DNA of 42,001 bases from Acidobacteriota bacterium (GCA_012719355.1 JAAYAM010000063.1:1-42001), one strand, 5' to 3'; shown: positions 1 to 42,001, counted from the first letter of the stretch. Numbers and translations are program-made. The notes: generated by a model not told the origin, from the sequence alone.

Positions 1-246
1 ATCGGGCAGGAGCCCCAGAATATGAACTTCTTCTGCGCTGGTGATCTCCATCCCCGGAATTACCGCCAGTCCGGCCGCTCTTGCGGCGCGCTGCACGGCG
101 CCGACGTTTTCGGCCGAGTTGTGATCGCACACGGCCACGGAATCGAGGCCGACACGCACGGCTGCGTCCACCAGGGCGGCCGGATGCATGTCCAGCTCTG
201 CGCAGGGCGAAAGGCATGTGTGTACGTGCGTGTCAACCATATACAC
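1..246 (-). CDS. PHP-domain metal-dependent phosphoesterase, 3' part beyond the window
   Basis: Partial gene whose 3' end runs off the left edge. The visible N-terminus carries the PHP-family metal-binding signature: DTHVHT (the HxH pair) within the first residues, a CDHNS motif near residue 40 and PGMEIT near residue 65. PHP proteins hydrolyse phosphoester bonds, often of nucleotides or histidinol phosphate; the substrate here cannot be told. Start: the GTG at 246 lies 11 nt after GGAGG, while an ATG at 240 gives MVDTHVHT with a longer spacer; either is possible. It begins directly after the DRTGG gene and is the last visible member of the hdr/[FeFe] operon. In many anaerobes a PHP gene sits beside DRTGG and hydrogenase genes, usually ahead of nuoE/nuoF-type genes, which would lie left of this window (inference). 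Confidence 0.85.
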   Translation of the reverse strand, partial: MYMVDTHVHTCLSPCAELDMHPAALVDAAVRVGLDSVAVCDHNSAENVGAVQRAARAAGLAVIPGMEITSAEEVHILGLLPD

Positions 247-248
247 CT

Positions 249-596
249 TCAGATCTGCCTCCTTCCGCGAATTCCGAGGCTATACAGAATTCCTATGACA
301 TCGAATGCCTGAAGTTTCGTCGATATCAGGGGGAGCCCTGCTTCTTCCGCTCTTGCCACCGCATCGGGTTCGGGAGTGCGCCCGTTGACCAGTACAATTC
401 CCGACAGACCGTTGAGCTGGGCGACCGCGATTATGTTGACGTGTTTCTGCAGTGTGACCCACAGGTCGCCTTCGCGGCTGTTTGCCATGACGTCCGAGAG
501 GAGATCTGACGCATATCCGCCCAGTACTTCGCGATCGCCTTCCCGCCCGGCGACGAACGTCCCGTTGATATGCCGAGAGGCTTCAGAAGTCTTCAT
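249..596 (-). CDS. DRTGG-domain protein (downstream copy)
   Basis: A 115-residue protein made of little more than one DRTGG domain, the small regulatory fold also found in clostridial and other phosphotransacetylases and next to CBS domains. Visible features are GYASDLLSDVMA near residue 30 and NGRTPEPDAVARAEEAGLPL near residue 72, the usual core of the family. It overlaps the end of the upstream [FeFe]-hydrogenase-like gene by four bases (ATGA type), so the two are translationally coupled. It is a paralogue of the DRTGG gene at 2358-2723, with the same ADLLSDV-like core. No catalytic residues are apparent; a ligand-binding or regulatory subunit is the most that can be inferred. Confidence 0.85.
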   Translation of the reverse strand: MKTSEASRHINGTFVAGREGDREVLGGYASDLLSDVMANSREGDLWVTLQKHVNIIAVAQLNGLSGIVLVNGRTPEPDAVARAEEAGLPLISTKLQAFDVIGILYSLGIRGRRQI

Positions 597-1918
597 GTGA
601 GCCCTCCGATAGTCTGTTTCTGCGCCCGGACCAGCGTGGCGAGCTGTTCAATTCGTTCCGTCAATTCCCTCTGGAAGAAGAAAATGCAGGAGTCTTTTTC
701 CGCCTCGCCCAGCACGACGTCTTCTGCGAAGGCGTGACAGGAAGGTGCGCCGCAGGCGCCGCAGTCGATATTCGGCAGATCGGCAAGGATCTGATCGCGC
801 TCCTTCATTTTGGCGATCGCCTTCGATATATCCTCGTCAAGCGGCCGCAGCGGCCGGCTGGCGAGATTTTCGTCCATCAGGAATTCCCCTCTTCTGTAAG
901 CGGCCTCGACTTCATGCCTGTCGGCGATGCATCCCGCCGGGAGGCTCTGCTGCAGCTTTATCGCCTTGCCGCGCGCCAGGTAGGGATTTTCCACCGTGAG
1001 GCACCCGCCGACGCATCCTTCGGAGCAGGCGTGGCATTCGATGTAGCGGTACTTGCGCAGGCGTCCCTTCTCCATGTCATCGAGTATCCTGATCACGTTG
1101 GGCAGACCGGCGACGGAAAGGGTATTCTCTGCCGGCAGCGATCTCGGGAACCTCCCGAGAAATGCCCAGCTCAGCCCCGAAGCGGACTCTGTCGCATCGA
1201 TCCGGTACTCCGCCTCCTGCACTTTCGAAACTGCTGCGGCCAGGGTCTGGAAGAGATCGGAAATCGAGACAGCGGTGTCGAGGTTCGAATACTGCATGCC
1301 CGGGTGCTCGAGTATCGCCACGATCTTGGCGGGACACGGCGTTATATAGACGGCGCCGATACGTTCCGGCGGCAATCCGGTCTCCTTCGATTTCCTGATC
1401 TTTGCGTCGCGCGCAGAAATCTCTCTGGGGGCGAGAACGGGAAGGATCTGATCTACGAGCTCCGGATACTTCACCTGCAGAAGACGCACCACCGTCGGGC
1501 AGAAGGATGAGATCAGCGGGTACTGGCCGCGGTATTCGTTCAGGAAGATCTCTGTCGCGATCGAGACCGCGTCGCATGCGGGGGAGACGCTTTCCACGTC
1601 GTCGAAACCGCACTGTTTCAGAGCGGCGAAAATCATGCTGGGAAAGATTTCCGAATCGAATTGAGCGTACAGAGCGGGGGAGGGAATTGCGAGTTTGCAT
1701 TCGAACTTCGACAGATCCGACATCTGGTCTGTGAGTGGAACGATCGCCGCATGCGGGCAGACCCGGATGCATTCGCCGCAATCGATGCAGCGGTCGGCCA
1801 GTTTCACCGCCCGTCCTTTGCGGACCCGAACCGCTGCTGTTGGACATGCGCGCATGCATGACATGCATCCGTCGCACCGGTCGACATCGAAGCGCAGTGA
1901 ATGGTGGTACTGTGCCAT
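593..1918 (-). CDS. [FeFe]-hydrogenase-like iron-sulfur protein, sensor type
   Basis: 441 residues. Order of domains: two N-terminal [4Fe-4S] ferredoxin motifs (CDGCMSCMRACP near residue 15 and CIDCGECIRVCP near 44), an H-cluster domain (about 85-340), a C-terminal FeS domain (DCGACGAPSCHAF, about residue 386) and a short coiled tail. The four H-cluster cysteines are kept: C140 (SSFCPT), C195 (TPCPAK), C298 and C302 (CHACSEGC). The cysteine that relays protons in catalytic enzymes is Phe139 here, so I infer a sensory or low-activity hydrogenase rather than an ordinary H2 producer. The architecture resembles the ferredoxin-Hcluster-FeS proteins that accompany DRTGG and HATPase genes in fermentative anaerobes. 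It sits 11 nt after the ATPase gene and overlaps the next DRTGG gene. Cytoplasmic; no signal peptide. Confidence 0.88.
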   Translation of the reverse strand: MAQYHHSLRFDVDRCDGCMSCMRACPTAAVRVRKGRAVKLADRCIDCGECIRVCPHAAIVPLTDQMSDLSKFECKLAIPSPALYAQFDSEIFPSMIFAALKQCGFDDVESVSPACDAVSIATEIFLNEYRGQYPLISSFCPTVVRLLQVKYPELVDQILPVLAPREISARDAKIRKSKETGLPPERIGAVYITPCPAKIVAILEHPGMQYSNLDTAVSISDLFQTLAAAVSKVQEAEYRIDATESASGLSWAFLGRFPRSLPAENTLSVAGLPNVIRILDDMEKGRLRKYRYIECHACSEGCVGGCLTVENPYLARGKAIKLQQSLPAGCIADRHEVEAAYRRGEFLMDENLASRPLRPLDEDISKAIAKMKERDQILADLPNIDCGACGAPSCHAFAEDVVLGEAEKDSCIFFFQRELTERIEQLATLVRAQKQTIGGLT

Positions 1919-1929
1919 GATGTGTTCAC

Positions 1930-2361
1930 CTATGCAGCCTGAATCACTCTTATATAAAGGCGAGTCCCCCGTCCAACGTGTGAGCTGATGTCGAATTCAT
2001 CAGCATTTCTCCTGATATTCGGCAACCCCATCCCGGCACCGAACCCCATCTCCCGCATCTCAGGTGTGGCGGTCGAATACCCCTCCTCCATCGCCAGTGT
2101 GACGTCGGGGATTCCGGGCCCTTCATCGTCAACGTTGATGCTCACTGAGTCGAGGCTGACCCTGAGTGATATCTTTCCTCGAGTGGCGTACATGACCAGG
2201 TTCATCTCCGCCTCATACGAGACAATCGCGATGCGGCGTACGACGAGCGGATGGATCCCCATGCGCTTGAGAGTGTCCTTGATGGAGGTGGAGACCCTTC
2301 CCGCATTGGGAAAATCTCTCCCCAGAACGTGATAGGTACTCTCGAAGGCTTCCTGTATCAT
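1930..2361 (-). CDS. RsbT/anti-sigma-type HATPase protein
   Basis: A 143-residue stand-alone GHKL ATPase. The N box (YEAEMNLVMYA, near residue 48), the G1 box (DDEGPGIPD) and the G2 box (GFGAGMGLPN, near residue 115) are all visible. The size and the lack of a dimerisation or sensor domain match the RsbT/RsbW/SpoIIAB class of serine kinases and anti-sigma factors rather than a two-component kinase. An in-frame upstream extension is open to 2505, but the ATG at 2361 forms an ATGA overlap with the preceding DRTGG gene and gives the family's usual length. With the [FeFe]-hydrogenase-like protein just downstream, it may relay a redox or H2 signal; this is inference from context. Confidence 0.85.
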   Translation of the reverse strand: MIQEAFESTYHVLGRDFPNAGRVSTSIKDTLKRMGIHPLVVRRIAIVSYEAEMNLVMYATRGKISLRVSLDSVSINVDDEGPGIPDVTLAMEEGYSTATPEMREMGFGAGMGLPNIRRNADEFDISSHVGRGTRLYIRVIQAA

Positions 2362-2723
2362 CGGCTCTCCGAGACGGCCACGTAGAGGCGGCCCGCGGCC
2401 TCGAACATGTTGAGGTGCGTACCGAGCACCGGTATTTTCGATTCCCTTGCCAGCGACAGTATTTCCGCGTTCGGCTTCTTGCCGCGCACGAAGACGACGC
2501 CGCATAGATCTGCCACAATTGCGGTTCGTATCACCTGAAGGTTCACGAGGCCCGTAAGGAGGAGCGTCCCAGGCCTGCTTGTGGAAAGGACATCGCTCAG
2601 CAGATCTGCGGCTCCGAATGCGTCGACATTGACGGACAGGTCTTCTCCATTGAGCACCTCCGCCTCCAGAATGTCGCGCACCTCCTCGAGTGTCAGCGTT
2701 GCAGCCTTGGGGACGGTTGCCAT
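2358..2723 (-). CDS. DRTGG-domain protein (upstream copy)
   Basis: 121 residues forming a single DRTGG domain, with LTLEEVRDILEAEVL at the N-terminus, GAADLLSDVLS near residue 37 and a VFVRGKKPNAEIL segment near 77. It is the paralogue of the gene at 249-596; the pair brackets the ATPase and the [FeFe]-hydrogenase-like gene. It starts 13 nt after hdrA and shares four bases with the following ATPase gene. A small regulatory or ligand-binding subunit is likely by family; no enzyme active site is seen. Confidence 0.85.
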   Translation of the reverse strand: MATVPKAATLTLEEVRDILEAEVLNGEDLSVNVDAFGAADLLSDVLSTSRPGTLLLTGLVNLQVIRTAIVADLCGVVFVRGKKPNAEILSLARESKIPVLGTHLNMFEAAGRLYVAVSESR

Positions 2724-2736
2724 AGTGAATCCTCGC

Positions 2737-3600
2737 TCATCTGACAGAGCTTTTCAGAAAACCATTTCCGCTTTTGCTTTTGCCTATTACCAGCTTTCCC
2801 TTTCGGATCGCGCGTACTGAAGGTATCTTCCTTGCCGGGCATGATTCCCAGCAGAGACCGCATCCGGAACACTTGCTTCGGTCGACGGAGGTGGCTTTGT
2901 GACGTATCTTAACCTTGAAGTTTCCGACGAAACCCTTGACTTCCTCCACTTCGCTGGAAGGCATCAGTCTGATATTCGGATGCTTTCCGACCTGAACCAT
3001 CTTGGGCGTCAGAATGCAGGCAGCGCAGTCAAGCGTCGGGAATGTCTTGTCGAAAGTCGCCATGTGGCCGCCGATCGAAGGCTCTTTTTCAACCAGGTAG
3101 ACGGTTTTTCCGGAATCGGCGATGTCCAGCGCAGCCTGGATTCCGGCAATGCCGCCGCCGACCACAAGCGTGGCAGGGTTGACCTGGACCGACTTGCGCG
3201 GCAACGGGACGAGGTTCCGGGACTTGGCAACCGCCGCGGACACAAGCGCCTTTGCCTTATCGGTCGCGGCATGCGGATCGACGGTAACCCAGGAACAGTG
3301 CTCACGGATGTTGGCCATCTGGAACATGTAACGGTTTACGTCGGCCCTTTCGCATGCCCCTCTGAAGGTAGGTTCATGCATCAGGGGAGAGCAGGAGGCG
3401 ACGACAACGCGGTCGAGATCGAGATTCCTTATGTCTTCTTCGATCATGATCTGGCCGGGATCGGAACACATGAACTTGTTTTCCCTTGCTACGGCCACAT
3501 CCGGCAGCGTCCGGGCGAAATCGACTACTTCTGAGACATTTACCTTGCCGGAGATGTTCGTGCCGCAGTGACAGACGTAAACGCCGATTCTGATAGTCAT
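2737..3600 (-). CDS. hdrA: HdrA-like heterodisulfide reductase flavoprotein subunit, short form
   Basis: 287 residues against about 650 in typical HdrA. HdrA is the FAD and iron-sulfur subunit that receives electrons and passes them to HdrB/HdrC, in some complexes by flavin-based bifurcation. The family start MTIRIGVYVCHCG is intact, followed by the FAD-binding GGGIAG loop (about residue 147), GGHMATFDKTFPTLDCAAC (about 176-194) and one ferredoxin motif CSGCGLCWESCP (about 243-255). The protein then ends after a basic tail, so the second half (thioredoxin-reductase-like region and further clusters) is missing. I read the next frame across the tail and found no continuation of the canonical sequence, so a single frameshift does not explain it. 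It lies 10 nt after hdrB and 13 nt before a DRTGG gene. Either a naturally short HdrA or a decayed one. Confidence 0.85.
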   Translation of the reverse strand: MTIRIGVYVCHCGTNISGKVNVSEVVDFARTLPDVAVARENKFMCSDPGQIMIEEDIRNLDLDRVVVASCSPLMHEPTFRGACERADVNRYMFQMANIREHCSWVTVDPHAATDKAKALVSAAVAKSRNLVPLPRKSVQVNPATLVVGGGIAGIQAALDIADSGKTVYLVEKEPSIGGHMATFDKTFPTLDCAACILTPKMVQVGKHPNIRLMPSSEVEEVKGFVGNFKVKIRHKATSVDRSKCSGCGLCWESCPARKIPSVRAIRKGKLVIGKSKSGNGFLKSSVR

Positions 3601-3610
3601 GCCGGTCTCC

Positions 3611-4477
3611 TTATGCGAATTGCTCAGCCATCGCCTTTGCCGGAACTATGCACTCCCTGAGTCCCACTCCCTTCCAGTCCATGCCGAAAGCAATACCCAT
3701 CAGCTGGGTAAAGTAGACCACCGGCAGATTGAACCTGGTTCCATACGCCTTGTTGATGGCATTCTGGTATGCGTCCAGATTCAGCTGGCAAAGCGGACAC
3801 GTCACCGCAATGCACTGTGCGTCGTACTGCTCGGCGCACATCAGAAGGTTTCGGCAGAGCCGGAGCGCCACGTCCTCCCTCGTCCCCATGAGTGAGCCGC
3901 CGCAGCAGACGGTTTTCATCGGGTAGTACGTAGGGGTCGCTCCGATCAGGGTCAGCAACCTGTCGAGCATAGTCGGATTGTCGCTGTCGTCTTCAATGCC
4001 GTACGGCCTTGCAATCTGACAGCCGTAGTAGGGAGCCACGCGCAGACCCGTCAAAGGCCGCTTTATCCGGGACACGATCCTGTCGACGCCTGCGTCTTCC
4101 ATGACCGCCTGCAGGAAGTGCTTGGTGACCACTCCTCCGTCGTACCGGAGACCGGCCTCCGCGAGAGCCTCGTCAACCTTCTTCTTCATCTCGGGGAATT
4201 CGGACATGTATGACTCGGTCTTCCGGAGATTGGTGTAGCAGGCGCTGCACGGAGTGACCAGCGTGTCTCCGGTCTTCAGAGCCTGGCACAGATTGCGCGC
4301 GCTCAGGCAGAAGGAAAGAATCTCGTTGACGCTCATGTAGGCCGTGGCGCCGCAGCAATTCCAGTCTTCAAGCTCCAGCAGTTCCATCCCCAGGGCGTCT
4401 GCCACCGCCGAAACAGATTTTTCATAGGGGCGTCCGGTGGCTTCCAGCGAGCATCCGGGATAATAGGCGTAGCGCAT
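3611..4477 (-). CDS. hdrB: HdrB-like heterodisulfide reductase subunit B
   Basis: 288 residues. HdrB carries the catalytic non-cubane iron-sulfur clusters held by two CCG domains. Both are visible: the first runs from YYPGC at residue 9 through NCCG near 41 to PCSAC near 80; the second ends in VCCGG near 192 and CPLCQ near 230. The start MRYAYYPGCSLE is the family's usual N-terminus and overlaps the hdrC stop by one base (TAATG), which indicates coupling. In methanogens the substrate is CoM-S-S-CoB; in bacteria the physiological disulfide or electron acceptor of HdrBC is often unknown, so I name the family and not the substrate. Cytoplasmic. Confidence 0.93.
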   Translation of the reverse strand: MRYAYYPGCSLEATGRPYEKSVSAVADALGMELLELEDWNCCGATAYMSVNEILSFCLSARNLCQALKTGDTLVTPCSACYTNLRKTESYMSEFPEMKKKVDEALAEAGLRYDGGVVTKHFLQAVMEDAGVDRIVSRIKRPLTGLRVAPYYGCQIARPYGIEDDSDNPTMLDRLLTLIGATPTYYPMKTVCCGGSLMGTREDVALRLCRNLLMCAEQYDAQCIAVTCPLCQLNLDAYQNAINKAYGTRFNLPVVYFTQLMGIAFGMDWKGVGLRECIVPAKAMAEQFA

Positions 4478-5058
4478 TATTCACCTCCCAGTTCCTGTGC
4501 CTTGGCAACGATTTTGCGCAGCCCTTGTACGTCGCGCACCTTCCTGCCGAACAGCGGAAGCCTTCCGTGTGTATACAGGCTTAGCCCTATGGGGGCCGCG
4601 GAGACGGCGCCGAATGGATTGGCGGCCAGCATGAACCTGACCATCAGGGTGGTCTCGTGATTGCGGCCGTTTTTGTTTACCAGTTCGACGAAAATCCGGG
4701 AAAGCGCATTCGCCTTCTTGCTGCGCTGCCTGTTTTCCCGGATCGCCATCCGCTTGAGCATGTACATGATGTCCGTGATCTTGATCTCCTGCGGGCACCT
4801 GTGCGCGCATTGGTAGCAGGAGGCGCAGGTCCAGATCGTCAGGCTGTCCAGCACCTTGTCGCGCATTCCCGCTCTGATCATGGCGAAGACCTGCCTGGGA
4901 GTCTCTTCCATAGCCCAGGACACCGGACAGGACCCGCTGCAGGTCCCGCACTGAATGCAGTCCTTGATCTTCTCTCCACCCGGTATGCGATAGATCTCGT
5001 CCAGAAAACGGAGATCCATGGCTTGTTCATAAATCACCGTCTGTTGTGCGCCGTTCAT
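4477..5058 (-). CDS. hdrC: HdrC-like heterodisulfide reductase subunit C
   Basis: 193 residues with two [4Fe-4S] ferredoxin motifs, CIQCGTCSGSCP near residue 36 and CASCYQCAHRCP near 77, separated as in HdrC. It is the electron wire between HdrA and the HdrB active site. There is no membrane segment, so this is the soluble HdrC and not the DsrMK or HdrDE type. It is the first gene of an operon of at least eight genes on the minus strand. The ATG at 5058 has AGCTGGAGGTCATTC in front of it, a good ribosome binding site (GGAGGT). The leader region upstream is described under 5059-5495. Confidence 0.92.
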   Translation of the reverse strand: MNGAQQTVIYEQAMDLRFLDEIYRIPGGEKIKDCIQCGTCSGSCPVSWAMEETPRQVFAMIRAGMRDKVLDSLTIWTCASCYQCAHRCPQEIKITDIMYMLKRMAIRENRQRSKKANALSRIFVELVNKNGRNHETTLMVRFMLAANPFGAVSAAPIGLSLYTHGRLPLFGRKVRDVQGLRKIVAKAQELGGE

Positions 5059-5381
5059 GAATGACCTCCAGCTTCCCGGTCCGGTTCCTTCTGAAAGGCT
5101 TTCACCTGACTTGATGCAATCTCGTAAGACTTAGAAAATGAGAAGACTATGAGGGATGAAAATCCCCCTTTGAGGTCTGCAGCTGTGCGGTGCTGCTGCG
5201 ACCTCCTGCGATGTGAGCAAGAAGAGCGTGTGTTTTGTATCCAGTTGCATTTTGTATGCACACGGGTTTCCAGACAGCGGACCGCGCCGGAAACAAAAAC
5301 ATAAGTTTTCCTTATGCAATAACTTAAAACTATCACCTGCATGAAAACGGGATTTGTGCATGAGGGATCTCGTGGTCCGGC

Positions 5382-5396
5382 CCGGATTGAATCCGG
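5382..5396. repeat. Perfect 7-bp dyad (CCGGATT, 1-nt centre, AATCCGG)
   Basis: Arms at 5382-5388 and 5390-5396 around a single G. It lies 10 nt from the larger palindrome that follows and may be a second binding half of the same control region. No run of T follows on either strand, so it is not an obvious terminator. Confidence 0.6.
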
Positions 5397-5406
5397 TTAA
5401 ATCAAC

Positions 5407-5438
5407 CACGCAGGTGGGTCAAGTGACCCACCTGCGTG
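5407..5438. repeat. Perfect 15-bp inverted repeat, probable operator
   Basis: Left arm CACGCAGGTGGGTCA (5407-5421), two-base centre AG, right arm TGACCCACCTGCGTG (5424-5438). There is no mismatch. It ends directly in front of the presumed -35 of the acetyltransferase promoter and has no T-run after it, so a protein-binding operator is more likely than a terminator. It could also be the foot of an mRNA or DNA cruciform. I saw no second copy in the window. Confidence 0.75.
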
Positions 5439-5440
5439 CG

Positions 5441-5468
5441 GAGACAGCGATCCCGGTGCTGATATAAT
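5441..5468 (+). promoter_or_regulatory. Candidate sigma-70-type promoter for the acetyltransferase gene
   Basis: A consensus -10 TATAAT at 5463-5468 is preceded after 16 bases by GAGACA (5441-5446; four of six matches to TTGACA). The expected start point near 5475 leaves a leader of about 20 nt containing the GAGGTGA ribosome binding site. The 15-bp palindrome abuts the -35. Confidence 0.5.
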
Positions 5469-5495
5469 CCTATGAGAAGCCGAGGTGACTGCAGC

Positions 5496-6047
5496 ATGGC
5501 CACTGAACGCGAGAAGATGCTGGCAGGTGAGCTGTACGACCCTTTCGATCGGGAGCTGGTGGCGGCTCGCAAACGTGCGCGCGATCTATGCCATGCTCTC
5601 AACTCAGGACTGAATGCCGATACTGATTTCAGCCGGCGGATTCTGTGCGAGCTGTTCGGATCCGGCGGAGACTCTGTATGGCTCCAGCCGCCTTTTTACT
5701 GCGACTACGGCTCCAACATCGAACTGGGCGACCGGGTGTTTTTCAACTTCAACTGCGTTGTCCTGGACGTCTGCCGGGTGCGGATCGGTGATTTCACAAT
5801 GTTCGGTCCTGCTGTTCAGATCTATACACCCATGCATCCGTTGGACGCCGGAATGAGAAGAGAACGGGAATTCGGCAAACCGGTCACCATCGGGAGCGAT
5901 GTCTGGGTCGGAGGCGGAGCGATTATCCTGCCCGGTACCGCAATCGGGTCCGGTGCAGTCATCGGCGCAGGAAGCGTGGTGACGAGGGACATTCCTGAAT
6001 CGGTCTTCGCTGCCGGTAATCCCTGCCTGGTCATACGCAGAATTTAG
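5496..6047 (+). CDS. Sugar O-acetyltransferase, Maa/LacA/NodL family
   Basis: 183 residues. The N-terminus MATEREKMLAGELYDPFD is the maltose acetyltransferase (Mac) domain, and the rest is a left-handed beta-helix of hexapeptide repeats. Acetyl-CoA is the donor; the acceptor would be a sugar or a related hydroxyl compound. The catalytic His is visible in YTPMHPLDA (about residue 117), and the C-terminal coil has IGSDVWVGGGAIILPG and IGAGSVVTRDIP, typical of the family. I chose the ATG at 5496 because it has GAGGTGA at a good distance and gives the standard Mac start; the upstream ATG at 5472 lacks a site. Its TAG stop overlaps the TAA stop of the convergent DUF488 gene. Confidence 0.93.
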   Translation: MATEREKMLAGELYDPFDRELVAARKRARDLCHALNSGLNADTDFSRRILCELFGSGGDSVWLQPPFYCDYGSNIELGDRVFFNFNCVVLDVCRVRIGDFTMFGPAVQIYTPMHPLDAGMRREREFGKPVTIGSDVWVGGGAIILPGTAIGSGAVIGAGSVVTRDIPESVFAAGNPCLVIRRI

Positions 6048-6409
6048 TGGAGTCTGCGCTCCAGATAGGTCTTCAACGCGACAGCGTTGTTGTGTTCTTC
6101 GTCCTTCGAGCTGTAGAGCAACGTGACGGTACCCTTCCGGGCCGCCGTCAGGATCGGTTCCCAGGCGTCGCGGCGCGTATCCAGTTCTGCGAAGTACCTG
6201 GCACAAAACTCGTTCCATTTCGCCGGATCGTGCCCGAACCACCGCCGCAGATCAGTGCTTGGGGCCGCGTCCCTGAGCCAGCCGTCGACAGGAAGATCGT
6301 CTTTCCTAATACCTCGAGGCCAAAGACGCTCGACGAGGAACCTCTTCCCGTCGCTCCTGGAAGGCTGCTCGTACACTCGTTTGAGCCGGATACCCGTGTT
6401 TCGATCCAT
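6044..6409 (-). CDS. DUF488 family protein (YeaO-like)
   Basis: 121 residues. The family hallmarks RFLVERLWPRG (near residue 23), LRRWFGHDPAKW (near 54) and TLLYSSKDEEHNNAVAL (near 97) are all present. Function of the family is not established. It starts 3 nt after the glmS stop, and a GGTGGA site within the end of glmS serves it, so it is co-transcribed with glmS. Its stop codon overlaps the stop of the convergent acetyltransferase by two bases, so no terminator fits between them. Confidence 0.9.
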   Translation of the reverse strand: MDRNTGIRLKRVYEQPSRSDGKRFLVERLWPRGIRKDDLPVDGWLRDAAPSTDLRRWFGHDPAKWNEFCARYFAELDTRRDAWEPILTAARKGTVTLLYSSKDEEHNNAVALKTYLERRLH

Positions 6410-6412
6410 CCG

Positions 6413-8266
6413 CTATTCCACCGTGACGCTTTTCGCGAGATTTCTCGGCTGATCTACGTCGCAGCCGCGCAACTGCGCAACGTGATAGGCCAGAAGCTGA
6501 AGCGGCACAATGGACGCAATCGGGAGCAGGTAATCTGAAATAACCGGCACTCTGATGACGTGTGGGGAAAGCTGACTTATCCGGTCATCTTCCTCGCTTG
6601 CCACCGCGATGATTATCCCTTCGCGGGCCCGCACCTCCTCGATGTTGCTCACCATCTTTTCATGGCGGAGCACCGATTTCGGGTTGTCGGGTTCCATCGG
6701 GGCAAGCGCGACAACCGGAAGGTTCCGGTCGATCAGGGCGTTCGGCCCATGCTTCATCTCTCCCGCGGGGTAGCCTTCGGCATGGATATAGGAAATTTCC
6801 TTGAGCTTCAGCGCTCCTTCCAGCGCTATAGGGTAATGAATTCCACGCCCCAGATAGAGCGCATTGTCATGCCGGTAGATCTCCCGTGCAATCCGCTCAT
6901 ATTCAGGGGACTGATCGAGAAGCCGCTGTATGCAGTCGGGGAGTCTCGTCAAATCCGAGAGCAGCATGGCCGCCTTCCCGGGCTGCAGTCTCTTCCGCTT
7001 CTGTCCAAGATAGATCGCCGTCAGAACAAGCACCGCGAGCTGACTCGTGAATGCCTTGGTTGAGGCGACCCCGATCTCGGGCCCGCTCCTGGTGTAAAGG
7101 TTGCCGTCGCTTTCCCTCGAAAGCATGCTTCCCACGACGTTGCATATCGAAAGAATGCGTCCGTTCTTGGATTTCGCTTCCCTGACTGCAGCCAGTGTGT
7201 CAGCCGTTTCGCCCGACTGGCTGATCGCAATCACGAGCGAGTTGCGGTCGATCAGCGGATCGCGGTAGCGGAACTCAGATCCATAGTCGACCTCTACCGG
7301 GATGCGGGCGAGTTCTTCAATCAGAAATTTGCCCACCAGTGCGGCATGCCACGATGTTCCGCAGGCGACGATGTGAATCCTATCGATTCTGCCCACGGCT
7401 TCTTCGGTCAGGTTGGCTTCTTCCAGGAGGACTTGTTCCGTATCGAGTGACATCCTTCCGGCCAGCGTGTCCTGCAGGCTGCGCGGCTGCTCGTGTATTT
7501 CTTTCAACATGAAATGGCTGAAACCGCCTTTTTCAGCCATTTCGGAACTCCATTCGATTTCGTGCGGCGTGCAGGTGAGTGGCTTCCCCGAGAAATCCCG
7601 GAGGCTCACTCCCTCACGAGTCAATACCGCCATTTCCCCATCCTGCATAAAATAGACGGTCCGGGTATGGTCGAGCAGCGCGGGGACATCGGAAGCCACC
7701 AGCAACTCTCCGTCGGCTATTCCAAGGACGAGCGGCGGGCCCGACCTGGCCGCAACAATCATGTTTGGATGGTCTGCAGAAAGGAGGCAGACGGCATAGC
7801 TCCCGCGGAGCTGCTGCAGCGCGGCTGCTACCGCTTCCCGAAACGATCTGCCGGGGAGGAGCGACTCAACCAGGTGTGCGATGACCTCGGTGTCGGTGTC
7901 AGTCACGAAGCGGTGGCTGCTCTTCTGCAGCCTTGCCTTCAGTTCCGCATAGTTCTCGATGATACCGTTGTGGACAACAACGACTTTGCCTGTGCAGTCG
8001 CGATGGGGATGCGCATTTTCCTCTGTCGGCCGGCCGTGTGTCGCCCAACGGGTGTGGCCGATGCCGTACTCGCCGGTGATGGGATCATTCTCGAGAGAAC
8101 GGGCGAGATTGACCAGTTTTCCGGGCCGTCTTCTTATCTGAACTCTGCGGTTCCCGACGACTGCGAGCCCGGCGGAATCGTACCCGCGATACTCCAGTTT
8201 CTTCAGTCCTCCGATTATTACGGGGACAACGGGCCTGGGGCCCACATAGCCTACAATTCCACACAT
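6413..8266 (-). CDS. glmS: Glutamine--fructose-6-phosphate aminotransferase (isomerising)
   Basis: 617 residues (E. coli 609). It makes glucosamine-6-phosphate from fructose-6-phosphate and glutamine, the entry step to peptidoglycan and lipopolysaccharide amino sugars. The N-terminal class II glutaminase starts with the nucleophile Cys right after the initiator Met (MCGIVGYVG), with GIGHTRWATHG and HNGIIENYAEL following. Two SIS domains carry CGTSWHAAL, ISQSGETADTL and the C-terminal end LAKSVTVE. The AGGACTGAGGT sequence just before the ATG provides a ribosome binding site. I looked for a glmS ribozyme in the leader and saw none. It is followed at 3 nt by the DUF488 gene. Confidence 0.97.
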   Translation of the reverse strand: MCGIVGYVGPRPVVPVIIGGLKKLEYRGYDSAGLAVVGNRRVQIRRRPGKLVNLARSLENDPITGEYGIGHTRWATHGRPTEENAHPHRDCTGKVVVVHNGIIENYAELKARLQKSSHRFVTDTDTEVIAHLVESLLPGRSFREAVAAALQQLRGSYAVCLLSADHPNMIVAARSGPPLVLGIADGELLVASDVPALLDHTRTVYFMQDGEMAVLTREGVSLRDFSGKPLTCTPHEIEWSSEMAEKGGFSHFMLKEIHEQPRSLQDTLAGRMSLDTEQVLLEEANLTEEAVGRIDRIHIVACGTSWHAALVGKFLIEELARIPVEVDYGSEFRYRDPLIDRNSLVIAISQSGETADTLAAVREAKSKNGRILSICNVVGSMLSRESDGNLYTRSGPEIGVASTKAFTSQLAVLVLTAIYLGQKRKRLQPGKAAMLLSDLTRLPDCIQRLLDQSPEYERIAREIYRHDNALYLGRGIHYPIALEGALKLKEISYIHAEGYPAGEMKHGPNALIDRNLPVVALAPMEPDNPKSVLRHEKMVSNIEEVRAREGIIIAVASEEDDRISQLSPHVIRVPVISDYLLPIASIVPLQLLAYHVAQLRGCDVDQPRNLAKSVTVE

Positions 8267-8443
8267 ACCTCAGTCCTGTTTCGCGAAATGGGGAGCTCGA
8301 AGAGGGGCAAAAACAGCGCGACGGTCGCCTGTTCTCTACCGGCTCAGTCATCTGTGTTACAATCCCCGCGGCGCTACTAAGCCGTGCGAAGATTATAGAA
8401 TATGGCTCCCGATGGAGCAATATCGGCACTAAGCGAGGTGAAT

Positions 8444-8926
8444 ATGGAATTGAAAAATGTCCGGCTTTCCGTTCCCGATGACAGCAACATCATAGTCGGC
8501 CAGAGTCATTTCATAAAAACAGTCGAGGATCTGTACGAAGCTGTTGTCACCGGATGCCCGCACGCAAAATTCGGGATCGCGTTCTGCGAAGCGTCGGGCC
8601 CCTGCCTTATCCGCATCGATGGAAATCATGACGAGTTGAAAAGGATAGCGGCTGAAAACGCCATGACCATGGGGGCGGGACACACGTTTGTCATCATGCT
8701 CAAGAATGCGTTTCCGATAAACGTGCTGAATGCCGTCAAGAACTGCCCGGAGGTCTGCCGCATTTTCTGCGCCACGGCAAATCCGCTGGAGGTAGTCCTG
8801 GCTGAGACCGGGCAGGGAAGAGGAGTCATGGCCGTCATAGACGGTTACTCTCCAAAAGGGGTTGAGAGCGAAGGCGATGCAAAAACCAGAAGAGAATTCC
8901 TGAGGAAAATCGGATATAAAAGGTAA
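8444..8926 (+). CDS. Adenosine-specific kinase / AMP-forming domain family (PF04008)
   Basis: 160 residues covering the whole single-domain family annotated as adenosine-specific kinase. Conserved stretches are FGIAFCEASGPCLIRIDGN (near residue 47), GAGHTFVIML and IFCATANPLEVVLAETGQGRGVMAVIDG (near residue 105). The family occurs in archaea and anaerobic or thermophilic bacteria; its physiological role is poorly known. I chose the ATG at 8444, six bases after GAGGTG, over an upstream ATG at 8402 that lacks a site. An AT-rich stretch TTATAGAAT (8393-8401) may be a -10, without a clear -35. It is transcribed divergently from glmS. Confidence 0.85.
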   Translation: MELKNVRLSVPDDSNIIVGQSHFIKTVEDLYEAVVTGCPHAKFGIAFCEASGPCLIRIDGNHDELKRIAAENAMTMGAGHTFVIMLKNAFPINVLNAVKNCPEVCRIFCATANPLEVVLAETGQGRGVMAVIDGYSPKGVESEGDAKTRREFLRKIGYKR

Positions 8927-8993
8927 TGAATTCCCATCGGGAGACCGCTGAGTTCGAACAGGCTCTGCACTCCGTTACCCCTGAGCGGGAGAA

Positions 8994-11438
8994 ATGATGA
9001 ACGAAAACAGATTCAAGCTGGCTCCCGAAACGTTGCGCTGGAACTGCGATCCGTCGATTTTCTCATTTGCGACGACCGCCGATATACCGCCGTTGAAAGG
9101 GATCGTGGAACAGGAACGGCCGACGCGGGCCATCCGTTTCGGCCTCGACATTACCTCTCCCGGATACAACATCTACGTCAGCGGCCTGACCGGCACCGGA
9201 AAAACCACTGTCATCAAGACCTTCCTCGATGAGATTGCGGCAAAGAGGCCGCGTCCCGACGACTGGTGCTATGTCTACAATTTCCGGGATCCCAACTCGC
9301 CCACAATCCTCAGCCTGCCCGCGGGAACGGCCAAACGGCTGTGTACCCGGATGGATGAGGCGATACGGTTGCTGAAGGCCGAGATACCCAGGGCCTTTGA
9401 ATCGAAAGAGCATGAAGAGAATGTCAATCGGCTGCTGCAGGAGAACCAGGTCGTGCAGCAGCTTCTGTTCAACCAGCTTTCGGCCAAAGCCAAGGAGGCG
9501 GGCTTCGAAGTGGATGTTTCGAAAGTCGGGGTCAGCCTTCTGCCTGTCCTGGATGGAAAGACGGTTTCGGCGGAAGAGTACAAGAACCTCGAGCCCGAAA
9601 TACGGAACCAAATCGATGTGCGCCGGCAGGAGTTTGACGTCGAGATCCAGTCGTTCCTGCGCCAGGTGCGAGACGTGAACAAGGAGAGCCGGGACAAGGT
9701 CAGCGAGCTGCAGCGGAAGGTCGGACTGTACGTCGTGCAGGGGCGGATTGACGAAGTGCGCGAAGAATACGCCGACCTGCCTCATGTCATGAGTTACCTG
9801 GATGATGTGCAGGAGCATATACTCGATCATCTCGAGGATTTCGGCGAAGAGCCTGTGAAGGACGAGGCTGCCGCCGCGCAGATCCGGCTGGAGGCGCAGC
9901 CCGATCCCTTCATGAAGTACAAAGTGAACATAGTTGTAGACAACACCGATCTGCAGGGCGCCCCGGTCGTAATTGAAATCAACCCGACCTACCACAACAT
10001 GTTCGGGCGCGTGGAACGTCGGGCGCAGCTGGGAACGCTGTCCGCGGATTTCACTTCAATCCATGCCGGTTCCTTCGCGAAAGCCAATGGCGGATTTCTT
10101 GTGGTCAACGCCCGGGATGTTCTCATGAATCCGGGCGTGTGGGAGACCCTCAAGCGCACCATCAAGAACCAGGAAGTCAGGATTGAAGACCTGACGGAGC
10201 AGTTCGGCATGGTCTCGGTCCCGGTCGCGGGCATGCGGCCCAATCCCATTCCCGTCAACGTCAAAGTAATCATGATCGGCCACCATCTGACCTATCACGA
10301 GCTTTACAGCGTCGATGAGGATTTCCGCAAGATCTTCAAGGTCAAGGCGGACTTCGATTCCGAGATGGCGAGGGATGCGCATGGTTTCAGCAACTATGCT
10401 TCCTTCATCAGCTCGCGTTGCCGGGATGAAAACCTGCTGCAGTTCGACGCTTCAGCTGTCGCCGAGGTGGTCGAGTACGGAGCCTGGCTCGTCGACAATC
10501 AACAGAAGCTGTCTGCGAGGTTCAGCGATGTGGCCGATATCGTGCGGGAAGCGAGTTTCTGGGCGCAAAGCGCGGGCAGGAAGGTTGTCTCGGCGGAACA
10601 CGTCCGGCAGGCAATAGACGAAAAATGCTACCGATCGAACCTCATCGAAGAAAAAATCCGAGAACTGATGACCGACGGGACGCTGCTCGTTGACGTTACC
10701 GGGGAAGCGGTTGGACAGGTCAACGGGCTGGCGGTCGTCGATCTGGGAGATATCCGCTTTGGAAAACCGTCTCGCATCACCGCGAAGACATTTATCGGCA
10801 AGAGCGGCGTCATAGACATCGAGCGCGAGTCGAAGATGAGCGGGAAGATCTACGAAAAGGGCGTCCTGATCTTGAGCGGCTATCTGGGTGCGAAATTCGC
10901 CCAGGAACAGCCGCTCTCGCTGGCCGCAAGTCTCTGTTTCGAACAATCATACGAGGGTATTGACGGCGACAGTGCATCTTCAACAGAATTGTATGCTCTG
11001 CTGTCGAGTCTGTCGAAGGTTCCGATACGGCAGGGGATTGCAGTGACCGGATCGGTGAGTCAGAACGGAGAGATACAACCTATCGGCGGTGTGAACCAGA
11101 AGATCGAGGGGTTTTTCAACTTGTGCCGGGCCCGGGGGTTGACGGGAGAGCAGGGCGTCATGATACCGGTGCAGAACGTAAGGAACCTGATGCTGAGCAG
11201 GGATGTGGTGGCTGCCGTGGCAGCCGGCAAGTTCAGCATTTACGCCGTCAGTACCGTTGACGAAGGGATAGAAGTCCTGACCGGCCGGCGGGCGGGTGAG
11301 CGCGGTGAACGTAATTCCTATGAGAAGGGAACCGTCAACGCACTTGTCGAGCAGCGGCTGAAGGAATTCGCCGAATGCTTTCGGAGATATGCCGCGGAAG
11401 AAGGGCCCCTTCAGGTCTCTACGAGCGGGCGGAAATAA
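8994..11438 (+). CDS. Lon-like ATP-dependent protease (AAA_32 / LonB-type)
   Basis: 814 residues. The N-terminal AAA_32 region has the Walker A motif SGLTGTGKTT (about residue 63) and, later, a NGGFLVVNARDVLMNPG stretch; a coiled segment lies at about 190-290. The C-terminal Lon protease domain has its catalytic serine at S660 (DGDSASS) and lysine at K703 (GGVNQK), 43 residues apart exactly as in E. coli Lon (S679/K722). It lacks the LonA N-terminal substrate domain. By family it is a cytoplasmic ATP-driven protease of damaged or regulatory proteins; many bacteria with it also carry a canonical Lon. The site CGGGAGAA precedes the tandem ATGs at 8994 and 8997. moeA starts 23 nt downstream, probably in the same transcript. 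Confidence 0.93.
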   Translation: MMNENRFKLAPETLRWNCDPSIFSFATTADIPPLKGIVEQERPTRAIRFGLDITSPGYNIYVSGLTGTGKTTVIKTFLDEIAAKRPRPDDWCYVYNFRDPNSPTILSLPAGTAKRLCTRMDEAIRLLKAEIPRAFESKEHEENVNRLLQENQVVQQLLFNQLSAKAKEAGFEVDVSKVGVSLLPVLDGKTVSAEEYKNLEPEIRNQIDVRRQEFDVEIQSFLRQVRDVNKESRDKVSELQRKVGLYVVQGRIDEVREEYADLPHVMSYLDDVQEHILDHLEDFGEEPVKDEAAAAQIRLEAQPDPFMKYKVNIVVDNTDLQGAPVVIEINPTYHNMFGRVERRAQLGTLSADFTSIHAGSFAKANGGFLVVNARDVLMNPGVWETLKRTIKNQEVRIEDLTEQFGMVSVPVAGMRPNPIPVNVKVIMIGHHLTYHELYSVDEDFRKIFKVKADFDSEMARDAHGFSNYASFISSRCRDENLLQFDASAVAEVVEYGAWLVDNQQKLSARFSDVADIVREASFWAQSAGRKVVSAEHVRQAIDEKCYRSNLIEEKIRELMTDGTLLVDVTGEAVGQVNGLAVVDLGDIRFGKPSRITAKTFIGKSGVIDIERESKMSGKIYEKGVLILSGYLGAKFAQEQPLSLAASLCFEQSYEGIDGDSASSTELYALLSSLSKVPIRQGIAVTGSVSQNGEIQPIGGVNQKIEGFFNLCRARGLTGEQGVMIPVQNVRNLMLSRDVVAAVAAGKFSIYAVSTVDEGIEVLTGRRAGERGERNSYEKGTVNALVEQRLKEFAECFRRYAAEEGPLQVSTSGRK

Positions 11439-11461
11439 GAGTCAAGGTGGAGCGAAGTTCT

Positions 11462-12682
11462 ATGATCAGCGTGGAAGAAGCTCAGGGGATCGTGATTGCG
11501 AATCTTGCCGGGCCCAAAGTCGAGGAGGTCCCTTTCCGGGCGGCGTTGGGGCGCGTGCTGTCTGAAAAGATCGTTGCTACGCGCGACATTCCGCCCTTCA
11601 ACAGGTCCGGCGTGGACGGTTTCGCCTTGCGTGCCGCCGATACCGCAAACGTTCCTGCAGAGTTCACCATCGCGGGTGAGAGCCGTGCGGGCGGTGAAAT
11701 GCCGGGTGCACTGCCGCCCGGATCAGCTGTTGCGATAATGACGGGCGCACCCCTTCCGGAAGGTGCGGACGCGGTGCAGATGATAGAACAGTGCCGCGTC
11801 TCGGCCGACGGGAGGAAGGTGACTGTCCTGGATCAGGTCAGGGCGGGAGAGAATTTCGCACTGAAAGGATCTGAAGCCGGTTCCGGTGAAGAAGTGCTCC
11901 AACCGGGGCATCGAATCGGTCCTGCAGAGTTGGCTGTGCTGGCCACCTTCGGGTACAGCCTGGTGCCTGTCTACAGAAAACCTGAAGTCGCACTGCTCGT
12001 GACGGGCGATGAACTGGTCGAGTTCGACGAAAATCCGGGGGATTCCCAGATAAGAAACTCGAATGCGCATTGTATCGCCGCGCAGCTGAAATACATGGAC
12101 ATTGAGCCGGAGTATCTCGGGATAGCCCGTGACAGCCGAGATGATCTGCGCAGCAGGATTCTGGCCGGGCTGCAACGAGACGTCCTGATTGTCTCAGGCG
12201 GGGTATCCATGGGCAACTACGACCTCGTAAAGGACGTCTTCGCTGAGCTTGGAATCGAAATCCTGTTCAGCAAGGTGGCCCTAAAGCCGGGGAAGCCGAC
12301 TGTCTTTGCCCGAAAAGGAGATCGGCTTGTTTTCGGATTGCCGGGTAACCCGATTTCCTCGCTGGTCACCTTCGAGTGTTTTGTCCGCCCGGCAGTGGGC
12401 AGATTATGCGGGCTGAAGAAGCCGGATCTGCTGCGCGTGAAGGGAGAGTTGCTGGGCGACATGAGGCAATCGCCGGGCAGGACATCGTTTATGCCCGCGT
12501 GGGCATGGTGGCAGGAGGACGGCTGGAAGGTGGAGCCGCTGCGTTGGAAAAGCTCTGCCGATATTGTCGGATTTACGGGCGCCAACGCCGCCTTCGTATT
12601 CCCAGGCCACCTGAGCCTGCTCAAGCGCGGTGAGATCGTCGACCTCATGCTCCTTCCCGACTTCTTCTCGCGCCAGCGCTAG
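11462..12682 (+). CDS. moeA: Molybdopterin molybdenumtransferase
   Basis: 406 residues (E. coli MoeA 411). It inserts molybdate (or tungstate) into adenylylated molybdopterin. Visible are the MoeA N-terminal domain ([37 protein letters not shown]), the MoCF-binding domain ([48 protein letters not shown]) and the C-terminal beta domain. The frame is open further upstream into the Lon gene, but ATG 11462 has AAGGTGGAG at good spacing and gives the family's standard start. With moaC 32 nt downstream it forms a small molybdenum cofactor block, which implies molybdo- or tungsto-enzymes in this organism. Confidence 0.95.
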
Positions 12683-12714
12683 GTGCAATCAAGGAACTTC
12701 TTCAAGGGCTGCAG

Positions 12715-13197
12715 ATGGAAAAAAAGGTGCTGACACATATCGACTCCGAAGGCCGGGCCCGAATGGTCGACGTCTCGGAAAAAGCCGCGACCACGCGGCA
12801 GGCCGTGGCCGAATCATACATCCGGCTTTCGCGCGCAACACTCTCCCTTCTCAGGGAAGGAAAGCTGCCCAAGGGGAATGCGCTTGAAACTGCGCGGCTG
12901 GCCGGTGTCCTCGCCGCCAAGAGGACTCCCGATCTCATTCCTCTCTGCCATCCGCTCCTGCTGACCTACGTGAACGTAGACGCAGCCTTGGACAAAACCG
13001 GGGTACGCTTTCTTGCCACTGTTTCCTGCACCGGAACCACGGGAGTCGAGATGGAGGCGCTTACGGCGGCTTCGATGGCTGCCCTTACTCTCTACGATAT
13101 GGTCAAGGCGGTCGAAAAAGGGGCCACCATCGAGAAAGTGCAGTTGCTGGAAAAGAGCGGCGGCAAGAGCGGCACCTACCGGCGCAGGAATCCCTGA
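12715..13197 (+). CDS. moaC: Cyclic pyranopterin monophosphate synthase
   Basis: 160 residues (family about 160). MoaC converts the MoaA product 3',8-cyclo-7,8-dihydro-GTP to cyclic pyranopterin monophosphate. Conserved elements are [29 protein letters not shown] (active-site His), [11 protein letters not shown] (Glu) and [11 protein letters not shown] (Asp and Lys), ending in [10 protein letters not shown]. It follows moeA at 32 nt. MoaA is not in the window. Confidence 0.96.
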
Positions 13198-13256
13198 AGC
13201 TCCTTGCGGCTTCTGATAAACTTTACATCCTTGAAGTTGAACGGGAAAAAAGAGCT

Positions 13257-13625
13257 ATGCCTATTTACGAGTATCAATGCAGAAAATGCGGACGAAGAAT
13301 GAGTTTCCTGGTTATGACTACAGCCTCGTTCCAGCCTGCATGCAAAACCTGCAGGAGCGAGGATGTGGAGCGGCTCTTCTCGCGTTTCGCGAGTCCGCGG
13401 TCCGAGGAAAGCCGGATGGAAGCCCTGGCTGATCCGGCAAGCTTTGCAGGACTGGACGAGAACGACCCCGGCAGCGTCGCCCGCTGGATGAAGAAGATGG
13501 GGAAAGAACTTGGCGAGGATTTCGCCGGAGAAGATATCGACCAGCTTGCCGAGGAGGCCGCACAGGAAGCGGCGGGCGGACTCTCCGAAGGCGCCGCCGA
13601 TTCTGCCGGCAGCGATGATCTGTAA
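13257..13625 (+). CDS. FmdB-type zinc ribbon protein
   Basis: 122 residues. The N-terminus MPIYEYQCRKCGRRMSFLV followed by CKTC near residue 37 is the FmdB/CxxC_CxxC_SSSS regulatory zinc ribbon. After the ribbon comes an unrelated acidic, Ala/Glu-rich tail (residues 75-122) with no known domain, probably flexible. The role of FmdB ribbons is uncertain; the name comes from a putative regulator of formamidase. The gene lies between moaC and the radical SAM gene with short spacings. Confidence 0.85.
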   Translation: MPIYEYQCRKCGRRMSFLVMTTASFQPACKTCRSEDVERLFSRFASPRSEESRMEALADPASFAGLDENDPGSVARWMKKMGKELGEDFAGEDIDQLAEEAAQEAAGGLSEGAADSAGSDDL

Positions 13626-13653
13626 CGACTTGCGGAAGGGAATCCGGAACCAG

Positions 13654-14970
13654 ATGAAGACAGACGGATCACATCCGGAAACCGCCTTGACTTGCGTTGA
13701 AGAACTAGCTGAACGCTATCCGGACATCCCTGTGGAAGTGATATTCAAGGAAGATCTGCTGCGGCAGGGAATGGCGTGGTCTCCGTCGGCTCTCGAGATC
13801 GCCGCGAACTTCAAACGGAAGGCGTATTTCATCTTCTCGTTCGACATGGTTCCGATCTCGGACATGGAGCAGAACGAGCATTCGAAGGCGCCTGAAGAAA
13901 TCAGGCTGGTGGGCGGCCCGTACGGTTTTAATCCGGTTGTGGTGTCGGTGCGACTCAATCCCGGCTCTCCTTACCGTATCGAATCGGAGGAGGGAGCGCT
14001 TGTCCTGAAATGCGGCTCTCACCCCATCGCCCAGGTCGAACTGCAGGAAGTGCCGGCATACTATCGGCGCACACTGGCTGATGGCAAAAGGCTTCCCGAC
14101 GTTATTCCCGCGATAGAATGGGGATACCTTCTCTACCTGACGGTGTTTCGCCTCTGCCAGTACTTCAGCCGGCAGCAGGAGTGCCTGTACTGCGACATCA
14201 ACAGGAACTACCGGCAGCACAGGGATGCCGGGAAACCGTACTCGCCCGTAAGGCCGGTAGGCGAAATCCTGGAAGCGCTCGAAATCATCGCGGCATCGGA
14301 CCGCGACAGTCGGGCGTACACTGTGACCGGCGGCAGCATAAATGCGACCCTGGAGGGAAAGTCGGAGATCGACTTCTACATCCGCTATCCGGAGGCAATC
14401 GAAAAGCGCTGGCCGGGACGGTGGATAAGCAAGATCGTCGTGCAGGCGCTTCCGAAAGAAGACGTGAAGAGACTGCATGATGTCGGGGTGCAGGTATATC
14501 ATCCCAATTTCGAAATCTGGGACGAGCGGATCTTCAGCCTGTACTGTCCGGGCAAAGCGGCGCACATCGGGCGCAACGAGTGGATACGCCGGATCCTTGA
14601 CGCGGCGGCAGTGTTTGGACCCGCGCGGGTTATTCCCAACTTCGTGGCCGGGGTGGAAATGGCGCCTCCGGCCGGATTTCAGTCGGTCGATGAAGCGATT
14701 GCATCGACCGCAGAAGGACTCGATTTTTTCATGAGCAGGGGTATCTCGCCCCGATTCACAACGTGGTGTCCGGAGCCGATGACGCTTCTGGGATCGGATC
14801 GAAAAGGGGCTCCACTGGAGTACCATGTCAGGCTGCTGAGAGTGTACCGTGACATGCGTGTAAAATATCAGTTGGCTCCCCCGATCGGTTACGGTGAGAC
14901 GGGACTGGGACGGGCAGTGTTTTCCGTCTCTTCATTCATGGATGTACTGCCATCCTCCGGCGAAGAGTAA
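13654..14970 (+). CDS. Radical SAM protein with unusual C-X8-C-X2-C cluster motif
   Basis: 438 residues. The region CQYFSRQQECLYCDI places cysteines at 168, 177 and 180, that is C-X8-C-X2-C instead of the usual C-X3-C-X2-C; no cysteine sits three residues before C177. Downstream features fit a radical SAM barrel: AYTVTGGSIN (a GGE-like SAM-amine motif position), a beta strand VQVYHPNFEIWDE resembling biotin-synthase/HydE-like VGYNLE regions, and RVIPNFVAGVE near 330. About 165 N-terminal residues precede the cluster and match no domain I can name. The start at ATG 13654 is uncertain; an upstream ATG at 13615 overlaps the zinc ribbon gene. It abuts fpg (stop at 14970, start at 14971). Substrate unknown. 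Confidence 0.75.
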   Translation: MKTDGSHPETALTCVEELAERYPDIPVEVIFKEDLLRQGMAWSPSALEIAANFKRKAYFIFSFDMVPISDMEQNEHSKAPEEIRLVGGPYGFNPVVVSVRLNPGSPYRIESEEGALVLKCGSHPIAQVELQEVPAYYRRTLADGKRLPDVIPAIEWGYLLYLTVFRLCQYFSRQQECLYCDINRNYRQHRDAGKPYSPVRPVGEILEALEIIAASDRDSRAYTVTGGSINATLEGKSEIDFYIRYPEAIEKRWPGRWISKIVVQALPKEDVKRLHDVGVQVYHPNFEIWDERIFSLYCPGKAAHIGRNEWIRRILDAAAVFGPARVIPNFVAGVEMAPPAGFQSVDEAIASTAEGLDFFMSRGISPRFTTWCPEPMTLLGSDRKGAPLEYHVRLLRVYRDMRVKYQLAPPIGYGETGLGRAVFSVSSFMDVLPSSGEE

Positions 14971-15792
14971 ATGCCTGAAATGCCTGAAGTTGAAACTCTG
15001 GCGCGCAAGCTCCGCAAAGCGGTGACCGGCAAGCGTGTGTCTGAAGTCCGGCTTTCCGGGCTGCCGCTGCGAAAACCGATCGCTCCAGGTTTCGGTGCGA
15101 TCTTAACCACACGAACGATCCGCAGAATCCTGCGCAGAGGGAAATATCTCATCATCGAGATGGAGCCGAAGGCGTACTGGGTCATTCACCTGGGGATGAG
15201 CGGGAGACTCCTTTACCGGCAGGCTGCAGGCGAAGCGGGCATCCATACTCATGCGGTAATAAGGTTTTCCGACGCCACGGAACTGCAATACCGCGATCAT
15301 CGACGCTTCGGCCTGATGGCCGCATACGAGGTGCCCCGTCTCAGCCAGGTTCCGGAGATCGGGGCGTTGGGCAAGGATCCGCTCAGCCCGGGATTTGACG
15401 GCAAATGGCTCCTGCCGATGCTGCAGAAAAGCAGACAGGAGATCAAAGCCTTTCTTCTTGATCAGCGCAGAATTGCGGGCCTTGGCAACATTTATGCGTG
15501 TGAGTCGCTTTTTCTTGCCCAGATTCATCCCTGCCGTCGCTGCTTTACGTTGAATTCTGCTGAAGCCGGTCATCTTGCCGGCGCAATCAAGAAGGTGCTC
15601 AAAGTAGCGGTGCACCATAAAGGGACGACGTTTGCGGATTTTATGGATTCCGACGGGAATCCTGGAGAAAACCAGAATTACTTGATGATATTCCAGCGTG
15701 AAGGGGAGGGCTGCGTCCGCTGCGGGGAGACCGTGCGGAGATTCAGGCAGGGGAACAGGAGTTCGTTTTATTGCTCCAATTGCCAGGGATGA
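14971..15792 (+). CDS. mutM: Formamidopyrimidine-DNA glycosylase
   Basis: 273 residues (E. coli 269). It excises oxidised purines such as 8-oxoguanine and nicks the AP site. The obligatory N-terminus PEMPEVE (Pro1 nucleophile and Glu2 after Met removal) is present, as are GRRGK-like RRGKYLIIEM (the conserved Lys), IHLGMSGRLL, and the helix-two-turn-helix with GLGNIYACESLF. The C-terminal zinc finger CVRCGETVRRF...CSNC is complete, with the NRSSFYC Arg loop. The two in-frame Mets four codons apart make the Pro-Glu rule decide: only the first gives PEMPEVE, and the second would give PEVE, which lacks the usual start. It runs directly on from the radical SAM gene. Confidence 0.95.
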   Translation: MPEMPEVETLARKLRKAVTGKRVSEVRLSGLPLRKPIAPGFGAILTTRTIRRILRRGKYLIIEMEPKAYWVIHLGMSGRLLYRQAAGEAGIHTHAVIRFSDATELQYRDHRRFGLMAAYEVPRLSQVPEIGALGKDPLSPGFDGKWLLPMLQKSRQEIKAFLLDQRRIAGLGNIYACESLFLAQIHPCRRCFTLNSAEAGHLAGAIKKVLKVAVHHKGTTFADFMDSDGNPGENQNYLMIFQREGEGCVRCGETVRRFRQGNRSSFYCSNCQG

Positions 15793-15824
15793 CGGGTCAC
15801 CGGCTGGAGAAAGGGGAAGAGTCA

Positions 15825-16037
15825 ATGGCGGAGTCGTACAGAAAATGCTCTCATTGCAGAGGCACCGGCAGGTGCCGCAGCTGTCATGGAACAGGGCGGC
15901 TGGCGTTGCAGAAGGGGAAGGTGTGCACGTCGTGCTATCCGCACGGGAGCGGGAATTGTCAGAATTGCCGGGGGACGGGAGGCTTTGACTCCAAAGGAAA
16001 TCCGGCTTCTCCCGCCGCCACATCCGCATCTCAGTAG
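15825..16037 (+). CDS. Small CxxCxGTG zinc-finger protein (DnaJ-type repeats)
   Basis: 70 residues. Four CxxC pairs occur at residues 8/11, 17/20, 34/37 and 45/48; three are followed by GTG, as in the central zinc domain of DnaJ (CxxCxGxG). There is no J domain, so it is a free-standing zinc-binding module, perhaps a thiol or folding accessory; function unknown. The last 15 residues are a low-complexity Ser/Ala/Pro tail. AAAGGGGAAGAG before the ATG is a good ribosome binding site. It lies between fpg and coaX with gaps of 32 and 6 nt, so it is surely in that transcript. Confidence 0.8.
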   Translation: MAESYRKCSHCRGTGRCRSCHGTGRLALQKGKVCTSCYPHGSGNCQNCRGTGGFDSKGNPASPAATSASQ

Positions 16038-16043
16038 CCACTC

Positions 16044-16808
16044 ATGTTTCTGGGAATAGACATCGGCAATACCAACATCACGCTGGGGCTCTACCGTGAT
16101 GGGATTCTCGGGCCCCGCTGGCGCTTTGCTACCGGACGCGGCCGGACCGCTGACGAGTACGGTTCTCTTATCGCCGGCCTCCTCGGCCGTGCCGGGATAG
16201 ACAGAAGCGAGCGCATTGAAGCGGCACTGGCATCGGTTGTACCGCCGCTGACAGGCGCCTTCGAGGAGGTCTGCCGGGAATATCTGGGCTGCGATCCCCT
16301 GGTTGTCGACGGCAACAGCAGAACCGGCGTCAGGGTTCTTTGCGACAACCCGTCTGAGGTCGGAGCTGACCGCATCGTCAACGCGGCAGCCGCCCACACA
16401 CTCTACGGAGGGCCCGCCTGCATAGTAGACTTCGGAACGGCGACGACTTTCGATGCCATGTCGTCCGATGGAGATTATCTGGGGGGCGCAATCGCTCCAG
16501 GGATTGGAATTGCATCGGATGCCCTTTTTCAGCGCGCCGCCAAACTGCCGAGGGTCGGCCTCGACCGCCCACCAGCCGCAATCGGCAGAAACACGGTCCA
16601 TTCCCTTCAGTCAGGACTCCTGTTCGGCTATACCGGACTCGTTGAGGGAGTCGTCAGGCATTTCTGTTCCGAACTCGGCCCCGGAACCAGGGTGATCGCC
16701 ACCGGCGGACTGGCCGAAATCGTGGCGAATGAGACTCCGGTGATCTCTATCATTGCTCCATGGCTTACGCTGGACGGCCTCAGAATCATCTACGATCTTA
16801 ATCGATAA
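16044..16808 (+). CDS. coaX: Type III pantothenate kinase
   Basis: 254 residues. CoaX phosphorylates pantothenate in the first step of coenzyme A synthesis; it needs a monovalent cation and is not feedback-inhibited by CoA. ASKHA-fold signatures are clear: MFLGIDIGNTNITLGLY at the start (phosphate 1 loop), GADRIVNAAAAHTLYGGP, VDFGTATTFDAMSSDGDYLGG and ATGGLAEI near the end. Usually a BirA gene lies nearby; none is in this window. Full length. Confidence 0.95.
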   Translation: MFLGIDIGNTNITLGLYRDGILGPRWRFATGRGRTADEYGSLIAGLLGRAGIDRSERIEAALASVVPPLTGAFEEVCREYLGCDPLVVDGNSRTGVRVLCDNPSEVGADRIVNAAAAHTLYGGPACIVDFGTATTFDAMSSDGDYLGGAIAPGIGIASDALFQRAAKLPRVGLDRPPAAIGRNTVHSLQSGLLFGYTGLVEGVVRHFCSELGPGTRVIATGGLAEIVANETPVISIIAPWLTLDGLRIIYDLNR

Positions 16809-16889
16809 AACCAGGCATCAGGGAAAGAATCTAATCATTGCCGGCCGGGATGACGATAGAAGAGTGGATACTATTCATGGAGCACTCCT

Positions 16890-17489
16890 ATGCAATCTCT
16901 CGCCTACAAATGGCTGGCTGCGACCATGTCTCAGCAGATGCTCATAAGCTCACTCTCGCTCGGAGCGGAGCAGTTTACCGGGTATCCGGCACACGAACTT
17001 GTCGGCCGGCCGATCACCCAAATCCTTGCTGATGAATCGGTTTTCGAGCTCCCTCGCATGATCGAGTCGGCCGGTGAACTGGGGTACTGGGAAGGCGAGA
17101 TTGTGCACAGAACGCGTGGAGGGCAGGCGATGGAGGCGCGCGGCGTCCTTTCGGCGCTGGCCGGCGCAGGAGACATCAGTGCCGGCTACCTCCTGATTTC
17201 CAGCTTCAAGAATACGGGTTTCGAGGAAAGTCTCGGGGATCCCGCCATAACAGAAGTCGCCGGACGGCTGAGAACCTTTGCGCACGATATGAACAACCCG
17301 CTTGCAGTGATCATGGGGTTCACCCAGCTTGCCATCATGAGTCCCGAATGTCAGGGGAAATTCAGAAAGGACATGGAAAAGGTCTATTCCGAATTGAAGC
17401 GGGTCATCGAGACCGTAGAGAGACTGCATTCTTATGCAGTCTCTCTCTGCAGCCGGCCTCAACGGGAATCATCGCTCAATTCGGCGTGA
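16890..17489 (+). CDS. PAS domain protein with HisKA-like helix but no ATPase domain
   Basis: 199 residues. Residues about 15-115 form a PAS domain (GAEQFTGYPAHELVGRPITQIL, then EGEIVHRTRGGQAMEARGVLS). Residues 120-185 hold a histidine-kinase dimerisation helix with FAHDMNNPLAVIMGFTQL, where H132 is in the place of the phospho-accepting His. The protein ends in a short Ser-rich tail with no HATPase domain, and the next gene lies on the opposite strand 12 nt away, so nothing is split off downstream. It is either a truncated kinase or a phosphotransfer/docking partner of another kinase. A GGAG site precedes ATG 16890. Spacing of 81 nt from coaX leaves room for its own promoter. Confidence 0.7.
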   Translation: MQSLAYKWLAATMSQQMLISSLSLGAEQFTGYPAHELVGRPITQILADESVFELPRMIESAGELGYWEGEIVHRTRGGQAMEARGVLSALAGAGDISAGYLLISSFKNTGFEESLGDPAITEVAGRLRTFAHDMNNPLAVIMGFTQLAIMSPECQGKFRKDMEKVYSELKRVIETVERLHSYAVSLCSRPQRESSLNSA

Positions 17490-17501
17490 ATCCCGCGCGC
17501 A

Positions 17502-19421
17502 TCAATAAGCCGCGAGCGGTCTTTCCAGCACGCTCTGGTTCTTCTTGATCTTTCCCTGTTTGGCGAGTTCATCCGCGACTCGGGCGACATAGTCCTGAAA
17601 GAAGGGATCCTGAAGAGCCTGCAGGAGCCGCTGTCGCAGTTCAGGCCGCTGCTTCTTGAACTCTTCTTCATCGAACGGCGTGCGGGATTTGACCCTCAAG
17701 ACTGCGGCATTATCCAGTAACGAGACCGGATCGCTGACGCTGCCGGGCTCAAGGTCGAACGCGGTCTGGTTGAACTGCGGGTTCGATCCGATTTCCTGGG
17801 CGGGCGTGGCGTTGAAGCTGAACGGCTCTGTAGTCTTCATTGTGAACCCAGCCGCTTTCGCAGCTTTTTCCAGGCTTCCCTGCTTCTTTGCCTCCTCTGA
17901 AAGCTTCTTCGCTTCGGCCTGGATCATCTCTTTGGCTTCGGCCTCGAGATAATCCGCTTCGACCTGTTTGCGGGCCAGTGAGAAATCGCCTGGCTCAGCC
18001 GGCTGAACTTCGAGCAATTTCGGAACGGCATAACCCAGCGGATGCTCCACGGCCTTCCCGACGGAATCAACATCTTTGAGCAGGAAGACCTCATCTATCA
18101 GCTGTTGTGAAAGCCCGATGCTGTAAGGACTGTCGGTTCTTGTGAACAGGCCCGACTGGTTGGTTTCCACCTGGAAGCCAAGGCCCTTGGCTGCGGCGGC
18201 GAAATCTTTCTGTTTCTGTGCGGCGGCTGCCGCCTCTTCCGCTTTCTGTTTTGCCAGCTCATGGGCCTTCCTGGCGTGGATTGCCGAAGTAAGACTCTCG
18301 CGGTTTGCCTCGAAAGTCGGAACCTCGTGTCGAGTCACCTTGATGATGTGATACCCGTATTCTGTGCGCACCAGATCGGAAATCTCACCGGGTTTCAGAG
18401 AGAATGCGGCGTTTTCAAACTCCGGGACCATCTGGCCGCGTTGAAACGGGCCGAGAGCCCCGCCCTGCTCCGCGCTTCCGGAATCGTCGGAATTTTTCCT
18501 GGCAAGCTCTGCGAAGTCCGCGCCTTCCTTCGCCTGTTTCAGAACGGCCTCAGCCTTTGCCCTGATTTCCGCCTCCTTTGACGGGTCGGATACGGTGAAG
18601 AGGATGTGTGAAGCCTCGACCGTTTCTTCATGAGGCCTTCGGTTCCACTCCTCTCTGAGATCGCTCTCGGTGACGGTGACGTTCGGGAGGAGCTGAGAGT
18701 CACGCACGAGCAGGTACTCGGCGCGACGCTTCTCCGGAATCCGGTAGGTTTCCTGGTGCTCGTCGAAATAGGCGCGCAGTTCGGATTCGCTCGGCTTGAT
18801 TCGCTTTTTGAATTCGTTCTTGTCCAAATAGACATATTCAACGACGGTCTGCCGATTGGCCCGTGAGAACTCGTCTCTCAGCTCACGTTCGCTGACTTCA
18901 AGCGAATCGGTGATAATGGCCCGCACCTTCTTCAGCAGCTGGGCAAACCGAACTTCTTTTTCGAATTCTTCTATCGAGTACCTGTTCGCCGCCAGTACCT
19001 GCTTGTAGCCTTCGATCCCGATAAACTGGCCATCCGGATCCTGCATTACAGACATGGACTCGATCGCCTGGCGGATTTCGGCGGGCGTGACTTCGATTCC
19101 GAACCGCTCACCGATGATCTCGACGATTCTATTGTTGATCAGGCTATCGAGCACCTGTCCTGGAACTCCCAGGGCAACCAGAGTCTCGTTCGGTATTCTG
19201 CCTCCTCCTCTGCTGTAGTTCTCAACTACCCGGTCATAGGCTTGGGCAAAATCCCGCATCGAGATGGTCTCATCGTCGACTTTCGCTGCATACGACTCCG
19301 AAGTTACGTCGCCCATATTGCTCCCGGGCACGAAAAAGAGCAGCATTCCTATCGCCAGGGCGAATATGACGACCCAGAGCACCAGTTTCAGCCGTTTCTG
19401 GCGGCGCATTATGTCGAGCAT
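17502..19421 (-). CDS. PpiD/SurA-like membrane-anchored peptidyl-prolyl isomerase
   Basis: 639 residues. A single N-terminal membrane helix (LKLVLWVVIFALAIGMLLFF, about residues 11-30) follows a basic start, giving an inner-membrane anchor with a periplasmic body. Next come a SurA_N-like chaperone region (about 45-230) and one parvulin domain (about 265-365) with ASHILFTV, FAELARKNSDDSGSAEQGG and YGYHIIKVT. The C-terminal 270 residues are a long charged region with a second, degenerate parvulin-like stretch. It resembles E. coli PpiD (623 residues), which assists newly exported outer-membrane and periplasmic proteins. ATG 19421 was chosen because it follows GGAGGG and starts the short basic leader before the helix; the frame is open to 19475. 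Confidence 0.9.
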   Translation of the reverse strand: MLDIMRRQKRLKLVLWVVIFALAIGMLLFFVPGSNMGDVTSESYAAKVDDETISMRDFAQAYDRVVENYSRGGGRIPNETLVALGVPGQVLDSLINNRIVEIIGERFGIEVTPAEIRQAIESMSVMQDPDGQFIGIEGYKQVLAANRYSIEEFEKEVRFAQLLKKVRAIITDSLEVSERELRDEFSRANRQTVVEYVYLDKNEFKKRIKPSESELRAYFDEHQETYRIPEKRRAEYLLVRDSQLLPNVTVTESDLREEWNRRPHEETVEASHILFTVSDPSKEAEIRAKAEAVLKQAKEGADFAELARKNSDDSGSAEQGGALGPFQRGQMVPEFENAAFSLKPGEISDLVRTEYGYHIIKVTRHEVPTFEANRESLTSAIHARKAHELAKQKAEEAAAAAQKQKDFAAAAKGLGFQVETNQSGLFTRTDSPYSIGLSQQLIDEVFLLKDVDSVGKAVEHPLGYAVPKLLEVQPAEPGDFSLARKQVEADYLEAEAKEMIQAEAKKLSEEAKKQGSLEKAAKAAGFTMKTTEPFSFNATPAQEIGSNPQFNQTAFDLEPGSVSDPVSLLDNAAVLRVKSRTPFDEEEFKKQRPELRQRLLQALQDPFFQDYVARVADELAKQGKIKKNQSVLERPLAAY

Positions 19422-19460
19422 GGGAAGAGACTCCCTCCATTCAAAGGAATGAAAGGATGC

Positions 19461-19469
19461 AGTATAGCA
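19461..19469 (-). promoter_or_regulatory. Extended -10 promoter element for the PpiD-like gene
   Basis: On the minus strand TGCTATACT (19469 to 19461) is an extended -10 (TGn plus TATACT, five of six). The -35 region is weak, as is common with extended -10 promoters. The expected start near 19454 gives a leader of about 33 nt carrying the GGAGGG site. Confidence 0.45.
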
Positions 19470-19530
19470 CAACACCGTTGCGGCACGAGGCCGGATTTGG
19501 GCGATCCTGACCGGCCCCGGGCGGACGATT

Positions 19531-19558
19531 TTGTGATTTCTCCTGTGGATTATATAAT
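19531..19558 (+). promoter_or_regulatory. Sigma-70-type promoter of the FecR-GGDEF-mre transcript
   Basis: TTGTGA (19531-19536), a 16-base spacer and a perfect TATAAT (19553-19558). This is the best promoter match seen in the window. Transcription would start near 19565, leaving a leader of about 140 nt before the FecR-like gene. It is divergent from the PpiD-like promoter about 70 bp away. Confidence 0.65.
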
Positions 19559-19651
19559 AGTGCGCCTCTGCTCTTCCGATGAGAACTGGGAGAGCATCGC
19601 GTCAACATGCAGTCTGACTCGCGTGTTCTTGTTTCGACTGTAATGACGGGA

Positions 19652-19691
19652 AAGGGCGTCACCGCCCTTCCAGCTAACCCTTTAGTGACGC
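19652..19691 (+). promoter_or_regulatory. Hairpin with alternative pairing in the FecR/mre leader
   Basis: AAGGGCG (19652-19658), loop TCAC, CGCCCTT (19663-19669) forms a tight stem. An overlapping segment GCGTCAC (19656-19662) can instead pair with GTGACGC (19685-19691). The two pairings exclude each other. No T-run follows, and I could not match it to a named riboswitch. Confidence 0.4.
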
Positions 19692-19706
19692 TATATTTGT
19701 GTAAAC

Positions 19707-20417
19707 ATGCCAAGCAGCCGGACTGTCTCGACTGGAGTGCGGAAACCTTCAGCTGCAGTAACAATCACGCTGAGCGTGGTGCTGCTTGCCCTGATCACTC
19801 ATTTCTGCCGCCGGGATTCGCCGACCCCTGTCGCTGAGCCGGCGAGGGACTTTGCCGCCGAGCTGGCGTCGGCCGAAGGAATAGTGCTGTTGCAAAACCC
19901 GGGACGGAGCGAATGGCGGGAGGTGGCAGTCGGGGCCAAGCTGAACGATGGCGACCTGATCCAGACCGACAAATCGGCATCCATCCGATACCGGGACGGG
20001 TTCACTGCATACATCCAGCCCGGAACGATATTCACCGTCCGCGAGGAGAGTCAGACCGAGGTCAGAGTCTCACCTCAGAAAAACAGCTTTCCTTCAGTCC
20101 TGCTGGCGGGAGAAGACGGCGAAAAACTCAAAAAGCGTGACCATAGATCACATCCTTCGATTGAACTTCAGCGTATAATTCCGTTCGGAAGAAGTCTGGA
20201 GCTGATCGGGAAGGTTGAGGCCGGAAGCAGCCTTCTTATTAATGATGAGATTGTAGGGATTGCCGGGGACGGATCTTTCAAGCATTTCACCAAACCCTTT
20301 CCCAACTCAGAGCGAATCGCGACACTCGTCCTTAAGGTGACTGATCTGGCGGGCAGGACTCGCACTGTGGAAACAACTCATGATTTCAATCCTCACAGCG
20401 GAGGGAAACGGCAGTGA
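19707..20417 (+). CDS. FecR-domain-like membrane-anchored protein
   Basis: 236 residues. A single hydrophobic helix (AAVTITLSVVLLALITHF, about residues 15-33) anchors it; the following Cys is not in a proper lipobox. Residues about 50-115 look like a FecR domain (EGIVLLQNPGRSEWREVAVGAKLNDGDLIQTDKSASIRY, then FTVREES). The C-terminal part (about 145-225) resembles a Big-like or carboxypeptidase-regulatory beta domain (VEAGSSLLINDEIVGIAGDGSFKHF). So it is probably periplasmic and may bind envelope polymers. The start is uncertain because no good ribosome binding site precedes ATG 19707. Its stop overlaps the GTG start of the diguanylate cyclase, so the two are coupled. Confidence 0.7.
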   Translation: MPSSRTVSTGVRKPSAAVTITLSVVLLALITHFCRRDSPTPVAEPARDFAAELASAEGIVLLQNPGRSEWREVAVGAKLNDGDLIQTDKSASIRYRDGFTAYIQPGTIFTVREESQTEVRVSPQKNSFPSVLLAGEDGEKLKKRDHRSHPSIELQRIIPFGRSLELIGKVEAGSSLLINDEIVGIAGDGSFKHFTKPFPNSERIATLVLKVTDLAGRTRTVETTHDFNPHSGGKRQ

Positions 20418-21802
20418 TCGATCCGCCCAAGATCGCGGTGATATACAGGGATCGTTCTCCCGAAGTTTCGGCAGCGGATCACCATAAAACGCCATGCAGC
20501 ATTGAGACGTTCGAGGAATCGGCGGTTCTTGCCGGTTCTGTGAGTCCTCGTCCGCACTATCTGGCCGTCCTGTTCCCCGAAGAGGGGGTACGCGAAAATC
20601 ATTTCCGCCTGTCATCTCTCTTTCCGGGCGCAGAAATCGTGGGTTACGGAAGTTCGGAAGCGTCGGCCGGGGCTCCGATCAGGCGTGATGCGGGCGTTCT
20701 CAGCGTCAATCTGCCGATGCCCGGCTTTTTGTTCGAGTATCTGATCCAGGAATTGTCCAATTCGAGGCTGTGCCGGCGTGATATTTCGTCTGCGCGGCAG
20801 AGGGCGGACGAAATCAAGGATCTTTTTCATGCGTTTGCCGGCTCGATAGCCTATTGCAGCGACCCGGTCGACCGAAAACTTGGGATGAGCCTGCTGGTCA
20901 ACAGGATCCTGTCTCAAGTGCAGGCGGAAGAGTGCGTGCTGTATCTTCCGGGAGAAGAGACTTGCGTGCTGCAGCGCTCATACAGCACCGGGAGATTCAG
21001 GGAGATAGATCTGTTTGAACAGCAGGGCAACACAGAGCTCGTCACTGAGGTGTTTGAACGCGGAAAGCCGTATGCCAGTAATGACTGCCGCTACGAGTCG
21101 ACGATTCCATTCAGCCGGGAGAGCGTCAGGGTCAAATCCATATTGTGCTATCCGCTTCTGCATAAAGGCGAAAAACTCGGGGTCATAGAATTCCTCAATA
21201 AGGTGGACGGCGTATTTACCACCGAAGACCGTACGAAGATTGAATTGCTGCTGAACCCGCTTGCGATCGCGATCCGCAACGCCAATATGTTCGAAAATGC
21301 GGAACGGCTGACGATAACCGACGACCTGACGAAGCTGTACAATTACCGCTATCTGATGAAGTATCTCGAGTCAGACGTAAAACGTTGCTTGCGCTACAAG
21401 AAAAAAGTATCTTTGCTGTTCATTGACGTTGATGGATTCAAGCGAATCAATGATACTTTCGGGCATCTGGCCGGCAGCCGGGCTCTGGCGGAGATTGGAC
21501 AGGTTTTCAAAAGAATCGTTCGTGAGACGGACGTCGTTGGTAGATACGGAGGGGACGAGTTTGTGATTGTTCTGCCGGAAACGCCGCTGAACGGGGCAAT
21601 GGTAATTGCAGAGCGGATCCGGAAAAAGGTTGAGGAGTGCGAGTTTGTTGCTCAGGATTTGAGCATACGGCTCACCGTCAGTCTCGGGGTCGCCAACTGT
21701 CCGAAACACACCCTGACGGCCGAAGGTTTAATCAAAAAAGCTGATGCAGCCATGTACCGGGCGAAAGAGCTTTCCAGGAACAGCATCAAAGTCGCTGTGT
21801 AG
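20414..21802 (+). CDS. GAF-GGDEF diguanylate cyclase
   Basis: 462 residues. It would make cyclic di-GMP from two GTP. The N-terminal 120 residues match nothing I recognise; a GAF domain spans about 150-300 (ECVLYLPGEETC, SILCYPLLHKGEKLGVIEFLNK), and the GGDEF domain about 305-460. The catalytic GGDEF sits at residues 379-383, intact, with the product-inhibition I-site RETD at 370-373, exactly five residues before it, so an active and feedback-controlled enzyme is expected. No EAL domain. GTG start at 20414 with GGAGGG in front; it overlaps the FecR-like stop. mreB follows after 9 nt, which puts a c-di-GMP enzyme in the cell-shape operon. Confidence 0.93.
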   Translation: MIDPPKIAVIYRDRSPEVSAADHHKTPCSIETFEESAVLAGSVSPRPHYLAVLFPEEGVRENHFRLSSLFPGAEIVGYGSSEASAGAPIRRDAGVLSVNLPMPGFLFEYLIQELSNSRLCRRDISSARQRADEIKDLFHAFAGSIAYCSDPVDRKLGMSLLVNRILSQVQAEECVLYLPGEETCVLQRSYSTGRFREIDLFEQQGNTELVTEVFERGKPYASNDCRYESTIPFSRESVRVKSILCYPLLHKGEKLGVIEFLNKVDGVFTTEDRTKIELLLNPLAIAIRNANMFENAERLTITDDLTKLYNYRYLMKYLESDVKRCLRYKKKVSLLFIDVDGFKRINDTFGHLAGSRALAEIGQVFKRIVRETDVVGRYGGDEFVIVLPETPLNGAMVIAERIRKKVEECEFVAQDLSIRLTVSLGVANCPKHTLTAEGLIKKADAAMYRAKELSRNSIKVAV

Positions 21803-21811
21803 GTCACTCAT

Positions 21812-22837
21812 ATGAATCTAAGATCATTGTTCGGGTTTTTCTCAAGTGATTTGGCTATCGATCTCGGGACTGCCAATACTCTGGTGTATGCGAAAGGGCG
21901 TGGAATCGTCGTCAATGAACCTTCGATTGTCGCGCTGGACAGGAACAACAAGAAGGTCCTGGTTGTAGGGCATGAAGCCAAGGAGATGCTCGGGCGCACG
22001 CCGGCCGACATAGTCGCGGTCAAACCTATGAAGGACGGGGTCATCGCCGACTTCGACGTGACCGAGGTCATGCTCAAGTACTTTATCAAGGAAGCTCACA
22101 GCCGGAATCATCTTCTCAGCCCCCGCATCGTCATCGGCATCCCGTCGGAAATTACGCAGGTGGAAAAACGCGCGGTTCAGGAGTCGGCTTTGCGGGCCAA
22201 GGCCAGCGAAGTCTACCTGGTGGAGCAGGCGATCGTGGCGGCGATCGGGGCCGGCATGCCCATCACAGAAGCCTGCGGCAACATGATCATAGATATCGGA
22301 GGAGGAACTTCCGACATCGCCGTCATTTCGCTTTCGGGCATCGTCTACAGCCGCTCCGTGAGGGTGGCCGGCAACGAGATGGACGAAGCCATCATCCAGT
22401 ACATCAAACGGAAGCACAATCTCCTGATCGGAGAGCGTACAGCGGAGACCATCAAGATTCAGCTCGGCTCCGCCGGTCCTCTCGAGAGGCCGCTCACGAT
22501 GGAGATCAAAGGACGCAACCTGATCGAAGGCGTTCCGAAGACTGTCACAATTACGGACGAGGAGATCAGGGAAGCATTGAGCGACAGCGTCGCCATCATC
22601 ATCAACGCCATCAAGGTGGCGTTGGAAAGAACGCCGCCGGAGCTTTCGGCGGATATCATGGATAGAGGCATCGTGCTGACCGGCGGAGGCGCTCTTTTGA
22701 AGCGCTTCGACAAGAGGCTGGCCGCGGAGACGGGACTCCCGGTGTTCGTGGCAGAGGATCCGCTCTCATCCGTGGTGCTCGGAACCAGTAAGATGCTGAC
22801 AGATCTGAAGCTGTTCCGGAGAATCTGTGTCCAGTGA
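21812..22837 (+). CDS. mreB: Rod shape-determining actin homologue MreB
   Basis: 341 residues, a standard length. MreB forms membrane-bound filaments that steer elongation of the side wall. The N-terminus MNLRSLFGFFSSDLAIDLGTANTLVY contains the amphipathic start and the phosphate 1 loop. Also visible are GIPSEITQVEKRAV, the phosphate 2 loop IDIGGGTSDIAVISL and the adenosine motif LTGGGALLKRF. It is the first of five elongasome genes and follows the diguanylate cyclase gene by 9 nt. Confidence 0.98.
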   Translation: MNLRSLFGFFSSDLAIDLGTANTLVYAKGRGIVVNEPSIVALDRNNKKVLVVGHEAKEMLGRTPADIVAVKPMKDGVIADFDVTEVMLKYFIKEAHSRNHLLSPRIVIGIPSEITQVEKRAVQESALRAKASEVYLVEQAIVAAIGAGMPITEACGNMIIDIGGGTSDIAVISLSGIVYSRSVRVAGNEMDEAIIQYIKRKHNLLIGERTAETIKIQLGSAGPLERPLTMEIKGRNLIEGVPKTVTITDEEIREALSDSVAIIINAIKVALERTPPELSADIMDRGIVLTGGGALLKRFDKRLAAETGLPVFVAEDPLSSVVLGTSKMLTDLKLFRRICVQ

Positions 22838-23678
22838 ACTGAATGCGAAACCGAATAAGGAAAGAGCCCTGCTCGTAACGATTCCTCTGCTGATTTTGCA
22901 CCTGGCTCTCCTGTCGCTTCAGATCGAAAACCCATCCGGCACTCTCGTTTTCAAATCCTGGGTCCTTGCGGCCCAGGCGCCCGTTCTGGCTCTGTCCACG
23001 AGCGTCACGAACGGGATACGGCAGCTTTGGACCGGATACGTATGGCTCGTCGGCGCCCGCCGTGAAAACCGGGAACTGCAGCAGACGGTTCAACGCCTTT
23101 CGATGCTGAACAGGTCCTACGAACAGGTGCGGCAGGAAAATGCCAGGCTGCGCCGTCTTCTGGCTTTAAACGAGAGCATTGCGTACGATACCATCGGAGC
23201 TCGGGTCATCGCCCGCACTCCCGGGTTTCTTGCCAACGTCATATATATCGACAGAGGCTCCCGAGATGGGGTGCAGCCGGACGCTCCCGTCCTTTGCGGC
23301 GACGGAATTGTGGGCAGAACGGTTCTGGTTTTCAGGAATCAGTCGCAGGTACAGCTCATCACGAATCCCGATGCATCGGTTGGTGTGATGCTGGAGAGGA
23401 CCAGAACTCCGGGAGTCCTGAGAGGGTCCGGGCAGCCCCTCCTTGATCTGGTTTACGTGAGCAATACGGAGGATGTCGTCGAAGGTGATGTCGTTCTGAG
23501 TTCCGGACTGGACGGAGTGTTCCCCAAGGGATTTGTTCTCGGGAAGGTTATTGAGTCACGTAAGGGTAATACGGTGTTTCGGGAAATCAAAGTGCAGCCC
23601 GGCATAGATTTTTTTCGTATTGAGGAAGTATCGGTGATACTTCCTCAATCAGAATCAGGAATTCAGAACATGGAGTAG
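22827..23678 (+). CDS. mreC: Rod shape-determining protein MreC
   Basis: 283 residues. One N-terminal membrane helix (LLVTIPLLILHLALLSL), a coiled coil at about 70-115 (ENRELQQTVQRLSML onward) and the periplasmic beta-barrel domain (IYIDRGSRDGVQPDAPVL, VGRTVLVFRNQSQVQLITNPDASVGVML, SSGLDGVFPKGFVLGKV). MreC links MreB to PBP2 and activates it. GTG start at 22827, overlapping mreB by 11 nt, with GGAG six bases before. The 3' end of the gene contains a perfect 14-bp inverted repeat, listed separately. Confidence 0.95.
   Translation: MSSELNAKPNKERALLVTIPLLILHLALLSLQIENPSGTLVFKSWVLAAQAPVLALSTSVTNGIRQLWTGYVWLVGARRENRELQQTVQRLSMLNRSYEQVRQENARLRRLLALNESIAYDTIGARVIARTPGFLANVIYIDRGSRDGVQPDAPVLCGDGIVGRTVLVFRNQSQVQLITNPDASVGVMLERTRTPGVLRGSGQPLLDLVYVSNTEDVVEGDVVLSSGLDGVFPKGFVLGKVIESRKGNTVFREIKVQPGIDFFRIEEVSVILPQSESGIQNME
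23619..23649. repeat. Perfect 14-bp inverted repeat inside the 3' end of mreC
   Basis: ATTGAGGAAGTATC (23619-23632), loop GGT, GATACTTCCTCAAT (23636-23649). It encodes the IEEVSVILPQ segment of MreC and ends 29 nt before the stop. In RNA it makes an uninterrupted 14-bp stem with a three-base loop, but no T-run follows on the plus strand. It could act as a processing or stability element between mreC and mreD, or as a DNA-binding site. Confidence 0.8.
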
Positions 23679-23718
23679 AAACCACGTTTCGGGTTCCGGG
23701 TTTGGCTAGTCACCAGCT

Positions 23719-24207
23719 ATGAAGTACCTATTCTTGGGGTTGATGTCATTCCTGGCTATTCTGGCCCAGATGATCGGGGGAAAGAATTTCTTTCTTTTCA
23801 ACTTCCTTGATCTGTCTCTGATTCTGGTTGCGTACTGGGCGGTCTATCGCAATCGCATGCAGTCTCTTTTTGTGGGATCACTCGCCGGCCTTCTCCTGGA
23901 TGCGGCGATGGGATGGCCGCTGGGCTACAACGGATTCGGCAAGACTCTTGCGGCATTCCTGATCGGCCAGTCGTGGAAGAAGTTCAATACGTCGGACCAG
24001 ACGTGGGTTCGGTTTTCCATAATTGCTGCTTCCTCCTGGCTGAGTTCGCTCGGCATTCTCGGTCTTTTCTGGCTGATGGAGCGGTCAACGAGCGGAATGT
24101 TTTTGGGAGCCTCCCTCCTTCAGGCTTTCATCACAGCGGCGGTCGCGGTCATCGTTTTTGCGGGACTCGACAGCTACAGAAGAACTCAAATGCATAAGGT
24201 GCACTGA
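23719..24207 (+). CDS. mreD: Rod shape-determining membrane protein MreD
   Basis: 162 residues with about five membrane helices, the first being YLFLGLMSFLAILAQMI and later ones around LFNFLDLSLILVAYWAVY, SLFVGSLAGLLLDAAMGWPLGYNGFGKTL (the most conserved MreD stretch) and FITAAVAVIVFAG. It belongs to the elongasome in the inner membrane. It begins 40 nt after mreC and has a weak ribosome binding site, so its level may be set below that of mreC. Confidence 0.93.
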   Translation: MKYLFLGLMSFLAILAQMIGGKNFFLFNFLDLSLILVAYWAVYRNRMQSLFVGSLAGLLLDAAMGWPLGYNGFGKTLAAFLIGQSWKKFNTSDQTWVRFSIIAASSWLSSLGILGLFWLMERSTSGMFLGASLLQAFITAAVAVIVFAGLDSYRRTQMHKVH

Positions 24208-24215
24208 GCGGCGAC

Positions 24216-26066
24216 GTGGTAATTCAGCAGGATTCAAACAGGCAACTCATCCAGCAGCGGCTGAACCTCTTCCGTTTCCCGGTGCTGCTGATCTTCTTCA
24301 TCCTGGCCGCACGGCTCTGGCAGCTTCAGATTATCAACGGAGCCGAGTATGAAAGAAGGGCGGAGGAGAACAGAATTCGCACGATGCAGCTCGTTGCGCC
24401 CCGCGGAACCATCTCCGACCGCAACCGCATCCCGCTTGTCGAAAACAGACCGTCATTCAACATGCTCCTTTACCGGGAGGCGATGAAGGATCAGGATGCC
24501 ACCGTCGAATTTCTCACTACGAGACTCGGAATAGATGCGGAAACGATAGAGGCGCAGCTGCGCCGGAGCAAGAGCGCCGGTCTTTACAGGCCCATCCTGA
24601 TCAAGGAAGACGCCGACATGGAAGCTATCGCGATCGTAGAGGCGCACCGCAGGGATCATCCTGAAATCCAGATCGGCCCTGAACCACGACGCCTCTATCA
24701 TTACGGCCGGCTTGCCGCTCACCTGCTGGGATATGTCGGCGAGGTCTCGGAGCAGGACCTGGCAGCAAACAATTTCCCGGGCGCCACCCCGGGGACGCTG
24801 GTCGGACGGACCGGGGTAGAGCGGATCTACAACCAAGTCCTGATGGGAACAGACGGCGAACGGCAGGTCCTTGTCGACAGCCGTGGAAGGGAAGTAGGTA
24901 TCGTAGAAGAAATCGACTCGATAATAGGCGGCGAGGTCTCCCTGACGATAGACTTGGATTTGCAGTCTGTCGCGGAAGCCGCGCTTCAAGACAGAGTCGG
25001 GGCGATCGTAGCCATGGATCCGCGGAACGGCGAAATCCTGGTTATGGCCAGTTCTCCATCCTTTGACCCGAACGCTTTTTCGGCCCGGATTTCCAGTGAC
25101 ACGTGGAATGCCCTTATCAGTGATCCCGACCACCCCATGCAGAACCGGACGATCCAGAACAGCTATCCTCCGGGTTCCATATTCAAGCTGATAATGGCCG
25201 AAACCGGACTGGGCGAAGGCCTTCTCGACGGTGACCCACAGGTATATTGCAGCGGGGCCTCAGTTTACTATGGCAGGACTTTTCACTGCCACGACAAGAA
25301 AGGACACGGTTCACTCCGTCTCGAGCAGGCTATAGCCAAATCCTGCAACATATTCTTCTATGAACTGGGAAAGAAACTTGGAATCTCCGCGATAGCCGAG
25401 CATGCACAGGCTCTCGGGCTGGGCACGCGAACCGGGATTGATCTTCCGGGAGAAAGAAGCGGAATCATGCCGAGTCCGGAATGGAAGATGCAAACACGGC
25501 GCGGCAAATGGTATGCGGGCGAGACGATTTCGGTTTCAATCGGACAGGGGGCCGTCAGCACAACTCCCCTTCAGCTGCTCAGAGCGATATCTGCCATCGT
25601 AACCGGTGGGAGACTCGTCACGCCGCATGTGCTGTTGTGGGCCGAGAAGAAGACCGAACTGGAATGGCCCGTTGTCACGGTGCCGGTTTCGGAAGACAGC
25701 GCACGCAGGATCAGGGAAGGGATGCGGCTCAGCACGGTCTCCGGCACCAGCCGCAACGCAGCCGTTCCCGGCGTGGAGATCTGCGGAAAGACCGGGACCG
25801 TTCAGGTCATCGGTAATGAAAAGAAGGCGATGGCACGCGGGAAGACCGGAGACCACTCCTGGTTCGTGGGTTTCGCTCAGAAGGACAACCCGGAGATAGC
25901 GGTGGCCGTATTCGTGGAACACGGCGGCACGGGGGGAGTTGCAGCTGCTCCTCTCGCACGGGAAATCTTCCGGACCTATTACGACAAGCAGAAACCTGCG
26001 ATTCTGACAAGAAACCGCCTCTCCGATACGGCAGGCGTGCCGTCCTTGCAAGGCTCCAATGATTAA
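24216..26066 (+). CDS. mrdA: Penicillin-binding protein 2, elongasome transpeptidase
   Basis: 616 residues (E. coli PBP2 633). A single N-terminal membrane helix (FPVLLIFFILAARLWQLQI) is followed by the class B dimerisation region (ENRIRTMQLVAPRGTISDRN) and the transpeptidase domain with all three active-site motifs: S321-I-F-K324 (PPGSIFK), S376-C-N378 and K525-T-G (CGKTGTVQ). It cross-links side-wall peptidoglycan together with RodA. GTG start at 24216, 8 nt after mreD. Its 3' end overlaps rodA by 8 nt. Confidence 0.97.
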   Translation: MVIQQDSNRQLIQQRLNLFRFPVLLIFFILAARLWQLQIINGAEYERRAEENRIRTMQLVAPRGTISDRNRIPLVENRPSFNMLLYREAMKDQDATVEFLTTRLGIDAETIEAQLRRSKSAGLYRPILIKEDADMEAIAIVEAHRRDHPEIQIGPEPRRLYHYGRLAAHLLGYVGEVSEQDLAANNFPGATPGTLVGRTGVERIYNQVLMGTDGERQVLVDSRGREVGIVEEIDSIIGGEVSLTIDLDLQSVAEAALQDRVGAIVAMDPRNGEILVMASSPSFDPNAFSARISSDTWNALISDPDHPMQNRTIQNSYPPGSIFKLIMAETGLGEGLLDGDPQVYCSGASVYYGRTFHCHDKKGHGSLRLEQAIAKSCNIFFYELGKKLGISAIAEHAQALGLGTRTGIDLPGERSGIMPSPEWKMQTRRGKWYAGETISVSIGQGAVSTTPLQLLRAISAIVTGGRLVTPHVLLWAEKKTELEWPVVTVPVSEDSARRIREGMRLSTVSGTSRNAAVPGVEICGKTGTVQVIGNEKKAMARGKTGDHSWFVGFAQKDNPEIAVAVFVEHGGTGGVAAAPLAREIFRTYYDKQKPAILTRNRLSDTAGVPSLQGSND

Positions 26067-27153
26067 ACTGGATCAACGCCTTATATTCGGCTTCGACTGG
26101 CTCTGGTTTCTGGCTCTGCTGGCGCTTTCCGCCGCCGGAGTCGTCGTCATCTGGAGCACTACGGACGCTACCAGTTTGAATTCTTACTTCGGCAGGCAGA
26201 TTATTTATCTCTGCTGCGGACTGCTGGTGTTTCTCATCCTTCTGAATTTTGACTATCACCTGTTTTCCGACTTCATCTCGATAATTTACCTGGCCGGAAT
26301 AGCCGTCCTCGGGCTCGTGCTGGTGATAGGGCGGAGCATCCACGCGAATAAGAGTTGGATCGACATAGGGCTGTTTTCCTTCCAGCCCTCGGAACTGGTG
26401 AAAATCATCGCCGTGATCGCTCTTGCAAAGTACTATGCCGAGTACGACAGGGATTACCTTGGCTTGAGAGAACTCATGGTCGGCGGTTTGATCGTGTTTT
26501 TCCCGGCATTTATGGTCGTTCTGCAGGGAGATCTGGGTACGGCAGTCACTTTCTTTCCGATCTATGCCACCCTCTCGTGCCTGGCCGGAATCAAAAGGAA
26601 ACACATAGCTGTACTGCTGATAGTCGTTGCAGCTGCAGCCCCGATCACCTGGTTCACGTTGCGCGGCTACCAGAGAGGGCGCATCGAAACGGTATTCAAT
26701 CCTGAGAGAGATCCTCATCGACTGGGATACCAGACAATACAGTCGGAGATAGCCATCGGGTCAGGACGGATCGTTGGAAAAGGCTTCAAACAGGGTTCTC
26801 AAGGCAACCTCGGTTTCTTGCCGGCACGACACACAGACTTTGTCTTTTCAGTGCTGTCGGAGGAAAAGGGGTTCGTCGGAAGCATCTCCATACTCGGGCT
26901 GTTTCTGTTTATTGCCTACAGACTGTTCAGAACCGCGCGGGAAGCGAAGGACAAACTGGGGACCATGATCGTCGTCGGGGTCGCCGCCCTGCTCCTCTTC
27001 CATGTGCTGATCAACGTGGGCATGGCAGAGGGGCTCCTCCCCATCGCCGGGATACCGTTGCCGTTTGTCAGCGCCGGCGGTTCCTCCCTGATTTCTTATT
27101 ATGCTGCAATGAGCCTCTGTATGGGGATCCGGATGCGCAGATACGTGAATTGA
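26059..27153 (+). CDS. rodA: RodA, SEDS peptidoglycan glycosyltransferase of the elongasome
   Basis: 364 residues with about ten membrane helices. SEDS signatures are WIDIGLFSFQPSELVKI (near residue 97), VVLQGDLGTAVTFFPIY (the conserved Asp, near 157), GNLGFLPARHTDFVFSVLSEEKGFVG (near 250) and LPIAGIPLPFVSAGGSSLISYY (near 330). It polymerises lipid II and pairs with PBP2, whose gene it overlaps by 8 nt. Last gene of the mre cluster; RNase G follows after a 318-nt gap. Confidence 0.97.
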   Translation: MIKLDQRLIFGFDWLWFLALLALSAAGVVVIWSTTDATSLNSYFGRQIIYLCCGLLVFLILLNFDYHLFSDFISIIYLAGIAVLGLVLVIGRSIHANKSWIDIGLFSFQPSELVKIIAVIALAKYYAEYDRDYLGLRELMVGGLIVFFPAFMVVLQGDLGTAVTFFPIYATLSCLAGIKRKHIAVLLIVVAAAAPITWFTLRGYQRGRIETVFNPERDPHRLGYQTIQSEIAIGSGRIVGKGFKQGSQGNLGFLPARHTDFVFSVLSEEKGFVGSISILGLFLFIAYRLFRTAREAKDKLGTMIVVGVAALLLFHVLINVGMAEGLLPIAGIPLPFVSAGGSSLISYYAAMSLCMGIRMRRYVN

Positions 27154-27471
27154 GGGCCATTTCGCCGCCCGGCCGCACGTCGGTCCCGGAACCTTTTATT
27201 TGCATTCGGCTATTCGCCCATTTACGATTATCAGTTTGGTGCGAACGTGCCGCGACGGATTCTTGAATTTCAGGCTCTGAACCTGAGCCTAAAACTGACA
27301 TGAAATTGACCGGTCGCAAGTCTATCGATTGAGATCGAAGAGACGGATCAGTTGCAGGACCAAATCATTAGAAAACTGTCTTGGTAGTCACCTTACGAAG
27401 AACGCCGCGAGACATAGTTTAGCCTGCAACATGTCCGCTCCTTGTGCCGTTCAGGAAACTTGGAGTATTAG
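27154..27471. other. Gap between rodA and the RNase G gene
   Basis: 318 bases without a credible gene. The only structure I see is a small stem AGGCTC/GAGCCT (27272-27277 with 27285-27290, seven-base loop), without a T-run. No -35/-10 pair of good quality stands out, although an RNase G promoter is likely here. TTGGAG at 27461-27466 is the RNase G ribosome binding site. Confidence 0.5.
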
Positions 27472-29427
27472 ATGATCAAAGAGATGATCGTTTCCAGCAC
27501 CAGCCTGGAAACGAAAGTGGCCATCCTGGAAGATGACCAGCTGGCGGAGCTTTATATTGAACGGAACAAAAACCGCGGCATACTCGCCAACACCTACAAA
27601 GGAAGAGTGACCAAAGTCCTTCCCGGGATGCAGTCCGCATTTGTGAACATCGGACTCGAGAAGGACGCGTTCCTCTATGTGTCTGACTTTGTTGAGGAAA
27701 ACGAGGAGTGTGACTTCCCCACAGTTGAGGAACCGCCTGTGCCGGCTGCGGAGCCGGAGGTGCAGGAACGTCCCCAGCGACGGGAGCGAAAGTCGGAAAA
27801 GAGCCGCTGGCGGGAGAAAAAGGAACGCTCGGAATCACCGAAAGCCTCCTCTCCTGCCGACGACGAATGGGAACCCTCCCTGGAGCGCTGGAAAATCAGC
27901 GCTGAAACGGAACGGGAAGTGGAGTCTCATCTGGAATCGGAGTTCCTCTGCCCCAATTCCGACATTCCGGACTACGTGTCCGGTTTTCAAGCAGGTTTCG
28001 AGGAGACTTACGAGCCCGGAGATGTCTCGGCCGATCCTCAGGAACCGGATGCTGAAACGACAGAAGACGGACCCGATTCGGCTTCAATAAGAGATGAAGG
28101 GGACATATCATCCTTCGCAGTTGAGCAGGAGAACTCCAAGACGGGGTTCGCACGCCGTCGGGGCGCCGCCACTCGCCGCAAACGCTACACCACCGCACGA
28201 CATGCGCATCGAGCCGAGCCGCAGTCAATCGATGACATGCTTAGGGAGGGGCAGGAAATACTGGTGCAGGTCGCCAAGGAGCCTATCGGCAAGAAGGGGG
28301 CCAGGGTGACCAGCCACATTGCACTTCCGGGCCGCTACCTCGTCTATATGCCGACAGTCGAGCATGTGGGGGTTTCCCGGAAAATCGGATCTGATGGTGA
28401 ACGTCTGAGATTGAAAGAGATAATCCTGAAGCACCGCGACCGGTTCCCGGGCGGCGTAATCGTGCGGACTGCCGCCGAGGACCGCAGCGAGGAGGATCTG
28501 GTAAACGATCTCGAGTTCCTGGTGCGGCTCTGGGACGACATCCGCACAAAAGCCGAAAAGGTGTCGGCTCCCGCCCTGGTTCATGCGGAGATGAATCTAG
28601 TCCAGCGGTTGCTGCGGGATCAGTTCTCTTTTGAATTCGCAGCCATCAGGGTTGATGACGAAGTGGAATACCAGCGGGTGGTCGAGTTTGTCGACAAAAT
28701 CTATCCGAACCTGGTTCACAGGGTGAAGCTGTTTACGAAGGACAATGACATCTTCGACGAATACGGAATCACTCCGGAAATCGACAAGCTGCTCCAGCCG
28801 AAGATCTGGCTCAAATCGGGCGGCTACATCGTCATCAATCAGACTGAAGCGCTCGTCAGCATAGATATAAACACCGGCAAGTTCGTCGGGCGCGGCAACA
28901 GCCTCGAGGAGACTATAACCCGGACCAACTTGGAGGCGGTCAAGGAGATAGTACGCCAGATCAGGTTGAGAGATCTCGGCGGTATCATCGTGATCGACTT
29001 CATCGACATGGATGAACGCAAGAACCGCAAGCGCGTGATGGAGGCGCTCTCGGAGGAGATCGCCCGTGACAAGGCGCCCAGCAAGATCCTCGAGTTCAAC
29101 GAGTTCGGTCTGGTGGCCATCACCCGCAAGAGAGTCAAGCAGTCACTGGAACGCAGCCTATGCCAGCCGTGTCCGTACTGCAACGGTTCGGGAATGGTCA
29201 AGTCGGTGGTTACCACCTGCTACAACATCTATCATGAAATTGAAAAGATGCGGGAGTGCCTGGATGAACATGCCGACCTTATGGTCCGGGTTCACCCCGA
29301 TGTCGCCCGCGCGCTGCGTGAGTCGGAATCGAACGTAATCGACGAGCTGCGGTACGTGCTCAACCGCGATATCATCATCAAGGCAGACCCGAGCCTGCAC
29401 ATCGAACACTTCAACATCGTTACCTAG
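27472..29427 (+). CDS. rng: Ribonuclease E/G family protein with a large insertion in the S1 domain
   Basis: 651 residues; E. coli RNase G has 489. This endoribonuclease processes rRNA precursors and degrades mRNA from 5'-monophosphate ends. The S1 domain begins at about residue 27 (NRGILANTYKGRVTKVLPGMQSAFVNIGLEKDAFLYVSD) and is interrupted by about 175 residues (77-252) rich in Glu, Arg, Pro and Ser; it resumes at residue 254 with DDMLREGQEILVQVAKEP and GARVTSHIALPGRYLVY. The catalytic metal-binding Asps are in VSIDINTGKF and IVIDFIDMD, and the zinc-link is CQPCPYCNGSG. The frame is unbroken, so the insertion is real and likely disordered. There is no long RNase E-type C-terminal tail. Confidence 0.95.
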   Translation: MIKEMIVSSTSLETKVAILEDDQLAELYIERNKNRGILANTYKGRVTKVLPGMQSAFVNIGLEKDAFLYVSDFVEENEECDFPTVEEPPVPAAEPEVQERPQRRERKSEKSRWREKKERSESPKASSPADDEWEPSLERWKISAETEREVESHLESEFLCPNSDIPDYVSGFQAGFEETYEPGDVSADPQEPDAETTEDGPDSASIRDEGDISSFAVEQENSKTGFARRRGAATRRKRYTTARHAHRAEPQSIDDMLREGQEILVQVAKEPIGKKGARVTSHIALPGRYLVYMPTVEHVGVSRKIGSDGERLRLKEIILKHRDRFPGGVIVRTAAEDRSEEDLVNDLEFLVRLWDDIRTKAEKVSAPALVHAEMNLVQRLLRDQFSFEFAAIRVDDEVEYQRVVEFVDKIYPNLVHRVKLFTKDNDIFDEYGITPEIDKLLQPKIWLKSGGYIVINQTEALVSIDINTGKFVGRGNSLEETITRTNLEAVKEIVRQIRLRDLGGIIVIDFIDMDERKNRKRVMEALSEEIARDKAPSKILEFNEFGLVAITRKRVKQSLERSLCQPCPYCNGSGMVKSVVTTCYNIYHEIEKMRECLDEHADLMVRVHPDVARALRESESNVIDELRYVLNRDIIIKADPSLHIEHFNIVT

Positions 29428-29441
29428 ATCCGGTGAAACGA

Positions 29442-29476
29442 CCCCGGAGGCGGACCTTAGCAGCGCCGCCCCGGGG
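29442..29476. terminator. GC-rich hairpin after RNase G, possible terminator
   Basis: CCCCGG, a bulged A, GGCGG (29442-29453) pairs with CCGCC-CCGGGG (29466-29476) over a 12-base loop: eleven base pairs with a single bulge. It lies in the short space between the convergent RNase G gene and the membrane protein gene. There is no T-run on either side, so intrinsic termination would be atypical. Confidence 0.45.
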
Positions 29477-29483
29477 GACGAGG

Positions 29484-29936
29484 TCAAGAGATCCTTTTCA
29501 GATATCCTGTTGCTATTACAATACTCACGATGACTATTGCACTCATGACAGTCATTTGAGGGCCGGCCGTCTCGGTATTGATCGCCATCGAGACGATTGC
29601 AATACCCATCAGCGCGAAAAACACAAGATAAGGGACGGCCAGAACCAGGCCCAGAGTCCTTTTCCTCAAGAGCAGGACCGCGACAATAAACGCTCCCGGC
29701 AACAGCAGTGACAGATCCAGCACATGGATCGGATTGACCCACAACCCTACCTTTTCCAAGTCCTGCGGAATCCCGCCGCGCTTCAGGCCCCCTGTGATGT
29801 CAACGAGCCACAGGAGAGAGAACAGGACCGCTACTGTCGCCAATAGGATGCTTGCCGGTCCTGTCCGTACAGACGCCAGTGATCTCTTAACCGGATGAAC
29901 CCCTTTTGCATATGAAATCCGTCTGATACGCGGCAA
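29484..29936 (-). CDS. Small four-helix membrane protein of unknown function
   Basis: About 150 residues with four predicted membrane helices (ASILLATVAVLFSLLWLV, LDLSLLLPGAFIVAVLLL, LGLVLAVPYLVFFALMGIAI, VMSAIVIVSIVIATGY) and a basic N-terminus. The only fairly distinctive stretch is LWVNPIHVLDLSLLLPG between helices one and two. I do not recognise a characterised family. The start is uncertain: no in-frame ATG precedes the first helix, and the TTG at 29936 just after the mazG stop is the only early start codon I find. It is the second gene after mazG. Confidence 0.6.
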   Translation of the reverse strand: MPRIRRISYAKGVHPVKRSLASVRTGPASILLATVAVLFSLLWLVDITGGLKRGGIPQDLEKVGLWVNPIHVLDLSLLLPGAFIVAVLLLRKRTLGLVLAVPYLVFFALMGIAIVSMAINTETAGPQMTVMSAIVIVSIVIATGYLKRIS

Positions 29937-30746
29937 TCAAGCGCGCTCTTTCCGCTTTGCCTCTTCCCAGAGCGCATCCATCTCCTCGAGGGAAGCATCC
30001 CTGAGTTCGCGTCCCTGTTTCTTGATTTCCGACTCCAGATAACGGAAGCGATTCTCAAATTTCCTATTGCTGCGCGCAAGGGCTGTTTCCGGATCGACTC
30101 CAAGGAAGCGAGCCACGTTTGCCGCCACGAACAGCAGATCTCCAACCTCGTCCGCCACTTTCTCGGGATCATTCGCGGACTGTGCCTGAAGGAGTTCTGA
30201 AGCTTCTTCCTGCATCTTCGACATGATCTCCCTCAGATGCGGCCAGTCGAAACCGACTCTGGCGGCTTTGGCCGTCATCTGGTGGGCACGGTGCAATGCC
30301 GGAAGTTTCGATGGTATTCCGTCCAGAAGAGACCTTTCGGAGTGCGGTTTGGAAGCGGATTCAATCCCTTTCTCGGCCGCCTTGATGTCTTCCCAGTTCT
30401 TGAGCACATCATCAGCCGTCTTCAGATCGGCGTTCCCGAATATGTGCGGATGTCTCCGCACCATTTTGCTGTGAGACCTGTCTATGACATCGGCAAGATC
30501 GAATTCATTCTTTTCATAAGCGATCTGGGAATGAAAGATTACCTGGAAGAGCAGGTCCCCCAGTTCGTCCTTCAATTCGGCCGGATCTTCCGAGTCGAGT
30601 GCATCGAGCACTTCATACGCTTCCTCAATGAGCATCGGCTTCAGTGTTTCGCGCGTCTGTTCTCTGTCCCACGGACATCCGTTTTCGCCTCTCAGCCGCT
30701 CCACCAGCTGGACCAGTTTCTCAATATCGGCTTTCTTTCTATCCAT
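29937..30746 (-). CDS. mazG: Nucleoside triphosphate pyrophosphohydrolase MazG
   Basis: 269 residues (E. coli 263). It hydrolyses non-canonical or excess NTPs to NMP and pyrophosphate. Two MazG domains are seen: the first with LRGENGCPWDREQTRETLKP, EEAYEVLDAL and ELKDELGDLLFQVIFH (metal-binding EExxE and ExxD), the second at about 150-250 with EEASELLQAQ and KVADEVGDLLFVAANVARFLGVDPE. Divergent from the ArnT-like gene. A GATAAT -10-like element ends only about 10 nt before the ATG. Confidence 0.95.
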   Translation of the reverse strand: MDRKKADIEKLVQLVERLRGENGCPWDREQTRETLKPMLIEEAYEVLDALDSEDPAELKDELGDLLFQVIFHSQIAYEKNEFDLADVIDRSHSKMVRRHPHIFGNADLKTADDVLKNWEDIKAAEKGIESASKPHSERSLLDGIPSKLPALHRAHQMTAKAARVGFDWPHLREIMSKMQEEASELLQAQSANDPEKVADEVGDLLFVAANVARFLGVDPETALARSNRKFENRFRYLESEIKKQGRELRDASLEEMDALWEEAKRKERA

Positions 30747-30752
30747 TCACTC

Positions 30753-30781
30753 ATTATCTCCGCCGCCGGTGTCGGCGGCAA
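30753..30781 (-). promoter_or_regulatory. Candidate mazG promoter with a palindrome in its spacer
   Basis: Read on the minus strand, TTGCCG, 17 bases and GATAAT form a plausible promoter just upstream of mazG. The spacer and -35 contain a perfect dyad, GCCGCCG (30762-30768), four bases, CGGCGGC (30773-30779). The -10 is so near the ATG that the mRNA would be nearly leaderless, which lowers my confidence. The dyad could instead serve the divergent ArnT-like gene. Confidence 0.3.
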
Positions 30782-30861
30782 TAAAGTCATTTACGATTCG
30801 ATCCTGACGAATTAGGATGACAGATTACTATAGAACTGAAACGCCATTTCCAGGGAGCATG

Positions 30862-32631
30862 ATGCTTCGACGTTTTGCTTTTCCTCTTCTTCTGCTGGTT
30901 GTTCTTCTGGTTTATCTGGGCACCGCCGGTGGGCGAGCCATTCTGGATGACGGGGATGCCCTGTACGCCCACATCGCTCAAGAGATGGTGAGAAGCGACG
31001 AGTGGGTTACCCCATACGCGAATGGGGTACGGTTTCTCGACAAGCCGCCCATGATGTACTGGCTTATGGGCTTCGGGTACAGGATTTTCGGTTTCACCGA
31101 GTTCGCCGCCCGTCTCCCTTCGGCACTGGCTGTGATTGGAATCGGAGTCGTCGTCTTCATGACGACCAGGAAGTGGGCGGGCCACAATGCCGCGATAGTC
31201 GCATTCACTGCATCGACTCTGTGCATCGGCACGTTTCTGTTCACCCGCATGGTCTTTCCTGACATCCTGTTTCTCTTTTTTCTCACGCTGTCACTCAAAG
31301 GCTTTCTCGAATGGTACATGGATGAACGGAACCCGCTCTTACCGGCGCTGCTGTTCTACGCGGCGGCGGCAGGAGCGGTGTTGAGCAAGGGGTTGATCGG
31401 GCTGGTCTTCCCGGCGGCAATCATCGGGCTGTTTACTCTCTGGTCGGGGAATATCCGCCGCCTCCTGCATTTCAGGATCCTGCCGGGAACGCTCCTTTTC
31501 GCCGTGCTTGCCCTCCCATGGCATATACTGGCGGCTCAGAGAAATCCCGGATTCCTCTGGTATTACTTCGTGAATGAACAGTTCCTGCGGTTCCTCGGGA
31601 AGCGACAGCCTTTCGATTACGAATCAATTTCACTGCCGGTCTTCTGGGGCCTCGTGCTCGTATGGATTTTCCCGTGGAGCGCCTTTCTCCCTGCCGTACG
31701 CCATACGGTTGCGAAGCTCACCAGCCAGGACGCCGGCACGCGGGCTCTGATACGGCTCAACCTCTGCTGGATCATCGTGATGCTCGTCTTCTTTTCCCTG
31801 TCGTCCCGTATCGAGCACTACTCGCTCCCGATCTTCGCTCCTTTGGCGATGCTTATCGGCGTCACCCTTGCTCCCGGGCAGCTGTTCGGACCGGGCGACT
31901 TCAGGCGCCAGCGTTCGGTCGACCGTTGTTTCGCCTTTCTCGGGCTCCTGGGCGGTCTTGTCGGGATCTCTCTGATCGGTGCGGCATTGTGGGCCTACGG
32001 CCTGTTGGCGGGACCTTCCCTGCAAGGCGCGGGCACCGGGCGCCTCCATGCATATAAGTACTACTTCGCTCCGCTTTTCGACATGCCGCCGGAAGTGCTG
32101 GCAAAACTGGCATATCCTTTGGCGGGCACCTGTGGCGCCCTCGTTGCGGGGCTGTTGCTCGCGTGGTTTTTGAATCGCAGGGGGGCGCGCCTGGCCGCCG
32201 TGTCGGCGCTCTCACTGATGATGACCGGCTTCTGCTTCTTTGCCTTCCAGAGCATCGGGATATGCGAGGAGATGATTTCCTCGAAGCGGTTCGGGGAGAC
32301 CCTGGAACGCATTTACCGGCCTGGAGATGACGCGATCATCGTCGGGGATTTCGAGACGGCGAATTCCGTCAATTTCTATGCTCCGGCGATTCTGCGCATC
32401 TGTGAAGGGTCAGCGGCTCTGCTGCAGTGGGGAATGAATTACCCTGATGCTCCCGGGCTTATCGTCAGCCGCAAAGAACTACTCGAGAAATGGTCGGGTC
32501 CCCGCAGAGTCTTCCTGATTGCTCCGGAAAAGGGTGAAATCGTCGAAAGTCTTGACCCTCTTTACGTCCTGGTGCGTTCAGGCGGGCGCGTCCTCCTCTG
32601 CAACCAGGATATCGATTTTCCGGTCCATTGA
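30862..32631 (+). CDS. ArnT-like lipid-linked sugar transferase (GT83/PMT family)
   Basis: 589 residues from this start. A polytopic GT-C enzyme with about 12 helices. The periplasmic catalytic loop reads LDDGDALYAHIAQEMVRSDEWVTPYANGVRFLDKPPMMYW, matching the ArnT pattern (acidic pair, YA.IA.EM, DWVTP, F.KPP..YW). ArnT enzymes move an amino sugar from undecaprenyl phosphate to lipid A in the periplasm. The C-terminal 110 residues form a soluble domain, again as in ArnT. I chose ATG 30862 because AGGGAG lies just before it and the first helix (FAFPLLLLVVLLVYLG) begins there; an ATG at 30817 in the same frame has no proper site. It converges on the operon holding the ArnB-like, EamA, HpnK and HpnI genes. 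Confidence 0.85.
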   Translation: MLRRFAFPLLLLVVLLVYLGTAGGRAILDDGDALYAHIAQEMVRSDEWVTPYANGVRFLDKPPMMYWLMGFGYRIFGFTEFAARLPSALAVIGIGVVVFMTTRKWAGHNAAIVAFTASTLCIGTFLFTRMVFPDILFLFFLTLSLKGFLEWYMDERNPLLPALLFYAAAAGAVLSKGLIGLVFPAAIIGLFTLWSGNIRRLLHFRILPGTLLFAVLALPWHILAAQRNPGFLWYYFVNEQFLRFLGKRQPFDYESISLPVFWGLVLVWIFPWSAFLPAVRHTVAKLTSQDAGTRALIRLNLCWIIVMLVFFSLSSRIEHYSLPIFAPLAMLIGVTLAPGQLFGPGDFRRQRSVDRCFAFLGLLGGLVGISLIGAALWAYGLLAGPSLQGAGTGRLHAYKYYFAPLFDMPPEVLAKLAYPLAGTCGALVAGLLLAWFLNRRGARLAAVSALSLMMTGFCFFAFQSIGICEEMISSKRFGETLERIYRPGDDAIIVGDFETANSVNFYAPAILRICEGSAALLQWGMNYPDAPGLIVSRKELLEKWSGPRRVFLIAPEKGEIVESLDPLYVLVRSGGRVLLCNQDIDFPVH

Positions 32632-32640
32632 AATTGCGGA

Positions 32641-33756
32641 TTATCCTGTGACTTCTTTCAAGGCACGAAGGACGTGGCGCGCCTGCTCTTCCTCCATGCC
32701 GCTGAATACCGGCAGACAGATGTGCCTGGCACACAGGTCTTCCGACAGCGGCAGCGGACGCGACCGGTATTTCTGAAAGACGGGCTGGATGTGGAGCGGT
32801 TCCTCGTATACTTCTCCCGCAAGAGACACTCCGTAGCGTTCGCGCAGGATGGACTTCAACTCTTTTCGGTCCCTCTTTTCCTTCAGGATGGCAATGTACT
32901 TGTAGTAATTGCAGAACCCGTCGGCCGGAATTGACAGCGTCTTCAAACCGCTGAGTTCCCTGAGCTTGTCGTCATAAATGGCCGCGATCGCCCTGCGCTC
33001 CGAAATCATCGCGGGGAGACGCTCCAGGTGCCTGAGCCCTATGATGGCGTGCGGTTCCGACAGGCGCCAGTTATAGCCCATCCGGACGTGAGCATTCACG
33101 GTGAAACTCGCCTTTCCCTGATCGCGGTAGATTTTGCATTCCTCAGCCAGCCGGTCTTCGTTCGTGACGATCATTCCCCCTTCCGCAGAGGTCATCACCT
33201 TGGTGGGATAGAAGCTGAAGGAGGAGGCTATCCCGAAAGCGCCCGCGCTGACGGAGCGGTATGACGATCCGTGGGCATGCGCCGCATCTTCAACCAGCCA
33301 GATCCCCCTGCGGGCCGCCAGGTCCACGAGGGCGGGCATCTGCGCCGAAACGATTCCTCCGATGTGCACGGCGACGATTCCCGCCGTTCTGCAGGTCAGC
33401 GCCTTCTCGACGGCTTCAGCGCTGATTCCGAAAGAATCCGGATCCAGGTCGACGAACACCGGCGTCCCGCCGGCATGGACGACGGCAGCCGCGGTGGCGA
33501 AAAAGGTGTTTGTCGGAACGAGCACGTCTTTGCCTTCGACTCCGAGCGAACGCAGAATTATCTCCAGCGCGCTCGTTCCACTGTTTACCGCTATCGCGTG
33601 TCGTACGCCGCAGAGTCGGGCGAATTTCTCCTCGAATTCGGCGCCGTATTTCCCTAGCGTGAGCTGTCCGGTCGCCAGAACTTCCTGAATCCGTTCGGCG
33701 ATCCATGCCCTGTCTTCCGGCAGGAACTGAATTTTTGCCGCAGGAACCTGCATCAT
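32641..33756 (-). CDS. DegT/DnrJ/EryC1/StrS sugar aminotransferase (ArnB-like)
   Basis: 371 residues. A PLP-dependent aminotransferase acting on nucleotide-linked keto sugars. Landmarks are VNSGTSALEIILRSLGV (cofactor phosphate site), VPTNTFFATAAAVVHAGGTPVFVD, LVEDAAHAHGS (Asp that binds the pyridine nitrogen) and the Schiff-base lysine K186 in SFYPTKVMTSAEGG, close to K188 of ArnB. The fourth-position amino transfer of ArnB/PglE-type enzymes is likely, but the substrate cannot be read from sequence. Last gene of the minus-strand operon starting at pdxB; tandem ATGs at 33756 and 33753 follow AAGGAAGGA. Confidence 0.9.
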   Translation of the reverse strand: MMQVPAAKIQFLPEDRAWIAERIQEVLATGQLTLGKYGAEFEEKFARLCGVRHAIAVNSGTSALEIILRSLGVEGKDVLVPTNTFFATAAAVVHAGGTPVFVDLDPDSFGISAEAVEKALTCRTAGIVAVHIGGIVSAQMPALVDLAARRGIWLVEDAAHAHGSSYRSVSAGAFGIASSFSFYPTKVMTSAEGGMIVTNEDRLAEECKIYRDQGKASFTVNAHVRMGYNWRLSEPHAIIGLRHLERLPAMISERRAIAAIYDDKLRELSGLKTLSIPADGFCNYYKYIAILKEKRDRKELKSILRERYGVSLAGEVYEEPLHIQPVFQKYRSRPLPLSEDLCARHICLPVFSGMEEEQARHVLRALKEVTG

Positions 33757-33822
33757 TCCTTCCTTTCTACCGTCTGCAAACCGGTGTGATGAAACCGTAG
33801 GTCCGCCGTATCCGACCGCCGC

Positions 33823-34206
33823 TCAGGCGTCCCCACCTCCGCGGGCGATAAGGATCACTCCAACCACTACGAGCGCGATTCCGCACCAGCGCGTCGGTGG
33901 AACGCTTTCCTTCAGGATCGTGACCGCGAGGAAAGCCGCAAACCCGTATTCGATGGCTGTCATCGGAAGCGCCACCGTAACACCGGTCCATGACAATGCC
34001 GCCAGAAACAGAAAATAAAAAACGGCATTGAGAACGGTGCCTCCGATAACGTAAGGATTGCAGAGCGCATGCCAGAAGTATGCGATCACCTGCATGGGAG
34101 CATAGTTCTCGAGGCTCCCGACCTGCAGCATTCCACGCCTCACCAGGATCTGGCCATAGGCCGCCGAGCCGGCGGCAATAGTCATTGCGATAATAACCCG
34201 CAGCAT
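33823..34206 (-). CDS. EamA/SMR-like small transporter (ArnE/F-type flippase candidate)
   Basis: 127 residues with four membrane helices, one EamA unit: MLRVIIAMTIAAGSAAYGQILVRRG, YVIGGTVLNAVFYFLFLAALSWT, VALPMTAIEYGFAAFLAVTILKE and CGIALVVVGVILIARGG. The pattern GQILVRRGM, LxxALSWTxVTVALPMTAIEYGFAAFLAVTILKE is that of ArnE/ArnF and related small multidrug-resistance-like proteins, which flip lipid-linked amino sugars across the inner membrane. Such proteins act as dimers; only one gene is present. It starts 19 nt after the YdjC/HpnK-like gene. Confidence 0.85.
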   Translation of the reverse strand: MLRVIIAMTIAAGSAAYGQILVRRGMLQVGSLENYAPMQVIAYFWHALCNPYVIGGTVLNAVFYFLFLAALSWTGVTVALPMTAIEYGFAAFLAVTILKESVPPTRWCGIALVVVGVILIARGGGDA

Positions 34207-34225
34207 TCTATTCTCCGTTTCCTTG

Positions 34226-35095
34226 TCAGATATCGCTGAATGCGATCCTTTCAGCCCGTTGAACCTGAAGTGCCCGTCGGAGTGATTCGCTTACCAGGGC
34301 ACTGTACTCGTCCTGGTGCCGATAGCGAGGCATCGTGCTATCTATTTCCTCGCAGCGGCCCGTCGCCGGATGGAAGCAGAATTCCGTGATCCCATCCGGC
34401 AGATTGGCCACAAGCCTGAGCGCAAGCTCTTCCGTCATGGCTCCGCTGTCATTCATGCCGAACAGATAATCGTTGTGGCGGATTCCCGCTCTGCGAAGCA
34501 TCAGCTTCATGACTGTTATCCAGGGATACAGAAACATCCAGGAGCACAATCTGGGCCCGAGAGATTTCCCGGACGCCTTCCAGGAAATGAACGGCGGTTC
34601 ATTAGGGAGCCGGACTCCCTTGACGCCGTACTCCTTTCCCGCCTTCACGATGATCCGCAGCACCGTTGGATGCAGGTGCATGTGATTGTGCGCATCAACG
34701 TGGTCCAGCTTCAGTCCTGTACCGCAGAACCTTTCAAACTGCGCGCGGATCTCGTCTTCAAGCTGCGACCGTATTCCCGAACGAAAGAAAAATCTGAATC
34801 CCGCGCGCACAAGATCCGCAGGAAATTTCCCGCTGCCGTCAACCAGATCCGGGATGCGCCGGGGGTCGAGAACCGGCGTGCCTTCGACCAGCGTCAGGTG
34901 CAGTCCGACCTTGAGTGACGGGTGCTCCTTTGCTGCTTCAGCCGCCTCCTGCCAGTACTTCTCTCCAACCATAAGGCTGGCGGCTGTGAGGATCCCGCTC
35001 CGGTGCGCTTCGATGATGGCCGCGTTGACCTGCGGCGCAAGGCCGAAATCATCACCGGTCACAATGATTTTTTTCAAGCCGCGAGGGATCAACAC
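34226..35095 (-). CDS. hpnK: YdjC/HpnK-family carbohydrate deacetylase
   Basis: 289 residues. YdjC-fold deacetylases remove the N-acetyl group from amino sugars; HpnK acts on a hopanoid-linked GlcNAc and NaxD on an undecaprenyl-phosphate-linked one. Catalytic and metal residues are visible in KKIIVTGDDFGLAPQVN (the DD pair), VGLHLTLVEG, LDHVDAHNHMHLHPTV (His ligands) and EFCFHPATG. The C-terminal half has MLRRAGIRHNDYLFGMNDSG, typical of HpnK. GTG start at 35095, one base after the HpnI-like stop, so the two are coupled; a longer in-frame extension overlaps that gene and is unlikely. Substrate undecided between hopanoid and lipid A type. Confidence 0.88.
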   Translation of the reverse strand: MLIPRGLKKIIVTGDDFGLAPQVNAAIIEAHRSGILTAASLMVGEKYWQEAAEAAKEHPSLKVGLHLTLVEGTPVLDPRRIPDLVDGSGKFPADLVRAGFRFFFRSGIRSQLEDEIRAQFERFCGTGLKLDHVDAHNHMHLHPTVLRIIVKAGKEYGVKGVRLPNEPPFISWKASGKSLGPRLCSWMFLYPWITVMKLMLRRAGIRHNDYLFGMNDSGAMTEELALRLVANLPDGITEFCFHPATGRCEEIDSTMPRYRHQDEYSALVSESLRRALQVQRAERIAFSDI

Positions 35096-35096
35096 G

Positions 35097-36278
35097 TTAG
35101 TGGTTCGCGGCGGACGCCGGCGAAACCAGGCGCCCGTCCCTGGTGAGAACAAAACTGTTCCCCCGCCAGATGGTCGTGCGCTTTGTGAAAGCAAGAATCC
35201 AGGTGGCCAGCGAGGCGATGTCTCTGAAAAACAACAGGCCCAGGCTGCGCAACCCTTCCCGGTCCCGGAGACCCCAGCCGAGAACGGCTGCAGCGCTGGC
35301 AAGGCGCGTGATGGCAGCCGCGGCCAGGACAGAAAGCCCTATGACGTCGCACATCCTGAATGCGGCAAACAGCAATGCAAACGGCACCGAACGGATAAGC
35401 GCTGTCGCAAAGAATGCCACGGGACGCGCCGCACGCGTATTCTGATCCCAGTAGACCTGATGGTCCCACCATTGCGAAGGGCTCTTGAGGTCTACAATCG
35501 TATCGACGAAATAGGGAACAATCGCGACTTCCTTCCCCATGCTCCAGATCCGCCGCCCCATCTCATAATCTTCAACGAGATAGTCCGAGAGACCCTCGAG
35601 TCCGCCTATCCGTTCAAGCGTGGAACGGTGCAGGGCGGCCGATGCGCCGAGGCAGAATTTCGACGCACCGCTTACATGCGCGAACAGGACGTTTGTCATG
35701 AAGTCCGCATTGAGCGTCAGAAGTTCCATCCGTTCAAACCACCTGGCTGCTCCCGCGGCCTTGTACAGAGTGCACGCGCAGCCGACTTTCGGATCGCTCA
35801 ACGGCGCCACAATGGTTTTCAGATAATCCGGGCGCAGCAGCACATCGCTGTCGCTGATCACGAGGACGTCGTGACGGGCATGCTGCAGTCCGCCGATCAT
35901 ATTGTTGATTTTCCCGTTCGTTCCTTCCCGGTGATTTCCAAACGCCACAGTGACTCGGGCCTCACCGAATTCGCGCTGGATCTCCTTCAACAGCGGAATT
36001 GCCGCGTCATCGGGATCCTGCACGGAAAACACAACCTGGAACTCAGGGTAATCCTGAATGCATGTGCTGCGCAGATTCTCACGCTGGTTCTTTTCCAGCC
36101 CGTGAATCGGCTTCAGGATTGTCACCGGAGGCCAGGACTCGAAAGAAGGTTTCTTGCGGCGGCTGTGTCTCTTTCGGAAACGGATGCTGGCCAGTACGCA
36201 CAGAATGCCATATATGGAACCGCCGATGGCCGGGATGATCGAGAGCCATTGCAGTATGTGTCCCAGTGAATGCACCAT
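35097..36278 (-). CDS. hpnI: HpnI-like glycosyltransferase (GT21, ceramide glucosyltransferase type)
   Basis: 393 residues. An N-terminal helix, a GT-A domain and two or three C-terminal membrane helices. Motifs: VTILKPIHGLEKN at the start, FSVQDPDDAA (D1 region), NGKINNMIGGLQHARHDVLVISDSD (D2, DSD), LVEDYEMGRRIW (D3, the catalytic Asp) and HQVYWDQNTRAARP. In the last, the usual Arg of the (Q/R)xxRW motif is Tyr. HpnI adds GlcNAc to bacteriohopanetetrol; relatives act on other lipids. It starts 37 nt after pdxB with GGAGGT before ATG 36278. Confidence 0.88.
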   Translation of the reverse strand: MVHSLGHILQWLSIIPAIGGSIYGILCVLASIRFRKRHSRRKKPSFESWPPVTILKPIHGLEKNQRENLRSTCIQDYPEFQVVFSVQDPDDAAIPLLKEIQREFGEARVTVAFGNHREGTNGKINNMIGGLQHARHDVLVISDSDVLLRPDYLKTIVAPLSDPKVGCACTLYKAAGAARWFERMELLTLNADFMTNVLFAHVSGASKFCLGASAALHRSTLERIGGLEGLSDYLVEDYEMGRRIWSMGKEVAIVPYFVDTIVDLKSPSQWWDHQVYWDQNTRAARPVAFFATALIRSVPFALLFAAFRMCDVIGLSVLAAAAITRLASAAAVLGWGLRDREGLRSLGLLFFRDIASLATWILAFTKRTTIWRGNSFVLTRDGRLVSPASAANH

Positions 36279-36315
36279 CAGATGAATCGACCTCCGTTTC
36301 CTTATCGAAACCCGC

Positions 36316-37464
36316 CTACTTTCCTTCCATCACCACCTGGAATCCCAAAGCTTCCAAAACGCCGGCTAAGTCTACATGCATTTCAGCCAGTTCGACAGTG
36401 AAATGACGAAACTCGGGGCGCAGCGGGAAGCCGTTGCGCAACCTGTCGAAGCCCGCTGCTGCCTCCGCCCGCGAGAGGAAGCGAAGGTCCCTCAGAGCCT
36501 TATCGGTGCTTCTGACGTCGAATGCCTTGCGAATAACCGAGACAACAGCTGCCGCTCCCTCGCTCCCCGGGTCCGGAACAAGACGACGGTTTTCGATATT
36601 CGCCGCTGCCTGCAGACTCTGAGACTCGATTCCGAAGAACGCACTCAGCTCTTCACGAATCATATCGGTTGCCCGGATCTTTCCGTCCAGCGAGGTGCCT
36701 GCGATGTGAGGGGTGCCGATATCGACGGACTCGAGGAGGGAAAAGTCGATATCCGGCTCTCCTTCCCAGACGTCCAGAATCGACCCTGCAATGCGCCCCT
36801 GCTGCAAAGCCTTCTTCAGTTCAACTCCGTCCACCACCGGGCCCCTGCTGGAATTGATGATGAACTGCCGGGTCGAGAGGCGGGCCAGCACATCTCTGTT
36901 GAGCATCCGGTAAGTCGGATACGGTCCATCCAAAGTGAGAGGCACGTGAAAACTCAGTATGTCGGCGTCAAGCACCTCTTCGAAAGAACGGTACCGGGGA
37001 TCGCCGGTTGCGTCCCGCAGCGGGGGATCGCACAACATCACGTCCATTCCCAGTGCGCGGGCTTTCGCTGCCACGCGGGAGCCCACGTTCCCCACCCCGA
37101 TGACGGCAAGCGATCTGTTCTGCAGGTCCAATCCCTTTCGGACAGCGGTTTCGAACAAAGCCGTGAAAACATACTCGGAGACGGATTCGGCATTCGATCC
37201 GGCGGCATAGCAGAAATGAATGTTGTTTTGCCTCAGATAGCCTTCATCGATATGGTCTTTCCCGGCGCTCGCACCTCCGACAAAACGGACGGAAGTTCCG
37301 TGGAGAAGAGCCTTGTCTACACGGGTGACGGTCCTCACCACTAAAGCGTCTGCATCAACCAGATCTGCAGCCGCGATACGTCGCCCCGGAAGAGGGCGCA
37401 GTTCCCCCAAATTCGAAAAAGCTTCGTGGTGGAATGGCAGAACCTCATCGACAGCTATGATCAT
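36316..37464 (-). CDS. pdxB: Erythronate-4-phosphate dehydrogenase
   Basis: 382 residues (E. coli PdxB 378). It oxidises 4-phosphoerythronate in the DXP-dependent route to pyridoxal phosphate. A D-2-hydroxyacid dehydrogenase fold is clear: FVGGASAGKDHIDEGYL, the NAD loop VIGVGNVGSRVA, NSSRGPVVDG (Arg) and IGTPHIAGTSLDGK (catalytic His). The extra C-terminal dimerisation domain of about 80 residues (DLRFLSRAEAAAGFDRLRNGFPLRPEFRHF) separates it from ordinary 2-hydroxyacid dehydrogenases. ATG 37464 gives the family start MIIAVDEVLPF. First gene of the operon with the HpnI/HpnK/EamA/aminotransferase genes. Confidence 0.92.
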   Translation of the reverse strand: MIIAVDEVLPFHHEAFSNLGELRPLPGRRIAAADLVDADALVVRTVTRVDKALLHGTSVRFVGGASAGKDHIDEGYLRQNNIHFCYAAGSNAESVSEYVFTALFETAVRKGLDLQNRSLAVIGVGNVGSRVAAKARALGMDVMLCDPPLRDATGDPRYRSFEEVLDADILSFHVPLTLDGPYPTYRMLNRDVLARLSTRQFIINSSRGPVVDGVELKKALQQGRIAGSILDVWEGEPDIDFSLLESVDIGTPHIAGTSLDGKIRATDMIREELSAFFGIESQSLQAAANIENRRLVPDPGSEGAAAVVSVIRKAFDVRSTDKALRDLRFLSRAEAAAGFDRLRNGFPLRPEFRHFTVELAEMHVDLAGVLEALGFQVVMEGK

Positions 37465-37617
37465 CGGCAACCCTGAACCCCCTATATTGCAGTTATTCTG
37501 CACCAAAAGCAATGTTTAGGATGATGCCGCGCGCGTTGTCATTCTCTGGAACTGGAATCGAGGACGGAGAAGAAAGTCTGCACCGACACCAAAGAAAGTA
37601 GGTTATGATTGGGGGCC

Positions 37618-38469
37618 ATGAGCTGGTTTAAGAAGCAGAAGAATCCGATTGCGAATACGAAGGAAGAAGAGAAGACCGTTCGCACGGAGGGTCTGTTCAT
37701 CAAGTGCGACGGCTGCCAGGCCTTCATCTGGAAAAAGGATCTCGAGGCAAGCGAGAAGGTCTGTCCGAAATGCGGTCACCATTTCAGGCTTAATGCCCGG
37801 GAACGGCTGGAGATGTTGTTTGACGGGCGCACCTACCGGGTGTTCGATGATCATCTGATCTCACCGGACCCTCTGGAGTTTGTTGACCGGGAATCTTACG
37901 CCGAGAAACTTGCCGCTGCGCGCAAGGCGACGGGAACAAACGATGCGTTGATCAGCGCGAGCGGTACTCTGGACGGGCGCCGGATCCTGATTTCCGCCAT
38001 GGAGTACCGTTTTATCGGCGGGTCGATGGGGTCGGTCGTCGGAGAGATGCTAACCCGTGCCGTCGAACGGGCAATACAAGAGAGAACCCCGCTGATTGTC
38101 GTCTCCGCTTCAGGAGGAGCGCGCATGCATGAGGGGACTCTTTCTCTGATGCAGATGGGGAAGATCAGCGGCGCGCTGTCTGAGCTGGACGACGCCCGGG
38201 TACCGTTCATCTCCATCCTGACTGATCCGACGACAGGGGGTGTTACGGCGAGCTATGCGATGCTGGGAGATTTGAATATCGCCGAACCCGGAGCCCTGAT
38301 CGGCTTTGCCGGTCCCCGTGTGATCGAGCAGACGATACGGCAGAAGCTCCCCAAAGGCTTCCAGAGGGCGGAGTTTCTCCTGCAGCACGGTATGCTCGAC
38401 GCAATCGTCGACCGGCGTAACCTGAAGAGTTACCTTGCCAATGCCCTCGAGTTTATGAGAACCGACTAA
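37618..38469 (+). CDS. accD: Acetyl-CoA carboxylase carboxyltransferase beta subunit
   Basis: 283 residues. With AccA it transfers the carboxyl group from biotin to acetyl-CoA, giving malonyl-CoA for fatty acids. The N-terminal zinc ribbon CDGCQAFIWKKDL...CPKCGHHF is complete, and the crotonase-fold signature SASGGARMHEGTLSLMQM, TTGGVTASYAMLGD, GFAGPRVIEQTI follows. The start is ATG 37618; TTG 37609 in frame is less likely. A GATTGGGGG stretch just before serves as the ribosome binding site. accA and folC are not adjacent. Convergent with the mce gene, with no obvious hairpin between them. Confidence 0.97.
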   Translation: MSWFKKQKNPIANTKEEEKTVRTEGLFIKCDGCQAFIWKKDLEASEKVCPKCGHHFRLNARERLEMLFDGRTYRVFDDHLISPDPLEFVDRESYAEKLAAARKATGTNDALISASGTLDGRRILISAMEYRFIGGSMGSVVGEMLTRAVERAIQERTPLIVVSASGGARMHEGTLSLMQMGKISGALSELDDARVPFISILTDPTTGGVTASYAMLGDLNIAEPGALIGFAGPRVIEQTIRQKLPKGFQRAEFLLQHGMLDAIVDRRNLKSYLANALEFMRTD

Positions 38470-38526
38470 CCCCGCGAACAACAGGCCAGCGGAGAAGTTC
38501 GGAGAGTTGGTGGCTAGTTTTCGGTC

Positions 38527-38934
38527 CTACCCGGGCCTTTCAACCAGTTCGAGAAGGACGCCATAGGTCGCCTTGGGATGGACGAAGGCGATCCTGGTTC
38601 CTCCCGCACCTGTGCGTGGTTGCGAGTCAATGAGCTGAACTCCCCTTTCGCGTAGTTCGGCCAGCACTTCGTCTATATTCTCCACACGCAGCGCGATGTG
38701 CTGGATGCCTTCGCCGCGGCTTTCAATGAACCGTGCGACAGCACTGGCGGGATCTGTCGGTTCAAGCACCTCAAGTGCACTCTCTCCGACATGGAACGGC
38801 AGCGTCGTCACCTTCTGCTCCGCGACCTGTTCCTTCTCTCCGCCATGCAACCCAAGGGCTCCGTTCCAGAATGAAGCCGCCTTGTCGGCTGATCTGGCTG
38901 CGATTCCGATATGGTCTATTCCAAGTATTTTCAT
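38527..38934 (-). CDS. mce: Methylmalonyl-CoA epimerase
   Basis: 135 residues (family about 130-140). It interconverts the 2R and 2S forms of methylmalonyl-CoA. The vicinal-oxygen-chelate fold has its metal His and Glu residues in IDHIGIAARSADKAASFW, GIQHIALRVENIDEVLAEL and GVLLELVE, with the family's RIAFVHPKATYG just before. Start at ATG 38934; the frame is open further upstream through the gap, but this ATG gives the family start and follows GGAG. It lies 31 nt after the mutase gene, as usual for propionate or branched-chain metabolism. Confidence 0.94.
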   Translation of the reverse strand: MKILGIDHIGIAARSADKAASFWNGALGLHGGEKEQVAEQKVTTLPFHVGESALEVLEPTDPASAVARFIESRGEGIQHIALRVENIDEVLAELRERGVQLIDSQPRTGAGGTRIAFVHPKATYGVLLELVERPG

Positions 38935-38965
38935 TCCTCTTATGCTCCAGCCCGAAGGGTTGTCG

Positions 38966-40636
38966 TTACATGTTAGGTTTGTATTCGCCGAAAACTCCGC
39001 GCATGACGTCGCATATCTCACCCAGTGTGCAACGAGCGCGCACGCAGTCAAGTATGGGGATCATCAGGTTGCCATCTCCGGAGGCGGTCTGTCTCAGCTG
39101 ATCGAGCGAGCGGCGTGCCTGCTCCGGATCACGCGAATTTCTTATTTCGGCAATGCGCCGGATCTGGATATCCCTGGTCTCAGGATCGATTTCGAGCAGC
39201 TCCCGATCGGACGTCTCCTGTACCTGGAAGCGATTGAGTCCCACCACAGTTCGTTCACCCGATTCGACCTGCTTCTGGTAGATGTAGGCGCTCTCCTGGA
39301 TTTCCTGCTGTATGTAGCCCCGTTCGACTGCGGTTACCGCTCCTCCCATCTCGTCGACTCTGCGGATAAGTTCCTCGGCACGGCTCTCGATCTCGTTGGT
39401 AAGGAACTCAATTGCATATGCTCCTCCCAAAGGATCCACAGTATCGGCGACCCCAGACTCGTAGGCGATCAGCTGCTGGGTTCGCAGGGCAAGCTGCGCC
39501 GACTGTTCCGACGGGAGCGCCAGCGCCTCATCCATCGAATTCGTGTGCAGCGACTGCGCGCCGCCCAAAACCGCCGAAAGAGCCTGCCATGCCACCCGGA
39601 TGACGTTGTTGAGAGGCTGCTGTGCAGTGAGGGTGGAGCCTGCCGTCTGAACGTGAAAGCGGAGCATGCATGAACGGGCCTTCTTGGCGTGGAAACGCTC
39701 CTTCATGATCCTGGCCCAGAGCCTGCGCGCCGCCCTGAACTTGGCGATCTCTTCAAGGAAGTTTATGTGCGCATTGAAGAAAAAGGAAAGACGGGGCGCG
39801 AAGGCGTCCACATCAAGTCCTGACTTGAGGGCGGCTTCCACATAGGCGATCGCATTTGAGAGCGTAAACGCCACTTCCTGCACCGCAGTGCAGCCGGCTT
39901 CTCTCATGTGATAGCCGCTGATGCTTATCGGATTCCAGTTCGGGATGCTTTTGGCGCAGTAATCGAACACGTCGGTGATAAGGCGCATGGACGGCTTCGG
40001 CGGATAGATGTAGGTGCCTCTCGACGAATACTCCTTCAGGATGTCGTTCTGGATTGTCCCGTTAAGCTTTTCCGCATCGACGCCCTTCTCCTGGGCCACC
40101 ACCACGTACATTGCGAGAAGCACGGCCGCCGGCGCATTGATCGTCATCGAGGTCGATACCTTGTCCAGCGGTATCCCGTCAAAAAGGGTCGCCATGTCGT
40201 CTACTGAATCGATCGCGACTCCGACCTTGCCAACTTCGCCTTCCGTCAGTGGGTCATCGGAGTCGTATCCGATCTGAGTTGGGAGATCGAACGCCACCGA
40301 AAGGCCCGTCTGTCCCTGTTCCAGCAGGTACCGGTACCTGCGGTTGGTGTCTTCGGCGGTTCCATAGCCCGCGTACTGGCGCATGGTCCAGAACCGGCCG
40401 CGGTACATGTTGGGCTGAATACCCCTCGTGTACGGGTATTCGCCCGGCATCCCGAGGTCCTGCAGGTAGTCGAGACCGGAGATATCGGCCGGGGAAAAGA
40501 CTCTTTCGAGCTCTATGTCTGAAGAAGTCTTGAAACTGCCGGCGCGCTCCCGACTCGCCTTCGGGTTCTCCTGCACCTTCTTCTGCCATTTCTCGACTTC
40601 GTTTCGGATTTTCCCTATTTCATCAGGATCGAACAT
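38966..40636 (-). CDS. mcmA1: Methylmalonyl-CoA mutase large (catalytic) subunit, N-terminal type
   Basis: 556 residues, carrying the substrate-binding TIM barrel but no B12-binding domain, so the cobalamin-binding small subunit must be encoded elsewhere (split mutase, common in archaea and anaerobic bacteria). Signatures: [97 protein letters not shown] and [24 protein letters not shown]. It interconverts succinyl-CoA and methylmalonyl-CoA, or possibly another acyl-CoA pair. A promoter inside the end of ligA precedes it; mce follows at 31 nt. Confidence 0.93.
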
Positions 40637-40701
40637 CTACTCCCTCACAGTCATATACAGCAATAATACTCCGGAATTCCGAGTCGGGCTCCGAGTCGTT
40701 C

Positions 40702-40730
40702 AGTAGAATAGCCCATACTCATGTTGTCAA
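40702..40730 (-). promoter_or_regulatory. Sigma-70-type promoter of the mcm-mce unit
   Basis: On the minus strand a perfect TTGACA (40730-40725) is followed after 17 bases by TCTACT (40707-40702; four of six). The -35 overlaps the ligA stop. The start would be near 40695, leaving a leader of about 58 nt with a GAGGGAG site before the ATG. The leader contains the palindrome CGGAATTCCG. Confidence 0.5.
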
Positions 40731-42001
40731 CGAAAATCGCCCCCCGAGCCGGCGGCGAGATCCTCTTCGGTCAGAATTTCGATTCCCAGTTCCCTCGCCT
40801 TTTCCAGCTTGCTTCCGGGATTGGCCCCGGCAACGACATAGTCTGTATTCTTAGAGACGCTTGATGTCGGCTTGCCGCCGAGGCTCCGGATGAGCTCCTC
40901 CATCTCTGTCCGGCTGAAGCGCGACATAGTCCCGGTCACAACAAACGTCTTCCCGGCGAATCTGCTGCCGGACTTCGGTTTTTCTGTGAGTTCTCCCTTC
41001 ATCCTGACCCCGTGTCTCTTAAGGTCTTCGATGGTCTTTATGCCGGAGCTGCTTTGAAAGAACTCATGCACGCTCTTCGCCACGACAGGGCCGACCCCCG
41101 GAATCCGTGCGAGGCGTTCTTCCGAGGCCGACATCAACTCGCTGATACTGCCGAACTCTTCAGCGAGCAGCCTTGCGTTATGATCGCCGACATGACGGAT
41201 CCCCAGGGCGGTGAGGACTCGCACCAGTCCACGGTCTTTGCTCGCCCTGATGTTGTCGATCAGCTTCTGCGCGGACTTCTCTCCCATACGCTCGAGATCT
41301 TTCAGCCTTTCCGCCGTCACAATCGTTTCATCGTAGAGGTCCGGGAGTGCCTTCACGATTCCTCTGTCGACAAGCTGGTCTATCAGGGCGGGACCCAGCC
41401 CCTCGATATCCATCGCACGGCGGGAGGCGAAAAAGCGGAGCCGTTCTTTCAGCTGCGCCTCGCACGAAGGATTCAGGCAGCGGATGTAGACGCCCCCTTC
41501 ATCCCGTTCCACCTCTCCCCGGCAGACGGGACACCTGTCGGGAAAGCAGAATCTGCGCTCACGTCCGGTCCGCTTCTCCAGTTCGACTCTTACGACATGG
41601 GGAATGATTTTGCCTGCCTTCTCAACAATGACGTTGTCACCGATCCGAATATCCTTGCGCTCGATTTCATCCGCGTTATGCAGACTGACCCTGGCGACTT
41701 TGGTTCCGGCAATCTCCACCGTTTCAAGTTCTGCCACAGGGGTTAGGACTCCGGTCTTTCCCACCTGGACATGGATGTCCAGAATTCGGGTGCTCGCCTG
41801 CCAGAGTTCCACCTTGTAGGCTATTGCCCAGCGCGGGGATTTGCTTGTTGATCCGACCCGTTCGCGTTGCTCAAAACTATTGAGCTTTATGACCATACCG
41901 TCCGTCTCGTAGTCCAGGACATCTCTGGCCTCGAGCGTCTCGTTGCAATACTCCATGACCCCATCGATCGACTTCAGGGGTTCGCTATGGGGCACTACCG
42001 G
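40727..42001 (-). CDS. ligA: NAD-dependent DNA ligase LigA, 5' part beyond the window
   Basis: Partial: about 424 C-terminal residues are present; the N-terminal domain with the adenylated lysine lies off the right edge. Visible parts: the end of the nucleotidyltransferase domain (DYETDGMVIKLNSFEQRERVGSTSKSPRWAIAYK), the OB fold (VGKTGVLTPVAELETVEIAGTKVARVSLHN), the four-Cys zinc finger (CPVCRGEVERD...CLNPSC), helix-hairpin-helix repeats (about GLGPALIDQL to RIPGVGPVVAKSV) and a C-terminal BRCT domain (GKTFVVTGTMSRFSRTEMEELI). It seals nicks in replication and repair. The frame is open to the window edge, so no start can be called. Confidence 0.96.
   Translation of the reverse strand, partial: PVVPHSEPLKSIDGVMEYCNETLEARDVLDYETDGMVIKLNSFEQRERVGSTSKSPRWAIAYKVELWQASTRILDIHVQVGKTGVLTPVAELETVEIAGTKVARVSLHNADEIERKDIRIGDNVIVEKAGKIIPHVVRVELEKRTGRERRFCFPDRCPVCRGEVERDEGGVYIRCLNPSCEAQLKERLRFFASRRAMDIEGLGPALIDQLVDRGIVKALPDLYDETIVTAERLKDLERMGEKSAQKLIDNIRASKDRGLVRVLTALGIRHVGDHNARLLAEEFGSISELMSASEERLARIPGVGPVVAKSVHEFFQSSSGIKTIEDLKRHGVRMKGELTEKPKSGSRFAGKTFVVTGTMSRFSRTEMEELIRSLGGKPTSSVSKNTDYVVAGANPGSKLEKARELGIEILTEEDLAAGSGGDFR

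Follow-up and report, generated by a model that had tools for sequence, protein, structure and literature searches.

Gene content of the locus

The window analyzed here is a 42,001-nucleotide stretch of DNA from an Acidobacteriota genome (G000; 4.57 Mb in 377 contigs, with a rated completeness of 100% and contamination of 4.21%), to which the closest genomes by HpnI are Acidobacteriota MAGs. Based on Pfam and NCBIfam profile matches, we recovered at their expected positions all five genes named in a first-pass annotation of the sequence. Four of them lie on the minus strand, in the order HpnI-type GT21 glycosyltransferase (35097-36278), HpnK, a YdjC-family deacetylase (34226-35077), a small EamA/SMR-like membrane protein (33823-34206; PF00892) and a DegT/DnrJ/EryC1/StrS aminotransferase (32641-33756; PF01041, E = 1.9e-106). 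They are preceded on the same strand by a PdxB-like 2-hydroxyacid dehydrogenase (36316-37467), 37 bases upstream of HpnI. Judged from the shared strand and the intergenic distances (~20 to 66 bases), a single transcript is likely from the PdxB-like gene to DegT, and the HpnI-HpnK-EamA-DegT run is probably one operon. The fifth gene, encoding an ArnT-like PMT-family membrane glycosyltransferase (30817-32631), is on the plus strand and converges on degT with 9 bases between their ends, and thus lies outside this operon. The five-gene cassette originally described therefore holds for its four same-strand members and not for the ArnT-like gene, which is convergent and not constantly linked to them. 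Elsewhere in the window, a 150-codon membrane-like ORF without a Pfam or NCBIfam match (29484-29936) is located between MazG and RNase G.

The glycosyltransferase exceeds the curated hopanoid cut-off marginally (TIGR03472, 323.9 bits, cut-off 310) and its nearest solved enzyme is ceramide glucosyltransferase (E = 1.1e-25). Its initial description as a GT21 HpnI-like enzyme, in place of a DPM1/ArnC type, is upheld. In the HpnI tree the window sequence groups with 30 others in a divergent clade that spans Acidobacteriota, Nitrospirota, Alphaproteobacteria, Myxococcota and one cyanobacterium. This clade is separated, by a branch 1.18 changes per column in length (support 100/100), from the canonical clade, which comprises Burkholderiaceae, Methylobacterium and most Acidobacteriota HpnIJK clusters. 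Given this branch and an identity of 31-34% to Burkholderiaceae HpnI, the donor or the acceptor could differ. HpnJ-adjacent members are found inside the divergent clade (L011 and L023), which argues that this clade still serves hopanoids. A search of plasmids for HpnI retrieved the canonical clade only, with no divergent-clade member, and a plasmid search for DegT gave no match. In one Acidobacteriota family (f18), two HpnI-type genes are present in most genomes, and frequently one of them exceeds the cut-off while the other falls well short of it.

HpnK, whose start is probably the TTG at 35077 according to homologue comparison, scores 357 bits against TIGR03473 (cut-off 232.6). Its YdjC DD/His residues (D18-D19, H69, H139, H141 and H145) are invariant in 19 aligned sequences. 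The EamA protein reaches 33.3 bits against the ArnE model (E = 4e-8, cut-off 92); its fold model has a pLDDT of 72 and best matches the SMR proteins Gdx-Clo and EmrE, weakly (E ~0.4).

DegT has its PLP lysine, K186, in the motif SFSFYPTK, and both the lysine and the flanking motif are invariant in aligned relatives, so that it looks like a working DegT-type sugar aminotransferase. The label ArnB-like is right as to the DegT family and does not extend to ArnB itself: the score against the ArnB model (NF008658) is 194 bits for a cut-off of 631, and the nearest solved relatives are mostly nucleotide keto-sugar aminotransferases, perosamine synthetases being the closest. Similarly, the ArnT-like protein is homologous to solved ArnT (5ezm, E = 1e-28) and remains below the cut-off of the ArnT equivalog model (NF009784, 129.5 bits, cut-off 567). 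The PdxB-like protein (368.7 bits against the PdxB model, below the cut-off of 434) is perhaps not a genuine 4-phosphoerythronate dehydrogenase.

Conservation of the module across genomes

Loci with both HpnI and DegT were found in 23 genomes (the window, L004-L007, L012-L018, L021, L023-L026, L078, L084 and L112-L115), and their partners were counted by hand. HpnK is beside HpnI/DegT in 20 of the 23 loci, EamA in 16, the short-chain-type oxidoreductase SDR2 in 15 (one further locus ends too early to judge) and HpnJ in 5. In Acidobacteriota, Nitrospirota and Alphaproteobacteria, the recurrent partners of the divergent HpnI clade are DegT, usually an SDR enzyme and, in many cases, EamA proteins of the SMR-like type, single or as a pair. 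The extra aminotransferase that had been taken as a hybrid element of the set is thus real and conserved in relatives. L114 has HpnI-HpnK-SDR1-HpnJ-EamA-EamA-DegT-SDR2 on one strand, and L026 is similar. In the Nitrospira loci L014-L018, L112 and L115 a sulfatase/LtaS-like membrane protein follows the module. Upstream of HpnI, L018 has a histidine kinase and a sigma-54 type regulator, and such a regulator also occurs in L012.

A scan with the window DegT identified 12 Acidobacteriota genomes at an identity of at least 70%. HpnI is present in 12/12, and in 9/12 DegT is on the same contig as HpnI, within ~2.5 kb. All seven Nitrospirota genomes with DegT at an identity of at least 73% have HpnI within 6 kb. 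Two weaker DegT relatives (54% and 46%) come from genomes in which no HpnI is matched at E 1e-40. Identity of DegT to other phyla and families is mostly 68-77% (59% in one alphaproteobacterium); that of HpnK to its relatives is lower, at 48-58%.

Within the Acidobacteriota, HpnJ and DegT appear mutually exclusive: the 56 genomes whose HpnI exceeds the cut-off divide into 42 with HpnJ, 12 with DegT and two with neither, and no genome combines the two genes. In one of the two that lack both (G273), the locus is cut by a contig end. This pattern is confounded by descent, the DegT genomes coming from three families and ten of them from one. DegT as a simple replacement for HpnJ was considered and rejected, as both are present in L013, L023, L026, L113 and L114. 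Nitrospirota and Alphaproteobacteria can carry both, and we therefore claim no replacement, given this co-occurrence outside the Acidobacteriota and the three families on which the Acidobacteriota pattern rests.

SDR2 is an NAD-dependent epimerase-type protein that usually adjoins DegT in relatives. It is not beside DegT in the window, and its best homologue in G000 (44%) is on contig C330, away from DegT. The nearest solved chain is UDP-glucuronate decarboxylase; this activity, which would resemble the ArnA dehydrogenase domain, was rejected since the Glu of the TSE motif aligns with Trp (TVW). A DegT-SDR2 pair at 54/58% identity also occurs in G098, a genome in which neither squalene-hopene cyclase (SHC) nor HpnI was matched. 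The locus (L090, contig C49 of G098, 10-10211) encodes DegT, SDR2, two MGDG-synthase-like glycosyltransferases, a PF01522 deacetylase and a radical SAM protein, as well as an ABC transporter, a HAD phosphatase and a class III aminotransferase. By its gene content, we read it as an amino-sugar glycolipid system of an undescribed kind.

EamA is 63-92% identical across phyla. Singly or as tandem pairs, it also occurs inside or next to HpnJ-type clusters, or else adjoins HpnI where the genome has HpnJ (L026, L035, L047, L053-L055, L094, L095, L113 and L114). Five related genomes that retain HpnI are missing EamA, so it is either not essential or replaced. In Burkholderiaceae (L118, L121), and also in L023 and L093, a lysylphosphatidylglycerol-synthase-like membrane gene takes its place, and by this position is a possible candidate hopanoid flippase.

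The two remaining neighbors are less constant. Of the loci read, no more than 3 have the ArnT-like gene next to DegT. Homologues stand beside DegT-SDR2 in L089 of G211 (55%) and L021 of G258 (43%), and a weaker PMT-family gene is near DegT-SDR2 in G089. It is absent beside the module in L004-L007, L024 and the Nitrospirota loci; we rejected it as a core part, and it is an optional, occasional extra member. The PdxB-like gene is directly upstream of HpnI in nearly all same-family loci (53-55% identity; split off in G219) and is not in the Nitrospirota loci. Its share in the function of the module is doubtful.

Linkage to hopanoid genes

G000 encodes two SHC proteins (702.6 and 639.7 bits, both over the cut-off) and HpnH (526.1 bits). 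One SHC is clustered with HpnD, two alcohol dehydrogenases, HpnA and IspH. The two zinc alcohol dehydrogenases, which are threonine/inosose dehydrogenase-like and lie between HpnA and HpnD (L038, contig C208, 13471-15728), are candidates for the step from ribosylhopane to bacteriohopanetetrol (BHT). The second SHC, 42% identical to the first, adjoins an RND efflux pump and its HlyD-type partner (L039, contig C211, 79-6541). The absence of HpnJ, pointed out earlier for the window, was confirmed and extends to the genome, where a profile search gave a best match of 139.7 bits for a cut-off of 577.6.

HpnI is associated with SHC beyond G000 as well. Among the 24 genomes with close HpnI relatives (G000 included), 23 have an SHC match, over the cut-off in 22, and HpnH is over the cut-off in 23. 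In a scan of 297 Acidobacteriota genomes, HpnI exceeded the cut-off in 56, and 53 of these also have SHC (Fisher test, 6e-37). The strongest single evidence for a hopanoid role of the module is a locus from another Acidobacteriota family (L084, G089), in which SHC-HpnH-HpnA-HpnG-like-HpnI-HpnK-EamA-DegT-SDR2 are arrayed on one strand; the HpnG-like gene scores 115.7 bits, below the cut-off of 187.1.

The first-pass annotation had proposed a hybrid system that decorates lipid A or another lipid, and had regarded two outcomes as telling against it. The first, a complete hpn locus elsewhere in the genome together with tight clustering of the two proteins with hopanoid HpnI and HpnK, is largely what we observe: two SHC genes, HpnA, HpnD and HpnH are present in G000, the array of L084 in G089 holds the module, and HpnK shares 46-47% identity with its counterparts in the HpnIJK clusters of Burkholderiaceae. 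HpnI is over the hopanoid cut-off but does not cluster tightly. The second, a genome devoid of lipid A genes, is not what we observe: LpxC is present in G000, so lipid A is probably made, and nothing ties the module to it.

Proposed function and comparison with known systems

We propose that the module serves hopanoid headgroup synthesis through HpnI and HpnK, a reading to which we assign a probability of about 0.8. In the known pathway, HpnI forms BHT N-acetylglucosamine, HpnK converts it to BHT glucosamine and HpnJ yields the cyclitol ether; in a species without hpnJ, Rhodoligotrophos appendicifer, 100% is BHT glucosamine (PMC12583986). For Acidobacteria of subdivisions 1 and 3, genomes that lack hpnK but carry hpnI and hpnJ have been reported (PMC5462960). 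The window is the converse of this pattern, with hpnI and hpnK and no hpnJ, and BHT glucosamine or a derivative is thus expected.

From what is published on HpnI and HpnK, we infer that HpnI would use GlcNAc, or else a related UDP-amino sugar, and attach it directly to BHT at the cytoplasmic face of the inner membrane, and that HpnK would remove the N-acetyl group to give a cationic amino-sugar hopanoid. Because HpnJ is absent, the minimal predicted product is BHT glucosamine. The remaining steps are more tentative. EamA, as a dimer, would move the lipid to the outer leaflet, and we lean towards such an outward flipping of the headgroup-bearing hopanoid. DegT and the SDR oxidoreductase might introduce a second amine, either into the sugar itself or into its nucleotide precursor; the added DegT leads us to predict this further amine, tentatively. 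This scheme keeps the outline first suggested, in which a glycosyltransferase loads an N-acetylhexosamine onto a lipid, a YdjC enzyme deacetylates it and an SMR-like protein flips it, and favors hopanoids over lipid A as the acceptor given the SHC linkage. In its full form, it would amount to an HpnJ-free headgroup branch in at least three phyla, in which DegT and SDR make or modify the sugar used by HpnI (e.g., a diamino sugar) and EamA proteins are general hopanoid flippases. We consider that its chances are somewhat below even.

A simpler explanation is that HpnI and HpnK make plain BHT glucosamine, and that DegT, SDR2 and EamA are neighbors with a separate envelope-sugar function (e.g., in LPS or another glycan). 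In its favor, BHT glucosamine is the sole BHP of Rhodoligotrophos, which lacks hpnJ (PMC12583986), and the G098 pair indicates that DegT-SDR2 is not bound to hopanoids, as it is found there without HpnI. However, that pair is again beside lipid-type glycosyltransferases and a deacetylase, of other families, which suggests that DegT-SDR2 acts on a glycolipid sugar. Moreover, every Acidobacteriota genome with DegT at an identity of at least 70% also has HpnI, and the seven Nitrospirota matches all adjoin HpnI, in several gene orders. We regard the separate function as rather unlikely.

We consider it improbable that the target of DegT is the hopanoid side chain, with DegT serving for instance as a non-homologous stand-in for HpnO that converts ribosylhopane to an aminobacteriohopanetriol-like product. 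DegT does conserve the residues expected of a PLP aminotransferase, and there is linkage to hopanoid genes, but its nearest solved relatives point to nucleotide keto-sugars, its link is to HpnI and HpnK and not to SHC or HpnH as such, and the DegT-SDR2 pair persists in the SHC-less G098. Least probable of all is the lipid A hybrid, in which the HpnI-like enzyme would load undecaprenyl phosphate, the HpnK-like enzyme deacetylate, EamA flip and the ArnT-like protein transfer the sugar, as in FlmF2/NaxD/FlmK. In its favor are the presence of LpxC, the family-by-family parallel with the Arn route and the adjacent ArnT-like gene, which recurs by DegT-SDR2 in two other genomes. Against it, HpnI and HpnK exceed the cut-offs of curated hopanoid families, HpnI is associated with SHC and the module is found within an SHC locus, the solved enzyme nearest to HpnI uses a lipid directly as its acceptor, and most relatives have no ArnT-like gene beside the module. 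Lipid A was thus rejected as the main target in view of the SHC linkage.

Hopanoids are bacterial sterol-like lipids. Few bacterial lipids are used more as biomarkers in sediments, and the source is inferred from the hopanoid headgroups. For Acidobacteriota, Nitrospirota and some Alphaproteobacteria, the conserved hpnI-hpnK-degT module predicts a headgroup that the known hpn genes would not lead one to expect. It also supplies candidate genes for the crossing of the inner membrane by headgroup-bearing hopanoids and for headgroups other than the cyclitol ether. In a literature search that left most subscription journals outside, we found no report tying EamA, DegT or a flippase to hopanoids. 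Within the literature searched, we read the module as a variant form of the known hopanoid tailoring system with extra partners, DegT and EamA, so far undescribed in hopanoid synthesis.

The Arn pathway, which places 4-amino-4-deoxy-arabinose on lipid A, offers a parallel aminotransferase, glycosyltransferase, deacylase, SMR-like flippase and ArnT-like gene. In contrast to it, the window has a GT21 enzyme (direct lipid acceptor) and a YdjC rather than an ArnD-type deacylase, SDR2 has Trp at the Glu of the decarboxylase motif, and the module is SHC-linked. Francisella FlmF2/NaxD/FlmK and Bordetella Lgm combine a glycosyltransferase, a YdjC deacetylase and a PMT-family transferase, like the window set. 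Their glycosyltransferase is of the DPM1/ArnC polyprenyl-phosphate type, whereas that of the window is GT21, and the window module is linked to hopanoid genes.

Rhodoligotrophos appendicifer has, as in the window, hpnI and hpnK without hpnJ, and the paper mentions no EamA or DegT partner (PMC12583986). With the HpnI-HpnK-HpnJ cyclitol ether route of Burkholderia and Methylobacterium, the window shares the HpnI and HpnK families, and its genome has SHC and HpnH. The complete route is not found in G000, as HpnJ is absent. The window further differs from it in that its HpnI belongs to the divergent clade and that, whereas Burkholderiaceae clusters carry the lysylphosphatidylglycerol-synthase-like membrane gene instead, DegT and EamA are added to the run.
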